Below are positions 1 to 64,000 of a stretch of 64,000 bases of DNA, piece by piece; position 1 is the stretch's first letter; every line of letters begins with the position of its first letter. A model generated the notes under the pieces. The model was given only the letters and a program-made list of their open reading frames with translations, made no database searches and was not told the DNA's origin. A program made the position numbers and the translations under genes. This DNA is from Methylopila sp. 73B (GTDB lineage: Bacteria > Pseudomonadota > Alphaproteobacteria > Rhizobiales > Methylopilaceae), in the NCBI RefSeq assembly GCF_000526315.1, contig NZ_JAFV01000001.1:2232001-2296000 (forward strand). The letters run 5' to 3'.

Positions 1-154
1 CCCAGTCATTCGGCGCGACGTCGTCAAAGATGACGTAGATGTAGTTCGCGTCGGTCCCGGTGTTGCGTACGATGCTCTCCGTGATCTCCGCGGCAACCTT
101 CTGCTTCTGTCCGTGGTCCTTACCCTCGAACCAGCTTACCCGTACGACCGGCAT
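1..154 (-). CDS. Tautomerase family protein, partial (C-terminus off the left edge)
   Basis: The minus strand opens with an ATG at 154 and reads MPVVRVSWFEGKDHGQKQ, then continues in frame for 51 codons to the window edge. Pro2, exposed after Met removal, is the catalytic base of the 4-oxalocrotonate tautomerase family, and the beta-alpha start with a conserved EITESIVRNTG helix fits. Members are 60-130 residues, so the rest lies outside. It is divergent from a LysR gene that begins at 306, which suggests control by that regulator. The substrate cannot be told from this fragment. Confidence 0.8.
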   Translation of the reverse strand, partial: MPVVRVSWFEGKDHGQKQKVAAEITESIVRNTGTDANYIYVIFDDVAPNDW

Positions 155-305
155 GATCTTGTTTCCATGTGTTCCGCCGCTCTTCCCTCGGCGGATGCCG
201 AAGGCCAGAGAGACAAGCAGCCGCAATGTACTGTATCCTCATGGCGCTTAAAGACACCTCCGATCTATTCTGAGTAGCGCCGCTGGACACAAACGGACCC
301 TTTCC

Positions 306-1214
306 ATGAATGAGATCGAACCGTTGTCGGGCATCGGCGTCTTCGTAGCCGCTGCTCGTGCTGGAAGCTTCACGGGCGCCGCCGACCGTCTCGGCATCAC
401 CAAGTCCGCGGTTGGCAAGACCATCGCCCGCCTCGAGGTACGGCTCGGACTGAAGCTCTTCCATCGGACCACGCGGAACAACAAGCTGACGGTCGACGGC
501 GAGGCCTACCTGGCCGCGTGTGCTTCTGCCCTCGACGAGATCGCCGCGGCCGAAGCAGCTCTCACCTCCGCAAACCGGATCCTGAGCGGCCGGATCCGCA
601 TCGACATGCCAGTGGCGTTCGGGAGGCGCGTCCTACTGCCCGTCCTGATCGACATCTTGCGGCCGCATCCGGATCTCACGCTGAGTCTCACCTTCACCGA
701 CGCCCTGACCGATCCCTTCCAGGACGACGTGGACCTCATGATCCGCTTTGGCGCCCTTCGGGACTCGAGCCATCTCATCGCGCGGCACCTCGCCAACCAG
801 GATCGGGTGATCTGCGCCTCTCCGGGCTACGTCGAGACGCACGGACGTCCGGAGGCGCTCGCAGACCTTCGCGGACACCGCTGCATCGTCGGCTCGCCCA
901 AGGGTCCGCCACTGGCCTGGGTGGTTCGCGAGGACGGCGCGGTGAAGCGCTTGTCGCCTCCCGCCACACACCAGGTCAGCGACGGCGAGGCAATGGTCGA
1001 CGCGGCCGTCGGCGGGCTTGGCATCTGCCAGCTCCCGGTCTCGCTGGTCCGGCCCCACGTCGAGAGCGGCGCGCTCATGCCGTTGCTCGAAACCTTCTCA
1101 ACCGTTCCTGTCGAGGTGCACGCACTCTGGCCGCGGCAAGCGCACCTCAGCCCACGGGTACGTTACGTCGTGGACCATCTCGTCGGGCGCGCAGCCGCAG
1201 GCGAGTTGAATTAA
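306..1214 (+). CDS. LysR-family transcriptional regulator
   Basis: A 302-residue protein of normal LysR length. The N-terminal winged helix-turn-helix (about residues 7-66) carries the family pattern, with the recognition stretch GITKSAVGKTIARLE and then LFHRTTRNNKLT. The rest is the LysR substrate-binding domain, including an RIDMPVAFGR segment and a later HQVSDGEAMVDAAVGGLGI stretch. It is divergent from the tautomerase gene at the left edge, which LysR proteins often regulate, and convergent with the quinone oxidoreductase gene, whose stop is only 4 bp away. The inducer is unknown. Confidence 0.9.
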   Translation: MNEIEPLSGIGVFVAAARAGSFTGAADRLGITKSAVGKTIARLEVRLGLKLFHRTTRNNKLTVDGEAYLAACASALDEIAAAEAALTSANRILSGRIRIDMPVAFGRRVLLPVLIDILRPHPDLTLSLTFTDALTDPFQDDVDLMIRFGALRDSSHLIARHLANQDRVICASPGYVETHGRPEALADLRGHRCIVGSPKGPPLAWVVREDGAVKRLSPPATHQVSDGEAMVDAAVGGLGICQLPVSLVRPHVESGALMPLLETFSTVPVEVHALWPRQAHLSPRVRYVVDHLVGRAAAGELN

Positions 1215-1218
1215 CCCA

Positions 1219-2196
1219 TCAGGGCAGGACGACGATCTTTCCGCCCGCCTCGTTGGCCTCCATGCAACGGTGCGCCTCGACGATCTCGTCGAGCCGGAAC
1301 ACGCGCCCGACCTTCACGGGCAGCGCGCCCTTCTCGACCTCGTCGACGAGCCTCTGAAGGGGCATCGCCATGAACTCCCCGGCGCCGCCGCTGTACGTGG
1401 TCAAGCTGACCGCCGTCGGGATCGCCGCCATCGGCTCAAAGGCTTCGAGCGTCCAGCGGTCACCGACCATCCCGCTCATGCAGATTGCTCCGTGGCGCTT
1501 CGCGCACGCGAGCGAGTCAAGGAGAGTTGTTGTCCCGACGAGCTCCAGCACCTTTCCGACGCCGCCTGGGAATGCGTCCCGCACCCGTCCCGCGATCGAT
1601 CCGTCGTCGATGTACACATGGCTTACGCCATGGGAGCGAAGGAGGTCTTCTCGGTTCGGACGTCGCGTCGTTGCGCAGACGATCGCGCCTTCGGCTTTTG
1701 CGATGGCGGCGGCGGCTAATCCGACGGAGGTTGTGCCGCCACGGATGAGAAGGGTCTCGCCCGGACAAAGGCGCAGCGCGATGAAGAGCGACCCCCAAGC
1801 CGTCTGGAGCATCTCAGGCAGAGCGCCGAGCGTCTCCCAGGACAGGCCGGTGCGGACCGCCTGCACCTGGCCGGCCGGGACCTTCACGTACTCGGCGTAG
1901 CCGCCGTCGAAGTTGCGTCCCATGCCGCCCATGACCGTCGCAACGGTCGCGCCCGGCTGGAACTCGCCGCCCGGGGCAGTCTCGACCGTTCCCGTCGCTT
2001 CAATTCCCAGAACGCGAGGCAGCCGAACGTTTGGCGAGTGTCCCTGCCGGGTGAAGAGCTCGGATCTGTTGAGCCCGAACGCCCGCACCCGGATCAGGAC
2101 CTCGCCGGCGTTCGGTACCGGAACGGGCCGATCCTCGACCTTCAGGGCGTCGGGTGCGCCAGGCGCGCACAGGACCGCAGCCTTCATCGTTGCCAT
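1219..2196 (-). CDS. Zinc-independent quinone oxidoreductase-like MDR dehydrogenase
   Basis: A 325-residue medium-chain dehydrogenase/reductase. The N-terminal GroES-like domain begins [19 protein letters not shown], and the nucleotide-binding fold has [21 protein letters not shown] around residues 150-170. The cysteine cluster of zinc alcohol dehydrogenases is absent, which fits the NADPH:quinone reductase subgroup. It is the last gene of a minus-strand operon running DoxX, VOC protein, esterase, GST, this gene. A GGGGTGA ribosome site lies in the end of the GST gene. Role inferred from family and context: two-electron reduction of quinones or enones. Confidence 0.85.
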
Positions 2197-2203
2197 GGCG
2201 GCT

Positions 2204-3169
2204 TCACCCCACGAGCAGATCGGCGAAGGCCAGCCGAGGGCCCAGCGGCACGATCCCCGAAGGATTCAAACTCTTGATCGAGTAGTAACCGCGCTTGATG
2301 TGGTCGATGCTGACGGTGCCCGCGACACCCGGAACGGCCAGTATGCGATTAACGTAAGCCGAGAGGTTCGGATAGTCCGCGACGCGACGCAGGTTGCACT
2401 TGAACAGGCCGTGATAGGCAGCGTCGAAGCGGATCAGCGTGACGAACAGCCGGATGTCCGCCTCGGTCAGACGCTCGCCGAGGAGGAAGGTACGAGTTTC
2501 GAGGTGTGTCTCAAGTTCGTCGAGCATGCCGAAGACGTCGCCGAAGGCCTCGTCGTAGGCGACCTGCGTCGTCGCGAAGCCGGCACGGTAAACGCCGTTG
2601 TTGAGACGCGGGTAGATCCGGTCGTTCAAGGCGTCGATCGAGCCGCACAGGTCCGCGGGGTACAGGTCAATTCCCTCGTCTGCGAGCGCCCCGAAGCCGG
2701 AGTTCATCATGCGAACGATGTCGGCTGACTCGTTGTTGACGATCGTCTGTCTCTCCCTGTCCCAGAGCACGGGCACCGTGGCTCGCCCGGACACCGTCGG
2801 GTCCGCGCGGGTGTAGAGCTCGTGCAGGAAGGTGACGCCGTTGACCTCGTCGCGATCCGATCCGGGATAGTCGCCGAAGCGCCAGCCCTCGTCGGTGAGC
2901 GCCGGCTCCACCACCGAGACGGAGACGGCGTCCTCAAGGCCTTTCAGCTTTCGCGCGATCAGAGTGCGCGACGCCCAGGGGCAGATCAGAGCGACGTAGA
3001 GATGGTAGCGTCCCGCCTCGGCAGGAAACCCGCCCTCTCCCGTCGGGCCAGCGCTCCCGTCCGGCGTCACCCAGTTGCGGAAGCTCGAGGTCTGGCGGAC
3101 GAAGCCACCCTTCTCGTCCTTTGCCTGGACGGGCTGCCAGTCGGCGGTCCACTTGCCGTTCATGAGCAT
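2204..3169 (-). CDS. Glutathionyl-hydroquinone reductase (Xi-class GST)
   Basis: A 321-residue protein of the Xi GST class (YqjG/PcpF type). The family start is visible: a tryptophan-rich opening ([12 protein letters not shown]), [12 protein letters not shown], then [16 protein letters not shown] with the CPWA active-site motif whose Cys takes glutathione from glutathionyl-hydroquinones. A GST C-terminal helical domain follows, with [26 protein letters not shown] lies 8 bp before the chosen ATG. Clustering with a quinone oxidoreductase, a ring-cleavage-type VOC protein and an MhqD-like esterase supports a quinone detoxification role. Confidence 0.9.
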
Positions 3170-3196
3170 GTCGCTGTCCTTCTGATGTGCGGCGCG

Positions 3197-3829
3197 TCAG
3201 GCGACGACGGCGGGCTTCAGGGCGGCCGCGATGAAGTCCCGTGCGAGAGACGCGCCTTCTGCCGAGATCGCGTGACCAAGACCGGGGAAGATCCGGCTAG
3301 TCACGTCGAGGCCTTCCGCCCGAAGGACCTCTTCGGCCCGCGTCGTCTCCCACGAGGGGACGATCGGATCGGACGATCCATGAAGCAGCAAGATCTTCGT
3401 TCCAGTGGATGGTGAGTAGGGCGTCGGCGACGCCAAGCGGCCGGAGACCGCCACCGCCGCCGTGACGGGCCAGCGCCCGCACGCGACGGCGTCCAGCGCC
3501 ATCATGGAGCCTTGCGAGAAACCGACGAGGACAACCCGGTCCAACCTGTCCCTGAAGCCATGTCGGTCGAGCTCGAAGCGCATGACCTTGTCGAAGGCCG
3601 AACGTGCAGCCGCAATCCTAGCCGGGCGGTTCTCCGGCGTCACGCCGGCGACGCTGAACCATTGCCGCCCTGGCCCCTGGTCGAAGGCGAAGGGACCGTC
3701 GGGAGCGACGAACGAGATGTCCGGCAAGAAGGGCCGCCAAGGCGCGGCGAGGGCTAGCAAGTCCCGGCCGTTGCTGCCGACGCCGTGCAAAAGAACGACC
3801 AATCCGTCCGGTGATGGTGTGGAGGTCAT
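3197..3829 (-). CDS. Alpha/beta hydrolase, phospholipase/carboxylesterase family (MhqD-like)
   Basis: A 210-residue small serine hydrolase. The fold is shown by VVLLHGVGSNGRDL (oxyanion region), the nucleophile elbow GFSQGSMMALD, an acid near SSDPIVPSWET and the catalytic His in FPGLGHAIS. The size matches the YpfH/MhqD carboxylesterase group. Its ATG overlaps the TGA of the upstream VOC gene by the ATGA arrangement, so the two are translationally coupled. In Bacillus, MhqD-type esterases are co-induced with ring-cleaving dioxygenases by hydroquinones; the same job is inferred here. Confidence 0.85.
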   Translation of the reverse strand: MTSTPSPDGLVVLLHGVGSNGRDLLALAAPWRPFLPDISFVAPDGPFAFDQGPGRQWFSVAGVTPENRPARIAAARSAFDKVMRFELDRHGFRDRLDRVVLVGFSQGSMMALDAVACGRWPVTAAVAVSGRLASPTPYSPSTGTKILLLHGSSDPIVPSWETTRAEEVLRAEGLDVTSRIFPGLGHAISAEGASLARDFIAAALKPAVVA

Positions 3830-4719
3830 GTGCCGGTCTCAGGAGACGTGAGTGTGATGGACGTGTTCCAGGGATCACGAAGGGTGAAGCGTGTCCCATC
3901 GCCGCCCTCAGGCTGCCCCGTCGCACGCGAACGTATGGCTTCGATGGTGTCGCAATCGACGGCGATCTCGACGTCCGCCAGTCCGGTCGTCCGCTCTGTA
4001 CGCGGCCGCGCGCCGCGACTGTTCCAGATGTTGGCGGCGAGCTGGTGGTGGTAGCCGCCCGATCCGAAGAAGCTGCCGCCGGGATAGCGGGCGGTCACGT
4101 CAAAGCCGAGCACGCTGCCATAGAATGCCTCCGCAGGCGCGATCGCGCCGACCTGGAGATGCACGTGGCCGACCTTGCCGCCTTGGGGGAAGCCTCGCCA
4201 TTCCTCGCCCTCCGCTGCACTCAGGAGGCTTTGCGCGTCGAGGGCGTCCGTCGACATGCGGACGGCCCCGCGGTCCCACACCCATTCGGCGCTCGGTCTG
4301 TCTGCATAGACCTCGATGCCGTTGCCCTCCGGATCGGCGAGATAGATCGCTTCGCTGACCAGATGGTCGGACGCGCCCTGGATCGGGACGCGCCGCTGGG
4401 CCGCGAAGGAGAGCCATGCAGCAAGGTCCGCACGCTCAGGCAGGAGGAATGCCGTGTGAAAGAGCCCTGCGTCTCGCGGCGAGGAAACCTGGACGGATGG
4501 ATCATGCCGGAGCTCGACCAAAGTCGCCGCCTCGGTCCCGAGGCGCAGGACGCCGGCCTCGCGGCCCGTCTCGCGCAGGCCGATCACGTCCTGGTAGAAC
4601 CCGGCGACGCGATCGAGGTCCCGTACGACGAGGGTCACTTTGGATATCCGGTGCGGCGCCGTCGCCAGCACCGGATCGACGGAAGAGCGCTCGATGGTGC
4701 TTGAAGTGGGGACGGTCAT
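3826..4719 (-). CDS. VOC-family ring-cleaving dioxygenase (CatE/MhqA-like)
   Basis: A 297-residue two-module vicinal-oxygen-chelate protein. Module 1 starts ISKVTLVVRDLDRVAGFYQ, module 2 starts VGHVHLQVGAIAPAEAFY, and GGYHHQLAANIWNS resembles the extradiol catechol-dioxygenase core. An in-frame start exists 11 codons upstream, but AAAGGAG lies 7 bp before the ATG at 4719, so that start is preferred. It sits between DoxX and an MhqD-like esterase, a set reminiscent of the Bacillus catDE and mhq loci. The exact catechol or hydroquinone substrate is unknown. Confidence 0.85.
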   Translation of the reverse strand: MTVPTSSTIERSSVDPVLATAPHRISKVTLVVRDLDRVAGFYQDVIGLRETGREAGVLRLGTEAATLVELRHDPSVQVSSPRDAGLFHTAFLLPERADLAAWLSFAAQRRVPIQGASDHLVSEAIYLADPEGNGIEVYADRPSAEWVWDRGAVRMSTDALDAQSLLSAAEGEEWRGFPQGGKVGHVHLQVGAIAPAEAFYGSVLGFDVTARYPGGSFFGSGGYHHQLAANIWNSRGARPRTERTTGLADVEIAVDCDTIEAIRSRATGQPEGGDGTRFTLRDPWNTSITLTSPETGT

Positions 4720-4760
4720 CGAGATCTCCTTTGAACGCCTCAATGGGATCACTTGAGCCG

Positions 4761-5186
4761 TTAGGCCCGAGCTGATCGAAGTCCGGCCGAAGGTGTCGGA
4801 CGGAAAGCGTAGGCGCCGTCGCCCAAAAGCGCGACCGCAACCAGCCCGACGATCCAGAGCGCAGGAAACTCCCAGCCGCCGTTCGCATTGGTGAAGAAGA
4901 AACCGGCAGGTCCGTGCACGGTTACAATTGCGCCGAGAAGGACTGGAACGAGCGCAAGGGCGACGACACGGCTGTAGACGCCTGCGACAAGAGCGAGTCC
5001 GCCGAGGGTCTCTGCGATGATTACGAGGTAAGCCAGCGGGCCGGGCAGGCCAAGGCTCGCGAAAAACTGCGCGGCGCCAGCGGGAGTGAAGACAAAAAAT
5101 TTCAAGCCGGCGTGCGCAAGAAAAAGGATGCCGAGTGCGACGCGAAGTGAGGTCGCGGCATAAGGGGCGGTGCGAAGGTCAATCAT
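4761..5186 (-). CDS. DoxX-family membrane protein (CatD/MhqP-like)
   Basis: A 141-residue integral membrane protein with about four hydrophobic segments and the DoxX signatures RVALGILFLAHAGLKFF, FFASLGLPGPLAYLVIIAE, and a C-terminal WIVGLVAVALLGDGAYAF. The frame stays open upstream, but the region before MIDLRTAP has no membrane-protein character and GGAGACC lies just before the ATG at 5186. It is the first gene of the quinone-detoxification operon and is divergent from a LysR gene. CatD/MhqP relatives accompany ring-cleavage dioxygenases; a redox role at the membrane is inferred. Confidence 0.85.
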   Translation of the reverse strand: MIDLRTAPYAATSLRVALGILFLAHAGLKFFVFTPAGAAQFFASLGLPGPLAYLVIIAETLGGLALVAGVYSRVVALALVPVLLGAIVTVHGPAGFFFTNANGGWEFPALWIVGLVAVALLGDGAYAFRPTPSAGLRSARA

Positions 5187-5199
5187 TTTGGTCTCCGAG

Positions 5200-5259
5200 G
5201 TTTGATACCTGCCATATGCACTTCGCTCCGCAGTTTGATAATCCGGCCTTGAGGCATAT
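5200..5259. promoter_or_regulatory. Divergent DoxX/LysR promoter region with paired repeats
   Basis: The 99-bp gap between the DoxX start and the LysR start contains two copies of GTTTGATA (5200-5207 and 5233-5240, 33 bp or about three helical turns apart). Each is followed by a CATATG. A LysR-type regulator usually binds such a divergent promoter, so these are candidate half-sites. This is seen in the sequence only; no binding evidence. Confidence 0.4.
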
Positions 5260-5285
5260 GAGTTCACACTCAGGGAGTGAGATAT

Positions 5286-6230
5286 ATGCTGGACAGAATC
5301 ACGAGCATTCAGGTGTTCGCGCGCGTCGCGGGCCTCGGCAGCCTCTCCGGGGCAGCCCGGTCGCTCGACATGTCGCAAACCATGGCGACGAAGCATATGG
5401 CGGCGCTGGAGGACCGGCTGGGCGTGAAGCTGGTCCACCGCACAACGCGAAAGATCACGCTCACCGAGGCAGGTCGGCGATACCTCGAGAGCGGCGAGCG
5501 CATCCTGGCCGAACTGGAGGAAGCCGACGCCGTCGCTTCGGCCGAACGCCTTGAGGTGACCGGCACTTTACGGGTGAACGCGCCCGTCTCCTTCGGCGTG
5601 CGCGAGCTGGCGCCGCGGCTCGCCGCGTTCTCCGCCGCCCAACCTGCTATCACCGTCGATCTTGGCTTGAACGACCGCGTCGTCGATCTGGTCGAAGAGG
5701 GATGGGACGTGGCGATCCGCATCGGTCGTATCAGCGACCAGACGCTGAACGCGCGCAAGCTGGCCCGCTGCCGCCTCCTGGTGGCCGCGTCCCCGAGCTA
5801 CCTTCAAAGGCACGGCACTCCACGCACGTTGGCCGATCTAGCTTCCCACAACTGCCTTGGCTACACCCTGTCGAGCGCGCTCGGGCCACACCGATGGCAA
5901 TTCGGCGTCGAAGGCGAGGCTAACGTTCCTATCCGTGGAGACCTTCGCGCAAACAACGGCGACGCTCTGATAGCCGCAGCTCTCGCCGGACAGGGGTTGG
6001 TCTATGAGCCGACGTTTTTGCTCGGCGACGAAATTCGCGCGGGCAGGCTAGTCGCCCTCGCGCTTGATCGTCCTCCTCTCGAGCTCGCGGGCGTGTTCGC
6101 TGTCTACGCCGCCAACCGACGCCCCCCCGCGAAGGTACGCGCCTTCATCGATTTCCTCGCGCTGCAATTCGGTCATCCGGCGCCTTGGGATCGCGACTTA
6201 GATTATCCCCCGCAGGTCAAGACCGCCTGA
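5286..6230 (+). CDS. LysR-family transcriptional regulator of the quinone operon
   Basis: A 314-residue LysR protein. The HTH (about residues 1-60) reads ITSIQVFARVAGLGSLSG, then SQTMATKHMAALEDRLGVK and VHRTTRKITLTEAG, close to the AaeR/CrgA-type subgroup. An effector domain follows with LRVNAPVSFG and VDLVEEGWDVAIRIG. A GTG three codons upstream is possible, but GGGAG 8 bp before the ATG at 5286 decides the start. It is divergent from the DoxX-VOC-esterase-GST-QOR operon, so it is the likely activator or repressor of that set. The inducer, perhaps a quinone, is inferred. Confidence 0.9.
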   Translation: MLDRITSIQVFARVAGLGSLSGAARSLDMSQTMATKHMAALEDRLGVKLVHRTTRKITLTEAGRRYLESGERILAELEEADAVASAERLEVTGTLRVNAPVSFGVRELAPRLAAFSAAQPAITVDLGLNDRVVDLVEEGWDVAIRIGRISDQTLNARKLARCRLLVAASPSYLQRHGTPRTLADLASHNCLGYTLSSALGPHRWQFGVEGEANVPIRGDLRANNGDALIAAALAGQGLVYEPTFLLGDEIRAGRLVALALDRPPLELAGVFAVYAANRRPPAKVRAFIDFLALQFGHPAPWDRDLDYPPQVKTA

Positions 6231-7103
6231 CCTGACGCGTTCCTGCTCCGACCGATAGAAGCCGTTCGCGCCCGCAAACGGACATTGCCAAGTTCCGCCT
6301 TGGGTCCAGCCAAAGCCAGAGCGAGGCGCTCGCGCTCCCGGACAAGATCGGCAAGCGCGACCGCCACGGCTAAGCGACGCTGCGCAGCTCGGAGCGCGGA
6401 GACGGGATCCGCACCAGACACGCCGAGCCCTTTCTGACTGTTGAGCTTGGCGCGTGGCCGCGTCGGTCACCTGCAGGGCGACAGCCTGTCCGTCGCGCTC
6501 TGCGGCATTGCTATCCGAGCGGATCAGGCGTGGCGTTCCGAACCCACTGTTCCGGCCGGTGGATCATCTTCCGGATGGCGGCCGACGGCGAAGGGTTTGC
6601 TGCGTCCGCGACAGCATAGTGGGGCTCTCGCTCTGCTCAACGTGCCAGAAGGCGACAGCCGCCGTGACCAGCGCGGATATGATTGGCGAAGGATGACGTT
6701 GGGGCTGAATGCCGTCGTAGCGCCGAGCACCGTTCGCGTCGACAACGAAGCGATAGGGCGGGGGTCGCGTGATTGGCCTTTCCCATGGAAGGCCCCGTGG
6801 GTCTCAAGCAACCCGGCGACCTCCTCATGACCGCCGTGCGCGACGTCGCGGCCCGTGAGAAAGTCGGACCACCCATGCGGATCCTGTCGCGCCAGTACTT
6901 GGCCGCCACCCGCAGGGACCGCACGCCCGTAACCGACCGGTCGACCCCGTCGATCGGGACCTGCTCGGAGAGCACGCGCCCTACCACGTCCGCGGTCGAG
7001 ATGCGGATGACTTTCGCTCTCTGCGCCGATACTCGGCGGCGGCATCAGTCGGCGCGGTCAGGGAGGCCGCGCCCCGCCCCGGCTTTAACGACCTTAGAGC
7101 AGG
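6231..7103. other. Gene-poor 870-bp stretch, no supported gene
   Basis: Open frames exist on both strands but none has a family match I recognise, a convincing ribosome site or a coherent protein composition. Short minus-strand segments around 6203-6421 (Ala/Leu/Arg-rich helix) and 6637-6990 could be decayed coding sequence, because plausible peptide runs change frame. I cannot assign them. Confidence 0.5.
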
Positions 7104-8024
7104 TCAGAACCGGTATCCGGCGCCCAGCATCACGAACGGCTGTACGTCGTCCTTCACGACCGGGCTGTCCTTCGCGTCGCCCACGAGAAGCCCGGCTCCT
7201 CCAACCCCCGTCACGAGCCAGTTCTCGGTTACCATGTAGGTGACCGACGCCGACAGGTCGACGCGCTTGATGCCGGACTTCGCTTCGTATTCCGGCAGGC
7301 CGGAGTTCAATGACTGACGCGAAGAGATGCCGAAGTAGGCGTCCATATGCCTGTTGTTCGCCCACGTCGCAGACGCGTCCGCGGAGAAGATGAACCGCTC
7401 GTATTGATGCGAGGCCTTGCCGCCGAACGTGCCGGTCATTCCTTCGCTGCCGCCGATCGTCTGGTCGAGCCCGGCATAGATCTGGAAGGGCCCGGCCTGG
7501 TAGCTTAACAGCCCGCCGACCACGCCGCCGGGATCGATGTCGCCCAGGCCCTTGAGATAGCGGGAGTCGTTGTCGTTGCGCCCGACCTCGTAGCCGCCGC
7601 GCGCCGAGACCTTGAAGCCCTCCCATTTCCAGACGTCGACGGTCAGACCCTTGGTGTTGAGGTGCAGCCAGTCGCCATAGGTGGCCGAGATCAGCGGGAA
7701 CGGCTTCACCTCAAACTTGTCCGACCCCTCGTATTCCGGCTTGTAAATCGCGCCGCCGCCGATCACGACGTTCCAGTCGTGGAGCGTGTCGCGGAAATCG
7801 CCGTAGCGCCGCTCGTCGAACTGGGCGGGAGCCGCGACTGCGGACTCGGAGCTCGTTAGATCCGCGGCGGCGGCGGACGCCGGGAGGAACGCGCTCAGGG
7901 CCGCAATCGCGGCGAACCGAGCTCCGGAGGGTCGCGCCGCCGGAACAGTCTTCGGCCCAGGACGACCGGAAGGGCCCACCCCCTGATACGCGCTCTCGTC
8001 ACGACGCTGCACGTACGGACCCAT
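7104..8024 (-). CDS. MipA/OmpV family outer-membrane protein
   Basis: A 306-residue exported beta-barrel protein. A long N-terminus precedes a hydrophobic signal segment (AIAALSAFLPASAAAA) and a likely Ala-X-Ala cleavage. The mature part has the MipA/OmpV hallmarks WNVVIGGGAIYKPEYEGSD near its start, alternating aromatic strands, and ends in a terminal GAGYRF with the C-terminal Phe typical of BAM substrates. AAGGAG 8 bp before the ATG supports this start despite the long leader. Relatives act as scaffolding or porin-like proteins; the function here is not known. Confidence 0.85.
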   Translation of the reverse strand: MGPYVQRRDESAYQGVGPSGRPGPKTVPAARPSGARFAAIAALSAFLPASAAAADLTSSESAVAAPAQFDERRYGDFRDTLHDWNVVIGGGAIYKPEYEGSDKFEVKPFPLISATYGDWLHLNTKGLTVDVWKWEGFKVSARGGYEVGRNDNDSRYLKGLGDIDPGGVVGGLLSYQAGPFQIYAGLDQTIGGSEGMTGTFGGKASHQYERFIFSADASATWANNRHMDAYFGISSRQSLNSGLPEYEAKSGIKRVDLSASVTYMVTENWLVTGVGGAGLLVGDAKDSPVVKDDVQPFVMLGAGYRF

Positions 8025-8393
8025 GGTTGAAACTCCTTGTCAGATCAGACGACGTGAAAACCGAACGTGCGATGCGCGTCCTCGCAACCAGGGACGGTTC
8101 CGGTCCGGCCATCGAAGACAAGATCAAGTTTGGGAGGCCAGCATTGCCGCAACATTACGGGAGACGGCGTCGCGCCGAAGAGTTCTGGGATCAGTCTAAA
8201 TAACTGAAAACGCTCACTGATATAGGCTCGTGGTGTGCTGGCCAATAGCGCCACCGTCGACTAGGAACGACGCGCGCCACCCGACGGCCTGCTCAAGGAG
8301 TCGGTTCCGCTCGAGCCGCCCTCGCCATCGGGCGGCCAAGGACAGACCCTCTCGGTGAGTTTGGCCGTCCGACCGGGACGGGCGGGCGTCCGT
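8025..8393. other. Intergenic stretch, nothing recognised
   Basis: This 370-bp stretch between the MipA start and the RND pump stop contains the MipA promoter region near 8025-8230, which is locally AT-richer (ataactgaaaacgctcactg). I saw no convincing ORF, RNA or repeat. Confidence 0.5.
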
Positions 8394-11300
8394 TCAATCC
8401 GTCCCTCGGGATGCAAGAGGGTCGGGAGACCCTCCGGCGGAGATCCCTTGACCCGGTGGCTTTGGTAGAAACCGAGTCAATCGGCGCGCGACGCCGTCCG
8501 TGCACGACAGGATCACCGGAACGACGACGAGGGTCAGAAGCGTCGAGCTGAGGAGGCCCCCGATCACCGCGTGCGCCATCGGGGCGCGCTGGGCGCCGCC
8601 GCCGTCGACCGCCATGGCGAGCGGGATCATGCCGAAGATCATCGCTAGGGTCGTCATGACGATCGGCCGGAAGCGGACTGCGCCGGCGCTGACGAGGGCG
8701 TCGTGAAGCGACAGCCCCCGATGGCGCTCCCTGTTTGCGAAGTCGACCAACAGGATGCCGTTCTTGGTGACCAGGCCCATCAGCATGATGAAGCCGATCA
8801 TCGAGAACATGTTGATCGTACTGCCGGCCGCCATGAGGCCGAGCAGAACGCCCACCAGGGACAGCGGCAGCGCGGCCATGATCGCGAGGGGCTGGAGGAA
8901 GCTCCCGAATTGGGAAGCGAGGACGAGGTAGACGAAGATTACCGCGAGGCCGAGCGCGGTGATCATGTGACCGGTGGTCTTCTCCATGTTCTCCGACTGG
9001 CCGCCGAAGCGGATCTGGTATCCGTCGGGCAGGGTCTTGCGCGCGACGAGCGCTTCGAGCTCGGCCGTCGCGTCGCCAAGGACGCGCCCGGAGATGGCCG
9101 CGGAGACGAGGACCTCCCGACGCCCGTCGAAGCGGCGAATCTCGGCAGCGGCGGGGACCGCCGCGATGTCAGCGACTTGGTCGAGCCGGACCATCGCTGG
9201 GGCGCCGTTCGGGTCGGTACGGCCGGTCGTCAGCATCAGTCCGCTTATGACCGCAGGATCCGACCGTTGCGCCCGAGGAAGGCGGACCACCACGTCGTAG
9301 GTCTCCCCCAGCGGGTCGGTCCACTTCGTGGCTTCCTCGCCACCGACGAGCGGCGCGAGCATGCGCGCAAGCTCCGGCACGCCGACGCTGAGGTCGCTCG
9401 CCGCCTCGCGCTTCAGGCGAACGGCAAGGACCGAACTCTTCTCGCTGGCGCTGGACATGACGTCCGCCATGCCGGGCATGCGTCGCATGGCGTCGACAAG
9501 CTCCGCCGCGATCCGCTCCAGAACCGCGCGGTCCGGGCCGAGCACGCTGAGCTGGATCGGGCTGTCGCCGCCTCCCATGCCGAGCTGGACGAGGGAGACG
9601 TCGACGCCGGGGATGACCGAAAGGCGCTTCCGGATCGGATCGGCGAGGTCGAGCGGCGCGCGCGAGCGTTCCGAGTTCTGGATCAGCTTGACGAGAATCG
9701 AGGCCTTGTTCTTGCCAACCGCGTTCGCCGTGTTGATCGTGGTGTATACCGCGGACACCTCCGGGAACTGCCGAAGCGCGCGTTCGATCTGCAGGATCTT
9801 GGCGCTGGTGTAGTCGAGCGAGGAATCGACCGGCGTCGTCACGTTGATCTGGAAGCGCCCTTCATCCGACGTCGGCACGAACTCGGTGCCGACGAGCGGA
9901 ACGAGAAAGACGCTGCCGACGAAGACGCCCATCGTCGATAGCAGCGTGATCGCCCTATGGCGCAGCGTCCAGCCGATCGCACTGCGATAACGCTTGATCA
10001 GCGCCTCGAAGGCTCGGTCGAACTTCGCGACGAGGCGACCGACCGGCCCGCGCCTGGCGTCCGGCTGGACGTCCGGATCGTACCAGACGCTCGACAGCAT
10101 GGGATCGAGCGTGAAGGACACGAAGAGCGAGATCAGGACCGCGGCCGAAACCGTCACGCCGAATTCGTAGAAGAAGCGGCCGACGATCCCATCCATGAAG
10201 GCGACCGGCAGAAAGACAGCGACGATCGTCGCGGTCGTGGCGATGACGGCGAGCCCGATCTCGTCGGTTCCGTCCACGGCCGCCTGCACGTGCGATTTCC
10301 CCATATGAAGGTGGCGGGTGATGTTCTCGCGAACGACAATGGCGTCGTCGATCAGAACGCCGATGGACAGGGTCAGCCCAAGGAGGCTGAGCGTGTTCAG
10401 CGTGAAGCCGAGAAATTGGACGACGGCGAGCGTTCCGAGCATCGCGATCGGCAGCGTCAACCCGGTGATGACAGTGCTGCGCCAGGAATTCAGGAAGAGA
10501 AAGACGATCGCCACAGCCAAGGCGGCGCCTTCGATGAGAGTCGAACGCACCTGGTCGACCGACTCCCGGATCGAGATCGAGGTGTCGGTGACGACGCGCA
10601 GCTCGACATTATGGGACGCGAGCTCGGCGTTGAGCGTCTTCAGCCGTTCTCGCACGTCGGCGGCCGTATCGACGGTGTTCGCGTCCTGGACCTTCACGAC
10701 GTCGATCGCGAGCGCCTGTTCGCCATTGTAGATCGCCAGGCTTTCAGGATCCGCCGCGCCGTCGGTGACGGAGGCGATGTCCCTGACATAGACCGGCCCG
10801 CCGCCGCGGCGGGCGATGATCATGTCGAGGAAGCCGTCCGGCTTCTCGATCCGCCCCTGCACCTGGATCGTGTTCTCGCCGAAGCGGCTCACCACGCTGC
10901 CGGCCGGTCGGTTCTGGTTTCCACTGCGCAGCGCGGCGACGACCTCGTCGATCCCGATCCCGAGCGCGCGCATCTTCGTCTCGTCGACCGCGATGTCGAT
11001 CTGCCGCTTCCTGCCGCCCACCAGCGTCGCCTGACCGACGCCGGAGATCATCGTGATCTGACGGACGACGCGCTGCTCCGCGATCGCCGTGAGCTGAGGC
11101 GCGTCGAGCGACGGAGACGTCACGGCGATCGACAGGATCGGCTGATCGGAAAGGTTGAAGCGGGAGATGACCGGCTTCTCGACGTCGTCCGGGAACTGCG
11201 CCTCGACGGCCGCGACCTTGTCGCGGACCTCCTGGGTCGCGGCCTGACCGTTCACCTCGAGCCTGAAGCTCGCCCGCACCATCGATCGCCCCTCATAGGA

Positions 11301-11549
11301 CGTCGAGAGGATCTCCTCGACGCCGCCGACGGCGTTCAGCGCTTCCTCGACGGGCCGCGTGACCTCCGTCTCGACGGTCTCCGGCGTCGCGCCCGGATAG
11401 CTGGTCGCGACCATGACGATCGGCACGTCCGCGTTCGGGTACTGGTCGAGGCCGAGACGCTGAAGCGCGAGCAAACCGAGGACGAGGATCGCCACCATCA
11501 TCATGGTGGTGAAGACCGGATGCGTGACGGCGACGCGTGTCAGAAGCAC
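8394..11549 (-). CDS. RND efflux transporter, HAE1/AcrB-type inner-membrane pump
   Basis: A 1051-residue RND transporter, the family's normal length. It starts VLLTRVAVTHPVFTTMMMVA, with the first membrane helix, a long periplasmic loop (PNADVPIVMVATSYPGATPE), and a TM4 region GVLIDDAIVVREN carrying the proton-relay Asp pair. The second half repeats the layout after SMIGFIMLMGLVTKNGILLVD. The frame is open upstream into the adaptor gene, but a GTG at 11549, 1 bp past the adaptor stop, gives the correct start. It works with the adaptor; the outer-membrane channel is not encoded here. The substrate is unknown. Confidence 0.95.
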   Translation of the reverse strand: MLLTRVAVTHPVFTTMMMVAILVLGLLALQRLGLDQYPNADVPIVMVATSYPGATPETVETEVTRPVEEALNAVGGVEEILSTSYEGRSMVRASFRLEVNGQAATQEVRDKVAAVEAQFPDDVEKPVISRFNLSDQPILSIAVTSPSLDAPQLTAIAEQRVVRQITMISGVGQATLVGGRKRQIDIAVDETKMRALGIGIDEVVAALRSGNQNRPAGSVVSRFGENTIQVQGRIEKPDGFLDMIIARRGGGPVYVRDIASVTDGAADPESLAIYNGEQALAIDVVKVQDANTVDTAADVRERLKTLNAELASHNVELRVVTDTSISIRESVDQVRSTLIEGAALAVAIVFLFLNSWRSTVITGLTLPIAMLGTLAVVQFLGFTLNTLSLLGLTLSIGVLIDDAIVVRENITRHLHMGKSHVQAAVDGTDEIGLAVIATTATIVAVFLPVAFMDGIVGRFFYEFGVTVSAAVLISLFVSFTLDPMLSSVWYDPDVQPDARRGPVGRLVAKFDRAFEALIKRYRSAIGWTLRHRAITLLSTMGVFVGSVFLVPLVGTEFVPTSDEGRFQINVTTPVDSSLDYTSAKILQIERALRQFPEVSAVYTTINTANAVGKNKASILVKLIQNSERSRAPLDLADPIRKRLSVIPGVDVSLVQLGMGGGDSPIQLSVLGPDRAVLERIAAELVDAMRRMPGMADVMSSASEKSSVLAVRLKREAASDLSVGVPELARMLAPLVGGEEATKWTDPLGETYDVVVRLPRAQRSDPAVISGLMLTTGRTDPNGAPAMVRLDQVADIAAVPAAAEIRRFDGRREVLVSAAISGRVLGDATAELEALVARKTLPDGYQIRFGGQSENMEKTTGHMITALGLAVIFVYLVLASQFGSFLQPLAIMAALPLSLVGVLLGLMAAGSTINMFSMIGFIMLMGLVTKNGILLVDFANRERHRGLSLHDALVSAGAVRFRPIVMTTLAMIFGMIPLAMAVDGGGAQRAPMAHAVIGGLLSSTLLTLVVVPVILSCTDGVARRLTRFLPKPPGQGISAGGSPDPLASRGTD

Positions 11550-11550
11550 G

Positions 11551-12693
11551 TCAGCTCGGCCGCCCGAGAAGCGCAGCGACTCCGGGCCTGAACTGGGGGA
11601 GAGGCGAGGCGACGATAAGGTCGCCGATGCGGGCGCCGTCGATCTGCAGGCTCTCGCCTTCGTTCCAGCGGCCGCGGACCGCGACCGCCTGGCGGACAAG
11701 TCGGTCGCCTTCGAGCTTGAGCACGTAGCGGCCTTGCTCGTCCTCGCGGAGCGACGTCGCGGGAACGACGATAACGTTCGCTTCTTCTCGAACGAGAACC
11801 GACCCGGTTGCGAACATGCCGCCCCACAGGCGACCCTCGCGGTTTTCGAGCCGTACGAAGACCGGCACGAACCTGGAGCCTTCGTTGGCGACAGGACTGA
11901 TCCGGTCCACCGTTCCGGCGACCATGCGACCATTCAAGCCGTCGATCTCGAGCTCGGCCGAGTCCCCGACCATCAGCCGCGGGACGTCGCGCGTCGCCAC
12001 GAGCATCTGGGCCTCGAGCACCGAGGTGTCGACAACCGTCATGAGTTCCGCATTGGCCGCCGGCGCCGCTCCGGGGTCGACCAGCCGGTCTGAGACGACG
12101 CCGCCGAACGGCGCCCTGATCTCGGCATTGCGCAGCGCGGTCTGCGCCATATCGATCTGCGCCGAAAGGGCTTCGGCTTTCGCCCGCGCCGTTCCGAGGT
12201 CGCCACGCGCCCTGTCGAGCTGTTCCCGCGACGCGTAACTCTTCTGGGCCAGTTGCTCGACCCGGGCGAACGTCTGCTCCGCGCGGAGCAGTTCGGCCGC
12301 CGCTCCGTCCCGATTGCTGATGTGCTGGACGAGCGCGGCCTGAAGATCTTCGGTCTCGAAGCGGATCAGCACGTCGCCTGCGGCCACGCGCTGGCCCGGA
12401 CGCGCATTCACCTCGCTCACGGTCCCCGCGGCCTTGGAGCGAAGGGCGACACGGTTGATGGGCCTCAATTCGCCGCTTACGCGGATCCGCTCTTTCATGG
12501 AGGTCGGCTCGAGCCTGATCACTTCGAGGTCGGTGAGTTCGATCGGCGCCCGGACGGTCTGGGCCGCTGGCGCAGCGTCGGGACCCTGCCTTGCGTTCGC
12601 CTTGCTCGGCCGATCGAAATGCACCAGGCCGACATAGGCGGCGCTGATGAGCAGGACGCCGACGACCATGCTCTTTGCCCATGTGCGCGACAT
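11551..12693 (-). CDS. RND efflux periplasmic adaptor (membrane fusion protein)
   Basis: A 380-residue HlyD/AcrA-type adaptor with an N-terminal membrane anchor (SMVVGVLLISAAYVGLVHF). A biotinyl-lipoyl half-motif follows (AAGTVSEVNARPGQRVAAGD), then a coiled-coil hairpin around residues 105-165, the second lipoyl half (AEIRAPFGGVVSDRLVDPG), a beta-barrel, and a membrane-proximal domain ending LLGRPS. Its stop is 1 bp from the pump start, so the two form an operon. It is divergent from a response-regulator gene 208 bp away, which probably controls it. Confidence 0.95.
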   Translation of the reverse strand: MSRTWAKSMVVGVLLISAAYVGLVHFDRPSKANARQGPDAAPAAQTVRAPIELTDLEVIRLEPTSMKERIRVSGELRPINRVALRSKAAGTVSEVNARPGQRVAAGDVLIRFETEDLQAALVQHISNRDGAAAELLRAEQTFARVEQLAQKSYASREQLDRARGDLGTARAKAEALSAQIDMAQTALRNAEIRAPFGGVVSDRLVDPGAAPAANAELMTVVDTSVLEAQMLVATRDVPRLMVGDSAELEIDGLNGRMVAGTVDRISPVANEGSRFVPVFVRLENREGRLWGGMFATGSVLVREEANVIVVPATSLREDEQGRYVLKLEGDRLVRQAVAVRGRWNEGESLQIDGARIGDLIVASPLPQFRPGVAALLGRPS

Positions 12694-12808
12694 GAAGAAT
12701 CACCTCGGAAGTGCTGAACCGAAGCTGGCGGCCAGAAACTCGACGGCCGCGGGAGCTTTGGGGCCTCCGCCGTCATGGCGAACCAGTCCCCCTATTCCTG
12801 GCGATCGA

Positions 12809-12863
12809 CCATTGCGTCAGCATTACCCCGTCAGCGCACGAGCTCGTAATGTTCACGCAATGG
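12809..12863. promoter_or_regulatory. Imperfect palindrome, candidate response-regulator operator
   Basis: Left arm CCATTGCGTCAGCATTAC (12809-12826) and right arm GTAATGTTCACGCAATGG (12846-12863) are complementary at 16 of 18 positions around a 19-bp centre. The element lies in the 208-bp divergent space between the efflux adaptor and the OmpR-type regulator. Head-to-head sites with helical spacing are usual for self-regulating OmpR-family proteins. The operator role is inferred. Confidence 0.6.
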
Positions 12864-12901
12864 TTTGGGCAGATGGAAACGCCGAGGCGGGTGGAGCGTC
12901 C

Positions 12902-13573
12902 ATGCGAGTGCTGCTGGTCGAAGACGAGCGTGAAATGGCGGCGGCCCTGGCGGCGGCGCTTGCGAAGCAGGGCGTGATCATCGATCACACCAGGACGCTC
13001 ACGGACGCGTTCGAGCTGACCAGGCAGCACGTCTACGACGCCATCCTGCTCGATCGGCGGCTTCCGGACGGCGAGGGGCTGAGCCTCATTCCACGGCTGC
13101 GCAAGGGCGGCAACGACACGCCGATCATCGTCCTGACCGCCCGAAACGAGCCGAAGGAGCGCATCGAGGGACTCGACGTCGGCGCCGACGACTATCTCGG
13201 CAAGCCGTTCCTCGTCGACGAGCTCATGGCTCGGTTGCGCGCGGTCATGCGCCGACCGCCGCATCTGGCGGAACCAGAGATCGTCGTCGGCCGGATGACC
13301 ATCGATCCCCTCCATCTTGGCGTGACGATCGACGACGTCCCGTTCGAGATGCCGAGACGAGAGATGCTCGTTCTGGTGGCTCTCGCGAAGAAGAAGGGGA
13401 AGACGGTCCTGAGATCGGTCCTGGAGGCCGCGGTCTACAATTACGAGAGCGAGATTCAGTCGAACGCTCTCGACGCCCACATCTCCCGGCTGCGCAAGCG
13501 TCTCCTCGACGCGTCGGCGGGTGTGACGGTCCACAACATCCGCGGCGTCGGCTATCTGCTGAGAGAAGACTGA
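12902..13573 (+). CDS. OmpR/PhoB-family response regulator
   Basis: A 223-residue two-domain regulator. The receiver (residues 1-115) starts MRVLLVEDEREMAAAL with the acidic pair, has phospho-acceptor Asp51 in LLDRRLPDGEG, Thr in VLTARNE, and Lys in YLGKPF. The C-terminal winged helix ends NALDAHISRLRKRL then HNIRGVGYLLRED. The frame is open further upstream, but the receiver begins exactly at the ATG at 12902. Its TGA overlaps the kinase ATG, so the pair is coupled. Divergent from the RND pump, which is its probable target. Confidence 0.95.
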   Translation: MRVLLVEDEREMAAALAAALAKQGVIIDHTRTLTDAFELTRQHVYDAILLDRRLPDGEGLSLIPRLRKGGNDTPIIVLTARNEPKERIEGLDVGADDYLGKPFLVDELMARLRAVMRRPPHLAEPEIVVGRMTIDPLHLGVTIDDVPFEMPRREMLVLVALAKKKGKTVLRSVLEAAVYNYESEIQSNALDAHISRLRKRLLDASAGVTVHNIRGVGYLLRED

Positions 13574-14910
13574 TGGCCGACGCTGAGACGAAGAATCCAT
13601 CCCTGTGGTGGAGGCTGAGCTGGCAGCTCAGTCTCGTCTTTGTGGTCATGATCGCGATTTTGATCCTTGGCCTCGCCGTCTATGGGTCCCTTCGCCTGTC
13701 GCCCAACATCGGCCTGAAAAACCACTTGGCGGCCGCGATTGAGGAAGCGCTGGACCGCGATGCCCAAGGGCGCTTGATCATCGATGCGGGGCCGCGGCTC
13801 GACGCGCTCAAAACTGAGAACGAGAAGCTCTGGTTTGTCGTGGTGACGACCGATGGCGAGATCACCTCATATGGGGCAACCCCGGCCCCCTATCTCGGCT
13901 TGGCGCCTTACGCCCGGTACTTCAGGGACGCAGATATCCGCGGAGACGGCAAGACCAACGACATCGCCTCGATCGACGTCATAGAGACGCCTCTGGGCGA
14001 AGTCCGTGTGCTTTATGGCGGCAACACGAGCGCCAGCGCTAATATCCTTACGCTGTTGAGCGGTCTTAACGCGGTCTATGTGCCGCTTCTGCTACTTACG
14101 CTTCCAGCTGTGTTTGCGACCGTCCCGAGGATCATCCGTAAGCGGCTGGAGGGGCTGCAGCGGGTCGTGAACAAGGCGCCCGAGATCGATCCGCACCGGC
14201 CCGGCTCGCGCCTGCCGCTCGATGACGTGCCGAAGGAGGTCGTACCCCTGATCGTCGCGTTCAACAGCGTCCTTGCACGCCTTGAGGAGCAGTTCCAGGT
14301 CCGCCAACGATTTCTGATCGACGCGGCCCATGAGCTTCGCACGCCGATCGCGATCATGCAGACCCGCATCGAAGGCATGCCGGAAGGACAGCATCAGCGG
14401 CGCCTGCTCGACGATGTCGCGCGGCTGGGCGAAATGGCGGAGCAGTTGCTCGACTTCGAACGCCAGGAGCATGACGTCGACCACCAGGAGATGGTCGACC
14501 TGGTTGACATCGCCCGCGACATCGTGGCGGATCTGGCTCCGCTCGCCATCGGCGCCGGCTACGAGATCACGTTCGACAGCGAAGTGGAGCGGCTGGAACG
14601 GAAGGGCAGTCCCTCCTCATTGCCCCGCGCGATCAGCAACTTGGTTCGAAACGCCATCGATCATGGCGGCAATCGTGGGACAATCTCGGTCACGGTGACC
14701 GCCTCCGGCGAGATCGTCGTGGCGGACCATGGAGGAGGCATCCCCCCGGACCAGCAGGACCTCATCTTCGAGCCGTTCTACCGCGTCACGCCGCGAAGCA
14801 GGGGCGCCGGGCTCGGATTGAGCCTTGTCCGCCAAATCGTCGACAGGCATCGCGGCCAGGTCCTCGTGACCAGCAGTTCGAGCGGAAGCGCGTTCACGCT
14901 GCGTCTTTGA
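13573..14910 (+). CDS. Two-component sensor histidine kinase
   Basis: A 445-residue membrane kinase. TM1 is near residues 16-40, a periplasmic sensor of about 110 residues follows, and TM2 is near 165-185 (LNAVYVPLLLLTLPAVFATV). Then come a linker, the H-box with phospho-acceptor His253 in IDAAHELRTPIAIM, the N-box ISNLVRNAIDHGG, and G-boxes VADHGGGIPP and GAGLGLSLVRQIVDRH. It overlaps the response regulator by ATGA. It probably senses envelope stress or a pump substrate; the ligand cannot be read from the sequence. Confidence 0.95.
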   Translation: MADAETKNPSLWWRLSWQLSLVFVVMIAILILGLAVYGSLRLSPNIGLKNHLAAAIEEALDRDAQGRLIIDAGPRLDALKTENEKLWFVVVTTDGEITSYGATPAPYLGLAPYARYFRDADIRGDGKTNDIASIDVIETPLGEVRVLYGGNTSASANILTLLSGLNAVYVPLLLLTLPAVFATVPRIIRKRLEGLQRVVNKAPEIDPHRPGSRLPLDDVPKEVVPLIVAFNSVLARLEEQFQVRQRFLIDAAHELRTPIAIMQTRIEGMPEGQHQRRLLDDVARLGEMAEQLLDFERQEHDVDHQEMVDLVDIARDIVADLAPLAIGAGYEITFDSEVERLERKGSPSSLPRAISNLVRNAIDHGGNRGTISVTVTASGEIVVADHGGGIPPDQQDLIFEPFYRVTPRSRGAGLGLSLVRQIVDRHRGQVLVTSSSSGSAFTLRL

Positions 14911-15222
14911 ACCACTGCCGCCACCGAGGCGCGGCCGGCCTATGTATCCTAGCCCGCGTGAAGCGGGGAGTTGCGGGCGACGTGGGGGCGCGATCGCCGC
15001 CCGCAGCTCGGGCCCCCGTCGTCCGGCGGGGGAAACCGGAAGTCGACGGAGCCAAATGCGGCCACCGTTGCGACCGATGTCACGCGACTAGCGCCTCGGA
15101 GGATCATGCCGCGGCTTGAGCCGTTTTCAGAGCTCATCGCCCGTGGTGAGCCGGGACAGACTTCCAGCAAGCCGTCGAACCCAGCTTAGTTGAATTTCCA
15201 GCAATGGGCGAGACGGATGCCC

Positions 15223-15348
15223 CAAGCTGGCGTCAAGCGGACGGGTGTGCGGGCCCTGTAGGACTGGTTCGGCCGACCGCTGTTCGTCCGAAGCCACCGG
15301 CGCGTGACCCTGACCGAGGGAGGCGCCGCCTATCTCGCGGGGCCGTGA
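15223..15348 (+). pseudogene. LysR-family HTH fragment (GcvA-like), truncated
   Basis: The frame beginning at 15223 reads QAGVKRTGVRAL, then an in-frame TAG, then DWFGRPLFVRSHRRVTLTEG and GAAYLAGP before a TGA. This is the second half of a LysR helix-turn-helix with wing, as in GcvA-type regulators, and the effector domain is missing. It directly abuts the IS5-family remnant, so an insertion or deletion appears to have removed the rest. Confidence 0.75.
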
Positions 15349-15561
15349 GGGGCGTCTGGCGCAAGCTGTTCATGGCGCTGGTCGCCGAGGCGGGCCCGGC
15401 CGATCACGTCATGATCGACAGTTCCGCGGTGAAGGCCCATCGCTCGGCCGCCGGCGGCAAAGGCGGGCGCCACTAAACGGTCCGCTGATCGCGCGGAGGG
15501 CGCACGACCAAGATCCACGCGCTCACGGATCGACAAGGCCGCCCTCCAAGGCCGCGACCCG
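15349..15561 (+). mobile_element. IS5-family transposase remnant (middle part)
   Basis: The frame reads GVWRKLFMALVAEAG then DHVMIDSSAVKAHRSAAGG, which is the diagnostic start of the DDE catalytic region (DSSAVKAHRSAAG) of IS5/IS427-group transposases. It then breaks, and RGGRTTKIHALTDRQGRP reappears in another frame at about 15496-15549 before the region is cut off at the stop codon of the converging AmiC-like gene. No complete transposase or terminal repeats remain. Confidence 0.8.
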
Positions 15562-15562
15562 A

Positions 15563-16618
15563 TTAGAATGCGGCCATCAACCGGAAATCGTGGCCCTCGG
15601 CCGCCGCCATGAAGACGGGATGCGAAGCGCCGGCTGCGACTTCGGCCTGCAGTCCGCGCGCGGTGCGGGCCAAGGCGACGCGGCCGACGTTCTTGCGCAT
15701 GTCGGCCATGCGAATGTTGCCCGCCGCCTGCGCCAGCGCCGCAAAACAGTGGAAGCCTTCGTAGACCGATTCTCCGAAGCTGTTCGCGGGCGGAGGCGTC
15801 TCTCCGAAACACGTGTGATAGCGCTCCAGAAACGCGCTGTTATTCTTTGTCCGCAGCGTCGCAAAGTAGGACGACGCCGTGAATAGGTTCTCTGTATAGT
15901 CTTCGCCGATGCCGTAAAGTATCGTCTCGTCCATGGCGCTGCTAAACCGTAGAATACGGGACGCCAGCCCGAATTCGGCGAACGCTCGATTAAAAACGAC
16001 CGTTTCGTGCCCCAGAAGCCAGGACATCACAATGTCCGGGTGCGTCCTGTCGATTTCGGCCATCAACCTGTCGTCGTAATTCGCGCCGAACGGCAGGACC
16101 TTCTGTCCGACAATGGCGCATCCCGCGTCGATGATCATCTGCTTGGCGACGGCCATAGACCTGTCTGGCCAGATGTAGTCGTTGCCGAGAAGGAAGAACC
16201 GGCTGACGCGCTTCGTCTCGATCAGCCAGTGCAGGCTTGGCCCCAGGATCGCGGGCGTCGTCTCGCCGATCGAGACCGCGCCTGCGTCGGAGATGCCGCC
16301 TTCGTTCTGCGGCGTGTAGACCAGCGGCACGCGGCCGCCGAGTGAGCGGCTGACCCAAGGCCTAGCCGAACTTGTCACCAAGGCGACGACGGCGTCCGCC
16401 TCGTCGATCTGGACCACGGCCGACGCCGCCTCCGCCGCGGTCCTGTCCGAAGAGCCAGCGTCAGCGATCACGAGCTCCACCCGCCGACCAAGGATGCCCC
16501 CGCCAGCATTGATCTCCGCGACCGCCATCGAGGCGCTCGCTTCGCACGAAGGTCCCCAAATGCCCGCGGGGCCTTCGCGGGAGATCAGCAGGGCTACAGT
16601 GAGCTCGCGCAATTGCAT
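15563..16618 (-). CDS. AmiC-like cytoplasmic substrate-binding sensor (NhhC-like)
   Basis: A 351-residue type-I periplasmic-binding fold protein without a signal peptide. It reads LTVALLISREGPAGIWGPSC, then MAVAEINAGGGILGRRVEL and FFLLGNDYIWPDRSMAVAKQ. The AmiC family includes the amide sensor of Pseudomonas and NhhC of the Rhodococcus cobalt nitrile hydratase locus. The frame extends to a TTG at 16654, but ATG 16618 matches the domain start. It is divergent from a MarR-type gene, the same partner type as NhhC/NhhD. Likely role: sense an amide or nitrile. Its 3' end meets the IS5 remnant. Confidence 0.8.
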   Translation of the reverse strand: MQLRELTVALLISREGPAGIWGPSCEASASMAVAEINAGGGILGRRVELVIADAGSSDRTAAEAASAVVQIDEADAVVALVTSSARPWVSRSLGGRVPLVYTPQNEGGISDAGAVSIGETTPAILGPSLHWLIETKRVSRFFLLGNDYIWPDRSMAVAKQMIIDAGCAIVGQKVLPFGANYDDRLMAEIDRTHPDIVMSWLLGHETVVFNRAFAEFGLASRILRFSSAMDETILYGIGEDYTENLFTASSYFATLRTKNNSAFLERYHTCFGETPPPANSFGESVYEGFHCFAALAQAAGNIRMADMRKNVGRVALARTARGLQAEVAAGASHPVFMAAAEGHDFRLMAAF

Positions 16619-16723
16619 CGTGTCCACGCGGTCGACTGATGAGACGACGGCCAAAAGAGCGCTAGCCTAACAAACAGACACCCCCATCGCGCGCCTAAAA
16701 ACTGTGCGGACTCAAGGGTGAAG

Positions 16724-17248
16724 ATGCACAATGCCGCATCGAACGCCGCCAAGGAGCTTGAAATTGCGGACATTGCACTCCAAATTAACGCAAACGACGT
16801 TATTGAAGCGAAAGTCGTATCGGTGTCGCGATCATTGAAGCTCGAAGACCAGCTGGCCTATGTCATCGCCAGCGTGAACAGGCGGCTTGAGGAGCAGCTC
16901 GAGGAGGCCCTGCGACCGCAGGGGCTGCCGCTCGAGCAGTTCCGCGTGCTGAGCGCGCTCGACTCGACGGACGGGCGGGCGATGGGCGAACTGGCCGCCG
17001 CCGTCCTCATCGACCCTGCGACGCTGACGAAGATCATCGACCGGATGGTGGCCGATGCGCTCGTCTATCGCGCGCCGTCGCCGCAAGACCGCCGGCGCGT
17101 GCTCATCTTCACGGCCTCCAAGGGCAAGGCGCTCTACCAGAAGATCAAGGGCGTAACCCGGGACCAGCAGCGCGGCCTCCTCGAACGCCTGGACAAGACC
17201 CAGGCCGAAGAGCTGACGCGCATGCTGCGGGGGCTGGTGGAGGGCTGA
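16724..17248 (+). CDS. MarR-family transcriptional regulator (NhhD-like)
   Basis: A 174-residue MarR protein. An N-terminal extension of about 40 residues precedes the winged helix: LEDQLAYVIASVNRRLEEQL, then LPLEQFRVLSALDSTDGRAM and LIDPATLTKIIDRMVADALV, followed by the wing SPQDRRRVLIFTASKGKALY. AAGGGTGA before the ATG at 16724 supports the start; a GTG two codons earlier is possible. It is divergent from an AmiC-like sensor. In Rhodococcus rhodochrous J1 an AmiC-like/MarR-like pair controls cobalt nitrile hydratase, so the same role is inferred here. Confidence 0.85.
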   Translation: MHNAASNAAKELEIADIALQINANDVIEAKVVSVSRSLKLEDQLAYVIASVNRRLEEQLEEALRPQGLPLEQFRVLSALDSTDGRAMGELAAAVLIDPATLTKIIDRMVADALVYRAPSPQDRRRVLIFTASKGKALYQKIKGVTRDQQRGLLERLDKTQAEELTRMLRGLVEG

Positions 17249-17278
17249 CCGGGCGCGCGGGGGCGGCCGGCCTCAGCC

Positions 17279-17771
17279 CCCCTCCTTTCAGGCGGGGCGC
17301 TCCTCCCCGAAGGCGCAGCCGCCAGCGACGGCCATCGCTCGTGATCTGCATCGGGCTGAACCGCTCGCGGTCCCAAGCTCCGAAGGCCTGCGGGCAGCGT
17401 CCGGGACCTGAACCACCGCGGCCCGGATGACGGCGGACGGGGCGATGGCGCCGCCGCGGAATCCGCCATCCAGGCGGCGAAGACCGCGGGGTCCTCGGCC
17501 TGCACTTCTTTCGCCGGGCGCCCGGCCCCGAGGCCGGAGTCGAGGTCGCGCAGCCCGGATCCACCTTTATATTAGCCGTCCGCCTCAGGGCGAGCCCGGT
17601 CTCGCGCGCGGCCAGCCGCGCGCCGCAGAGCGCGCGATCGGCCTTCGGCGTCACGGCGAGGAGAGCGCCGGCCGCGGCCTCGGGGTCCAAGGGCGCTCCC
17701 GGTTCGGGAAACCGGCCGCGCCGCGCCGCGGCGGTCGCGCCCTGACAGACGAAGACGAGGATGTGGGCCAC
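17279..17771 (-). pseudogene. Decayed histidine-phosphatase-superfamily paralogue
   Basis: From a GTG at 17771 the minus strand reads VAHILVFVCQGATAAARRG, then PKADRALCGARLAARETGL. The middle (EDPAVFAAWMADSAAAP) is only found in a second frame, and QITSDGRRWRLRLRGG returns in the first frame near the end. These three pieces align in order with the intact protein at 30085-30672 (LLMVCAQ, SDPDGFRAWLSDPSVA, LVSDGRRWVFR). Two compensating frameshifts and a shortened middle make this a pseudogene. It lies next to the first cbtBA pair, as the intact one lies near the second. Confidence 0.7.
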
Positions 17772-17936
17772 TTCGGCGGTCTCCGGTCGCGCGCGGGACG
17801 CGGGACTGCCGCCCCGCGAGGCGTAGCGGCCCAGGGAGCGGCGAATTCGCAAATCCGCGCCTCCGCCGGCGATGAGGTGGGGCGGCGCCCCCCCTCGCAG
17901 GCACGTGGCGGAAGGGCGACGCTCGCGTCACGTGGA

Positions 17937-17995
17937 AAATATCTCAAAAAAAATAGTTGAATAATCTAATTTCAATATGCCATTCTAATTCCGCT
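17937..17995. promoter_or_regulatory. AT-rich promoter island upstream of the outer-membrane channel gene
   Basis: In a region of very high GC, about 60 bp are strongly AT-rich (runs such as ATCTCAAAAAAAATAGTTG and CTAATTTCAATATG). The block lies between the dead phosphatase paralogue and the outer-membrane protein gene at 18179 and is the likely promoter and control region of the channel-cbtB-cbtA operon. A GCCACTG at about 18000 recalls a cobalamin-riboswitch segment but no B12 box accompanies it. Confidence 0.4.
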
Positions 17996-18178
17996 GTAAG
18001 CCACTGATCGCACATGGGCATGCCACCGTAAAATCGGCCCTACCGCGTGCCTTCGTGAGGCGAGCAGAAGGAGCGCGGAGGCGCTCGGCGCTCTCGAAGA
18101 GCGTAATTCAAGCCATTGAAAAATCTATGATTGGTTCGGGGGCCCGCGCCCTCTGGCCATCTGGAGAAGGGGATTTTC

Positions 18179-19075
18179 ATGCTCGCAGCAGCTTGCCGGG
18201 CCTGGGGGATCGCTGCGCTCGTTCTGGCGATGAATGCGGCGACGCCAGCCAAAGCGGTCGATCTGAACTCCATGGACTACATGCCGGCGCCGGCCGGCAC
18301 GACCGTGGCGCTCTCGTACACCACCTTCACCTCGCGGGGGTCGTACAAGGCGCTCGGGGGACCGAGGTTCAAGAAGGATACGAGCCTCGACTCCATGACG
18401 GAGATCCTCCGCCTCGTCCATTACATGGACATCGGCGGAATCACCGTCGCGCCGCAGGTTCTGCTGCCGTTCGGCGCGCTCTACGACGGCAAGATCGGAG
18501 GAGCGAAGTTCGAATCGACCCAAGGCCTGGCCGATCCGATCCTGGCGGCGCCGGTCTGGCTGCTGAACGACACGCGGTCCGGCAGCTTCTTCGCCATCAC
18601 GCCTTACCTGTTCCTGCCGCTTGGCTCGTACGACGCCGGCGAGGCGCTCAACCTTGGCGAGAACCGCTGGAAGTTCGACCTGCAGGCCGGATACCAGCAG
18701 AACTTCGCCGACTTCTCCCTGCAGATCGCCGGCGACGTCATGTGGTACGGCGACAACAAGGATGCGATCTCGCGCGGCTCGGGACGGCTCGAACAGAAAG
18801 AGACGTACCAAGCGCAGGCGTGGCTGTCGTATTCGCCGCCGGCCGACAAGACGTGGCGCTTCGCCGTCGGTTACTCCAAGTACTGGGGCGGCAAGCAGGA
18901 GCTCAACGGCGTCGAGAACGGCTCCGCGACCCGCGCAGATCAGGTTCGGCTCGAGATCTCCAAGTTCGTGAGGCCCGATTTCCAGATCCTGGGGCTGGTC
19001 CAGCACGACGTCGCCGGCAGCGGCGGCTTCAAGGAGGACTTCCGCGGGCAGATCCGCCTCATGAAGGTCTTCTGA
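18179..19075 (+). CDS. Outer-membrane channel protein of the phenol/MetA-pathway transporter family
   Basis: A 298-residue exported beta-barrel protein. The signal peptide MLAAACRAWGIAALVLAMN ends near AKAVD. Mature features are LNSMDYMPAPAGTTVALSY, repeated amphipathic strands with aromatic girdles, ITPYLFLPLGSYDAG, and a C-terminal MKVF. This fits the Phenol_MetA_deg family of small outer-membrane channels linked to uptake of hydrophobic compounds. GGAGAAGGGG precedes the ATG. It heads a short operon with cbtB and cbtA. It could admit nitriles or, given its neighbours, cobalt complexes; this is inference. Confidence 0.85.
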   Translation: MLAAACRAWGIAALVLAMNAATPAKAVDLNSMDYMPAPAGTTVALSYTTFTSRGSYKALGGPRFKKDTSLDSMTEILRLVHYMDIGGITVAPQVLLPFGALYDGKIGGAKFESTQGLADPILAAPVWLLNDTRSGSFFAITPYLFLPLGSYDAGEALNLGENRWKFDLQAGYQQNFADFSLQIAGDVMWYGDNKDAISRGSGRLEQKETYQAQAWLSYSPPADKTWRFAVGYSKYWGGKQELNGVENGSATRADQVRLEISKFVRPDFQILGLVQHDVAGSGGFKEDFRGQIRLMKVF

Positions 19076-19092
19076 GGCGCGGCGCGCACGGA

Positions 19093-19118
19093 ACATCCGC
19101 CCTGCTTCGGGCGGATGT
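19093..19118 (+). terminator. Hairpin after the outer-membrane channel gene
   Basis: ACATCCGCCC (19093-19102), loop TGCTTC, and GGGCGGATGT (19109-19118) form a perfect 10-bp stem 17 bp after the stop codon. There is no T-run, so it may slow transcription or stabilise the channel mRNA, with cbtB 107 bp further on, rather than end the operon. Confidence 0.5.
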
Positions 19119-19224
19119 CGGGCGCTCGGCGTCCTCCGGCGCGGTCTGGCCGTTCACCGCGGTCCAGACGGCGCGCGGCGCGCTGTGACGCGATGATTCC
19201 AAATCCGAAACCGGAGATTTCAAG

Positions 19225-19434
19225 ATGGCTGCCAAAACCCTGACCTCCGTCGATCGGCCGATTCCGATTCCGGTCGACAAGCTTCTTCCCTGGATGGTCT
19301 TCGTAGGCGTCCTGGCCGTGCTGGTGGTCTACTTCGTCGGAGGCGCGCAAGACGTCTCGGTGTTCGGCGCGGGCGGCTACGCTCATGAATTCCTGCACGA
19401 CGCCCGTCATCTACTGGGCTTTCCCTGCCACTGA
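19225..19434 (+). CDS. cbtB: CbtB cobalt-transport subunit (copy 1)
   Basis: A 69-residue single-pass membrane protein. One hydrophobic helix (MVFVGVLAVLVVYFVGG) is followed by the family's His-rich end HEFLHDARHLLGFPCH, which is presumed to bind cobalt. GGAG precedes the ATG. It stands directly before cbtA. CbtAB are cobalt transporters found in B12-riboswitch regulons of proteobacteria. Here the pair sits near a cobalt-type nitrile hydratase cluster, which has a high cobalt demand. A second copy lies at 33394. Confidence 0.95.
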   Translation: MAAKTLTSVDRPIPIPVDKLLPWMVFVGVLAVLVVYFVGGAQDVSVFGAGGYAHEFLHDARHLLGFPCH

Positions 19435-19518
19435 GGCCGCCGTCGTCGCGGCGTCCGGCGACCGCCGGCGCCGCGACGACGGACCGCGGCGCTCTCGCCT
19501 GCTCTGAGGACGATCGAC

Positions 19519-20277
19519 ATGATGGGAAATCTCCTGCTGCGTGGCATGATGGTCGGCGTTCTTGCCGGCCTCCTCGCCTTCGCCTTCGCCAAGACCTTTG
19601 GCGAGCCTCTGGTCGACAGGGCGATCGCCTTCGAAGAACAGATGAGCGCAGCCGCCGCCCACGGGCATGCGCAACCGCACGAGCCCGGCGAAGCGGTCGT
19701 CAGCCGCTCCGTCCAGGCGGGCGTCGGCCTGTTCACCGGACTGGTGGTCTACAGCGCGGCGTTCGGCGGACTTTTCACGCTCGTCTACGCCTTCGCCTAC
19801 GGCCGGCTCGGAGACGTCGGCCCGCGCGGAACGGCGGCCCTCGTCGCCCTCGCCTGCTTCGTCGCCTTGATCGCCATTCCGGCGCTGAAATATCCGGCGA
19901 ACCCTCCCGCGGTCGGCGAGGCGGAGACGATCGGCTTCCGCACCGTCTGCTTCTTCACGCTCATCTGCGTGTCGGTCGCGGCGACGGCCGCCGCCGTGGT
20001 CCTCACGCGCATCCTCGCCCCGAAGCTTGGCGTGTGGAGCGCGACTCTCGCCGGCGGCGCGGCGCTCGCCGTGGCGATCGGGACCGCGTTCCTCGTTCTG
20101 CCGACGATCAACGAGGTTCCCGAAAACTTCCCGGCGACGCTCCTCTGGCAGTTCCGCGTCTCCTCGCTCGCGATGCAGGCGGTCTTCTGGGCGACCCTCG
20201 GGCTCGCCTTCGGCGCCTTGACCGAGCGCAGCCTGCGCCGGCGCCTCCGCCCCGCTGCCTTCACGCCGGCGGCGTGA
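19519..20277 (+). CDS. cbtA: CbtA cobalt transporter membrane protein (copy 1)
   Basis: A 252-residue integral membrane protein with about five helices. It begins MMGNLLLRGMMVGVLAGLLA, a helix that is followed by a His-bearing loop (AAAHGHAQPHEPGEA). The conserved stretch IPALKYPANPPAVGEAETIG is shared with the second copy, and INEVPENFPATLLWQFRVSS lies near the end. The family pairs with CbtB for cobalt uptake. It shares layout with copy 2 at 33630 but is clearly divergent in sequence, so the two are not a recent duplication. An inverted repeat follows the stop. Confidence 0.95.
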   Translation: MMGNLLLRGMMVGVLAGLLAFAFAKTFGEPLVDRAIAFEEQMSAAAAHGHAQPHEPGEAVVSRSVQAGVGLFTGLVVYSAAFGGLFTLVYAFAYGRLGDVGPRGTAALVALACFVALIAIPALKYPANPPAVGEAETIGFRTVCFFTLICVSVAATAAAVVLTRILAPKLGVWSATLAGGAALAVAIGTAFLVLPTINEVPENFPATLLWQFRVSSLAMQAVFWATLGLAFGALTERSLRRRLRPAAFTPAA

Positions 20278-20310
20278 TCCGCCGCCCGCCTTCGCCCCAA
20301 GCCTCCCCAG

Positions 20311-20350
20311 CCTGCGGCGTCACGAGCGGTCACGCTTGTGACGCCGCAGG
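20311..20350. terminator. Long hairpin between cbtA and the AraC gene
   Basis: Perfect arms CCTGCGGCGTCAC (20311-20323) and GTGACGCCGCAGG (20338-20350). The 14-nt centre can add an AGCG/CGCT stem. It lies between two converging genes and probably acts as a bidirectional terminator, although no T-run follows. Confidence 0.6.
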
Positions 20351-20392
20351 CGTTCCAGATCCGGGGCGCGCCCCGTCAGAGGGTCCTGCAGT

Positions 20393-21367
20393 TCAGCCCC
20401 GGCGTCGTTCGGCATAGGGCTCCGCGGTGGCGGCGAAGTCGCGGGGGGAGACGCCGAACCGGCGTTTGAACAGCCGGGAGAAGTGCGCAGGATCGTTGAA
20501 CCCCCAGCGCAAAGCCACATCCAGAACGCTGCTGCGGCCGGGCCGCGCGAGATCGCGGGCGGTCCGATCGAGGCGCAGGCTTCGGATCGTGCCGCTGACG
20601 GAGTCCGGCGAATCCTCGAAGAGCGCATAGAGCGTGCGGCGCGAGAGCCGGAAGCGCGCGGCGATGGTCTCGGGCGACAGCGACGGATCGGCCAGATTCT
20701 CGGCGATATAGCTTTCGATCGCACGGCGGACGGAGGCGCGAAACTCCGTCCGGTCCTGCTCCCGGCTCTGCAGGCTCGCGCCGAGCGCCGCGGCGATGAC
20801 GCTGCTGAGCGCGGCGCTCATGCCGTCCGCCGCCGCCGGGTCCAGACCTTCCTCCAGCCGGTCGAGCGACCCCGCGAACGCGGTCGCGACGAGCCCCGCC
20901 CCGGCGGCGCCCGACACGCCCAGCGCGGTCGCGCCGCGGGGCGAGGCGAGCTTCGGCTGAAGCTGACTCCGCGGAATGCGGAACGACAGGATCCGCCAGT
21001 CGCCGCGCATGTCCAGAAAGTAGGGCCGGGTGCTGTCGACGAGCGCGAAATCACCGGCCCCAACCATGCTCTCCCGCCCGTCCTGCCGGACGACGCAGGC
21101 TCCCTCCACCTGGAAGTTGGCGAAATAGCAGGCGACCGGATTGCGCCGGATCTCCTCCGGCCGCCGGTTCACGAACTGGGCGTGCGAGAATATCTCGGTC
21201 TGCATCGTCTCGCCGAGCGGGCGCGACCGAACCTTCCCCACGAAGCCGGGCTCGGGCTGGGCGCCCTTACGAACCGGATCGAGCGCCACGAAGGCCTCGC
21301 AGAGCACCTCGCGCCAATAGCTGAACTGATGCTGCGGAAGCTGATCTTCCGTCGTCCAGACACGCAT
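20393..21367 (-). CDS. AraC-family regulator (AraC-binding-like N-domain, FeaR/NhaR-type)
   Basis: A 324-residue protein. The N-terminal domain of about 200 residues, with QLPQHQFSYWREVLCEAFVA and VRQDGRESMVGAGDFALVD, belongs to the AraC_binding_2 group. The C-terminal double HTH has SLSPETIAARFRLSRRTLYA and FNDPAHFSRLFKRRFGVSP. The frame is open for 29 codons upstream, but the family start is at MRVWTTED. It is divergent from the acyl-CoA-dehydrogenase-like gene at 21592, which it likely activates. FeaR-type regulators often respond to aldehydes, amines or amides. Confidence 0.85.
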   Translation of the reverse strand: MRVWTTEDQLPQHQFSYWREVLCEAFVALDPVRKGAQPEPGFVGKVRSRPLGETMQTEIFSHAQFVNRRPEEIRRNPVACYFANFQVEGACVVRQDGRESMVGAGDFALVDSTRPYFLDMRGDWRILSFRIPRSQLQPKLASPRGATALGVSGAAGAGLVATAFAGSLDRLEEGLDPAAADGMSAALSSVIAAALGASLQSREQDRTEFRASVRRAIESYIAENLADPSLSPETIAARFRLSRRTLYALFEDSPDSVSGTIRSLRLDRTARDLARPGRSSVLDVALRWGFNDPAHFSRLFKRRFGVSPRDFAATAEPYAERRRG

Positions 21368-21591
21368 GAAAGACGTCCGTCCGATCGTCGCGTCGCGATC
21401 AAGATAGCCGAAGCATCGGACGCAAAAACCGCGCCAATTTGGCGCCGCGGCCACGCTCTAGACAGGCGGCGCGACGCGCGGCGCACAGATGGTCAAATCG
21501 CGCTGCATGATCGTCTAAGACGCGACTTCGCCGCCGACCTAGCCTCGATCGCCGGTCCCGGACACGGCTCACCCTCTCGAAAGGTTATGCG

Positions 21592-22839
21592 ATGGCGATC
21601 GATTTCACACTCAGCGAGACCCAGAAGGCGTTGCAGGCCGGGGCCCGCGCCTTCGGAGCCGAAGTTCTTCGCAAGGTGGCGCCGACGATCGCGCCACTGC
21701 CGCTGCCGGATCAGCGCTTCTACGCGATCCGACCGTACTACGAGGCCATGGTCGAAGCGGGCTTCGTCAAGGCGCTGCTCCCGGCAAAGTTCGGCGGAAC
21801 GGAGCTGAGCACGCTCGATTTCGCGGTGGCGGCGGAAGAGCTCGCGGCCGTCGACATCAACACGCCGTCGGCGATCCTCGCCACCGGCCTCGGCCTCCAG
21901 CCCCTGCTGCGCTACGGCGACGCGGAGCAGCAGCAGCGCTTCATCCCCGACTTCGTGGAGGACGGCTCGCGGCTCGCCGCCTTCGCCTTCACCGAGGTGA
22001 CCGGCGGCGCCAATTTCGATTGCCCCGACCCGACCGCCGGCGTGCAGACCTTCGCCCGCCGCGAGGGCGACGAATGGGTCATCACCGGCAAGAAGCATTA
22101 CACGACCAACGGCACCGGCTGGGACGGCAGGGGCGCCCACCTCTACAGCGTCGTATGCCGCACCGATCCGGCGCTGCCGCCGAGCGAGTCGCTTGCGGTG
22201 ATCCTTGTCCCCGGCGACGCGGCGGGCATCGAGGTCGCGGGAATTCTCGACACCGTCGGCCACCGCGCGACGATTTCGCCCCGCATGCACTTCAACGAGG
22301 TGCGCGTGCCCGTGGGCAACATCCTCGGCAAGCCCGGCGACGGCGCCGAGATCGTCGAGACGGCGTTCTCCTGGACGGCGGCCCTGATCGGCGCGGCTTG
22401 CGTGGGCGTGATGCGCGCCGCCTTCGACGTCGCCTTCGCCTTCGCCAAGACCGACAAGCGGTCGGGCGTCGTTCCGGTGATCGAGCACCAGAACGTCGGC
22501 TATATGCTGGCGGATCTTAAGATGAAGATCGAGGCGGCCCGCTACCTGACCTGGAAGTCGTGCCACCAGTTCGACATCACCGAGACCCGAAGCCGGGAGC
22601 TCGCGATCATGACGAAGGTCTATTGTTCGGAACTGTGCGTGGAAGGGGTTTACGACGCGATGCGGCTGGTCGGCATCGACAGCTACACCGACATGTTCCC
22701 GCTCGCCGGGCTGATGCAGGACGCCATGTGCTTCCCGCTTTACGACGGCGGCAACATGGGCGTGCGCCGCAGGCAGCTCCACGCGATGTTCCGAGCGGAG
22801 GGCTACGACCCGATGGCCTCCGCCGAGGCCCGGGGCTAA
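21592..22839 (+). CDS. Acyl-CoA-dehydrogenase-fold flavoprotein, possible nitroalkane-oxidase-like enzyme
   Basis: A 415-residue flavoprotein with the full acyl-CoA dehydrogenase layout: an N-terminal helical domain, a middle beta-domain (AAFAFTEVTGGANFD and WVITGKKHYTTNGTG for FAD and substrate), and a C-terminal helical domain. At the position of the usual catalytic Glu in IYEGT it has Asp385 in FPLYDGGNMGVRRRQL, with Arg392 seven residues on. Nitroalkane oxidase uses Asp402 and Arg409 with this spacing. It sits between an AraC regulator and an aldoxime dehydratase, so a role on nitro, oxime or amine substrates is plausible. Ordinary acyl-CoA oxidation is the alternative. Confidence 0.75.
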   Translation: MAIDFTLSETQKALQAGARAFGAEVLRKVAPTIAPLPLPDQRFYAIRPYYEAMVEAGFVKALLPAKFGGTELSTLDFAVAAEELAAVDINTPSAILATGLGLQPLLRYGDAEQQQRFIPDFVEDGSRLAAFAFTEVTGGANFDCPDPTAGVQTFARREGDEWVITGKKHYTTNGTGWDGRGAHLYSVVCRTDPALPPSESLAVILVPGDAAGIEVAGILDTVGHRATISPRMHFNEVRVPVGNILGKPGDGAEIVETAFSWTAALIGAACVGVMRAAFDVAFAFAKTDKRSGVVPVIEHQNVGYMLADLKMKIEAARYLTWKSCHQFDITETRSRELAIMTKVYCSELCVEGVYDAMRLVGIDSYTDMFPLAGLMQDAMCFPLYDGGNMGVRRRQLHAMFRAEGYDPMASAEARG

Positions 22840-22998
22840 ACGGAGCAAGCTCCGGGCCGAGGATGGCCTAAAAGGCCATATTGCGAATATTGTAATTTCA
22901 ATCATAATCTGTCTGGGGCTCGAGAGACGAGCGCCGGACGTTCGCTTCCAATCCGGCGAGGGGCGCGGGCCGGGGCAGCCTGCGCTCCTCGGCTGCCC

Positions 22999-24051
22999 TC
23001 AGGCGGCCTGGGCGTCCCGGATCATGCCGGTCTGCGGATGGCAGTTGACGTACTCGTAGGTCTGGTTCTTCCCGTCGAAGACCGAGACTTCGTGATACAG
23101 CCGAAGTTTCGACAGCTGCGTCGCGACACGGAAGAAGGTGACGAAGATCCGAAGGTGGGTCGGATGCGATTCAGCCCATCTTTCGAGCAGATCGAGCGAA
23201 CGCCAATGGCCGATATTGAAGCTTTTCTCGAGCGGGTTGCCGTCGATATCGATGATCTGCACGTAGCGATTGCTGTAGCAGCCGACGCCCTGGCCGTTGT
23301 CGCGAAGGAAGTCCATGCCGGCGCGCAGCGTCGGCTCGATCTCCTCGAGATAGAGCTTGCGCTCATCGCCGTCGGCTTCCGCCCAGTCCTGCCCGGAGCG
23401 GATCAGGGCGATATTGTCGTGAGCCCGGATCACCACGCGTCCGCCGAGTTGCGGCTGTCCCGCCACGACGCCGAGCGCGCCGGAGGCCGCCATCCAGTCG
23501 GTCTGGGAGATCGGAAACCGGTCGCGCATGGAGCCCCAGTAACCGTGCTCCTCGATCTCGCCGCTCGCGCGGTCCATGATCGCGCCGACGCCGGGAAAGC
23601 GGTCCGTAAAGGCGTAAAGCGTCTCGAACTGCTCCGCGCGCGGCGACACGATCTCGCGGAAATAGCCGACGCCGTCGTTCAACCGGTCGTCCGACTCCCA
23701 CCAGCCCTTCACCGGCTCGGAGGCGATCCAGCGCTCGAAGGCGGCCGGATCGCGCCAGTACGCCACCGCGATCAGGTTGTCGTAGCCTTGTGCGTCGACG
23801 TGATGCGTCAGGTCGTGGTGGCCCGGGCCGTCTTCGGCCGCGAAGCCGTCGACGATGTGGCGCAGCGCCGCAAGGGCCCTGGGCCGAGCGTCCGCGCCCA
23901 GGTGCTGCACGCCGAAATAGCCCATCACGACCTGCGTGAGGTCCTCGTCGGCGCGCGCCACCCACATCGGAAACGGCGGCCGGTAGTCGTCCGCCACGCG
24001 GCGCGACAGCGAGCGCGGACACTTCAGATGGGCGTCGATTGCGGATTCCAT
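22999..24051 (-). CDS. oxd: Aldoxime dehydratase (heme enzyme)
   Basis: A 350-residue protein of the phenylacetaldoxime dehydratase family, which dehydrates aldoximes to nitriles at a ferrous heme. The published catalytic residues fall at the same numbers here: Arg178 (SMRDRF), Ser219 (ALIRSG), heme-ligand His299 (ESHPTHLRIF) and His320 (KLRLYHEVS). Other family text includes WPxPFPMW-like PPFPMWVAR and GHWRSLDLLERWAE. GAGGAG precedes the ATG. It is divergent from an AraC regulator as in oxdA/oxdR loci. It supplies the nitrile substrate to the nitrile hydratase at 27.5-29.3 kb. Confidence 0.95.
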   Translation of the reverse strand: MESAIDAHLKCPRSLSRRVADDYRPPFPMWVARADEDLTQVVMGYFGVQHLGADARPRALAALRHIVDGFAAEDGPGHHDLTHHVDAQGYDNLIAVAYWRDPAAFERWIASEPVKGWWESDDRLNDGVGYFREIVSPRAEQFETLYAFTDRFPGVGAIMDRASGEIEEHGYWGSMRDRFPISQTDWMAASGALGVVAGQPQLGGRVVIRAHDNIALIRSGQDWAEADGDERKLYLEEIEPTLRAGMDFLRDNGQGVGCYSNRYVQIIDIDGNPLEKSFNIGHWRSLDLLERWAESHPTHLRIFVTFFRVATQLSKLRLYHEVSVFDGKNQTYEYVNCHPQTGMIRDAQAA

Positions 24052-24254
24052 GGCGGTTCTCCTCGATGGCCGGTGCGCAGGAACGAAGCGTACGGTCGCA
24101 GAGCCCGTCCTGCGGGAGCGGGACGTCGCGCGGCCCCGCCGATCGACCGTCCGCTTGGCTTCGATCCTCCCCGGAGCGGGGGCGTGAGTATTTTTCAGGC
24201 TTGCGCAATTTTTGACCGAAGTTGCTCCGCCGGCCGCCAACGGCGTGCGAACTG

Positions 24255-25169
24255 ATGGGGGCCGCCATGGCCATCGAATGTCACAGCGTCCGGAAGTATG
24301 CGACCGGGGAGCTCCTGGCGGTCGAGCATGCCGGCCCGCTGATGCGCGTGGAGACCTGGCGGCATGGGGCGGGCCGGCTGCCGGAGCTGACGCTGACCTC
24401 AACGGAGGTCGCCGTGATGCTGAGCGGCCGTTTGAGCGTCGAGCGCACCGGCGACGGGCGCCGGCAGCGCAGCCAGGGCGCGCCTGGCATGTTCTGGCTG
24501 TGCCCGGCCGGCGTGCACGAAACCGACATCGCGCTGTCGGCCACGATGCACGAGGTCGTCCACTTCTTCCTCCCGCCGAGCCTTCTCGGCGACACGGCGC
24601 TCGAGGAGTTCGGACTCGACGCCGGCCGGATCGAGCTCGACTACGCCGGCGGCGCCTTCGATCCGCTGCTCAACCAGATCGCCCTCCGCTTCCGCGAGAT
24701 GCGGCGGTCCCCGGCGGGGCCCGCTGATCGGCTGCTCGCGGACGGGCTCAGGCTGACGCTAGCCTCCCATCTGCTCGCGGCCTATCTGACGAGACGCCTC
24801 GTCCCGCCGGCCGAGCGCCTGTCCCGCGAGCCGCTCGACGGCCGCCGCCTCCAGGCGGTCGCGGAATTGGTCGAGGCCCGCCTCAGCGAGGAGCTGACGC
24901 TGCGCGATCTGGCCGCCGCGGCGTGCCTCAGCCCGTTTCACTTCTCCCGCATGTTCCGGCGCTCGACCGGACAGACGCCGCATCAGTACGTGTTGGAGCG
25001 ACGGATCGAGACCGCCAAGCGGAAGCTGGCCGCCGACGGCCAGTCCCTGGTGGAGGTCGCGCTGTCCACCGGCTTCGGCTCGCAATCGAGCTTCAACCGA
25101 GCCTTCCGCAAGGCGACGGGGCGAACGCCGGGTCAGTACAGGACGGCCGCCGAACGGCCGGAGCGCTGA
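24255..25169 (+). CDS. AraC-family regulator (OxdR-like)
   Basis: A 304-residue AraC protein. A cupin-like sensor (MLSGRLSVERTGDGRRQR, then MFWLCPAGVHETDIALS) is followed by a C-terminal double HTH: LRDLAAAACLSPFHFSRMFR, then SLVEVALSTGFGSQSSFNRA. ATGs at 24255 and 24267 are both possible, and a TTG at 24222 less so; ribosome sites are weak. It is divergent from the aldoxime dehydratase gene. In Pseudomonas chlororaphis an AraC protein, OxdR, activates oxdA, so the same control is inferred. Confidence 0.85.
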   Translation: MGAAMAIECHSVRKYATGELLAVEHAGPLMRVETWRHGAGRLPELTLTSTEVAVMLSGRLSVERTGDGRRQRSQGAPGMFWLCPAGVHETDIALSATMHEVVHFFLPPSLLGDTALEEFGLDAGRIELDYAGGAFDPLLNQIALRFREMRRSPAGPADRLLADGLRLTLASHLLAAYLTRRLVPPAERLSREPLDGRRLQAVAELVEARLSEELTLRDLAAAACLSPFHFSRMFRRSTGQTPHQYVLERRIETAKRKLAADGQSLVEVALSTGFGSQSSFNRAFRKATGRTPGQYRTAAERPER

Positions 25170-25291
25170 TCTCACGCCGCGCGCGGCCGCGGCCCCGCGC
25201 CGGAACGCTTCGGACGACCCTCGGCCCCTAGACTAGACCGTTCCGAAGACGAGGGCGTCCCGCCGTCACGCCGCCTGAAACGTCATCGAAT

Positions 25292-25315
25292 AGATATTTG
25301 ATTTTTCAAATATCT
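25292..25315. promoter_or_regulatory. Perfect AT-rich palindrome upstream of the amidase
   Basis: AGATATTTGA (25292-25301), spacer TTTT, TCAAATATCT (25306-25315): a perfect 10-bp inverted repeat 77 bp before the amidase ATG. A TTGATT inside it and TATGGT at 25320 could be -35 and -10 elements 16 bp apart. AT-rich palindromes of this size suit a MarR-type regulator such as the one at 16724. The binding protein is inferred. Confidence 0.55.
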
Positions 25316-25392
25316 GACCTATGGTTCCTCTCCTGAGCCGAGCCCGCGCCCCGTGTCGCGCCGGGCCGGACGACGTCAACGGAGAGACTGAG

Positions 25393-26949
25393 ATGTCGAT
25401 TGGGCCCGAGTTGCCGACAACCCGGCAGGTCATTGAACTTGCCGCGGAAAACGGCTTTGTGCTGAGCGAGGCCGAGGCCCTTGAGTACCGCGCCATGCTT
25501 GCGGCCACGATCAACTCCTACCGCAAGCTGGACCACATCCCGGAACGAAAGCTCGCTGTCAAATACCCGCGCACGCCGGGATGGCGTCCGACCTCGGAGG
25601 ACAATCCGCTCAACGCCTGGTACTGGCGCTGCGAGATCGAGGGCGCGAGCGGAGGGCCGCTCAAGGGCGAGCGCATCGCCATCAAGGACGTGGTGTGCGT
25701 GGCCGGCGTGCCGATGATGAACGGCTCGAAGGTGCTGGAGGGCTATGTCCCAGAGGTCGACGCGACGATCGTCACGCGCCTCCTCGACGCCGGCGCGACC
25801 ATCGCCGGGAAGTCGGCCTGCGAGGACTTCTCCTTCTCCGCCGGCGGCATGACCTGCAGCACCGGTCCCGTGGGCAACCCGTGGAAGCCGACCCACAATC
25901 CCGGCGCCTCGTCGAACGGCAGCGCCGTCCTGATCAGCCTGGGCGCTGTCGATATGGCGATCGGAGGCGACCAGGGCGGCTCCATCCGCCTGCCGTCCTC
26001 CTGGTCGGGCTGCTACGGCCTGAAGCCGACCTACGGCCTCGTGCCCTACACCGGCTGCGCGATGATCGAGACCACCCTCGACCATGTCGGCCCGATGGCG
26101 AACAGCACCAAAGGCGTCGCCCGGCTGCTCTCGGTGATCGCCGGCTACGACGCCGATGATCCCCGTCAGCAGGGCCGCATCGTTCCGGGCTTCGACACGA
26201 ACTACCTGCCCGCGCTCGAAAAAGGCGTGAAGGGCCTGAGGATCGCGGTGATGAAGGAGGGCTTCGGCCAGGACGGCAGCGAACTCGGGATCCTGTCCTC
26301 GGAGCCGGAGACCGACGACTGCGTGAGGTCCGCGCTCGACAAGTTGCGCGCGCTGGGCGCGATCGTCGAGGAGGTCTCGATCCCGATGCACCTCGACGCC
26401 TACCACATCTGGACCGCGATCGCGGTCGAAGGCTCCGCGGCCTTCATGCTGAAGGGCTGCGGCGTCGGCACCAACTGGTGGGGCTGGTACAACACCAGCC
26501 TCGGCGAGGCGCTCGCCCGGGGCATGAAGTCCCATGCGCACGATCTCGCGCCGACGGTCCGCAACGTCCTGCTACAAGGCGAGTACATGCGGAAGTTCTA
26601 CAACAACCGCTACTACGGCAAGGCGCAGAACCAGCGGCATCTCATCAACGCCGCCTATGACGCGGTCCTGTCCGAGTACGACCTGATCGCCTGTCCGACG
26701 ACGCCCTGCCGCGCGACCGAGATGGTCGGCCGCGACGCGTCGCCGATCGAGACTGTGGCGAACGCGCTTGGATGCCTGCGCAACACGGCGCCGACCGACG
26801 TCAGCGGCCATCCCGCCATGAGCGTTCCGTGCGGCGTGCGCGACGGGCTCCCCGTCGGCCTGATGCTGATCGGCAAGCACTTCGACGACGCCACGGTGAT
26901 CGCGGCTTCGGCGGCCTTTGAGTCCCTCGGCGACTGGAAGACCTTTTGA
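25393..26949 (+). CDS. Amidase, signature family (nitrile-pathway amidase)
   Basis: A 518-residue amidase that hydrolyses amides to acids and ammonia. The catalytic triad reads Lys98 (RIAIKDVV), cis-Ser173 (NPGASSNGS) and nucleophile Ser197 (GGDQGGSIRLP). The numbering is two residues off the Rhodococcus RhAmidase triad 96/171/195. An N-terminal helical extension typical of nitrile-cluster amidases is present (about residues 1-70). The open frame extends to 25321, but GGAGAG before the ATG at 25393 and homology decide the start. It consumes the product of the nearby nitrile hydratase. Confidence 0.95.
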   Translation: MSIGPELPTTRQVIELAAENGFVLSEAEALEYRAMLAATINSYRKLDHIPERKLAVKYPRTPGWRPTSEDNPLNAWYWRCEIEGASGGPLKGERIAIKDVVCVAGVPMMNGSKVLEGYVPEVDATIVTRLLDAGATIAGKSACEDFSFSAGGMTCSTGPVGNPWKPTHNPGASSNGSAVLISLGAVDMAIGGDQGGSIRLPSSWSGCYGLKPTYGLVPYTGCAMIETTLDHVGPMANSTKGVARLLSVIAGYDADDPRQQGRIVPGFDTNYLPALEKGVKGLRIAVMKEGFGQDGSELGILSSEPETDDCVRSALDKLRALGAIVEEVSIPMHLDAYHIWTAIAVEGSAAFMLKGCGVGTNWWGWYNTSLGEALARGMKSHAHDLAPTVRNVLLQGEYMRKFYNNRYYGKAQNQRHLINAAYDAVLSEYDLIACPTTPCRATEMVGRDASPIETVANALGCLRNTAPTDVSGHPAMSVPCGVRDGLPVGLMLIGKHFDDATVIAASAAFESLGDWKTF

Positions 26950-26956
26950 TCGCCGC

Positions 26957-26981
26957 GGGCCGCGGACGACGTCCGCGGCCC
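26957..26981 (+). terminator. GC-rich hairpin after the amidase
   Basis: GGGCCGCGGACG (26957-26968), centre A, CGTCCGCGGCCC (26970-26981), starting 8 bp after the amidase stop. The practical loop is about 7 nt. No T-run follows, so termination is probable but not certain. Confidence 0.55.
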
Positions 26982-27030
26982 TCCCCTGCCCGCTTTCCCA
27001 TCATGTTCTGGAACGAGGCGGCTGCCGCTA

Positions 27031-27480
27031 TGATCACTCGTCGCATATTTACGACCGGCGCCGTCATAGCCGCCGCTCCCGCCCTGATCGGTCCGGCTCG
27101 CGCCGACGCCGAGATTCGGATGGGCGCCATCCTCGACCTGTCCGCGGCTTGGACATCTATCGCAAGCCGATGCACATGGCGATGGAGATGGCCGTCGAGG
27201 AAATCAACGCAAGCGGCGGGCTGAACGGCAAAGAGCTGACGTTGCTCACCTACGACGCAGTCGAACATGCAGCTCTAAGCGCAGCATGCGCAGAAGGCAG
27301 CTCTGTAGGACAAGGTCCATGTCCTCCACGGCGGCATCACGAGCGCGTCGCGGGAGGTCGACGGAGATCACGGTCGACAGGCTTTCCCACGGCCAGCGGC
27401 AATGGGTCGAGATAGCCGGCGTGCTCGCCGGAGAACCGGACTTCCGCCCGCCCGAAACGGCTTTGAGGCGTCACTCTGAA
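27031..27480 (+). pseudogene. Decayed amide/urea-type ABC transporter (binding protein fused to ATPase remnant)
   Basis: An ATG at 27031 opens a Tat-like signal (MITRRIFTTGAVIAAAPALI) and mature start EIRMGAILDLS. A one-base loss then shifts frame into GLDIYRKPMHMAMEMAVEE and INASGGLNGKELTLLTYD, the FmdD/UrtA substrate-binding protein. DKVHVLHGGITSASREVD appears in the third frame, and DRLSHGQRQWVEIAGVLAGE is the ABC signature region of an UrtD-like ATPase. A large deletion has joined the two genes. An amide uptake system therefore once stood downstream of the amidase. Confidence 0.8.
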
Positions 27481-27485
27481 ACGAA

Positions 27486-27521
27486 AGCGGTCATGCCCGG
27501 ACGCATCCGGGCATGACCGCT
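27486..27521. terminator. Perfect 16-bp hairpin between convergent amidase and nitrile hydratase units
   Basis: AGCGGTCATGCCCGGA (27486-27501), loop CGCA, TCCGGGCATGACCGCT (27506-27521). It lies 25 bp from the end of the nitrile hydratase operon and also faces the decayed transporter. It probably is a bidirectional terminator. Its CATGCCCGG core resembles REP-like repeats at 57.7 kb. Confidence 0.65.
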
Positions 27522-27546
27522 CAAGGCATCGCCGTCGTTCGCCGCC

Positions 27547-27945
27547 TCAGCGCCGCGCCGGATCGACCGCGATCGGCTCGTACTTCGCGACGTGGTGATG
27601 GTGCGGCGGCGTGCTCAGGATGACCTGGGCGCGTTCGTCCAGTCCTTCCGGCGTAAGCTTCGCGCTGCGGGCGAGAACCACTTCGAGCGCCGTGACGAAA
27701 TGCTCGTAGTAGCTCCATTCGTCCTGAGAATAGCCGGGATTGGCGGCTTCCCAGTTCTTGATCGCGTCCGTCAGCGCTTCCTGGAAGTCCGCCCACGCGA
27801 ACTCGCCGGCGTCACAGGCGGCCACGGCGATCGCGAACGCCCGCAACTCCCACGGCTTGCTGAAGGGCGCCTGTCCGTCGCGGCGGCCGAGGGCCGCCGC
27901 GAGCTGGGGATCATCGACGCCGATCGCTTCCGCCGTGGCGGTCAT
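27547..27945 (-). CDS. Nitrile hydratase accessory protein (activator / cobalt insertion chaperone)
   Basis: A 132-residue protein of the NHase accessory family (P14K/NhlE-like, related to the beta-subunit N-terminus). It has FSKPWELRAFAIAVAACDAG, then WADFQEALTDAIKNWEA and WSYYEHFVTALEVVLA. Such proteins carry alpha subunits and mediate cobalt insertion by subunit swapping. It ends with a TPPHHHHVAKYEP segment whose four His could bind metal. The frame is open far upstream inside the alpha gene, but homology and GAGGGG before 27945 fix the start. It begins 11 bp after the alpha stop, third in the beta-alpha-accessory operon. Confidence 0.9.
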   Translation of the reverse strand: MTATAEAIGVDDPQLAAALGRRDGQAPFSKPWELRAFAIAVAACDAGEFAWADFQEALTDAIKNWEAANPGYSQDEWSYYEHFVTALEVVLARSAKLTPEGLDERAQVILSTPPHHHHVAKYEPIAVDPARR

Positions 27946-27956
27946 GGCCGCGCCCC

Positions 27957-28583
27957 TCACTGTACGGTCGTGGCCGGCGTGATCGCCGGGCCGACGCCGA
28001 TGAGCGAGTCGCGGGTCACAAGCTTGGCGAGCTCCGCCTCGCTCAACCCCTCGGATCCCGCGGGGCGCTTCGGCAGCACCCAGTAACGGATCTCGGAGTT
28101 CGAGTCCCAGACCTGAAGTTCGGTGGACGGCGGCACGTCGAACTTGAAGTCCTCGCGAAGCACCTGACGCGGCTCGCGGATGATCCGCGCGCGATACGGC
28201 ATCGACTTGTACCAGTTCGGCGGCAGGCCGAGCACGGGCCAAGGATAGCAGGAGCACAGGGTGCACACGATGACGTGCTGGACATCGTCGCTGCAGTCGA
28301 GCGCCACCATGTGCTCGCCCTGCAGTCCGCCGACGCCGAGCTCTTTGCACGCCGCGGTGGCGTCCTTGAGCAGGCGCGCCTTGAATGCGGGATCGGCCCA
28401 GGCGCGGGCCACGACCTTGGCGCCGAGGTGCGGCCCGATCTCGTTCTCGTAGAGCTCGGCGAACTTGTCGACGCCGGCCTGGGACATCAGGCCCTTCTCG
28501 ATCAGGATCGCCTCGATGGCCTTCACCCGTGCGGCGACTTCCTCCTCCGTCTTCGGAGTGTAGATCATGCTGACGCTAGTCAT
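27957..28583 (-). CDS. nthA: Nitrile hydratase alpha subunit, cobalt type
   Basis: A 208-residue subunit that hydrates nitriles to amides at a non-corrin cobalt centre. The metal claw is Cys107-Thr-Leu-Cys110-Ser111-Cys112 in VIVCTLCSCYPWP; Thr at the second position marks the cobalt form, Ser the iron form. Cys110 and Cys112 are the residues post-translationally oxidised in the family. Other family text includes WYKSMPYRARIIREPR and VWDSNSEIRYWVLPKRPAG. AAGGAG precedes the ATG. The gene order beta-alpha-accessory is also typical of cobalt enzymes. Confidence 0.97.
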   Translation of the reverse strand: MTSVSMIYTPKTEEEVAARVKAIEAILIEKGLMSQAGVDKFAELYENEIGPHLGAKVVARAWADPAFKARLLKDATAACKELGVGGLQGEHMVALDCSDDVQHVIVCTLCSCYPWPVLGLPPNWYKSMPYRARIIREPRQVLREDFKFDVPPSTELQVWDSNSEIRYWVLPKRPAGSEGLSEAELAKLVTRDSLIGVGPAITPATTVQ

Positions 28584-28595
28584 GGCGCGGGCTCC

Positions 28596-29282
28596 TTACT
28601 TGGACGCGTGGGAGATGTAGGGCTCCCAGAGATCGGTCACGACGACGCCGTTCGGCTCGCCGGCCTCGGCCCCGAAAAGCTCCTTATTTGTGAAGCGCAC
28701 GGTGTAGAGGTGCTCGGAGGTCTCGGGCAGGCCGTTGCCGGTGGTGTCCGGATACACGTGCGGGCCGTGATACAGGACGATCTCGCCGGTGCGGCCGCGG
28801 ACATAGCCCGCGCGGCGGGTGTGCGCCTTCGGAACGGATGCGTCGACGGTCACGACGTCGCCGACCTTGTACTTCGGCTCCGTATCGAGCGTGCGAGCCG
28901 TCGAGAAGCCGTTGTGGACCGCCCATTCGGCGAACTGGACCAGCGTCGGATCGTTATTCGTAGGCAGGGAGCCCTGCGGATAATTCAGATAATACAAGGT
29001 TCGGCGTTCGAGCTCTTCTTTGGTCCAGTAACCTTTCTTGGCGCCGATTATTTCGGTCGCGTGGACCCAATGCTCGTAATAGTAGGCCGTCAGGTAATGG
29101 ATGGGATGCAGTTTTTCGAGGTGGCAGCGAAACTCGTCGAGGCCGAACATGCCGGCGCGCGCCGCGAAGGGAAAGAAGGCCCATGCCGCCTTTTCCCATT
29201 CCGCGTGATAGTTCGGCTCCCAGCCAGTCGGAAAGACCGGCCCAAATCCGTCCATGCCTCCAAGATCGTGAATGCCATTCAT
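28596..29282 (-). CDS. nthB: Nitrile hydratase beta subunit
   Basis: A 228-residue beta subunit, the usual length. It starts MNGIHDLGGMDGFGPVFPTG, the family signature, followed by FHAEWE-like YHAEWEKAAWAFFPF. The middle has HPIHYLTAYYYEHWVHATE, and the C-terminal SH3-like domain has PKYKVGDVVTVDASVPKAHT and RAGYVRGRTGEIVLYHGPHV. AGGGAG precedes the ATG. It pairs with the alpha subunit 12 bp downstream. Regulation is likely through the upstream region with two TTTCAAAGGA repeats. Confidence 0.97.
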   Translation of the reverse strand: MNGIHDLGGMDGFGPVFPTGWEPNYHAEWEKAAWAFFPFAARAGMFGLDEFRCHLEKLHPIHYLTAYYYEHWVHATEIIGAKKGYWTKEELERRTLYYLNYPQGSLPTNNDPTLVQFAEWAVHNGFSTARTLDTEPKYKVGDVVTVDASVPKAHTRRAGYVRGRTGEIVLYHGPHVYPDTTGNGLPETSEHLYTVRFTNKELFGAEAGEPNGVVVTDLWEPYISHASK

Positions 29283-29336
29283 GCTGATCTCCCTGTTCTA
29301 AACAACGCCTTCGCGTTTTCGATGGCGCGATGAAGG

Positions 29337-29438
29337 CTAATCTCGACGGGCCCTCGCCGCGCCGTGAGCGATCGCCGCCTCATAGAAAGCCGCGCCTACC
29401 GGATCGATGGGCTCAATCTGATCGCCCCGGCCATTCAT
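29337..29438 (-). CDS. Small upstream ORF before nitrile hydratase (33 aa), unproven
   Basis: An ATG at 29438, with AAGGAG only 3 bp upstream, opens MNGRGDQIEPIDPVGAAFYE and ends ARARRD at a TAG 54 bp before the beta-subunit ATG. It lies in the operon leader between the promoter-proximal repeats and the beta gene. It could be a leader peptide, a real small protein or chance. I recognise no family. Confidence 0.35.
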   Translation of the reverse strand: MNGRGDQIEPIDPVGAAFYEAAIAHGAARARRD

Positions 29439-29458
29439 CCGCTCCTTCAATAGTCGTA

Positions 29459-29499
29459 TTTCAAAGGATATTAGCGAATTTTGGCTGAGTTTCAAAGGA
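29459..29499. promoter_or_regulatory. Direct repeats in the nitrile hydratase promoter region
   Basis: TTTCAAAGGA occurs at 29459-29468 and again at 29490-29499, a 31-bp period or three helical turns. The two lie in an AT-richer stretch about 180-220 bp upstream of the beta-subunit gene. Tandem sites on one face suit an AraC-type activator. Binding is inferred. Confidence 0.5.
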
Positions 29500-30084
29500 A
29501 ATCTTCAGGCGGACGCCATCCCGATGGCGCCGCCCCGGGTTACGCGCCGGAGCGGTCCGCAGGAACGTCAAAAAACCGTGGAAGAGCTTGCGCCGCTGAT
29601 TGGTTTGAACGCCCGAGTGGGTCGATCCTCCGCTTCACCCACCACGCAAGCGGCGCTGGCGGGGTCCCGGGCCGCCGCTGGCGGGCAGCACTGTCGAACA
29701 GCTCAGACTTCTGCGCGGGCCTCGAGTAAGCCATGGACCTCTTTCATGGCGTCGAGGCGCACGCGCTACTCGAGCGTGCGCGCTATAGACCCTACACAAA
29801 TGGCTGCCGACCGAATGGCTATCGCGGGGCGCGGTGCGGGGCTTGAGCCGGTCCGCGAACGCCTGTTGTGTCAGCCCGGCCGCCTTCCGTCGCTCGATGA
29901 GAAGCGTGGAGGCTGGATCACAACGAGAGCCGGCCGCCATGTCCCTGGGCTGGACAACGCCCAACGAATTCGCTTCATTCGCGGGGGTTAACCCGGCTAA
30001 TAGCCCAGAGCCATTCAAACCGAACGCAAATCCGAGGATCCCTCATTCCCGCCAGACTGCCAAGGCCTGACGGAGGGCTTTTCG
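29500..30084. other. Degenerate stretch with a short XRE helix-turn-helix piece
   Basis: No intact gene. On the minus strand at about 29839-29904 one frame reads LLIERRKAAGLTQQAFADRL, a typical start of an XRE/Cro helix-turn-helix. It then loses coherence across frames, so it is probably a decayed regulator or antitoxin. The rest contains no recognisable coding sequence. Confidence 0.4.
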
Positions 30085-30672
30085 ATGAGGCATCGCTTGC
30101 TCATGGTCTGTGCGCAGCGGCCGAGGCAACCCGTATTTCCGGGTGATTTCGGGCCCGTCGAGATCGAAAGCCGCCGCCCGGTGCGGCTGTCCGGATCTCT
30201 CCCCAAGTCTGATCGCGTCTGGTGCGGACCCGATGCGCTCACACGACGGAGCGCCGACGCGCTGGGCGTTACAGCCGAAGTTAAGACTGAGCTCGCTGAA
30301 GTCGATTTCGGCTCGTGGCGCGGGCGAAGTATTGAGGACGTCGCCAAATCCGACCCTGACGGCTTTCGTGCATGGCTTTCCGATCCCTCCGTGGCCACGC
30401 ACGGAGGGGAGTCAACAAAAGCTTTGATCGATCGTGTCGAGGGATGGCTCGCGGATTGCGGGCGCTTGTCCGGACGCACGGTCGCGATCGCTCCCGCCTC
30501 GGTTGTGAAAGCCTGCCTGCTTTTGGCGCTGAAGGCTCCCTCTACCTCCTTCTCGCTCATCGATCTGGAGCCTCTGTCCCGCGTGACTCTTGTCAGCGAT
30601 GGTCGCCGCTGGGTTTTTCGGACACCGAGCGAGGTAAATATGCCGGAGAGCTCGTCCGATACGTTTTCATGA
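30085..30672 (+). CDS. Histidine-phosphatase-superfamily protein without the RHG motif
   Basis: A 195-residue phosphoglycerate-mutase-like protein. The N-terminus reads MRHRLLMVCAQRPRQPVFPG, where active members have an RHG motif; here the catalytic His is not evident. SDRVWCGPDALTRRSADALG fits the second core strand and helix, followed by ELAEVDFGSWRGRSIEDVAK (LxExxFGxWEG-like) and ATHGGESTKALIDRVEGWLA. The fold is recognised but activity is doubtful. Such CobC-like genes occur beside cbtAB in alphaproteobacteria, so a cobalt or B12 link is inferred. A dead paralogue lies at 17.3-17.8 kb. Confidence 0.75.
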   Translation: MRHRLLMVCAQRPRQPVFPGDFGPVEIESRRPVRLSGSLPKSDRVWCGPDALTRRSADALGVTAEVKTELAEVDFGSWRGRSIEDVAKSDPDGFRAWLSDPSVATHGGESTKALIDRVEGWLADCGRLSGRTVAIAPASVVKACLLLALKAPSTSFSLIDLEPLSRVTLVSDGRRWVFRTPSEVNMPESSSDTFS

Positions 30673-30684
30673 CCGCGCCAATCG

Positions 30685-30823
30685 CCGATGCGGATCATGA
30701 CGGAGGGGGCGTAGAGGAAGGCGTGAACTGATGCGAGCGTCGCCACGGGATCCTCAGCCTTCCGATGATCCATGCGACGAAGCGCTCTACGAGCCAATGC
30801 CGCGGGTGAACCGTGAAGTCGGC
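30685..30823 (-). mobile_element. IS5-family transposase remnant (C-terminal part)
   Basis: Reading the minus strand from 30823 gives ADFTVHPRHWLVERFVAWI, comparable to the LPRRWVVERTFAWLGR end of IS5 transposases. After a frame change it gives VATLASVHAFLYAPSVMIRI, the terminal helix region. It is frameshifted and truncated, with no element ends visible. It is the opposite part and the opposite strand to the remnant at 15.35 kb. Confidence 0.65.
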
Positions 30824-30962
30824 TTGGTCGGGGCGGTTTGAGGGCGGTTTCGGCTGGCGTGCTAATTGCTTCGCAATGGGGCCGTTCGGATATCGAGATC
30901 GTGTTTCACTGGATCGCCCTTGATTTGGGCGCCCTACCTGTCCCGCGCCTCGGGAGGTGAAG

Positions 30963-32096
30963 ATGAAAAGCCGGCGTCACTCTCGGCATGAACCCTGGCG
31001 CATCGGGGTCCTGTTCTCGCAGACGAACACGACCTCCGAAGTGGAGCGGACGCAGCTCTGTGGAACGTTGCTTGCGCTCGATGAAATCAACGCCGCTGGC
31101 GGCGTCAATGGTCGGGAGATTGTCCCGGTCATCTACGAGCCGGGCTCCTCAAGCGCATCCTACGTCTATCTGGCGAAGAGGCTGATACTAGAGGAGGGCG
31201 TGACCTCGATTTTCGGCTGCTACACTTCCGCGAGCCGCAAGGCGATTCTCCCGATGCTCGAGCGCTTCAATGGGCTGCTCTGGTATCCGACGCCTTATGA
31301 GGGGTTCGAGGAGTCGCCGAACATGATCTACACCGGCGCCGCGCCGAACCAGACCATCACGCAACTCTGCTCCTACCTGCTGCACACCTATGGAACGCGC
31401 TTTTTCCTGATCGGCTCCGACTACGTCTATCCCCGTCGCACCAATCTGTTCATGAAGGAGTATCTTCAGTCCCACGGCGGCGAGGTGGTCGGCGAGCGGT
31501 ATCTGGACATCCAGGCGCCGCGCTTGGCGTATCTGCCGATTCTGCGGGCAGCCAAGGAGGTTGGCGTGGACGTCATTTTCTCGACCGTGGTCGGGGACGG
31601 CACGAGCCATCTCTATCAGACATACGCGGATTTGGGCCTTGATCCGACGCGCACGCCGATCGCGAGCCTGACCACGACCGAGGCCGAAATCCACGCCATG
31701 GGGTGCGAGGTGGCCGCCGCCCACATCACAAGCGCCTGCTACTTCGAGAGCCTTGGCAATGAGGCCAACGCCGCGTTCGTTTCACGCTTCAAGAAGAGGT
31801 TCGGCGATCACGTCACGCCGAATGTTTGCGCTGAGACTGCCTATTTTCAGATCTTTCTGTTCGCGCAGGCGCTCGCCCAGGCCGATTCAATGGATACTGA
31901 CGAACTGCGCCCACACGTGCTGGGCTCCTGCTGCGAGGCTCCCCAGGGGCGTGTCAGCATCAGCGCCTCGGGTCACGCCGATCTTCTGCCGCGCATCGGC
32001 CGTGCGAACCACGCCGGGGGATTCGATATCATGGTCGACTCCGACGCGCCGGTCGCGGCCGATCCGTTCTTCATATGCGGGCCTGTCACGGGCTGA
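30963..32096 (+). CDS. AmiC-like amide/short-chain ligand sensor
   Basis: A 377-residue type-I binding-fold protein with no signal peptide, so cytoplasmic like AmiC. It reads WRIGVLFSQTNTTSEVERTQ, then LALDEINAAGGVNGREIVPV and FFLIGSDYVYPRRTNLFMKE, with the later segment NVCAETAYFQIFLFAQALAQ. GGGAGG 5 bp before the ATG at 30963 decides against the GTG two codons earlier. It is followed 41 bp on by an ANTAR antiterminator gene. In Pseudomonas, AmiC sequesters AmiR until an amide binds; the same circuit is inferred. Confidence 0.9.
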   Translation: MKSRRHSRHEPWRIGVLFSQTNTTSEVERTQLCGTLLALDEINAAGGVNGREIVPVIYEPGSSSASYVYLAKRLILEEGVTSIFGCYTSASRKAILPMLERFNGLLWYPTPYEGFEESPNMIYTGAAPNQTITQLCSYLLHTYGTRFFLIGSDYVYPRRTNLFMKEYLQSHGGEVVGERYLDIQAPRLAYLPILRAAKEVGVDVIFSTVVGDGTSHLYQTYADLGLDPTRTPIASLTTTEAEIHAMGCEVAAAHITSACYFESLGNEANAAFVSRFKKRFGDHVTPNVCAETAYFQIFLFAQALAQADSMDTDELRPHVLGSCCEAPQGRVSISASGHADLLPRIGRANHAGGFDIMVDSDAPVAADPFFICGPVTG

Positions 32097-32137
32097 GGCC
32101 GATCCTTCCGCCCTGTGTCCGGCATTCAGGAGCAGCC

Positions 32138-32764
32138 ATGTCCCAAGATCGTCAGTCGAGCGATGGCGCCGAGGCCGGATCGCTCCAAAGGCTCCGCGGA
32201 CTTCGGGTGGTCGTCGAAAGCGAGATTGACGATCAACGCGATTTTCTGATGCGCGAGTTGGGCAAGCTGCGGACCGAGCCGCATCTTTACACGCGACGTG
32301 GCGACGCCGTGCCGGCCGACGCCGAGATCGTCGTCTGCGATTACGCGCCCGGCCTTGATCGGCGGTTGCCCTGGATGACTGGCGAACCCACCGCGGCGCT
32401 GATCGTTATGGTGCCGCGGCACGAAGAGTTTTCGTCGTCTATGCTCGAAGCGGCGACGCCCGACGCGGTGTTGGCGCGGCCCTTCACGGCGAACGCCATC
32501 AAGGCGGCGCTTGTCATGGGTTACAGCCAGTTCCGTTACGAGCGCAGGCTCCAGAGCAAGGCGGCGAGGCTCGAGGAGAACCTCCGGGCCGTTCGGGCGA
32601 TTGAACGCGCCAAGGCGATCGTCATGACGGCGCGCTCGTTGAGCGGAGACGAGGCCTACCAATACATCCGCACCCAGGCGATGGAGCGGCGGACAACCGT
32701 TGGCCAGTTGGCCGAGGCGCTCGTATCCTCCTACGATCTTCTCGGTAGACTGCCGGCCGCCTGA
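32138..32764 (+). CDS. ANTAR-domain antiterminator (AmiR-like)
   Basis: A 208-residue protein. The N-terminal half is a pseudo-receiver (LRGLRVVVESEIDDQRDFLM, VVCDYAPGLDRRLPW) lacking a clear phosphorylation site. A coiled-coil follows (about residues 135-165), then the three-helix ANTAR domain: AIERAKAIVMTARSLSGDEA, YQYIRTQAMERRTTVGQLAE. AGGAG precedes the ATG. ANTAR proteins bind dual-hairpin RNA and prevent intrinsic termination. The next gene downstream, cbtB, has a strong terminator in its leader, so that leader is a possible target. Confidence 0.92.
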   Translation: MSQDRQSSDGAEAGSLQRLRGLRVVVESEIDDQRDFLMRELGKLRTEPHLYTRRGDAVPADAEIVVCDYAPGLDRRLPWMTGEPTAALIVMVPRHEEFSSSMLEAATPDAVLARPFTANAIKAALVMGYSQFRYERRLQSKAARLEENLRAVRAIERAKAIVMTARSLSGDEAYQYIRTQAMERRTTVGQLAEALVSSYDLLGRLPAA

Positions 32765-33248
32765 CGCCAAAAATGGCAACGGGTCAGGTGGCCCGCGCCC
32801 TTTCGGCTCTAGGGTCTCAGCGTCCGTCCGATAAGGCCTCAAGGCTTAATTTGGCGTCGCTCCAGGCTTGTTCAGCAGCCCATAACCGCCGCGTTTCGTC
32901 GAATCTGGCGCCGTCGCCTCATGACGCGCCGAACGCCGAGGCGGGAGGCGTCCGAGCTGACGATGCGCTTTGCGCGCACCCTGTTTGAGGGCTGTTCTCA
33001 GGTTGGTTTTCGGCAACGTCGGGAGGCGCGTCTCGCTGGACGCCCGGCGTTGACGAAGATGGCCGACGATGTTGGCGGCCCGTCCGGATCCGAGCACGAT
33101 GTCGGCGCCGATCGGATAAGTCCCACGGTAATCGCTTGTCTCCAAAATATTCAAGCGCGGACGGCTCGGGCAGGCCAGTAAAAATCCACTATGGCCAAGC
33201 AGGCGCCCCATGCCCGCGGCCGCCTTCAAAAAATTCCCGTCCGCCCGC
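32765..33248. other. Intergenic stretch before the cobalt operon, no supported gene
   Basis: About 480 bp with no recognised gene. A minus-strand frame near 33010-33180 contains LETSDYRGTYPIGADIVLGS, which looks protein-like but has no family I know and no clean start, so it may be decayed coding sequence. Confidence 0.4.
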
Positions 33249-33279
33249 TTGACAGGCTGAGACAGGGTGTGCCCATATT
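33249..33279 (+). promoter_or_regulatory. Candidate promoter with tandem GACAGG repeats upstream of cbtB
   Basis: A consensus -35 TTGACA lies at 33249-33254 and a CATATT at 33274-33279 could be a weak -10, 19 bp away. GACAGG is repeated at 33251 and 33261, one helical turn apart, overlapping the -35. If transcription instead starts upstream, the 33261-33272 segment would be in the RNA and could pair with the terminator arm (see next entry). Confidence 0.4.
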
Positions 33280-33318
33280 TCGTGCCAGCAACATCGCTGC
33301 TTCAAAAACCGGCGCCAG

Positions 33319-33372
33319 AGCCCCATCGCACCCCTGTCCAGGACAGGCTTGCGTGGGGCTTTTTTGTTTTTT
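33319..33372 (+). terminator. Intrinsic terminator in the leader of the cobalt operon (attenuator)
   Basis: The stem combines AGCCCCA/TGGGGCT (33319-33325 with 33354-33360), CGCA/TGCG (33327-33330 with 33350-33353) and CCTGT/ACAGG (33333-33337 with 33343-33347). It is followed at once by TTTTTTGTTTTTT. It ends 21 bp before the cbtB ATG with no gene just upstream, so it must act in the cbtB leader. Segment GACAGGGTGTGC (33261-33272) can pair with GCACCCCTGTC (33328-33338) over 11 bp with one bulge, which would break the terminator. Confidence 0.8.
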
Positions 33373-33393
33373 CTCAGGGTCTTGGAGATCTTT

Positions 33394-33618
33394 ATGTCTT
33401 CGTTCGCCATCAATGGTCATGCCACGCTAGATCCCGCCAATGGAGCCGTCATTCCGCTGTCCCAGGTTTTGCCATGGGCGATTTTCGGCGTCCTTCTCGC
33501 GGTGACGGCTATCTACTTCGTCGGCGTCGAAGAAGGCGCGACCTCGCTGATCTCCGGCGGATATGTTCACGAATACGTGCACGACGCCCGTCATCTTCTT
33601 GGATTTCCTTGCCACTAA
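33394..33618 (+). CDS. cbtB: CbtB cobalt-transport subunit (copy 2)
   Basis: A 74-residue single-helix protein. The helix VLPWAIFGVLLAVTAIYFVG leads to the conserved end HEYVHDARHLLGFPCH. The frame is open upstream through the terminator, but the family length and TTGGAGATC before the ATG at 33394 set the start. It begins the plus-strand operon cbtB-cbtA-exported protein-two tubulin-like genes-cobW-ferredoxin, 11 bp before cbtA. Expression is probably gated by the leader terminator. Confidence 0.95.
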   Translation: MSSFAINGHATLDPANGAVIPLSQVLPWAIFGVLLAVTAIYFVGVEEGATSLISGGYVHEYVHDARHLLGFPCH

Positions 33619-33629
33619 AGGGGGCGGCT

Positions 33630-34385
33630 ATGGTCGGGCGGCTGCTTCTTAAGGGAATGCTGGCGGGGCTAATCGCCGGACTGCTGACGTTCTGCGTCGC
33701 GAAAATCTATGGCGAGCCATGGGTGGAGCGGGCGATCGCTTATGAGGAGCAGCAGGCGGTGGCCGAGAGCGCTTCTGCCGGCGCAGACGAGGCGGAAGTC
33801 GAGATCGTCAGCCGTGAGACGCAGGCTGGGATCGGCCTGCTGACGGGCGTGCTGGTCTACGGCGCCGCGGTAGGAGGGCTGTTCGCGCTCGCTTTCGCGG
33901 TCGCCAACGGGCGGCTCGGCGCTCTTGATCCGCAAGGCCTATCCTTGCTGCTCGCGGCCGCGGCCTTCGTCGCCCTGGTGGCCGTGCCGATGCTGAAATA
34001 TCCGCCGAACCCGCCGGCGGTGGGCAGCGGCGACACCATTGGCGCGCGCACGGAGCTCTATTTCATCGCAGTTGGCATATCGCTTCTCGCGGCGACCGCC
34101 GCGCTCATGATCGCGGAGCGGCTGCGGGCGGGGCTGGGCGGATGGAGCGCGGCGTTCGCAGGAAGCGCTGTCTTTCTCGCGGCGACGGGTCTCCTGCTTC
34201 TGGGTCTGCCCGCGGTGAACGAGATCCCGGAGAACTATTCGGCCGAAACCGTGTGGAACTTCAGGGTCGCGTCCTTCGCGGGCCTCGCCGTGTTCTGGTG
34301 CGCGCTCGGCGTCGTCTTCGGGCTGCTGGCGAGCCATCGGGCGCCGCGGATCGCAGCCGCGCCCGACCTGACCCGCGCGGCTTGA
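33630..34385 (+). CDS. cbtA: CbtA cobalt transporter membrane protein (copy 2)
   Basis: A 251-residue membrane protein with about five helices. It opens MVGRLLLKGMLAGLIAGLLT and has the family stretch VPMLKYPPNPPAVGSGDTIG and VNEIPENYSAETVWNFRVAS. The acidic first loop (ADEAEVEIVSRETQAG) replaces the His-containing loop of copy 1, so the copies may differ in metal capture. An open frame runs upstream through cbtB, but homology begins at 33630. It is 16 bp from the next gene, an exported protein. Confidence 0.95.
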   Translation: MVGRLLLKGMLAGLIAGLLTFCVAKIYGEPWVERAIAYEEQQAVAESASAGADEAEVEIVSRETQAGIGLLTGVLVYGAAVGGLFALAFAVANGRLGALDPQGLSLLLAAAAFVALVAVPMLKYPPNPPAVGSGDTIGARTELYFIAVGISLLAATAALMIAERLRAGLGGWSAAFAGSAVFLAATGLLLLGLPAVNEIPENYSAETVWNFRVASFAGLAVFWCALGVVFGLLASHRAPRIAAAPDLTRAA

Positions 34386-34401
34386 GCGAGGGGAGGCCAC
34401 G

Positions 34402-35037
34402 ATGACGGCCCGCGACCTTCTGCTCGACCGGCGAGTGAGACGGCGCTGCGCGGTTCTCGCGATCGCCGCAGGCGGCCTCGCCGTCTCGACTGGCCCGGGG
34501 GGCGCTCATTCCGGGGGCGCGGCCCCAGAAAGCGCCGCGCGCGGCCTCGAGATACCGGCGGTGACGCATGGAGAGATGGCGACGCTCGCCGCTTTCCGTC
34601 CGCGGATCGTCGTGCTCGCGAACCGCGTCGTCGCGACCGACGAGCGATTTCGGCGGCTGAAGAACCACGGCGCGCTGCAGTACGCCTATTGCCTCTGGGG
34701 GCTCGTCCCCGGAGCCATCTCCAACGAGGACAGTCCGTTCAACGGCTGCTCCCATGCCTATCTGGCCTCGGCCTGGTCGCTCCTCCGGCACATGGAGACG
34801 ATGCCGCAGGTGAAGGAAGATGCGCTGCGTCTCGCGAGCGATATCGAAGCCGGGTGGGCGCGGACGCCGGAGACGCTCTGCGTCGCGAGCGCCGAGGTCT
34901 TCCATACCGCCGCCATCGTTAAGCCTGCCTGGGCGCAGGCGGGGTGGGCCTGGGGGGGCGCTGGCGCCTCTGCGATCCTGATGTTGGCCGCAGGTTTCTT
35001 CACGGCGCGCGCAGCCGGCGCGCGGATGGGGACGTGA
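34402..35037 (+). CDS. Exported protein with C-terminal membrane anchor, unknown function
   Basis: A 211-residue protein I do not recognise. An N-terminal signal (CAVLAIAAGGLAVSTGPGG) is followed by AHSGG, so the mature protein may start with a metal-binding Ala-His. Three Cys are spaced in YAYCLWG, FNGCSHA and TLCVAS, with His nearby (SHAYLASAWSLLRHME). The C-terminal helix WGGAGASAILMLAAGFFTAR would anchor it in the inner membrane with the domain outside. Directly after cbtA, it may hand metal to the transporter; this is inference. Confidence 0.75.
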   Translation: MTARDLLLDRRVRRRCAVLAIAAGGLAVSTGPGGAHSGGAAPESAARGLEIPAVTHGEMATLAAFRPRIVVLANRVVATDERFRRLKNHGALQYAYCLWGLVPGAISNEDSPFNGCSHAYLASAWSLLRHMETMPQVKEDALRLASDIEAGWARTPETLCVASAEVFHTAAIVKPAWAQAGWAWGGAGASAILMLAAGFFTARAAGARMGT

Positions 35038-35154
35038 CGCCGGGCAAAGCGGAGCCTGGCCGGCGCCTCCGGCGGTAAGGGGCGAAAACGGGTCGGACGC
35101 CCTCGCTGGATGGGCGGACGGTGACGCGCGTGACCACGTAAACCAAGGTGACCC

Positions 35155-36630
35155 ATGACTTCTCTCGAAGAGAAGCTCAAGCAACGGAAACTCGGCGCGC
35201 TGAAGCGCGGCGTGCACCGTCTCGGAGGCGAGGCCGGACTGGCGTTCAACGTCCATCTGGTGGGCGTCGGCAAGGCCGGCGCGGACGTCGTCGCCGGCGC
35301 GCTGCGCGCGCTTCCCCGCGAAGGCCTGCCAATGTCCGCGCTGGTGGTCGATGTCGGAGACGGCGACCTCGCCCCCGTGCGCGAGGCCGCGGCCGCGTTG
35401 CCGGCGGGGCGCGCCGACGTCCAGACCCTTGCGCTCGCAGAGCTCGGCGCGGCCGAACTCGCGTCGACGTTCGAGAACTATGGAAGGTTTCTGAAGCTCG
35501 AATACCCGATGTTCCCCTGGGCGCTCGACGGGCAGGGCTGGCTCCCGGCCGGCAAGCCTCTTTCCGAAGGCGGCTCGCTCCGCCGCGCCTACGCCAAGGC
35601 GCTCTATGGCCGCGCCTATTATGACGGCGACCGTCCGGCCGCGGAGGCGATCCGGCGGTTCGGCCGCGCCATCAGCGATGAGCCCGCTCAGTCGATCGTC
35701 TGCGTCGTCTTCGGAATGGGAGGCGCCGGCGGCGGGATCGTGGTCGATCTCGCCCGCCATCTCGTCAATGTGGCGCTGGCTCGGCAGGCGCTTGTCATCG
35801 GCCTCGGCGTTATGCCGTGCGACGGCGATGCTCCCCGGAGCTCGGGAGGGGCGCTCTACGCGGCGCTGAACGAGTTCGACTGCCTTGGCGATGAAGGCAA
35901 GAACCATGGCGTGGTCCGGACCTGCGGCGAGCTGTTCCGCAATCCCTTCACCGCCGGTCTTCTGCTTGCGCCGCAGCAGGGCGTCTGGGCGGCGACCGGC
36001 GATCTCTCCGCCACGCATGCGAAGGTGGACGCGGAGCTCGTCGCGCTGCTCACCGGCCGCGGCGGCGCCAACCTAATGGAGGCGCTGCGGATGCTGAACT
36101 GGGTGGCCGCGCCCTCCACCCAGCATTCCGCCGCCCGCACTCCGTGGGGCGACAAGTGGATCCACCTGCTCGGCTTCGCCGATCTCGCGGCGCCGGGCGT
36201 CTCCGGGAAGGGGCTGCGCCGAAGCCTCGGCGTGCTCGACGCCTATCGGCCGGAATTCGTGGAGATCCGAGTCCCGTCGGCGAGCCTCGACGCGGCCGAG
36301 ACGGTGGCGGCGGCGATCACCGAGGCCTTCGCGCCGGAGACGCCGCCGCAGAGCGTGGGGGAAGGCGTCGGTTCCGCGCAGTTCGTTCTGCCCTCCTTGC
36401 GCAAGACCGATCTCGCCGCCTTCGGTCCCGCTCGCGCGGCCTATGAGGCGGAGAACGCGGACGACCGACTGCTCGATCATGCGCTGCTGCTCGAGCAGGG
36501 GATCGTGCTCAGCGAACCTTCGCAGCGAATGCCCGGCATGACGGGCGCGGCCCTGCGCGGCGGCGCGGGCTGGATCGCCGTGGCGATGGAGGCGCTCGCC
36601 GGCGGCGAGAGCCTCCAGGCGGCGAGCTGA
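35155..36630 (+). CDS. Tubulin/FtsZ-superfamily-like protein with degenerate nucleotide loop
   Basis: A 491-residue protein that resembles the Tubulin_2 (tubulin-like) group. A Rossmann-like start VHLVGVGKAGADVVAGAL (34-50) is followed by GMGGAGGGIVVDLARHLVNV (187-206), which aligns with LAGGTGSGMVVDLARHLSNV of the gene at 37051. The Thr and Ser of the phosphate loop are Ala and Gly here, so GTP binding or hydrolysis may be lost. Shared blocks with the paralogue include FLKLEYP, AYYDGDRP, YAALNEFD and LFRNPFTAG. Its role is unknown; it lies in a cobalt-uptake operon. Confidence 0.75.
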   Translation: MTSLEEKLKQRKLGALKRGVHRLGGEAGLAFNVHLVGVGKAGADVVAGALRALPREGLPMSALVVDVGDGDLAPVREAAAALPAGRADVQTLALAELGAAELASTFENYGRFLKLEYPMFPWALDGQGWLPAGKPLSEGGSLRRAYAKALYGRAYYDGDRPAAEAIRRFGRAISDEPAQSIVCVVFGMGGAGGGIVVDLARHLVNVALARQALVIGLGVMPCDGDAPRSSGGALYAALNEFDCLGDEGKNHGVVRTCGELFRNPFTAGLLLAPQQGVWAATGDLSATHAKVDAELVALLTGRGGANLMEALRMLNWVAAPSTQHSAARTPWGDKWIHLLGFADLAAPGVSGKGLRRSLGVLDAYRPEFVEIRVPSASLDAAETVAAAITEAFAPETPPQSVGEGVGSAQFVLPSLRKTDLAAFGPARAAYEAENADDRLLDHALLLEQGIVLSEPSQRMPGMTGAALRGGAGWIAVAMEALAGGESLQAAS

Positions 36631-36657
36631 CCCCCGGTCCGGTGCAGGAGACGACAG

Positions 36658-36984
36658 ATGCCGCTGAACTGGCAAGACGTGAAGGTGAAGTATGGCGGCG
36701 GCGCAAAGGTGCCGACGATCACCGGCGGCAAGTTCGTGACGATCTCCGACGTCTCGGACGAGGCCATCCACATCTGGACGCCGATCTGGACCGCCGAGCT
36801 GGCGCGGGCGGATTTGGAGAAGGGCGTCGCCCTCATCGAGGAGGGCGTAATCTCGACCGATCCGGGTCTCTTCGTCGAAGACTACATGCTCTACGTCACC
36901 CGCAATCGGGCGACGTCCACCGCGCACATCTTGCGAGATCTTGGCTATCTCGACCTCACCGAGACGTTTTCGGTGCGGTGCTGA
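36658..36984 (+). CDS. Conserved-looking small protein of unknown function between the tubulin-like genes
   Basis: A 108-residue soluble protein, not recognised. It has GGAG before its ATG. A beta-rich start (WQDVKVKYGGGAKVPTITGG, KFVTISDVSDEAIHIWTPIW) is followed by helical segments (LARADLEKGVALIEEGVIST and TSTAHILRDLGYLDL). It lies 27 bp after one tubulin-like gene and 66 bp before the other, so it is probably part of the same complex, perhaps an adaptor. No catalytic residues can be named. Confidence 0.75.
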   Translation: MPLNWQDVKVKYGGGAKVPTITGGKFVTISDVSDEAIHIWTPIWTAELARADLEKGVALIEEGVISTDPGLFVEDYMLYVTRNRATSTAHILRDLGYLDLTETFSVRC

Positions 36985-37050
36985 GGAGCTGCGACGATTC
37001 CGAAAACCGTTTCGGGAAACGAACGAAGCAACATTGTCTTGGAGGTTACT

Positions 37051-38763
37051 GTGACAGCATCCCTGTATCATAGCTCGACCGGCACGCAGGCTCCGCACTG
37101 CATGCATGTCGTCGGCGTGGGCCGCACCGGCGCGGCCTATGTCGAGGCGCTGTTGCGCACCGGCGAGATCGAGGACCATCTCGCCGATCCGCGCGCCACC
37201 TTCGCGGCGCTCGTCATCGATATCGGCGAGCAGGACATGGGTCTCGCCCAGGACTACGCGTCCGCCTTCGTGAAGCGGCTGGAATCTCGCGGCATCCCCA
37301 CCGACCGCTTCTCGTTCCAGTCAGTAGCGCTTCCCGTGCCGTCGAAGGAGGAATTTTTCGAGGGTATGAATCGGACCCGGGAGTTCCTGAAGCTCGAGTA
37401 TCCACGTTACTACTGGAATCCGAACTTCGAATCCTACGTTCCGAAGTCCTATGTCATGCCGAAGGCCGGTGAGCATTTCCCGCGCGCCGTCGCCAAGGGC
37501 ATTTACGCCAACGCCTATTACGCCGGCGACCGGCCGATCGACGCCGCGCTCAGGACCTTCACGGCCCAGATCGAGAAGGCGGGGCTGCCTTCGATGGTGA
37601 CGGTCTGCTTCAGCCTCGCGGGCGGCACCGGCAGCGGCATGGTGGTCGATCTGGCCCGCCACCTCTCCAATGTGAAGCTCGGCCGACGCATCCCGGTCAT
37701 CGGTGTCGGCCAGTTGCCGCACACCGGCGACCCCGACACCTATCGCGATGCGCCCCAGCTCTACACGGCCTTGAATGAGATCGACTGCATGATCGACGAC
37801 GACAAGAACGCCGGCGTCATCACCGTCTGGGGCGATCTCTACCGCAACCCTTTCACCGGGGGCTTCTTCGTCGTCAATCCCGAGCAGAGCTGGCAGCGCC
37901 TGACCGCCTACACCACAACCGGCGAGCCGGATGTGCGCCAGTTCTTCAAGGAGACGGTGACCAATCGCTTCGTGGCAGATTCCTTCATGCGCTTCGTCGT
38001 CTCGGACAACGGACGCAACCTGTTCCGCGTTATGCGGCCGGCCGGGATGACGGGCGCGCCGCACGAGACCGTGCCGTCCAAGTCGCGCAGTTGGACGTTG
38101 TTCGACGTCGCGAAGCTCACCCATCCGGGCGTGCAAGTGCTGCCAGGCGAGGCGCCGTCGAAGTGGGAGGCTGTCGTCGAACAATGGACGCACTTCATCC
38201 CGAAGTTCGACGGACTGAAGGAGGGGTTCAAGACCGACTTCGCGGAAGTCCTGATCTACGGCTCGCGCAACATGGACATGGGAAAAATCGCCGCCGATTT
38301 CCGCGGGATGATGGGCAAGGAATATCTGCTCGACGACGAGTCGACGCTGCAGGTCTCCACGCATGAGTTCTTCGACGCGTTGACCTCCTACGCCAACGTC
38401 ATCCTTGCGGGCGTGGCCAAGACCGACCTCGAGGCGTTCTGGGCGAGCCAGAAGACTTATGAGACGCTGAGCTGGGAAGAGAAGCTGAACGAGCACGCCT
38501 GGCTGATCGACATCGGGCCGATGCTGTCGGAGCCGGCGATCCGGTTCGAGGGCATGGCCGGCGAGTGCATCTGGGGCTGCGCCTGCTGGGTGGTCGTTCC
38601 TTACGACGAGCTTCGTGGTGACAAGCTGCCGCCGCCGAACCGCAAGGTGATCCTCGAAGAAGGCATCGCGGCGATGACGAAGACGGTCGTGTCGACGCCG
38701 GGCGGCGCCGCTGAAAAGAAGAAGGCGAACAAGAAAGACGTGGGCGAACTCGTCAACGCCTGA
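37051..38763 (+). CDS. Tubulin/FtsZ-superfamily-like GTPase with intact GGTGSG loop
   Basis: A 570-residue protein. GGAGG lies 5 bp before the GTG at 37051, which is preferred to an upstream TTG. Family features are MHVVGVGRTGAAYVEALL (18-35), the tubulin signature loop AGGTGSGM (190-197), VIGVGQLP (216-223) and ALNEID (240-245), as in tubulin-like domain proteins. A C-terminal half of about 300 residues has no motif I know and ends in a Lys-rich tail (EKKKANKKD). It is a paralogue of the gene at 35155. I infer a nucleotide-dependent assembly or switch; polymerisation is not shown. Confidence 0.8.
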   Translation: MTASLYHSSTGTQAPHCMHVVGVGRTGAAYVEALLRTGEIEDHLADPRATFAALVIDIGEQDMGLAQDYASAFVKRLESRGIPTDRFSFQSVALPVPSKEEFFEGMNRTREFLKLEYPRYYWNPNFESYVPKSYVMPKAGEHFPRAVAKGIYANAYYAGDRPIDAALRTFTAQIEKAGLPSMVTVCFSLAGGTGSGMVVDLARHLSNVKLGRRIPVIGVGQLPHTGDPDTYRDAPQLYTALNEIDCMIDDDKNAGVITVWGDLYRNPFTGGFFVVNPEQSWQRLTAYTTTGEPDVRQFFKETVTNRFVADSFMRFVVSDNGRNLFRVMRPAGMTGAPHETVPSKSRSWTLFDVAKLTHPGVQVLPGEAPSKWEAVVEQWTHFIPKFDGLKEGFKTDFAEVLIYGSRNMDMGKIAADFRGMMGKEYLLDDESTLQVSTHEFFDALTSYANVILAGVAKTDLEAFWASQKTYETLSWEEKLNEHAWLIDIGPMLSEPAIRFEGMAGECIWGCACWVVVPYDELRGDKLPPPNRKVILEEGIAAMTKTVVSTPGGAAEKKKANKKDVGELVNA

Positions 38764-38771
38764 CGTCCGTC

Positions 38772-38796
38772 GGCGGGGCCGGCGTCCGGCCCCGCC
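38772..38796 (+). terminator. Strong hairpin after the tubulin-like gene
   Basis: GGCGGGGCCGG (38772-38782), loop CGT, CCGGCCCCGCC (38786-38796), 8 bp after the stop codon. There is no T-run, so it may protect mRNA or partly terminate before the CobW gene at 38864. Confidence 0.55.
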
Positions 38797-38863
38797 GCCT
38801 GATACGCTAATGCGCCGAGCAGTGGTCCTGTCGCGGCGCTCGTTCATTGCAGGGAGTGAAGTC

Positions 38864-39856
38864 ATGTCCGCAGGAGCGCAGCATGAGGATGGTCGGGACC
38901 GGATTCCTGCCACCGTGATCACAGGCTTCCTGGGGTCGGGGAAGACGACGCTGATCAACAACATCCTTCATGCCCAGCACGGAAAGAACATCGCCGTCAT
39001 CGTCAACGAATTCGGCGAGATCAGCATCGATGGTCAGCTCGTAGTCAAGGACGAGCAGGCGGAGCTTGTCGAGTTCAACAACGGCTGTCTGTGCTGCACG
39101 GTGCGGGGCGATCTGATCGAGACCCTCGACAGGCTGCGGACCCGCAAGGGCGATCTCGACGGCATCCTGATCGAGACCACCGGGCTAGCCGATCCGGCGC
39201 CGGTGGCGTCCACCTTTTTTGTAGCCGACGCCGTTAAGGACAGCATCCGCCTCGACGCCTTCGTGACCATGGTCGACGCGGTCAATCTTGAGATGAACCT
39301 CGAGCAGAGCGGGGAGGCGGTCGAGCAGGTCGCCTTCAGCGACGTCATCCTGATCAACAAGACCGATCTCGCCTCCCCCGAACAGGTCAAAGCCGCGGAG
39401 ACCCGCGTGCGTGCGCTCAATCCGCTCGCGAAGATTCACCACACGGCGAACGCCGAGATCGACATCGCCAAGGTGATCGGCGTCGGCGCCTTCGACCTCG
39501 TGCAGAAGCTCGAGGTCGACCCGGAATTCCTCAACGAGCATGAGCATGAGCACGACCGGGCCGTGGGCTCGTTCATCCTCGAGGAAAGCCGGCCGATCGA
39601 CGTCAACCGCTTCTCGCTGTGGCTGAACGAGCTCGCCCAGACGCGTGGCGAGGACCTCTATCGCACCAAGGGCGTGTTCAACGCGCGCGGCTTCCGGGAG
39701 CGCATTGTGTTCCAGAGCGTCAGGATGCTGACCACGATGCGGCCGGACCGGCTCTGGGAGGAAGATGAGGCCCGCCTGTCGCAATTCGTCGTCATCGGGA
39801 AGAATCTCGACCGCGCGGAATTCGCCGAGGGCTTCGCGCGCTGCGCGGTCGGCTGA
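38864..39856 (+). CDS. CobW/G3E-family GTPase, metal chaperone candidate
   Basis: A 330-residue G3E GTPase. Walker A is GFLGSGKTT (21-29), the metal motif is NNGCLCCT (Cys75, Cys77, Cys78), the acidic Walker B region is ILIETTGLADPAPV, and the base-recognition motif is INKTD. A His-rich stretch NEHEHEHDR precedes the C-terminal CobW_C domain. AGGGAG before the ATG at 38864 is preferred to an ATG 18 codons upstream. COG0523 proteins insert or deliver metals such as Zn or Co. Here it may deliver cobalt, given cbtBA in the same operon. Confidence 0.93.
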   Translation: MSAGAQHEDGRDRIPATVITGFLGSGKTTLINNILHAQHGKNIAVIVNEFGEISIDGQLVVKDEQAELVEFNNGCLCCTVRGDLIETLDRLRTRKGDLDGILIETTGLADPAPVASTFFVADAVKDSIRLDAFVTMVDAVNLEMNLEQSGEAVEQVAFSDVILINKTDLASPEQVKAAETRVRALNPLAKIHHTANAEIDIAKVIGVGAFDLVQKLEVDPEFLNEHEHEHDRAVGSFILEESRPIDVNRFSLWLNELAQTRGEDLYRTKGVFNARGFRERIVFQSVRMLTTMRPDRLWEEDEARLSQFVVIGKNLDRAEFAEGFARCAVG

Positions 39857-39857
39857 A

Positions 39858-40232
39858 ATGGCCAGGAGCGAGCATGCGTCCGATCCGGCGGGGGACGCCG
39901 ATCCGGTCTACCGGGTCCATGTCTTCTGCTGCGTGAACGAGCGCCCGGAGTCGCACTGGCGCGGCTCATGCGGAGGAAAGGGCGCCCGGCGACTCTGCGA
40001 CTACATGTGTCGGCTCGGAATGGCGCTCGGCGTGAAGCGCATCCGGGTCAACCACGCGGGCTGCCTCAACGTCTGCGAACACGGGCCGGTCATGGTGATC
40101 TATCCCGAAGGCTCCTGGTACCGGTTCGAGACCGAACAGGATGTCGCCGAGATCCTCAAAAGCCACGTCATGGGAGGGCGCCGAGTTGAACGGCTCGCGC
40201 TCTCCATCGACCCGGCGACGATCCATGAGTGA
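39858..40232 (+). CDS. Thioredoxin-like [2Fe-2S] ferredoxin-domain protein
   Basis: A 124-residue protein. VHVFCCVNERPESHWRGSCG and AGCLNVCEHGPVMVIYPEGS give the spaced cysteines of thioredoxin-fold [2Fe-2S] ferredoxins (C-x(n)-C and C-x3-C). The ATG lies 1 bp after the CobW stop, so they are co-translated. It closes the operon that starts with cbtB. Electron transfer to a partner of the CobW protein or tubulin-like complex is a guess. Confidence 0.85.
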   Translation: MARSEHASDPAGDADPVYRVHVFCCVNERPESHWRGSCGGKGARRLCDYMCRLGMALGVKRIRVNHAGCLNVCEHGPVMVIYPEGSWYRFETEQDVAEILKSHVMGGRRVERLALSIDPATIHE

Positions 40233-40343
40233 CGGCGCGAACCAGAGCCGTCGGCGACTGCCCGGCGTCGGAGCCTACGGTTCGATTTAACGGTCGAGCT
40301 TTGAAGAGAGTTTGGGTCTCGTCGCAGTGACGAAGGAACGGAG

Positions 40344-40406
40344 ATGAGACCCAAACCCTTGAGCCCGAAACCGCCTGCGGAGCAGGTGGTGACACGCCTG
40401 AAATGA
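40344..40406 (+). mobile_element. Possible IS3-type orfA N-terminal remnant
   Basis: A 20-residue frame, MRPKPLSPKPPAEQVVTRLK, resembles the first residues of IS3-group orfA proteins (KPPAEQVV...) and is stopped by TGA. The region 40233-40629 around it holds no gene I can support. The match is short, so confidence is low. Confidence 0.3.
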
Positions 40407-40629
40407 TCGCGAAGCGCTACGGACGGTTTCGCCGCAGGACAAAGCGGCGAAAACACCGAGTATTTCTGGACGTTGGGGGCCCCCAAGCAGGGTGAGAGCT
40501 TCGAAGGGACCTAACTTCTGAGAGCGCCCACGCGGTGAAGGTCCGTTCCAGTCGAAGCGAGTGGCGCCTCCAAGCCTGCTCCTGGCGCGCGCGGGCACGA
40601 CCATTAAATCGGCCACTGACATACGACTC

Positions 40630-40905
40630 CTATCCGTTTTTGGGACGATCGCTGCGGTCCGGAAGAGGATGGGTCTCGTAGGCGGCGGGCCGGCTGCAGA
40701 GTCTCTGTCGTCGCACGCGACGCTTCGCCGCGAACTCCGCCTCAATCCGGTCCAAGGCGCAAGTGGACCGACGCCTCGCCTCAGCCGGCTCCTTCGTGTG
40801 AAGGCTCTCCCACTTCTCCGTCTTGGGCGTCCCCTTGAATGTCCTCAGGTGCGGCAGGAGATCGGCGGGGACCGACACGCGAACGTAGCAGACGCCGCCG
40901 TGGCG
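40630..40905 (-). pseudogene. Tyrosine-recombinase (phage-type integrase) N-terminal remnant
   Basis: The minus strand from 40905 reads RHGGVCYVRVSVPADLLPHL, then KWESLHTKEPAEARRRSTCA and IEAEFAAKRR. This is the N-terminal arm and start of a core-binding domain seen in proteobacterial integrases (VPxDLxP, SLxTxDPxEA). The catalytic domain is missing and the frame ends at 40630. It marks an old integration near the end of the cobalt operon. Confidence 0.7.
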
Positions 40906-40917
40906 GACCCCTGCCGG

Positions 40918-41214
40918 TTACCTGCAGACCTCAATGGTGCGCGTCCGCCGGACGCCGCGGCTGTCGCGAAACCGCTGCCGCTCAAGCCGGCAGCTCTCGC
41001 GGGACGACTCCGCCATCGCGGCTCCGGCGGCAAGCCCGAGGATGCCGACGCCGACGATCGCCGCAGCCGTGCGGCCGCCGTCATGATGATGGCCGTAATA
41101 GCCATGGCGCCGGTGTCGCCAGTGATCCGCCTGCGCCGTCACGGGAGCAAACGTGAGGCCGATGAGCGTGGCGGAGAGCGCGGCGGCGGAGACGCGGAAG
41201 CTGAGCGACATCAT
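40918..41214 (-). CDS. Small exported His-rich protein
   Basis: A 98-residue protein with a clear signal peptide (SLSFRVSAAALSATLIGLTF, cleavage near AQA-DHW). The mature N-terminus DHWRHRRHGYYGHHHDGG has seven His in 18 residues, followed by a hydrophobic AAIVGVGILGLAAGAAM and a basic tail with two Cys. AGGGG precedes the ATG. Function unknown. His-rich exported proteins of this kind occur in Hyphomicrobiales; metal binding is possible given btuB and cobalt genes nearby. Confidence 0.7.
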   Translation of the reverse strand: MMSLSFRVSAAALSATLIGLTFAPVTAQADHWRHRRHGYYGHHHDGGRTAAAIVGVGILGLAAGAAMAESSRESCRLERQRFRDSRGVRRTRTIEVCR

Positions 41215-41399
41215 AGGGTACCCCTGGGTAATGAGCCAGGCTTCTTAATAACCGAAGGATGAGCTGGATCAAGGTTAGCCGGCGCAAGGTCCTTAAGTGA
41301 TGGTTGATGAGGGAGCGTCGATCCTTGACGGAACGGCGCTTTGAAGAGCGCCGATCTTAGCCGCGAGCCATGCATGGCGCCCCGCCCTTTCGGCCGAGT

Positions 41400-41727
41400 G
41401 ACCGTCCGCGGCGGCCCCTTGGCGGCGACGAGCCGAGGGTCGCCGATGCGCTCCAGCAGGTCTTGGAACGCCGGGTGGGCGCTGATGGCGGAGCGGCCGC
41501 GGACCGCCCATGCCGTCGACGGCAAGCAGGTCGACCCGGCCTGAACGATCGTCTGCAGCGGGAGCTGGCCGCAGTTGTCGAGCTGCAGTTCCGCCGCGAC
41601 GTTCACGAGGCCGGCCCGCCTTCAGCACAGAGATGGCCGCGCGGGTGGTGGAGCGGTCCGCCTGCACGGGGCCCGGCCGCAGCGCAACCCCCGCCAACGC
41701 CGCCGCGGCCCAGAGGGCCGGCGCCAA
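41400..41727 (-). pseudogene. Remnant of a BtuF-like cobalamin-binding protein
   Basis: A signal peptide (MAPALWAAAALAGVALRPGP) and about 18 further residues (SVLKAGR) are followed, after a frame change, by VNVAAELQLDNCGQLPLQTI and HPAFQDLLERIGDPR. The latter resembles the NVAAELGLxGWGxxPLE and C-terminal region of BtuF-type substrate-binding proteins. The central ligand-binding part is missing. It begins 14 bp after the btuB stop in the same direction, the usual btuB-btuF order. Confidence 0.7.
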
Positions 41728-41741
41728 CGTCCGCCCGCCCG

Positions 41742-43745
41742 TCAGAACGACACCTTCACGCCGCCATAGGCCGCCCGGCCGGGCGTGTTGTAGGTGAAGA
41801 CCTCCTCGTACTGCTTGTCGAAGAGGTTCTCGATCCGTCCGTAGACCTCGGCGTTCTCGGTCACCTTGTAGGAGGCGGCCATGTTGACGAGCGTGTAGGC
41901 CTTCAGCGAGACGGGCGCCCGCTCGAATGTCTCGGCGTCAAACCGGTTGTCCTTCTGCCGGCCGTTGTAGACGACGCCAAGATTGGCGTTCGCGCGGCCG
42001 TCGAGGAACACGTAGTTGACGTTCACGCTGCCGATGTGGCGCGGCCTGCGGACCAGCGTGTCGCCGTTGGGATCCTCGCCGTCTGTGAACGTGTAAGCGG
42101 CGCGGACGCTGACATCCGCGAAAGGCCTCACCGTCAGGCCGAGTTCGACGCCGTCGATTTTGGATTTGCCCGCGAGGTTGACCGGCTGACCCGCGCCTTT
42201 CGCCGGGACGAACTCACTGGAGATCAAGTCCTTCACGCGTTGCTGGAAATAGGTCGCGTCGAGGACCACGCGGTCGTTCCAGAACGGCTGGTCGAAGCCG
42301 ACGTCCCAGCCCTGCGCCCTCTCCGGCGTGAGGTTCTCGTTCGAGACGAAGTTGTCGGCGAAGCCGAACAGCTCGAAGGTCGTCGGGTTCTTCAGGCCCG
42401 TGCCGTAGGAGGCCCGGATCTTGGTCTTCGAGCGCTGGAAGGTGTAGGCGCTCGCCAGACGAGAGGTCGTGTCGTCCTCGAACCGGTCGTTGAAGTCGTG
42501 TCGGATGCTGCCAGTCACGAACAGGCTGTCGAACAGGCCGAGCTGGTACTGTCCGACGAGACCCGCGTTGTCGATGTGCTGCTTGACGGTGGGCGCGCGC
42601 TGAGACGGAAACTGCGTGAAACTGTCTACGGCGTCGCGCGTGTGATCGGCGCCGAAGGTCACCACGTGGCTCGCCGGCAGCCCTGCTTCGGTCGCGAAGC
42701 GGTAGTTCGTCTGGTAGTCGAACCGCGTCATCTCGCCGACGGTCGCGAAGGTCTTCGCACCGTCGCCGTCGAAGCTGCGGCGGTCGGAGTTGGTGTAGCT
42801 CAGCCCCGCGACATGGCCCCAGGCGCCGTCGAGCAGCGTCGCCGTCATCTGCGCGCGGCCGTAGAACTGCTTGCCCTTTTCGGTGTCGCGAGTGTCGACG
42901 GAGGCCGCAAAGGGCGATCCGTCGGAGGCGGCTCCGAAGCCGTCGCGATCGGCCTTGAAGTCGGTGTAGCGGGCGACGCCGGTGAACTCGAGGAGCTCAT
43001 TTGGCCGAACCGAGACCTTGGCGAGGCCTGTTCCGCTTTGGTAGCCGTCGCGGTCGAGCGAGGAGGTCGGCGCGAAGGCGTCGAAGCGTTTGGCGGTCGA
43101 GATCCCGCTCGTGCGATAGCCCTGGCCGGCGATGAGATAGTCATAGGCTTGCGTTCCGCCGGACACGGAGGCCGTGCCGGTGAGGGCGCCGAACGAACCG
43201 CCCTCGATGTTCGCCCGGAAGCGCGTCGGTCCCGGCTCGCCCTTGCGGGTCGTGATGTTGATCACGCCGCCGACCGCGTCGGAGCCGTAGAGCGCGCTCT
43301 GTGGACCCCGCAGCACGTCGACGCGCTCGACTTCGAGATTGAGCAGGTTGGCGAAGTCGAACTCCGCGCTCGTGCCCGGATCGTTCATCCGGATCCCGTC
43401 GACGATGACGAGCGTCTGGTTGCCCTCCGATCCGCGGATGCGGACCTGGGTCAGGGCGCCGAGCGGACCGGTGCGGTTGACGGCGACGCCGGGGAGTTCG
43501 CGCAGGACGTCGGAGACGACGCGGATCTGGCGGCGCTTCAGTTCCTCGCCGGAGATCGAGGAGACCGCGCTGCCGATCGCGGCGGCCGGGCCCTCGACCC
43601 GGTTCGCGGTGACCGAGATCTCTTCGAGCGCGGTGGAGTCGTCGGCGGGCGCCTGCTGGGCGGCCGCTGAGGCGGCGAGGACGGAGGAAACGGCGAGGAC
43701 GGCGGCCGCGTGGGCGCGCCGTGGGCGGGACAACAGGTTGGACAT
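41742..43745 (-). CDS. btuB: TonB-dependent vitamin B12 receptor BtuB
   Basis: A 667-residue outer-membrane receptor. A signal peptide (AAAVLAVSSVLAASAAAQ) and TonB box-like EEISVTANR precede the plug domain (VVSDVLRELPGVAVNRTGPL, VRIRGSEGNQTLVIVDGIRM, LYGSDAVGGVINITTRKG) and a 22-strand-type barrel ending GRAAYGGVKVSF. A GTG nine codons upstream is possible. The cobalamin riboswitch about 120 bp upstream makes B12 uptake the likely function. Its downstream btuF is dead. Confidence 0.93.
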   Translation of the reverse strand: MSNLLSRPRRAHAAAVLAVSSVLAASAAAQQAPADDSTALEEISVTANRVEGPAAAIGSAVSSISGEELKRRQIRVVSDVLRELPGVAVNRTGPLGALTQVRIRGSEGNQTLVIVDGIRMNDPGTSAEFDFANLLNLEVERVDVLRGPQSALYGSDAVGGVINITTRKGEPGPTRFRANIEGGSFGALTGTASVSGGTQAYDYLIAGQGYRTSGISTAKRFDAFAPTSSLDRDGYQSGTGLAKVSVRPNELLEFTGVARYTDFKADRDGFGAASDGSPFAASVDTRDTEKGKQFYGRAQMTATLLDGAWGHVAGLSYTNSDRRSFDGDGAKTFATVGEMTRFDYQTNYRFATEAGLPASHVVTFGADHTRDAVDSFTQFPSQRAPTVKQHIDNAGLVGQYQLGLFDSLFVTGSIRHDFNDRFEDDTTSRLASAYTFQRSKTKIRASYGTGLKNPTTFELFGFADNFVSNENLTPERAQGWDVGFDQPFWNDRVVLDATYFQQRVKDLISSEFVPAKGAGQPVNLAGKSKIDGVELGLTVRPFADVSVRAAYTFTDGEDPNGDTLVRRPRHIGSVNVNYVFLDGRANANLGVVYNGRQKDNRFDAETFERAPVSLKAYTLVNMAASYKVTENAEVYGRIENLFDKQYEEVFTYNTPGRAAYGGVKVSF

Positions 43746-43861
43746 GGAGACCCCGAGCGGGACGAGTGGCACGTCACCGCGAACTCGAGGTCTTGCCGCA
43801 AACGCACGTCACGTGCGCCGACGGTTCGCCCACCATCGGTGCACCCCGCCCGACGCGTTCG

Positions 43862-44034
43862 CGTGTGACCACACGACTGACGGCAGGTCTCCTGGCTCAC
43901 GGGTCGCCGCGCTGGTCGTCGCCTTCCCGGGACCGAAGGCCCAGTGGCTGAGTGACGAAGCGCTCGCCGTTTACAGTAGCGGGGGCTGCCGCGGCATGAG
44001 GTCGTTAGACCCGCACCGCGTTCCCTTTTGATCC
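43862..44034 (-). promoter_or_regulatory. Cobalamin riboswitch upstream of btuB
   Basis: On the minus strand the B12 box AGCCAGGAGACCTGCC (43881-43896) matches the consensus exactly, and the conserved GCCACTGGG is present at 43940-43948. The GGTGCGGGTC start lies near 44018 and a GGGAAGGC element near 43920-43930. The element lies between the promoter and btuB, where cobalamin binding usually represses expression. Confidence 0.93.
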
Positions 44035-44144
44035 CCGAGGGGAACCGTCGCGGCGGACGCTATGGCGGACATGTCGCGGCTGTCAATTGGCGCTGCGGCC
44101 GACTCGGGACCTCAGCTCCCGCCCATCAACAGGAGCGACGCCGG

Positions 44145-45800
44145 TCAGGACCGCCCCGGCGCCAGCCGGCTCGCGCGAAGCTGGCCGTCGCTCTCGAGCA
44201 GGCCGTGGACGGTCGCTGCGATGTGCGCCTCGATGCGCTTCAGGTCGCGCGTGATGTCGAGCTGCAGCGCGCTGGTCTCGATCTGGTCGGCGCGGCCCGA
44301 CCGCATCTCGGCGAAATGGCGTTCGGTGGCCTCGCGCTCCAGTTCGCGGAACTGCTCCTTCTCTGCGACCAGCCGCCGGGCGGCCTGGTGGTCGCCCGAC
44401 ATGAACACCGCGACCGCGAGGCGCAGGTGCTCGCACAGCCGCGCGTGCATGGCGTCGATGCGCTGGATCGCGGCCGGCGGCAGCAGGCGTTTGTCGCGGA
44501 TGCGCTGCGCCGCCATCTCCATCAGGTTCTTGTCGACGATGTCGCCGATGTGCTCGAGGTTGATCGCGAGAGCGAGCGTGGCGAAGACCCTTTGGGTCTC
44601 CTTGTCGCTCAGCCGGTCGTGGTCGATCGCCCCGATGTAGAGCTGGATCTTGTCGTAGAGCGTGTCGAGCACGTCGTCGGTGCGGCTGACGTTGAGCACG
44701 CGGCCGATGTCGTCATGGGCGAAGGCGCCCTGCGAGCCCTTCAGCATGCCCTCCACCACGTCCGCCATATGCAGCACCTCGCGCGCGGCGTTGGCGAGCG
44801 CGACCGAGGGCGTCGAAAGCGCGGCCTCGTCGAGGTACAGCGGCGTGGCGGGATCGCCTTCCGTCGGCCGGTCGGGCAGCGCGCGCTTGAGAAGCGCCGC
44901 GAGCTGCGGCAGCAGGCCGATGAACAGCGCGGCGGTGGCGAGGTTGAAGGCGAGATGGCCAAGCGCCGCGAGCCGCGCCGGATCGGCGTCGACGACGGAC
45001 AGCGCTTGTGCGATCGGGCCCAGGAACGGCAGCGCCAGCGCGCAGCCGACGAGGCGGTTGGCGAGATTGCCGAGCGGCGCCCGAAGCTTCGCGGGCGCGC
45101 CGCCCATGGCGTCGATCAGCGGGTTGAGCGCGCTGCCGAGGTTGCAGCCGAGCACCATGGCGAGCGCCGCCTCGGTCGAGATCACGCCCGCGCCCGCGAG
45201 CGACATCACGAACAGCATGGCCGCGACCGAAGAGTGCGCGGCCCAGCTCAAGGCGGCGGCCAGCAGCACCGTGATCAGCGGCTCCTCGGTCAGCGCGCCG
45301 AGCAGCATCCGGAGCGTGGCCGAAGCCTCGATCGGCCGCATGGTCTCCACCAGCAGATGCAGCGCGAGCAGCATCAGGCCGAGGCCGATCGCGGTCTGCG
45401 CCAGGTCGCGGACGAGGCTGGACCGCCCCCGGCGGTAGACTGCGACGCCGAGGAACAGCAGCAGCGGGAAGACATAGGACACGTCGAAGGACGCGACCTG
45501 CACGATCAGCGTGGTGCCGACGTTCGCGCCCAGCATCATGGCGAGGGCCGGGGCGAGCTCCACGGCCCCTGCCCCGCTGAAGGAGGCGATCATCAGGGCG
45601 GTCGCGGTCGACGACTGCAGCAGGGCCGTGACGCCGACGCCGGCCAGGAAGGCGCGGCCGCGGTTGCGCAGGGCCTCGCCCAGCATGTGGCGCAGGTCGC
45701 TGCCGAAGGCGCGCTGCACGCCGCTGCTGACCACGTGCACGCCCCAGAGCAGAAGCGCGACCTCGCCCAGCAGTTCGATCAGGACGTGGGTGGCGCTCAT
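44145..45800 (-). CDS. Na/Pi-cotransporter family protein with PhoU-like domain
   Basis: A 551-residue membrane protein. The repeat of PNaS motifs is visible: VTALLQSSTATALMIASFSG and GCNLGSALNPLID with AHSSVAAMLFVMSLAGAG (QSSSA-like). About eight helices are followed by a C-terminal PhoU-like helical domain of about 200 residues (EHIGDIVDKNLMEMAAQRIR). The frame is open 71 codons upstream but homology starts at 45800. It likely moves phosphate with sodium and fits the neighbouring phosphonate cluster, which releases phosphate. Confidence 0.9.
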   Translation of the reverse strand: MSATHVLIELLGEVALLLWGVHVVSSGVQRAFGSDLRHMLGEALRNRGRAFLAGVGVTALLQSSTATALMIASFSGAGAVELAPALAMMLGANVGTTLIVQVASFDVSYVFPLLLFLGVAVYRRGRSSLVRDLAQTAIGLGLMLLALHLLVETMRPIEASATLRMLLGALTEEPLITVLLAAALSWAAHSSVAAMLFVMSLAGAGVISTEAALAMVLGCNLGSALNPLIDAMGGAPAKLRAPLGNLANRLVGCALALPFLGPIAQALSVVDADPARLAALGHLAFNLATAALFIGLLPQLAALLKRALPDRPTEGDPATPLYLDEAALSTPSVALANAAREVLHMADVVEGMLKGSQGAFAHDDIGRVLNVSRTDDVLDTLYDKIQLYIGAIDHDRLSDKETQRVFATLALAINLEHIGDIVDKNLMEMAAQRIRDKRLLPPAAIQRIDAMHARLCEHLRLAVAVFMSGDHQAARRLVAEKEQFRELEREATERHFAEMRSGRADQIETSALQLDITRDLKRIEAHIAATVHGLLESDGQLRASRLAPGRS

Positions 45801-45821
45801 GCTGTCGCGACGCTGCGCGCG

Positions 45822-46026
45822 TGTCCCGGCCTTGAGCCGGAACCCAGACGCGCTGCGCTCCACGGTTCTCGGCCCGACGTCTCCGCCCCCTCCCCCTTGC
45901 GGGGAGGGTAAGGGTGGGGGTGGTCCAGAACCGAACGCCGTGGGTCGGCACAGAGCGGCATGGGGGTCGGCGACGTGTCCGGAACCACCCCCACCCCCGG
46001 CCCCTCCCCGCAAGGGTGAGGGGGGA
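45822..46026. repeat. Inverted pair of REP-like elements
   Basis: The 234-bp gap holds CCCCTCCCCCTTGCGGGGAG (from 45887) facing CCCCTCCCCGCAAGGGTGAG (46001-46020), with GGGTGGGGGTGG/CCACCCCCACCC inner arms. A TGTCCCGGCCTTGAGCCGG piece lies at about 45823. Similar pairs occur at 50.3, 53.1, 54.5 and 57.7 kb. Confidence 0.7.
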
Positions 46027-46035
46027 AGGCCCGGC

Positions 46036-47406
46036 TCAATCTCCCCTCTCGGCGAGCGCGCCGTCGATCGCCGTCTCCAGCCGGTCGAGCGCGAGCGCCA
46101 TCTCGTCGCGCGTCAGGGTCAGCGGCGGCGTCAGGGTGATGACGTTGCCCATCGTGGTCTTGAACGACAGGCCGAGGTCCAGCGCGCGGTACATGATGTC
46201 CTCCGCAAGCGCCCCGTCAGGGTCGGACCCGCCAGTCTTCACCATCTCGACGCCCAGCAAAAGCCCCCTGCCCCGCACGTCGCCCATGACCTCGCGGCGG
46301 CTGCTCATGTCTTTCAGGCGCTCCAGCGCGTAGGCGCCGACGGCGGCGGCGTTCTCGACCAGCCCTTCGTCCTCGATAATCTCGATCGTCGTCAGCGCGG
46401 CGCGCGTTGTGACCGGGTTCTTCTCGTGGGTGTAATGGCCGAAAGCCCAATCCTGCGCGACATCGAGCTCCGATCGGGCGATCAGCGCCGCGATTGGCAG
46501 GATGCCGCCCCCGAGCGCCTTGCCGGTCACCAGGATGTCGGGCGCGACGCCGTCGTGCTCGCAGGAGAACATGCGGCCGGTCTTGCCGAGCCCGGTCGGG
46601 ATCTCGTCGAAGATCAGCAGCACGCCGTGGCGGTCGCAGATCGCGCGCACCTCGCCCCAGAAGCCGGGCGGCGCCACGTAGGGCACCGCGCGCGTCGGCT
46701 CGGCGACGAGCGCCGCCACGTCGCTGTCGCGCGACAGCACGTAGTCGATCATCCGGGCGCAGGCCGCCCCGCTCGCCTCCGGCGTCGTGGTCCCATAGGG
46801 GCAGCGATAGCCGCCGAAGGGCGCGACCTGCAGCGCGCCCGCGACCAGCGGCGCCGCGGGACCTGAGCGGAACAGCATCTCGCCGGACATGGCGCCGGCC
46901 CCGACGCCCGCGCCGTGGAAGGCGTCCCAGAACGACAGCGTCTTGAACCGGCCGGTCGCGATCCGCGCCATCTTCACCGCCAGCTCGATCGCGTCGGAGC
47001 CGCCGGTCGTGAACAGCACCTTCGAGAGCGTTCCGGGCGTGATGGACGCGAGCTTCTCCGCGAGCAGCGCCGCGGGCTCGCAGGCGTAGCGGCGCGGAGC
47101 GAAGGGCAGCGCGTCCATCTGATCGGCGATCGCCTTCTTCAGGCGCGGATGGCCGTAGCCGATGTGATGGACGTTGTTGCCGTGGAAATCCATGTAGCGC
47201 CGGCCCGCGACGTCCTCGATCCAGATCCCCTCCGCCTTGGCGATGGCGTTGAGGCAGGGCGTCGAGACCGACTGCCGGAGGAAGGCGCGTTCATCGCGGG
47301 CGAGCAGCGCCCGGGTCGGCCCGTCGAGCGCCCCCGCCTGCCAGGCGGCTCGCCGGTCGGTCAGGTTGGTGTCGCTTTCGGACTGCGCGACGAGACGGGG
47401 TTTCAT
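46036..47406 (-). CDS. pbfA: PLP-dependent lyase of the PbfA type ((R)-1-hydroxy-2-aminoethylphosphonate ammonia-lyase)
   Basis: A 456-residue class-III aminotransferase-fold protein. It shows GIWIEDVAGRRYMDFHGNNV, LFTTGGSDAIELAVKMARIA, LLIFDEIPTGLGKTGRMFSC and the PLP lysine in VTGKALGGGILPIAAL. It is clustered with phnW, phnA, phnY and a phosphonate ABC transporter. PbfA family enzymes turn hydroxylated 2-aminoethylphosphonate into phosphonoacetaldehyde, feeding PhnY. AAGGAAG before 47406 decides the start. An ordinary omega-transaminase is the alternative. Confidence 0.75.
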   Translation of the reverse strand: MKPRLVAQSESDTNLTDRRAAWQAGALDGPTRALLARDERAFLRQSVSTPCLNAIAKAEGIWIEDVAGRRYMDFHGNNVHHIGYGHPRLKKAIADQMDALPFAPRRYACEPAALLAEKLASITPGTLSKVLFTTGGSDAIELAVKMARIATGRFKTLSFWDAFHGAGVGAGAMSGEMLFRSGPAAPLVAGALQVAPFGGYRCPYGTTTPEASGAACARMIDYVLSRDSDVAALVAEPTRAVPYVAPPGFWGEVRAICDRHGVLLIFDEIPTGLGKTGRMFSCEHDGVAPDILVTGKALGGGILPIAALIARSELDVAQDWAFGHYTHEKNPVTTRAALTTIEIIEDEGLVENAAAVGAYALERLKDMSSRREVMGDVRGRGLLLGVEMVKTGGSDPDGALAEDIMYRALDLGLSFKTTMGNVITLTPPLTLTRDEMALALDRLETAIDGALAERGD

Positions 47407-47423
47407 GCTCACTTCCTTGGCGT

Positions 47424-49139
47424 TTAGCGGACGCGCCAGCGCTGCAGCCGGCCGAAGACCAAAGCGTTGAGCGCCACATGCAGCAGCTTCACGCCGATCG
47501 CGGTCGCCATGATCACCGTGCCCATGGCGGCCGCGGAGGCGACCGCGCCGGCCTCATCCATGTGCACGATCGCGATCGACGCGAGCTTTGTGCTGGAGCC
47601 GTAGAGAAAGATCACGGCCGAGACCGTCGTCATGGCGTTGACGAAGAGATAGACGGCGATGTCGAGGATCGCCGGCATGCAGATCGGCGCGGTGACGCGG
47701 GAGAAGGTCCGCCAGAACGGGACCTTGAGCGAGGCCGAGACCGCCTCGAACTCGCGGTCGATCTGCTTCAGGCTCGTCAGCGCCGTGATGTGCGCGACGG
47801 TGTAGTAGTGCGCGACTGTGTTGATCACCATCACCACCAGCGTGCCGTAGAGCACGTTGAGCGGGTTCCAGCTGGCGTTGAAGAAGAACACGTAGCCGAG
47901 GCCCAGCACGAGGCCGGGCACCGCCATCGGCAGCATGGCGAGGAAGTGCGCGAAGCCCCGGAGGCGCGGGAACACGGTTAGCTTCTCGATGAGATAGGCC
48001 CCGACGAACACGAAGGCCGTGCCGATCACCGCCGTGAGGCCCGCGAGCTTCAGGGAGTTGAAATAGCCCTCCCAGCCGGTCGGCTCGACGTTGGCGAAGT
48101 CGTAGTTGGCGAGCGTCAGCGACAGGTTGTACGGCCAGTAGCGCACGAAGGAGCCCCAGACCGCGACGCCGTAGGTGGCGACGATGGCGGTCCCGACCAG
48201 CGCCGCAAAGGCGAACAGCGACCAGTCGCGCTGCCGGTCGCGCTTGGGGAAGTATGGCGTCGCGCGCGCCGAGAGCAGCGCGGTCTGCCGCTTCTGGGCG
48301 CGGCGGTCCACGAAGAAGGCGGCCACCGCCGGGATCAGCAGCACGAGGCCGACCACTGCGCCCATGGGGAAGTTCTGCTGGCCGACGACCTGGCGGTAGG
48401 CGTCGGTCGCAAGCACGTCGAACTGGCCGCCGATCACCTTCGGCACGCCGAAGTCGGTGATGACGAGGGTGAACACCACGAAGGCCGCGCTGACGAGGCC
48501 GTAGCGGGCGCCCGGCAAGGTGATGGTCCAGAAGATGCGCCGCCGCGTCGTGCCGAGAGCGTCCGCGGCCTCGCGAAGACGCCCGTCGGACAGCGACAGC
48601 GCGGTGGTGAGGATCAGCAGCGCGTGGGGGAAGCTGTAGAGCGCCTCCGCCGCCACGATGCCGATCGGCCCGTAGAGCGAGGCGCCCATCATCCAGAACT
48701 TGAGGATGCCCTGGTTGCCGAACACGTAGATCAGCGCGAGCGCCGCCATCAGCGACGGCGCGAAGATCGGCAGCAGGGCGGCGGCGGCGAACAGCCCCTT
48801 CAGCGGCATGCGGCTGCGGGTCAGCGCATAGGCGTAGACGAAGGCGAGCGGGATCACGATCGCGGTCGCGAGCCCCGCCACCATCACGCTGTTCACCAGC
48901 GAGGCGACCAGCGTCGGCGAACGGACGTAGGCCGCGAAGTTCGCGAGGCCGACGAACTGGCCGTCCACGTTCTGCACGCTCTTCGACAGCAGCGTCCACA
49001 GCGGCAGCGCGATGATGAGGATCAGGACGAGGCAGACGACGGCGATGAGCCCGCCCGCGACCTGGGCCTCGCCCAGGCCCGAGCGGCGCAACCTCATGGC
49101 CCGGGCCGTCGCAGGCGCGGACGTCGCGAGCTCGCTCAC
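47424..49139 (-). CDS. 2-aminoethylphosphonate ABC transporter, fused double permease
   Basis: A 571-residue membrane protein with two binding-protein-dependent permease halves, about twelve helices. The EAA loops are [20 protein letters not shown] and [20 protein letters not shown]. The GTG start at 49139 overlaps the ATPase TGA (GTGA). The iron-type fused permease layout matches the PhnU2 subgroup of predicted 2-aminoethylphosphonate transporters. It is in an operon with the ATPase, followed by pbfA. Substrate inferred from the surrounding phosphonate genes. Confidence 0.9.
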
Positions 49140-50236
49140 GAGGCCGCCGCGGCGAACACGCGCAGCGCCTCCGGCGGGAAGGCGACGGAGCGGACGTCGC
49201 CGGTCGCGACGCCGAGGTCGCGCATGGCGTTGGCAGAGATGTCGGCGGCGATGACGGGCGCGCCGGGCTCGACCGGCGCGAGCTGGGCGCGGCAGAAGGC
49301 GCCGAGGAACGCGAGGTCGCCGACCCGGGCGTCGAACCGGTTCGGCGCGTCGGCCGCGACGCCGCGGGTCTGGACCGCTTCCGGCCTGAGCGCGAGCTTG
49401 ACCGACGTTCCGACCGCCGCGCCGGCGTCCTCCGCCACGATGAAGTCGAGCGCGCCGACCTTCACGCTGCGGGGGCCTGTGACGACCGCGTCGAGGAAGG
49501 TCATGTGGCCCACGAAGTCGGCCACGAAGGCCGTCTCGGGACGGCGGTAGATCTCCTCGGGCGTCCCCACCTGCTCGATCACGCCGTGATTCATCACCAC
49601 GATGCGGTCCGCCATGGCGAGCGCCTCCTCCTGGTCGTGGGTCACCATGATCGTGGTGACGCCCAGACGCTGCTGCAGCGCGCGCATCTCGTCGCGCAGC
49701 CGCACGCGCACCTTGGCGTCGAGCGCCGACAGCGGCTCGTCGAGCAGCAGCAGGCCCGGCGAGGTCGCGAGCGCCCGGGCGAGCGCCACGCGCTGCTGCT
49801 GGCCGCCGGAGAGCTGGCCGGGGAACTTCGCCCCCTGCTCGGGCAGGCCGACCAGCGCCAGCAGCTCCGCCACCCGTTCGTCGATCTCCCGCCGCGGGCG
49901 CGAGCGGTTGACGAGGCCGTAGCCGACGTTCTTCGCCACCGTGAGGTTGGGAAACAGCGCGTAGGACTGGAACACGATGCCGAAGTCGCGCTCGGACGGC
50001 GGCGCCTTCGAGACGTCGCGCCCCGCGATGTGGATCGTCCCTTCGTCCTGCGGATCGAGGCCGGCGATCGCGCGCAGCAGCGTGGTCTTCCCGCAGCCCG
50101 ACGGTCCGAGGAAGCAGACGAACTCGCCGCGGGCGACGTCGAGATCGACGTCCTTCAGCGCCTGGAACGCGCCGAAGCTCTTGCCCAGCCCCCGCACGCG
50201 GAGGAAGGAGCTGGCGATCGTATCGGCTACGGTCAT
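49136..50236 (-). CDS. 2-aminoethylphosphonate ABC transporter, ATP-binding protein
   Basis: A 366-residue ATPase of the MalK/PotA type. Walker A is [10 protein letters not shown]-loop [12 protein letters not shown], signature [15 protein letters not shown], Walker [14 protein letters not shown], switch His in [12 protein letters not shown]-terminal TOBE domain covers about residues 280-366 ([13 protein letters not shown]). The frame is open upstream but the domain begins at 50236. It overlaps the permease gene by 4 bp, so the two are coupled. It belongs to the PhnT-like group by context. Confidence 0.92.
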
Positions 50237-50299
50237 GGCGGAGCCCTTGTTCACACTTTCGAAAAACCTGCAGCCGTTCACGGCGAGGCGCAGCCCTTG

Positions 50300-50424
50300 C
50301 CTCTCCCCTGTGGGGAGAGGTCGGTCGGCGGAGCCGAGCGGGTGAGGGGGCCTGAGGTCTTTCCCATTGAGACAAGGTCCCTCACCCGGCCCTGCGGGCC
50401 GACCTCTCCCCACTGGGGAGAGGT
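50300..50424. repeat. Inverted pair of REP-like elements
   Basis: CCTCTCCCCTGTGGGGAGAG (50300-50319) faces CCTCTCCCCACTGGGGAGAG (50403-50422). Outer parts GGGTGAGGGG and CCCTCACCCG are complementary. The pair sits between the ATPase gene and the binding-protein gene, inside the transporter operon. Confidence 0.75.
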
Positions 50425-50466
50425 GACGCTCGGCGCCGTCGCGTTCAGCGCGGCGTCACGAGCGCC

Positions 50467-51486
50467 TCACTTCTTCGGCGCGGCCTTGGACTCGTAGCGC
50501 TTCGACCACTCCGCCAGCACGCGTTCGCGGTTGTCGGCCATCCACGACAGGTCGTTCTTGATCATCGCCTGCTCGGCGCCGGCGGGATAGTTCGCAGGGA
50601 TGTTCGAGACGCCGGGATAGGCCACGATCGCGTAGGTCTTGGAGAACAGCGCGTTGGCCTCCTTGGTCGCGACCCAGTCCGCGATCTTCTTCGCCACGTC
50701 GAGGTTCTTCGTCCCCTTGACGATGGAGCTCGCCTCCATCTCCCAGCCGACGCCTTCCTTCGGCAGGATGACCTCGATCGGGGCGCCCTTGGTCTTCTCG
50801 GCGGCGCCGCGCATGTCGAGCGCAAGGCCGATCACGCGCTCGCCGCGGGCGGCCTGGACGCACGGGGCGGAGCCGGAATGCAGATAGGCGGCGATGTTGT
50901 CATGGAGCCCGTCCATGAACGTCCACCCCTCCTCTTCGCCCATGCTCTGCAGCCAGCCGGCGACCATGAGGTAGCCGGTGCCGGACGAGGCCGGGTGCGG
51001 CATCACGATCTTGCCCTTGAACTCGGGCTTCAGCAGGTCCTTCCAGGACGCGGGCGCCGCCGCGCCGCCGGCCTCGGCGGTGTTGAAGCAGATCGCGCCG
51101 AGGAAGGCGTCCATGCCGGTCCAGGCGTACGGCTCTTTGGAATCGCGGAAAATTTCCTTGAGCTGGTCGGCGCCGGCCGGCTTGTAGGCCTCCAGCAGAC
51201 CGGCCTTCTCGAACATGAGCAGGCTCGACGCCGCGAGGCCGACCACCATGTCCGCCCGCGGATTGTCCTTCTCCGCGAGGAAACGCGCGGTGATGACCCC
51301 GGTGGAGTCCCGCACCCAGGCGACCTCCGCCTCGGGAACGGCGGCTTCGATCGATTGCTTGAAGGGCCCGAGCTGATCGTTCTCCAGCGCGGTGTAGATC
51401 GTCACCTTCGTCTTGTCGGCGAACGCGGCGCCCGGCGCCGTCAAAGCAAAAATGGCGGCAGCGCCGGCCAAGATCCAAGTCTTCAC
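50467..51486 (-). CDS. 2-aminoethylphosphonate ABC transporter, periplasmic binding protein
   Basis: A 339-residue exported protein. GTG start, signal MKTWILAGAAAIFALTAPGA with cleavage near AFA-DKT. The mature part TKVTIYTALENDQLGPFKQS and RGERVIGLALDMRGAAEKTK fits the iron/phosphonate extracellular solute-binding group (PhnS2 type). It is first in the transporter operon; a REP pair separates it from the ATPase gene. An AT-rich stretch at 51530-51600 separates it from phnY and probably contains its promoter. Confidence 0.9.
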   Translation of the reverse strand: MKTWILAGAAAIFALTAPGAAFADKTKVTIYTALENDQLGPFKQSIEAAVPEAEVAWVRDSTGVITARFLAEKDNPRADMVVGLAASSLLMFEKAGLLEAYKPAGADQLKEIFRDSKEPYAWTGMDAFLGAICFNTAEAGGAAAPASWKDLLKPEFKGKIVMPHPASSGTGYLMVAGWLQSMGEEEGWTFMDGLHDNIAAYLHSGSAPCVQAARGERVIGLALDMRGAAEKTKGAPIEVILPKEGVGWEMEASSIVKGTKNLDVAKKIADWVATKEANALFSKTYAIVAYPGVSNIPANYPAGAEQAMIKNDLSWMADNRERVLAEWSKRYESKAAPKK

Positions 51487-51608
51487 CGCTGTATCCCCGT
51501 CAATGCGCCGCCAAAGCGGCTGTTTTCGATTGCGTTTACGCCGATATTTTATTCAACCTTTGTTGCAGTTATCTGACAAGATTTCTTTTTATTCACGGGC
51601 GCCCAAAC

Positions 51609-53060
51609 TTACGCCGTCCAGGGCATCGACCAGGTGCGGACGTTTGTGAAGCTCTTCATGGCCTCGACGACGCCCTCCTTGTAGCCAAGGCCGGAGTCCT
51701 TGATGCCGCCGAACGGCGACATCTCGATGCGATAGCCCGGCACTTCCCAGACGTTGACGGTGCCGACCTCGAGCTCGGCAACAAAGCGCAAGACATAGTC
51801 GAGCCGGTTGGTGCAGACGCCCGACGACAGGCCGTATTCGGTGGAGTTCGAGATGCGGATGACCTCGGCGATGTCGTTGGGGCAACGCACGATCGGGATC
51901 ACTGGCCCGAAGGTCTCCTCGTGCACCAGCTCGCAGTCGTAAGGCACATTGTCGACGACCGTCGGCGCGAACAGCGCGCCCCGGCGCGGCGCCCCGTGCT
52001 GAACCTCGGCGCCCTTGGCGACCGCGTCGTTCACGCGGCCCTCGAACTGGATCGCCGAGCGCTCGTTGATCACCGTGCCGACGTCGGTCGCGGGATCCAT
52101 CGGATCGCCGCACTTGAGCTTTTTGGCCTTCTCGACCACGAGCTTCGAGAACTCGTCCGCGACGCTCTCGACCACGAGGATGCGCTTCACGGCCGTGCAG
52201 CGCTGGCCGGAGTTCTTGGTCGCGCCGGTGACGGCGAGCTCCGCCGCCTTGTCGAGGTCGGCGTCCTCCATCACGATCAGCGGGTCGTTGCCGCCGAGCT
52301 CCAGCACGATGCGTTTGTAGCCGGCGGTGTTCGCGATGTGCTTGCCCACCCGCACCGATCCCGTGAAGGTCACGAGGTCGGCGTCCGGGTCGGTGATCAT
52401 GGCGTCGCCCATCGTCGACGGGTTGCCCGTGACGACCGAGAGCATCTCCGGCGGCAGGCCCGCCTCGTAGAGCACGTCCGCGAGCGCGAGCGCGGTCAGC
52501 GGCGTCAGCTCGGTGGGCTTCAGCACCAGCCGGTTGTTGGTCGCGATCGCGGGCGCGAGCTTGTGGCTCACCATGTTGAGCGGGTGGTTGAACGGCGTGA
52601 TCGCCGAAATCACGCCCAGCAACGGCAGCCGCGTCGTGAAGATCTTTCGGGCTTTCCCGTTCGGCGAGATGTCGCAGGAGTAGATCTCGCCGTCGTCCTT
52701 GATGGTGAGCTGGGCCGCGAACGACCAGACGTCGTAGGCCCGGCTCGCCTCGTAAAGACTGTCCTTCCAGCAGAGCCCGGCCTCGGCGGTGATCAGCCGG
52801 GCGAACTCTTCCTTCCGGTCCCGCAGCAGTTCCGCGGTCTTCTGCAGGATCTGCTGGCGCTCGTAGCGGGTCAGCGTCGGCTTGAACGCCTTGGCCTTGG
52901 CGAAGGCCTCGCGCACATGCTCCGCCCGCGCCGCGGGGACCGTGCCGACCACCGAATTGTCGTAGGGATTCTTCACCTCGACGATGTCGTCGGTCTGGAC
53001 GAGCTTGCCCGCGATCCGCATGGATTCGGCCCGGAAGGGCGGCTTGACGTTGGCGTTCAT
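51609..53060 (-). CDS. phnY: Phosphonoacetaldehyde dehydrogenase PhnY
   Basis: A 483-residue NAD-dependent aldehyde dehydrogenase. It shows catalytic Cys288 in [13 protein letters not shown], general base Glu254 in [19 protein letters not shown] for cofactor binding and [20 protein letters not shown]. Length and neighbours (phnA, phnW) match Sinorhizobium meliloti PhnY, which oxidises phosphonoacetaldehyde to phosphonoacetate. It lies in the order phnW, phnA, phnY, binding protein, ATPase, permease, pbfA on the minus strand. Confidence 0.93.
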
Positions 53061-53100
53061 CGCGTCGGTTCCGTTTCGAGCGTCATGTTTGGGCGAAAAG

Positions 53101-53244
53101 CCCCCTCACCCGCCGCTGCGCGGCGACCTCTCCCCGCCGGGGAGAGGTGAAGACCCGCGCCCTTTGCGTCATCGAGCGCGGCGGTCGAGCGCTTCACCTC
53201 TCCCCATTGGGGAGAGGTCGGCCCGCAGGGCCGGGTGAGGGGGA
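53101..53244. repeat. Inverted pair of REP-like elements
   Basis: CCCCCTCACCCGCCGCTGCG then CCTCTCCCCGCCGGGGAGAG (53101-53147) faces CCTCTCCCCATTGGGGAGAG then GCCGGGTGAGGGGG (53198-53243). It sits between phnA and phnY and is the same type as at 50.3 kb. Confidence 0.75.
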
Positions 53245-53265
53245 GCCGCGGGCTCAAGGTCAGGA

Positions 53266-54522
<1,257 letters not shown>

Positions 54523-54541
54523 CTATCCCTATGGCCTCGCC

Positions 54542-54652
54542 CGTCATCCCGGACGGCCGAAGGCCGAGCCGGGATCGCTTTCCGAGAGAAGCGTCCAATT
54601 CTGCTCACGATCCCGGCTCTCCGCGGCTGACGCCGCTGCGGCCGGGATGACG
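54542..54652. repeat. REP-like inverted repeat between phnA and phnW
   Basis: CGTCATCCCGGACGGCCGAA and GAGCCGGGATCG (54542-54577) face CGATCCCGGCTC and GGCCGGGATGACG (54608-54652). It is a second repeat type, with a GTCATCCCGG end, also seen at 57.7 kb. Confidence 0.65.
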
Positions 54653-54660
54653 CTCGTTCT

Positions 54661-55803
54661 TCACGCCGCCGACCGCAGGCCGACGCCCATGTCCTTCAGC
54701 ACCTCGGCCACCACGCCCACGAAGGCCTTCATGTCCTTCGCGTGCAGGTCGCCGATGCAGCCGATGCGGAAACTGTCGGCCACCGTCAGCTTGCCGGGGT
54801 AGATCACGTAGCCGCGGTCCTTCAGCGCGTCGTAGAAGCGCTGGAAGGCGAAGGCCGGGTCCTTCGGCATGTGGAAGGTCACGATGATCGGCGCCTGGCG
54901 CGCCTCCGGCAGCAGCGTCTCGAAGCCGAGCGCCCGCATGCCGTCGATCAGGATGCTGGCGTTGTCGGCGTAACGCTCGCCGCGCCCGGCGACGCCACCT
55001 TCGGCCCAGAACTCCTTCAGCGCCTCGTGAAACGCCACGATGACGTGGATCGGCGGGGTGAAGCGGTACTGGCCGGTCTTCGAGATCGCCTGATGCTGGT
55101 CGTGGAGGTCGAGCACCAGCGTGGTGGCGTTGCCCTTGGTCTCCTCTAGCGCCGTCGTCCGGGCCAGCACGAAGCCGAGGCCCGGCACGCCCTGGATGCA
55201 CTTGTTGGAGGAGGCCGCGACCGCGTCGAAGGCGACCTCGCGAGCGTCCAGCGGCAGCGCGCCGAAGGCGCTCATGGCGTCGATCAGCAGGCGGCGGCCG
55301 AGCCGGCTAACAAGCGCCGCGATCGCCTCGACCGGGTTGCGGATGCCGCTCGTGGTCTCGCAGTGGACGGCGAAGACATGGGTGACGGCGGGATCGGCGG
55401 CCAGGATCTGCTCGATCTCCGCGAGGTCCGGCGGCGTGTCCTCGGGCGTCTCGTGCACCACGTTGGCGCGGCCGGCGACGTCGAGGATCTTCTTGGCGCG
55501 CAGGCCGTAGGCGCCGTTCACCAGCACCAGGACCTTGCCCGAGAGGGGCACGAAAGTCGTCAGCATGGCCTCGACCGCGAAGGTGCCGGAGCCCTGCATC
55601 GGCACCGTCACGAACTCCGCCTCGCCGTGGATGATCTTCGGCAGGCCGTCGAGCACCGCCCTGTTGATCGCGATGAAGGCCGCGTCCCGCGAGCCCCAGT
55701 CGTGAACCATGACCGCCTTGACGGCCTTGGAGGTCGTCAACGGACCGGGCGTCAGCAGCAGCGGGTCGCCGGTTTCGGATCGGGCGATGGAGGCGGAGGC
55801 CAT
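54661..55803 (-). CDS. phnW: 2-aminoethylphosphonate--pyruvate transaminase PhnW
   Basis: A 380-residue class-V aminotransferase. It begins with LLLTPGPLTTSKAVKAVMVH and DWGSRDAAFIAINR, has VPMQGSGTFAVEAMLTTFVP, and the PLP lysine in AASSNKCIQGVPGLGFVLAR. It converts 2-aminoethylphosphonate and pyruvate to phosphonoacetaldehyde and alanine. The open frame extends 22 codons further, but the ATG at 55803 fits the family. It is divergent from the LysR gene, its likely activator. Confidence 0.95.
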   Translation of the reverse strand: MASASIARSETGDPLLLTPGPLTTSKAVKAVMVHDWGSRDAAFIAINRAVLDGLPKIIHGEAEFVTVPMQGSGTFAVEAMLTTFVPLSGKVLVLVNGAYGLRAKKILDVAGRANVVHETPEDTPPDLAEIEQILAADPAVTHVFAVHCETTSGIRNPVEAIAALVSRLGRRLLIDAMSAFGALPLDAREVAFDAVAASSNKCIQGVPGLGFVLARTTALEETKGNATTLVLDLHDQHQAISKTGQYRFTPPIHVIVAFHEALKEFWAEGGVAGRGERYADNASILIDGMRALGFETLLPEARQAPIIVTFHMPKDPAFAFQRFYDALKDRGYVIYPGKLTVADSFRIGCIGDLHAKDMKAFVGVVAEVLKDMGVGLRSAA

Positions 55804-55910
55804 AAGCGTCTCGTCCACTCGTCGTTGATGACGGAGGGAGGCTAGCCGCTCAGGATCGAATAGGTCCAATATGGAGTTTGCATCGCATCTATAGACCGGA
55901 TCTATGCATC

Positions 55911-56777
55911 ATGGCGATCAGTTCCTCGGGACTCGCCGCCTTCCACGCCGTCGCTCAGGCCGAGAGCTTCACGAAGGCGGCTCGCGCTCGCAACGTCAGC
56001 CAGCCCACCCTATCCGCGCAGGTGCGTGCGCTTGAGGAGGCCTTCGGCGTCCGCCTGTTCGACCGCGCCGGGCGCACCGTGAAGCTGACGCCCCTGGGCC
56101 AGAGCCTGTTTGTCATCACCGCGCGCCTGTTCGCCGCCGAGGACGAGGCCGAGGCGCTGTTGGCGGGGGTCCGCACACTGTCGCGTGGGCACCTGCGCAT
56201 CGCCGCCGACAGCGCGACCCACGTCATGCCGGCGATCGGCCGCATCCGCGACCGGCACCCGGGCCTCACCTTCTCGCTCACCATCGGCAACTCGTCCGAC
56301 GTTCTGAACCAGCTGATCGACTACGCCGCCGACGTGGCGGTGACCGCCAAGCAGACCTCCGACCCGCGCATCCGCAGCGTTCGGCTGAGCGTGGACCGCC
56401 TGGTCGGCTTCGTGCGCGGGGACCACGCCTTCGCGGGCCGGCCGTCCGTGCCGATCGAGGCCTTCGTCGGGCAGGACGTCGTCCTGCGCGAGCGGGGCTC
56501 GGTCACCCGCGAGGTGTTCGAGCTGCGGCTGGCGGAGGCGGGGGTGCGGCCCGGCCATCTGCTCGAGGTTCAGACCCGCGAGGCGGTGCGCGATGCGGTC
56601 GCCACCGGCTTCGGCGTCGGCGTGATCTTCGGCGCCGAGTTCCGCGACGGCGAAGGTCTCGTCCGCATCGAGATCACCGGCGCCGACCTCGCCGTCGCTC
56701 AATACGCCGTGTGCCTGGAGGAACGCCGGCGGATTCCGCTGGTGCGCAGCTTCATGGAGGCGGTGCAGGAGGGGTGA
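55911..56777 (+). CDS. LysR-family regulator of the phosphonate cluster
   Basis: A 288-residue LysR protein. The HTH is SSSGLAAFHAVAQAESFTKA and ARNVSQPTLSAQVRALEEAF, then LFDRAGRTVKLTPLGQ. The effector domain includes LRIAADSATHVMPAIGRIRD. A TTG at 55878 is an alternative start. It is divergent from phnW; the 107-bp gap contains ATCTATAGACCGGATCTAT, a possible binding site. LysR genes commonly regulate 2-aminoethylphosphonate clusters; the inducer is inferred. Confidence 0.92.
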   Translation: MAISSSGLAAFHAVAQAESFTKAARARNVSQPTLSAQVRALEEAFGVRLFDRAGRTVKLTPLGQSLFVITARLFAAEDEAEALLAGVRTLSRGHLRIAADSATHVMPAIGRIRDRHPGLTFSLTIGNSSDVLNQLIDYAADVAVTAKQTSDPRIRSVRLSVDRLVGFVRGDHAFAGRPSVPIEAFVGQDVVLRERGSVTREVFELRLAEAGVRPGHLLEVQTREAVRDAVATGFGVGVIFGAEFRDGEGLVRIEITGADLAVAQYAVCLEERRRIPLVRSFMEAVQEG

Positions 56778-56780
56778 ACG

Positions 56781-57626
56781 TCACCCTACCCGCATCAGCG
56801 CAAGCGCGCCGACGATGAGCACGGCGGAGACCGCGCGGCTCCACTGCAGCGGCTCCTTCAGCAGAAGCACGGCGATCAGCGCGGCGAACAGCACGGAGGA
56901 TTCCCGCACCGCCGCGACGAGCGGGATCGGGGCGACGGTCATCGCCCAGATCGCGATCCAATAAGAGCCGAGCGACATGGCGCCGCCCGCGAGCCCCTGC
57001 GCGAGATAGGGCCGCATCGGCGCGAGGCCGGCGAGCCCCCGTCGCCACAACGCGAACAGCAGCAACGGGAAGGCGTCGATCACGAACAGCGTCGCGGAAT
57101 AGGCGTGCGGATCGCCTGAGATGCGCGCGCCGACGCCGTCGACCAGCGTGTAGCCGCAGATCATGAGCGCGGTCAGCCCGGCGTAGCCGAGCGCGACGGG
57201 ATCGAACGCCGCGCCCTTCCGGCGGCCGAGGATCGAGATCAGCATCACGCCGCAACCGAGCGTCGCGACGCCGGCGATCTGCAGCGGCGAGAGGCTCTCG
57301 CCCAGCAGCAGCAGGCTCGCGGTGACGGTGAGCAGCGGCGCGCCCCCGCGGGCGATCGGGTAGACTTGGCTCATGTCGGCCCGCTCGTAGGCCTTGGTCA
57401 GCGCGATGTAATAGCCGAGGTGCAGCGCGATCGAGCCCAGCAGCCAGGGCCAGGCCTCGAGCTTCGGGACGCCGAGGAACGGCCAGACCAGCAGAGCCAC
57501 GAGGCCGGCGCCGGCGGTGACCAGCGTCATCGCGAGGAACGGCTCGATCCGGAGCTTCAGGAACGCGTTCCAGCCGGCGTGCATGGCGGCCGCCGCGAGC
57601 ACCGCAAAGCAGACGTGGAGCTCCAT
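56781..57626 (-). CDS. EamA/DMT-family membrane transporter
   Basis: A 281-residue protein with ten predicted helices in two EamA repeats, seen in ARGGAPLLTVTASLLLLGES and VRESSVLFAALIAVLLLKEP at the end of each repeat. It starts MELHVCFAVLAAAAMHAGWN. It is convergent with the LysR gene, 3 bp apart. The substrate is unknown; relatives move small metabolites or amino acids. A REP pair separates it from the oxidoreductase gene that lies upstream on the same strand. Confidence 0.88.
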   Translation of the reverse strand: MELHVCFAVLAAAAMHAGWNAFLKLRIEPFLAMTLVTAGAGLVALLVWPFLGVPKLEAWPWLLGSIALHLGYYIALTKAYERADMSQVYPIARGGAPLLTVTASLLLLGESLSPLQIAGVATLGCGVMLISILGRRKGAAFDPVALGYAGLTALMICGYTLVDGVGARISGDPHAYSATLFVIDAFPLLLFALWRRGLAGLAPMRPYLAQGLAGGAMSLGSYWIAIWAMTVAPIPLVAAVRESSVLFAALIAVLLLKEPLQWSRAVSAVLIVGALALMRVG

Positions 57627-57660
57627 TCCTTACGCCGCTCCCGCCGCTTGGCCGCACGTC

Positions 57661-57853
57661 TTGTCCCGGCCTCGAGCCGGGACCCAGACCCACGGCGATC
57701 GCCCATCACGCGCCGTCATCCCCCGGCTCGTCCGGGGGATCCAGCTAAGGCGTCGAGCGCTCCGGACACCTGGATGCCCCGGACACGCCGGGGCATGACG
57801 AGCTTTATCCTGCCAATGTCGCGCCTCTGGGTCCCGGCTCGAGGCCGGGACAA
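57661..57853. repeat. Inverted 28-bp repeat pair enclosing two further REP hairpins
   Basis: TTGTCCCGGCCTCGAGCCGG (continuing to 57688) and its exact 28-bp reverse complement (57826-57853) flank two more hairpins: CATCCCCCGG/CCGGGGGAT near 57718 and ATGCCCCGG/CCGGGGCAT near 57774-57797. The layout is that of a bacterial interspersed mosaic element. Confidence 0.75.
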
Positions 57854-57868
57854 GAAGGACAGCCCGTC

Positions 57869-60343
57869 TCATCCGGCTCTCCTCAGAGCCTCGGGCGTGG
57901 AGGCCTCAACGCCGTATGGACCCCGAAACGGCGTCAGGCTCGCCCGCACCGGCAGCCTCTCCCCGCCCGCGTCGATCGTGAGCCGCAGGGCGCCCAGCGC
58001 GCCTTGGTCCGGCGCGCGGGCGGCGTCGATCCAGGCGAGCGCGACGACGCCGCCAAGCGTCGCGCCATAGGCGGCGGAGGTCACCTCGCCGACGGCGACG
58101 TCGTCCGCCAGCAGCAGTTCGCCGCCCCAGGCCATCTGCGCGCCCGGCTCTGGCCCGAGCAGCGAGACGAGGCTCCTCGTCGGCGCAGGCCCTGCTCGAG
58201 CGGCGAGCACCGCGTCGCGGCCGATGAAGTCGCCCTTGGCGAGGTCGACCACGCAACCGAGGTCGCAGGCGTCGGGCGTAAGGTCCGGCGAGGTCTCGCG
58301 CCCCCACGCGCGGAATCCCTTCTCGATACGAAGCGCGTCGAGCGCGTAGTAGCCGGCGTCGCGCAGGCCGAAGGCTGCGCCCGCGGCCGTCAGCGCGTCG
58401 TAGACGCCGGCCGCGAACTCGGTCGCCACAGTGAGCTCGTAGCCAAGTTCCCCGGCGTAGGAGCGGCGGGCGGCGAGCGCGGTCGCGAAGCCCACAGCGA
58501 TCTCCCGCACGGCGTTCGGCGGAAACGCCGCGTCGTCGAGGGCGGCGTCGGTCAGCGTCGCAAGCAGGTCACGGGAGCGCGGGCCCATCAGGCCCAGCAC
58601 GGCGTAGGCCGAGGTGACGTCGGTCAGCGTCGCCCGCGCGTCGCCCAGATGGCGGCGGATCCAGTCGGCGTCGCGCACCGGCTGGCCGGAGCCGGCTACG
58701 ATCAGGAACGCGTCGCGGCCGAGCCGCGCGACGGTGACCTCCGTTTCAATCCCAGCGCGGCGGTTCAGCATCGGCGTGTAGGCGCTGTCGCCGACGGCGA
58801 GCGCCATGTCGGCGGCGCAAAGCCGCTGCAGCGCGGCCTCCGCGTCGGGGCCGTCCAGCCGCAGCTTGGCGAAGGAGGTCATGTCGAACAGCGCGACCGC
58901 CTCGCGCGCCGCGCGCTGCTCGGCGGCGCAGGCCTCGAGCCAGTTCGGCCGGCCGAAGCCGTAGACGATCTCGCGGTCGTGGGGTCCGGTTGCAAAGTAG
59001 TTCGCGCGCTCCCAGCCCATCTTTGAGCCGAACACCGCGCCTTTCGCCTTCAGCCGCTCGTAGACCGGCGAGGCGCGGAACGGCCGCGCCGTGACAAGCT
59101 CGCGGTTCGGCCAGGGCATGGCGTAGTGCAGGCCGAGCGTCTCCTTCACGCGGCTCTTCAACCAGGCCGGGTTGGCGTTGAAGGCTGCGAAGCGGCGGAT
59201 GTCGACGGGCCAGAGGTCCTGCGTCGGCTCGCCGGCGACGATCCATTCCGCAAGCGCGCGTCCCGCCCCGCCGGCGGAGGCGATGCCGGCGGAGTTGAAG
59301 CCGGCCCCCACGAACAGGCCCCGCACCTCCGGCGTCTCGCCCAGCAGGAAGTTGTTGTCCGGCGTGAAGCTCTCGGGGCCGTTGACGGTGGTCCGGATCG
59401 CGGCGGTCTCGAGCGCCGGCACGCGCGTCAGCGCGTTCTCCATCAGGATCTCGAACTGCTCGTGGTCGTCCGGCAGCAGCTGGAACTCGAAGTCGTCGGG
59501 GATCCCGCCCATGCCCCACGGCTTGGCGTCCGGCTCGAAGCCGCCCATCACCAGACCGCCGACCTCCTCCTTGAAGTAGATGAAGCCGTCGGGGTCGCGC
59601 AGCACCGGCAGGTCCGGATGGACGCCCTCGATGCGCTCGGTGACGAGGTAGAAATGTTCGGCCGAGTGCAGCGGGATCGAGACCCCGCACATCTTGCCGA
59701 ACTGGCGCGACCACTGTCCGGCGCAGATCGCCACCGTCTCGCAGGCGATCTCGCCCCGGGAGGTCGCGACGCCGCGGATGCGGCCGTCGGCGATGGTGAC
59801 CCCGGTCACACGGGTCTTCTCGAATATCCTGGCGCCGCCGGTCCGCGCGCCGCGCGCCAGCGCTTGAGTGAGGTCGGTCGGGTTGGCCTTGCCGTCGCCG
59901 GGCAGCCAGACGCCGCCGACGAGGTCGTCGGTGCGCATCACGGGCCACTTCTCGCCGGCTTCGGCGGGCGTGAGCTCGTGGATCTCGACCCCTTGCGCCC
60001 GCGCCGAGGCGATGGTGCGGCGGAGTTGAGTCATGCGCTCGGCCGTGCGCGCGACCGACACCGAGCCGCACTGCTTCCAGCCGGTGCCAAGCCCCGTCTC
60101 GGCCTCAAGCCGCGCGTAGAGTTCGGTCGAGTAGCGGATCAGCCGGGTCATACTGGCCTGCGAGCGCAACTGCCCGACGAGGCCAGCCGCGTGCCAGGTC
60201 GTCCCGCTCGACAGCCGTCCTTGCTCCAGCACCACCACGTCGCGATGCCCGAGCTGCGTCAGGTGGTACGCGAGAGAGCAGCCCACAATGCCGCCGCCGA
60301 TGACGACGACCTGGGCCTGGGTGGGAAAGCTCGGTTCGGTCAT
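57869..60343 (-). CDS. FAD-dependent oxidoreductase with GcvT domain (dimethylglycine/sarcosine dehydrogenase-like)
   Basis: An 824-residue fusion. The N-terminal DAO domain has VVIGGGIVGCSLAYHLTQLG for FAD, and TTWHAAGLVGQLRSQ has the His that covalently binds FAD in relatives. FAO_M follows, then an aminomethyltransferase (GcvT) domain from about residue 430 with folate-type contacts (YELTVATEFAAGVYDAL). Such enzymes demethylate N-methyl amines onto tetrahydrofolate. Next to an aminoethylphosphonate cluster it might act on N-methylated 2-aminoethylphosphonate; glycine derivatives are the default. Confidence 0.9.
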   Translation of the reverse strand: MTEPSFPTQAQVVVIGGGIVGCSLAYHLTQLGHRDVVVLEQGRLSSGTTWHAAGLVGQLRSQASMTRLIRYSTELYARLEAETGLGTGWKQCGSVSVARTAERMTQLRRTIASARAQGVEIHELTPAEAGEKWPVMRTDDLVGGVWLPGDGKANPTDLTQALARGARTGGARIFEKTRVTGVTIADGRIRGVATSRGEIACETVAICAGQWSRQFGKMCGVSIPLHSAEHFYLVTERIEGVHPDLPVLRDPDGFIYFKEEVGGLVMGGFEPDAKPWGMGGIPDDFEFQLLPDDHEQFEILMENALTRVPALETAAIRTTVNGPESFTPDNNFLLGETPEVRGLFVGAGFNSAGIASAGGAGRALAEWIVAGEPTQDLWPVDIRRFAAFNANPAWLKSRVKETLGLHYAMPWPNRELVTARPFRASPVYERLKAKGAVFGSKMGWERANYFATGPHDREIVYGFGRPNWLEACAAEQRAAREAVALFDMTSFAKLRLDGPDAEAALQRLCAADMALAVGDSAYTPMLNRRAGIETEVTVARLGRDAFLIVAGSGQPVRDADWIRRHLGDARATLTDVTSAYAVLGLMGPRSRDLLATLTDAALDDAAFPPNAVREIAVGFATALAARRSYAGELGYELTVATEFAAGVYDALTAAGAAFGLRDAGYYALDALRIEKGFRAWGRETSPDLTPDACDLGCVVDLAKGDFIGRDAVLAARAGPAPTRSLVSLLGPEPGAQMAWGGELLLADDVAVGEVTSAAYGATLGGVVALAWIDAARAPDQGALGALRLTIDAGGERLPVRASLTPFRGPYGVEASTPEALRRAG

Positions 60344-60419
60344 GGCGCGGCCTCCAGCGAGAGCCGAACCCTAGCCGCAGAAAATTCCAAATCCAATCAT
60401 AAAATCACAAAATATCACA

Positions 60420-61196
60420 TTAAGTGGGCTTGGCGACGAGGCAAGGGATCTGCTGCGCGGCGAGCGACGCCTTCATCTGCCGCGGCGGAGGCGTGTCGAC
60501 GATCACCCCCGACGGCGCGTGGGTCCAGGTGATGCGCGCCGGGCCGGCGCGGCCGAATTTGCCATGATCGGCGATGAGGTAGCTCTGCCGCGCGATGTCG
60601 ATCATGACCGACCGCGTCTCGGCGGCGAGGCGCGAAAACACCGTGACGTCGCCTTCCATCGTGATCCCGCCGACGCCGACGAACACCAGGTCGACGCGGT
60701 GGCGGGCCAGCGCGGCGATGACGTCGACGCCGACCGTCGCACCGTCGTCCGGGTCGACCTCTCCGCCCAGCACGGTGACCTTCAGGCCGGCGCGGCTCAA
60801 AAGGAGAGCGTCCACCAGCGAGGTCGCGCAGACCGAGACGTCCTTCGGCGGAGACGCCGCGAGCGCGACCGCGACCGCATGGGTGGTCGCGCCCGAATCG
60901 AGCAGGACGACCATGCCCGGCTCGATCAGCGCGGCGGCGGCGCGTCCGATCGCGGTCTTGCCGGCGGCGTTCTCACGAACCCGCTCGGCGTAGGGCGGCT
61001 CGCCGACGCCCCGCTTGAGCGCGCCGCCGTGGACCACGTCGAGACGGCCTTGCGCCGCGAGCGTCTTGAGATCGCGCCGGATGGTCTCGCGCGACACGCC
61101 GAAGCTCTCGGCGAGCGCCTCGACGCTGACGGAGCGCTCCGCGTCGACCCGATCGAGAATGTCGTAAAGCCGCTTGGCGGCGATGGGGCGGGACAT
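60420..61196 (-). CDS. DeoR-family transcriptional regulator
   Basis: A 258-residue DeoR protein. The N-terminal HTH shows RLYDILDRVDAERSVSVEAL and FGVSRETIRRDLKTLAAQGR then DVVHGGA. The DeoRC sensor has VLLDSGATTHAVAVALA and FVGVGGIT. The frame is open upstream, but the HTH starts at 61196. It precedes the FAD/GcvT dehydrogenase by 76 bp on the same strand, a gap containing the AT-rich stretch 60370-60420, and probably regulates it. Confidence 0.9.
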   Translation of the reverse strand: MSRPIAAKRLYDILDRVDAERSVSVEALAESFGVSRETIRRDLKTLAAQGRLDVVHGGALKRGVGEPPYAERVRENAAGKTAIGRAAAALIEPGMVVLLDSGATTHAVAVALAASPPKDVSVCATSLVDALLLSRAGLKVTVLGGEVDPDDGATVGVDVIAALARHRVDLVFVGVGGITMEGDVTVFSRLAAETRSVMIDIARQSYLIADHGKFGRAGPARITWTHAPSGVIVDTPPPRQMKASLAAQQIPCLVAKPT

Positions 61197-61276
61197 GGAA
61201 GGAACGCTCTCCGAACGGAGCCGGCAGTGTGGAGGACGGACCCGAGCGGTGGCAACAACGCCAGCGGAGGCGAGCC

Positions 61277-62227
61277 TTACGCGGAAGCTTGCATGCTCCG
61301 CGCGGCGCGCCGCAGCGCCTGGGGCGGATGGCCGTAGGCGCGCAGAAAAGCGCGCCGCATGCGGTCGGGATCGACGAAGCCCGCCTCCTGCGCGATCGCC
61401 TCGTTCGACAAGCGTCCCGCCTCCAGCATCTGGCGCGCGGCCTCCACCCGCAGGGTCTCGACCGCCTTGGCGGGCGACTGGCCCGTCTCGGACCGGAAGG
61501 CCCGGCTGAACTGCCGAGGGCTGAGCCTCGCCGCCTCCGCAAGCCTTTCGACCGAGAGATCGATCGCGATGTTCTCGCGCGCGAAGGCCAGCGCCGTCTG
61601 GATGCGGTCGGAGGCGGGCTTGAGCTCCAGCATCGCGGAGAACTGCGACTGCCCGCCGGCGCGCAGATGGTAGACCACAAGCCGCTTGGCGATGGTGCGG
61701 GCGACCGCCTCGCCGACGTCGGCCGCGACGAGCGCGAGCGCGAGGTCGATGCATGCGGTCATGCCCGCCGAGGTCCAGACCCCGCGGTCCTCGATGAAGA
61801 TCCGGTCCTCCTCGACCTTCACCTTCGGGTAGCGGCGCTGCAGGTCGCGGGCCCGCGCCCAATGCGTCGTCGCCCGCCGCCCGTCGAGCAGGCCGGCCTC
61901 CGCCAGGAAGAAGGCCCCCGTGCAGATGGACGCCGTGCGGCGCGAGGCGGAGGTCGCCTCCTTCAGGAACGCGAGCAGGCCAGGCGTGCTCGGGCGGTCG
62001 CCGAGACCCCCAGTCATCATGACCGTGTCGAAGCCAGGCGCGCCGAACGGCCGGCTGTCCACCCCGGCGCCGAACGAGCTCGCGATCACGCCGCCGGTCT
62101 CCGACAGCACCTCGATGGCGTAGGCCGGTTCGCCGAGCGCGTCGTTCGCGAGCTCGAACACCGTGCCCACCGCAAGATCGAGGGCTTGGAAGCCCGGAAA
62201 GATGATCAGCCCGACGGTGCGCGTCAT
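61277..62227 (-). CDS. GlxA-family regulator (DJ-1/PfpI plus AraC HTH)
   Basis: A 316-residue protein. The DJ-1/PfpI-like N-terminal domain starts TVGLIIFPGFQALDLAVGTV and has ASICTGAFFLAEAGLLDGRR with a Cys at the nucleophile elbow. The C-terminal AraC domain has LSVERLAEAARLSPRQFSRA and NEAIAQEAGFVDPDRMRRAF. GlxA-type regulators often control methylated-amine or carnitine metabolism, which would suit the FAD/GcvT enzyme. It is also divergent from an SDR gene. Confidence 0.9.
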   Translation of the reverse strand: MTRTVGLIIFPGFQALDLAVGTVFELANDALGEPAYAIEVLSETGGVIASSFGAGVDSRPFGAPGFDTVMMTGGLGDRPSTPGLLAFLKEATSASRRTASICTGAFFLAEAGLLDGRRATTHWARARDLQRRYPKVKVEEDRIFIEDRGVWTSAGMTACIDLALALVAADVGEAVARTIAKRLVVYHLRAGGQSQFSAMLELKPASDRIQTALAFARENIAIDLSVERLAEAARLSPRQFSRAFRSETGQSPAKAVETLRVEAARQMLEAGRLSNEAIAQEAGFVDPDRMRRAFLRAYGHPPQALRRAARSMQASA

Positions 62228-62316
62228 GTCTCGAAAAGCCGGATAAATGACATTTGAGACATAGCGGTACGCGCCTAGCCTTCGCTCGTCAAACGAGCTT
62301 CGACGAGGAAAAGCAC

Positions 62317-63132
62317 ATGGCGAACACCGCCACCAAGGGAACGGCGCTTGTGACAGGCGCGTCCTCCGGCATCGGCGCGGTCTACGCGGACCGGCTGGCG
62401 AAGCGAGGCTATGACCTCGTCGTCGTCGCCCGAGACGAGACCCGCCTCGCGGCGCTCGCCGAACGCCTAGTCGCCCAGACCGGCGTGACGGTCGAGCCGC
62501 TCAGGGCCGATCTCAACGTGCAGGCCGACCTCGCCGCCGTGGAGCGCCGCCTGCGGGACGACGCTGGCGTTACGCTGCTGGTCAACAACGCCGGGGTCGC
62601 CGCGGTCACGCCGGTGGTCCACACCGAGGTCGACCAGCTCGACGCCATGGTGCGGCTGAACGTGGTCGCCGCGACCCGCCTCGCGGCGGTCGCCGGCTCC
62701 GCCTTCGCCGCCCGCGGCGCAGGCTCGATCATCAACATCGCCTCGGTCGTCGCCCTCGCGCCGGAATTGCTGAACGGCGTCTACAGCGCCTCGAAGGCCT
62801 ACATGCTCGCCCTCACTCAGGCCATGAGCCACGAACTCGCCTCGTCCGGCGTCCGACTGCAGGCGGTGCTGCCGGGCGTGACCGCCACAGAGATCTGGGA
62901 GCGGGCCGGACACGGGTTGGAGAACCTTCCGGCCGAGATGGTGATGGGCGTCGACGAGATGGTGGACGCGGCGCTCGCGGGCTTCGACCAGGGCGAACTG
63001 GTCACCATCCCGGCGCTGCCGGACCTGGCTCAATGGGAGACGCTGGAGACCGCCCGCAAGGCGCTCGCTCCCAACCTCTCCCGCAACCACGCCGCCGACC
63101 GGTACCGGTCGGGCCTCACGGCGGCGGCCTAA
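62317..63132 (+). CDS. Short-chain dehydrogenase/reductase
   Basis: A 271-residue SDR. The cofactor loop is TGASSGIGAVYADRLAKRGY, NNAG is present, IINIASVVAL supplies the catalytic Ser region and YSASKAYM the Tyr-Lys pair. The GAGGAA-preceded ATG at 62317 is chosen over an earlier in-frame start. It heads an operon with a molybdenum hydroxylase, 12 bp from the small subunit. Substrate unknown. Confidence 0.9.
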   Translation: MANTATKGTALVTGASSGIGAVYADRLAKRGYDLVVVARDETRLAALAERLVAQTGVTVEPLRADLNVQADLAAVERRLRDDAGVTLLVNNAGVAAVTPVVHTEVDQLDAMVRLNVVAATRLAAVAGSAFAARGAGSIINIASVVALAPELLNGVYSASKAYMLALTQAMSHELASSGVRLQAVLPGVTATEIWERAGHGLENLPAEMVMGVDEMVDAALAGFDQGELVTIPALPDLAQWETLETARKALAPNLSRNHAADRYRSGLTAAA

Positions 63133-63144
63133 GGGAGAGCGGCC

Positions 63145-63591
63145 ATGTACGACGTCGACATCAACGGCAATGTTCTGAAAGCCGACGCCGAGCCCGGCAC
63201 GCCGCTGCTCTGGGTGCTGCGCGACACCCTCGGGATGACCGGCACGAAGTACGGTTGCGGCATCGCCCAGTGCGGCGCCTGCACGGTGCTCGTCGACGGG
63301 CAGGCGACGCGCTCGTGCCAGTTCCCGATCGAAGCGGTCGAGCAGTCGAAGATCACGACCATCGAGGCCATCACCGAGGACGAGGTCGGCCGCAAGGTCG
63401 TCGAGGCTTGGGTCGCCGCACAGGTTCCGCAGTGCGGCTATTGCCAGTCTGGCCAGGTGATGGCCGCAACGGCCTTGCTGAAGGAGACGCCCAAGCCGAC
63501 CGACGCCGACATCAGCGACGCGATGAGCAACCTCTGCCGCTGCGGCACCTACAACGCGATCGCCGCCGCCGTGCGGCAGGCCGCGGCCTGA
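63145..63591 (+). CDS. [2Fe-2S] subunit of a molybdenum hydroxylase (IorA-like)
   Basis: A 148-residue protein, the usual size of isoquinoline 1-oxidoreductase alpha subunits. The plant-type cluster ligands are in YGCGIAQCGACTVLVDGQ and RSC; the second cluster is in PQCGYCQSGQ and NLCRCGTYNAIAAAV. It transfers electrons from the molybdenum subunit encoded next. There is no FAD subunit in between, as expected for the IorAB group, which uses cytochrome or quinone acceptors. Confidence 0.93.
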   Translation: MYDVDINGNVLKADAEPGTPLLWVLRDTLGMTGTKYGCGIAQCGACTVLVDGQATRSCQFPIEAVEQSKITTIEAITEDEVGRKVVEAWVAAQVPQCGYCQSGQVMAATALLKETPKPTDADISDAMSNLCRCGTYNAIAAAVRQAAA

Positions 63592-63604
63592 GGAGGCGAC
63601 GCCG

Positions 63605-64000
63605 ATGAACGCTCACTCGCCTCTCGATCTCGACGCCGCCACGCTGCTTCCCACGCCCGACGGCGTCTCCAACCTCTCCCGACGCCGCTTCCTCGGCGTC
63701 GCCGCCGGCGCGCTGGTGCTCGGCGTCGCGCTGCCGACGGGCAAGGCGGCGGCGCAGGCCGAGGGGGCCGGAGCGATCGCGCCGAAGCCAGGCACCCGCG
63801 TTCCGGCCTTCCTCGAGATCCGCGCCGACGGCATGGTGAAGCTGCTCAGCCCCTTCATTGAGGGCGGCCAGGGCATCAACACCGCGCTGGCGCAGATCGT
63901 CGGCGAGGAGCTCGACGTGACCCCTGAGCGCTTCATGGTGGAGTGCGCGCCTCCGGGTCCGGACTATGCGCTCGTCAACGGCCTCCGGCTCACCGGCGGC
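63605..64000 (+). CDS. Molybdopterin-binding large subunit of a molybdenum hydroxylase (IorB-like), partial
   Basis: The first 132 residues are present; the gene continues past the window edge. A twin-arginine signal (NLSRRRFLGVAAGALVLGVA) shows export to the periplasm with the cofactor already folded. FLEIRADGMVKLLSPFIEGG and GINTALAQIVGEELDV match the start of aldehyde oxidase/isoquinoline oxidoreductase beta subunits. GAGG precedes the ATG, 13 bp after the iron-sulfur subunit. It probably oxidises an aldehyde or N-heterocycle. Confidence 0.93.
   Translation, partial: MNAHSPLDLDAATLLPTPDGVSNLSRRRFLGVAAGALVLGVALPTGKAAAQAEGAGAIAPKPGTRVPAFLEIRADGMVKLLSPFIEGGQGINTALAQIVGEELDVTPERFMVECAPPGPDYALVNGLRLTGG

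Follow-up and report, generated by a model that had tools for sequence, protein, structure and literature searches.

Two tubulin/FtsZ-fold proteins in a cobalt-uptake operon of Methylopila sp. 73B probably form a cobalt nitrile hydratase of the acetonitrile hydratase type

The window analyzed here, a stretch of 64,000 nucleotides from Methylopila sp. 73B (contig NZ_JAFV01000001.1), carries inside a cobalt-uptake operon three consecutive genes, of which the middle one encodes a small protein and the outer two encode relatives of each other, an arrangement already recognized in the preliminary description. The best start of the third gene is a GTG codon with a ggagg sequence ahead of it at 37040-37044, which yields the 570 residues given there. 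The same window also encodes an aldoxime dehydratase, a classical Co-type nitrile hydratase and an amidase. The genes are the following:

22999-24402, minus strand: haem-containing dehydratase family (aldoxime dehydratase, nitrile-making; PF13816, E 7.1e-95)
25321-26949, plus strand: amidase signature enzyme (PF01425, E 5.5e-90)
27547-27940, minus strand: classical nitrile hydratase activator-like protein (NHase_beta_N, E 5.5e-9, in ORF 27547-28350; start approximate)
27957-28583, minus strand: classical Co-type nitrile hydratase alpha (PF02979, E 1.3e-81; CTLCSC motif at nt 28265-28248)
28596-29282, minus strand: classical nitrile hydratase beta (PF21006 and PF02211)
30957-32096, plus strand: AmiC-like substrate-binding sensor (Pfam/NCBIfam)
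32075-32764, plus strand: ANTAR regulator (Pfam/NCBIfam)
33394-33618, plus strand: CbtB cobalt transporter subunit (PF09489, E 1.9e-10; ATG at 33394)
33630-34385, plus strand: CbtA cobalt transporter subunit (PF09490, E 6.5e-70; the domain's first Met at 33630)
34402-35037, plus strand: 211-aa exported-looking or membrane protein, kept in two related clusters (L008, L021), with no Pfam family at E <= 1
35155-36630, plus strand: first subunit, AnhA-like, 491 aa, predicted tubulin/FtsZ fold
36658-36984, plus strand: AnhE-like small protein, 108 aa, 11.96 kDa, putative cobalt metallochaperone (by comparison with passages of PMC3511329 and PMC3680314)
37051-38763, plus strand: second subunit, AnhB-like, 570 aa, GTG start, predicted tubulin/FtsZ fold; has the claw motif and is the probable metal-bearing subunit
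38810-39856, plus strand: CobW-type G3E GTPase, probably for cobalt handling (PF02492, E 8.3e-59; the start may be later, at 38864)
39858-40232, plus strand: 2Fe-2S thioredoxin-like ferredoxin, 1 base after the CobW-type gene (NCBIfam NF041612, E 5.1e-18, below its cut-off)

The AmiC-like sensor and the ANTAR regulator also adjoin the loci of several relatives. A B12-linked role of the operon was rejected, given that no Rfam riboswitch precedes cbtBA; the sole Rfam match at the gathering score within the window, on the minus strand at 43865-44064, is to a cobalamin riboswitch that precedes a TonB receptor.

The membership of the two larger proteins in the tubulin/FtsZ superfamily, proposed on the basis of short motifs, is borne out by profile searches and predicted models, which give both proteins the tubulin/FtsZ fold. 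In single-sequence Pfam searches, the second subunit matches Tubulin_2 (E 9e-7; 28.9 bits, cut-off 27) and, under the cut-off of 33, Tubulin (E 1.5e-6; 29.1 bits), and the first subunit matches Tubulin_2 only, with E 0.33. When relatives are included in the alignment, Tubulin_2 is found at E <= 0.01 in 76 of the 83 rows, which comprise both subunits and a third paralogue, and a search of PDB sequences with the family profile retrieves 40 at E <= 1, every one named FtsZ or tubulin (best 7.3e-5). The predicted models (pLDDT 88.1 and pTM 0.89 for the second subunit; 90.4 and 0.93 for the first) align in VIA-align with CetZ1 4b46 (Z 22.0, 323 aligned, rmsd 4.8) and CetZ 3zid_B (Z 21.0, 290 aligned, rmsd 4.5), respectively. 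That the two proteins are paralogues, as had been suggested, is supported by a mean identity of 31.8% within loci of the window's subgroup. Some family members are already labelled 'tubulin-like' by NCBI, so the fold label by itself is not new. A viral origin was rejected, no relative being present in viral_contigs.

The GTPase-type motifs named in the preliminary description are all present in the second subunit, ALNEID lying at aa 240-245 and the other two at:

37114-37131, plus strand: T1 glycine loop GVGRTG, aa 22-27
37612-37641, plus strand: T4 phosphate loop SLAGGTGSGM, aa 188-197

The first subunit has GVGKAG at aa 37-42 and, exactly as described, the degenerate FGMGGAGGG at aa 186-194 in place of the T4 loop. 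Across the family, the T1 pattern GxGxxG, sought within the first 80 residues, occurs in 101 of 101 rows, and each of its three glycines is conserved in at least 97% of rows. The T4 pattern GTGSG is found in all 52 second subunits and in 31 of 49 first-subunit rows, the window's first subunit being among those that lack it. The phosphate loops thus persist, fully so in the second subunit. The T7 loop is a different matter. In a crude segment cut by pattern, which could not be excised from three rows, NxDxx[DE] was seen in none of 50 second subunits and in 1 of 48 first subunits, and neither protein of the window shows it; ALNEID, for which a place in the tubulin-like pattern had been claimed, is there as a sequence, but in the predicted model it lies within the helix ahead of the long central helix, and accordingly does not appear to be the catalytic T7 loop of tubulin. 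Because the T7 pattern is absent, we do not file the proteins as GTPases. When the family was compared with an FtsZ profile by hhalign, the T4 region alone was joined (41 and 28 columns) because just 2 of the 13 FtsZ sequences passed the filter.

The homology of the trio points to an enzyme. The plasmid pRHL2 of Rhodococcus jostii RHA1 carries genes for an amidase, proteins of 514, 99 and 568 aa, an HTH protein and a NicO transporter. The window's second subunit is 49.3% identical to its RHA1 counterpart over 531 columns (E 1e-163), the first subunit 35.8% identical over 483 columns, and the AnhE-like protein 30.3% identical to the 99-aa protein. The latter has a mass of 11.09 kDa and one histidine, and AnhE is an 11.1 kDa protein with a sole histidine; going by order and size, RHA1_RS41530-41540 are probably anhA-E-B. 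The RHA1 trio thus most likely matches by order and size the genes of acetonitrile hydratase (ANHase), for which the order alpha-AnhE-beta is given in passages of PMC3511329, PMC3680314 and PMC7193024, the first two of which also describe AnhE as a cobalt metallochaperone. As a separate matter, passages of PMC7329996 place Cys-X-Leu-Cys-Ser-Cys in all known nitrile hydratase alpha subunits and list ANHase among the enzymes matured via self-subunit swapping, the latter being contradicted in a passage of PMC3511329; both statements, as they stand in those passages, misfit the proteins analyzed here and were counted against the assignment to ANHase.

The neighborhoods of the relatives can be read in the same light. 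Fifty-four sources (the window and L007-L059) were considered, of which L009 is without a full pair and L030, L040, L042, L046 and L057 have one full subunit only. The 48 pairs that remain come from the window, from four loci on plasmids and from 43 of the 48 named loci; L011 is nearly a copy of L053. The named loci were found by scanning for two peptide patterns taken from the second subunit, a procedure that misses relatives devoid of the patterns; among 398 genomes of the phylum, there was one full match, the window's own, along with three short, weak ones. The order A, E, B is seen in 43 of the 48 named loci, while in the other five the first or the second gene is present only in part, and an aliphatic amidase, a Co/Ni importer or CobW is nearby in 43 of 48. 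For the 25 loci of at least 20 kb, the counts are 18, 15 and 13, respectively, with at least one of these in 25 of 25. The amidase adjoins 31 of the 48 relatives; in 31 genomes related to the window, this aliphatic amidase is mostly absent or single-copy, a base rate that describes the window's relatives rather than those of all loci. The importers are of three different kinds, whereas the amidase recurs.

The cobalt link noted at the outset stands, cobalt-uptake genes being part of the operon, but the GTP-driven polymer or switch that was thought to serve cobalt uptake or insertion found no support and is, in our estimate, highly improbable. The tubulin fold, the universal T1 loop, the GTGSG of all second subunits and the adjoining cobalt genes would all suit such a device. 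However, the T7 pattern is all but missing from the segment examined, an importer that changes from locus to locus next to a recurrent amidase is not what one would expect of it, and the family search places both proteins with what is most likely a characterized enzyme, the ANHase of RHA1, which is in essence the outcome that the preliminary description held to speak against the idea. If a protein of this operon handles cobalt with the use of GTP, the CobW-type GTPase is the more plausible candidate.

Might the pair be a related cobalt hydratase that acts on something other than simple nitriles, such as cyanide, thiocyanate, isonitrile or a similar compound? With a first subunit merely 35.8% identical to that of RHA1, a swap of the claw-bearing subunit and a classical nitrile hydratase already in the window, so that the ANHase-like enzyme may do something else, the question is legitimate, but the surrounding aldoxime dehydratase, amidase and AmiC-like sensor indicate nitriles and amides, as does the amidase next to the relatives, and we consider this option distinctly unlikely. 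MoxR and VWA genes lie near 9 of the 48 relatives, with none in the surveyed stretch of the window; by analogy with NorQD, as presented in part of PMC13036017, they look like a metal-insertion or amidase-linked pair.

The candidate metal site, a motif new in this analysis, has the consensus GECxxGCACW (C-x3-C-A-C), which at the level of sequence appears to resemble the classical CxxCSC cobalt claw. Two stretches of the second subunit are relevant:

37405-37425, plus strand: RYYWNPN block, marked by residue conservation across rows
38560-38589, plus strand: GECIWGCACW, the proposed cobalt claw (Cys506, Cys510, Cys512)

The claw has been lost from the window's first subunit (GAALRGGAGW at aa 464-473), whereas in RHA1 it is the first subunit that bears it. 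At least one subunit has the claw in 48 of 48 complete pairs: both in 23, the second only in 14 and the first only in 11. A quick, midpoint-rooted tree that includes the motif's own columns requires three changes, compared to 22.5 with shuffled labels, and places one loss in the first subunit and two in the second. All claw-bearing subunits have the YY.NPN residues, whose conservation breaks down in the claw-less subunits of both lineages, and further residues likewise cease to be conserved once the claw is lost. First versus second subunits scored 72.7 versus 84.5 and 61.2 versus 70.7 where both bear the claw, 66.8 versus 71.8 where the second has lost it and 53.2 versus 77.6 where the first has (pairs with second subunits more than 97% identical were skipped, and two Bacillota loci were excluded from the second-claw-lost group); the wider gap in the last group counts for little because first subunits diverge faster in every group.

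Other possible cobalt ligands are the N-terminal PHC motif, whose His occurs in 51 and whose Cys occurs in 50 of the 52 rows of second subunits (the window's protein has both, although its row begins too late to count), a loop histidine (49 of 49 first and 52 of 52 second subunits, the mutual alignment of the two being unsure) and Cys246. The pattern C..C[ST]C occurs in 0 of the 101 rows of both subunits. The family and fold could be as proposed, with C-x3-C-A-C a structural element or a site for another metal (zinc, iron or a disulphide in its stead) and cobalt held by, for instance, the PHC motif or the T7-loop histidines. In keeping with this, the loop histidine in both subunits, and PHC in second subunits, are kept with or without the claw. 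Nevertheless, the claw is the sole one of these elements to be lost, always in one partner alone, a pattern expected if each heterodimer needs a single active site, and C-A-C mirrors the C-S-C of the classical enzymes; we regard this alternative as rather unlikely.

The hypothesis that we favor, with a probability of about 0.8, is that the locus encodes an ANHase-type cobalt nitrile hydratase composed of two tubulin/FtsZ-fold subunits, with an AnhE-type chaperone encoded between them and cobalt in the claw of the second subunit; it rests on homology to the RHA1 set, conserved gene order, predicted fold and motif patterns. Cobalt would be imported at the locus, by CbtBA, because the enzyme needs it, and delivered by CobW and AnhE, and the ferredoxin may help oxidize cobalt or its ligands. 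In the second subunit, Cys506, Cys510 and Cys512, together with the Ala-Cys backbone amides, would hold the metal in a site much like the CxxCSC claw of the classical enzyme on an unrelated fold; acting as a Lewis acid, cobalt would hydrate small nitriles to amides, which the amidase would then hydrolyze. The first subunit would be the claw-less partner required for the heterodimer, the metal-bearing role being swapped relative to RHA1. More tentatively, and against the odds as we see them, the pair could be a tubulin alpha/beta-like heterodimer that has become a metalloenzyme and kept a functional nucleotide pocket: GTP or a different nucleotide, bound by the second subunit, would govern how the heterodimer assembles or how cobalt is inserted; the claw would lie at or near the subunit contact, and either one of two equivalent sites could degenerate freely, as in the three losses on the tree.

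Comparison with known systems delineates the proposal. The RHA1 cluster is like the window in gene order, protein sizes, homology of all three proteins, and the presence of an amidase and a cobalt/nickel transporter, but has NicO where the window has CbtBA, CobW and a ferredoxin, MarR instead of AmiC/ANTAR regulators, and an amidase of another family; the RHA1-type aliphatic amidase of the window's genome is encoded far from the window. With the classical cobalt nitrile hydratase, the pair would share the reaction and the cobalt; also common to both are a separate maturation protein and a claw in which a further Cys precedes Cys-x-Cys, but the claw there is C-x2-C-S-C, the fold is different, and the trio proteins have no Pfam match to the NHase_alpha or NHase_beta domains at E <= 1. 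With tubulin, FtsZ and CetZ (Pfam Tubulin_2, Tubulin), the predicted fold, the T1 loop and, in the second subunit, the T4 loop are common, unlike the C-terminal strands with the Cys motif, the enzyme operon and the lack of a detected T7 catalytic pattern. The GTPase/tubulin and MoxR-vWA conflict systems of PMC7159879 also include bacterial tubulin-family genes; in that paper, the word nitrile does not appear. A search of the open-access literature, with subscription papers and preprints outside its scope, returned no link between nitrile hydratase and tubulin; PMC5052560, which it brought up, proved unrelated.

To our knowledge, ANHase has since 2007 been a nitrile hydratase without known relatives; assigning it the tubulin/FtsZ fold connects it to a family and points to a candidate metal site and to residues that can be tested. 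We know of no earlier metalloenzyme on this fold, which is otherwise that of filaments and GTP switches. If the hypothesis is correct, this would be the first, and a cell-skeleton protein shape would apparently have been reused, suggesting that the cobalt nitrile hydratase claw arose a second time by convergence and that the catalytic site shifted from one partner subunit to the other.

Eight genes on the forward strand form a single run (33394-40232) with intergenic gaps of at most 117 bases:

from 33394, +, cbtB
+, cbtA
34402-35037, +, 211-residue exported-looking protein
35155-36630, +, 491-residue tubulin-like protein (first subunit, AnhA-like)
36658-36984, +, 108-residue protein (AnhE-like)
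37051-38763, +, 570-residue tubulin-like protein (second subunit, AnhB-like), with a GTG start at 37051 preceded by ggagg
+, CobW-type GTPase
to 40232, +, 2Fe-2S ferredoxin

The 211-residue protein, which belongs to no Pfam family and is conserved next to cbtBA in clusters from Agrobacterium and Rhizobium (L008, L021), is a possible partner in cobalt uptake. An Rfam search of the window found no cobalamin riboswitch in front of cbtBA; one (43865-44064, -, 118.9 bits) lies upstream of a TonB-dependent receptor (41742-43772).

The preliminary description assigned both larger proteins to the tubulin/FtsZ superfamily, and the profile searches and predicted models agree with this placement. Single sequences match Pfam tubulin families weakly; among family rows, 76 of 83 hit Tubulin_2 with E of 0.01 or less, and the family profile reaches 40 PDB sequences at E <= 1, every one of which carries the name FtsZ or tubulin. 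The predicted models of the second and first subunits are confident (pLDDT 88.1 and 90.4) and yield 864 and 109 Foldseek matches in the PDB at E <= 0.001, the 50 listed for each being tubulin, FtsZ, CetZ, TubZ or microtubule/gamma-tubulin complex entries without exception. Superimposed on CetZ with VIA-align, the second subunit gives Z 22.0 with an rmsd of 4.8 over 323 aligned residues, and the first Z 21.0 with an rmsd of 4.5 over 290; against tubulins, Z is about 19-20 over roughly 320-380 residues. The T1 nucleotide loop is present in 101/101 rows of both subunits, whereas GTGSG (T4) is found in 52/52 second but only 31/49 first subunits; in the window's first subunit this loop is degenerate, as previously noted, and GTGSG is absent. 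Within the segment searched, the T7 pattern is missing from 50/50 second and 47/48 first subunits, so that FtsZ-like GTP hydrolysis is unlikely.

What, then, is the function of these proteins? The 15 plasmid records of relatives include pRHL2 of Rhodococcus jostii RHA1 (L007), where the three homologous genes lie between an aliphatic amidase upstream and, downstream, genes for an HTH protein and a NicO transporter. The RHA1 small protein has 11.09 kDa and one histidine; AnhE, according to a 2010 abstract, reportedly has 11.1 kDa and a sole histidine. Published work indicates that RHA1 expresses acetonitrile hydratase, ANHase (PMC6941271), that its genes are ordered alpha, AnhE, beta (PMC3511329, PMC3680314, PMC7193024), and that AnhE acts as a metallochaperone for cobalt (PMC3511329, PMC3680314). 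Because the gene order matches and the RHA1 small protein fits AnhE in mass and in its single histidine, the window's trio is most probably an ANHase-like set. The RHA1 first subunit (L007:10115-11659) starts with a His-rich stretch, MPDHGHDHGHNHD, which perhaps binds metal. Against this assignment stands a statement in PMC7329996, made in general terms, that Cys-X-Leu-Cys-Ser-Cys occurs in every nitrile hydratase alpha subunit known; the RHA1 pair lacks this motif. We consider the statement too general, since ANHase has, to our knowledge, been reported to have no relationship to the other nitrile hydratases.

The classical C..C[ST]C is found in 0/101 rows. Near the C terminus lies GECxxGCACW, the claw, whose C-x3-C-A-C is a candidate cobalt site. 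Among 48 complete pairs, it occurs in both subunits in 23, in the second only in 14 (including the window) and in the first only in 11 (including RHA1), with no pair lacking it altogether. If the motif is the cobalt site, cobalt would be expected in AnhA of RHA1, where it was reportedly found (2010 abstract). On a quick, midpoint-rooted tree with the motif columns kept in, this distribution requires three changes, compared with 22.5 for shuffled labels; we read these as one loss from first subunits, in a proteobacterial clade, and two from second subunits, in an actinobacterial clade and in Bacillota. Residues that are invariant with the claw and unconserved without it in both lineages include, in the numbering of the second subunit of the window, YY.NPN (aa 120-125), Glu505 and Val515. 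A third, claw-less tubulin-like paralogue (C...C.C in 0/7) occurs at L008:16625-17770, L020:7048-8397, L021:14625-15770, L024:14221-15474, L031:14256-15515, L047:14203-15555 and L058:4004-5326, sharing the stretch with MoxR/VWA genes in 6/7; Shinella (L009, 9983-11131) also has one.

The window further encodes an aldoxime dehydratase-family protein, a classical Co nitrile hydratase (CTLCSC) with its activator-like protein, and an amidase; the region is an aldoxime-nitrile-amide-acid island with two unrelated nitrile hydratases. Both kinds lie side by side in two Rhizobacter MAG loci (L017, L058); R. rhodochrous BAA-870 (L010, NZ_CP032676.1) has the two on a single plasmid, separated by about 120 kb. 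Next to the amidase, 27000-27300 (+) holds, judged by eye, apparent broken remnants of a substrate-binding protein gene. A second CbtA (19519-20277, +) stands at the opposite end of the island, and a third copy elsewhere in the genome.

Among 48 loci in named genomes (Pseudomonadota, Actinomycetota, Cyanobacteriota, Bacillota and records labelled Deltaproteobacteria), 43 show the order A-E-B; in the remaining five, the first or the second gene is only partly present. Nearby are the aliphatic amidase (31), a Co/Ni importer of CbtAB, NicO or CbiM type (25) or CobW (24), with at least one of the three in 43; the corresponding numbers for the 25 loci spanning 20 kb or more are 18, 15, 13 and 25. 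Since the same amidase (E <= 1e-20) is present in 18/31 genomes related to the window, mostly in single copy, finding it in 18/25 segments about 21 kb long greatly exceeds chance expectation against this background from the window's relatives. One or two extra AnhE-like genes, mostly downstream of the second subunit, occur in 15/48 loci (L025, L034-L040, L042-L046, L052, L059; one is a contig-edge fragment).

This kind of enzyme is already known; the fold link, the claw and its swap between subunits were not found in searches of the open-access literature. The system is present in 2/13 genomes of the genus and 2/101 of the set of relatives; among 398 genomes phylum-wide, the sole full match is the window's own. 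Relatives are plasmid-borne in Agrobacterium and Rhodococcus, and the system looks horizontally spread. According to PMC10206600, CobW chaperones Co during the synthesis of B12. Going beyond sequence, context and fold, we infer a scheme in which CbtBA would import cobalt, CobW and AnhE would handle it and the metal would be inserted into the second subunit, ferredoxin possibly assisting oxidation; the nitrile would then be hydrated at Co and the product amide passed to an amidase.
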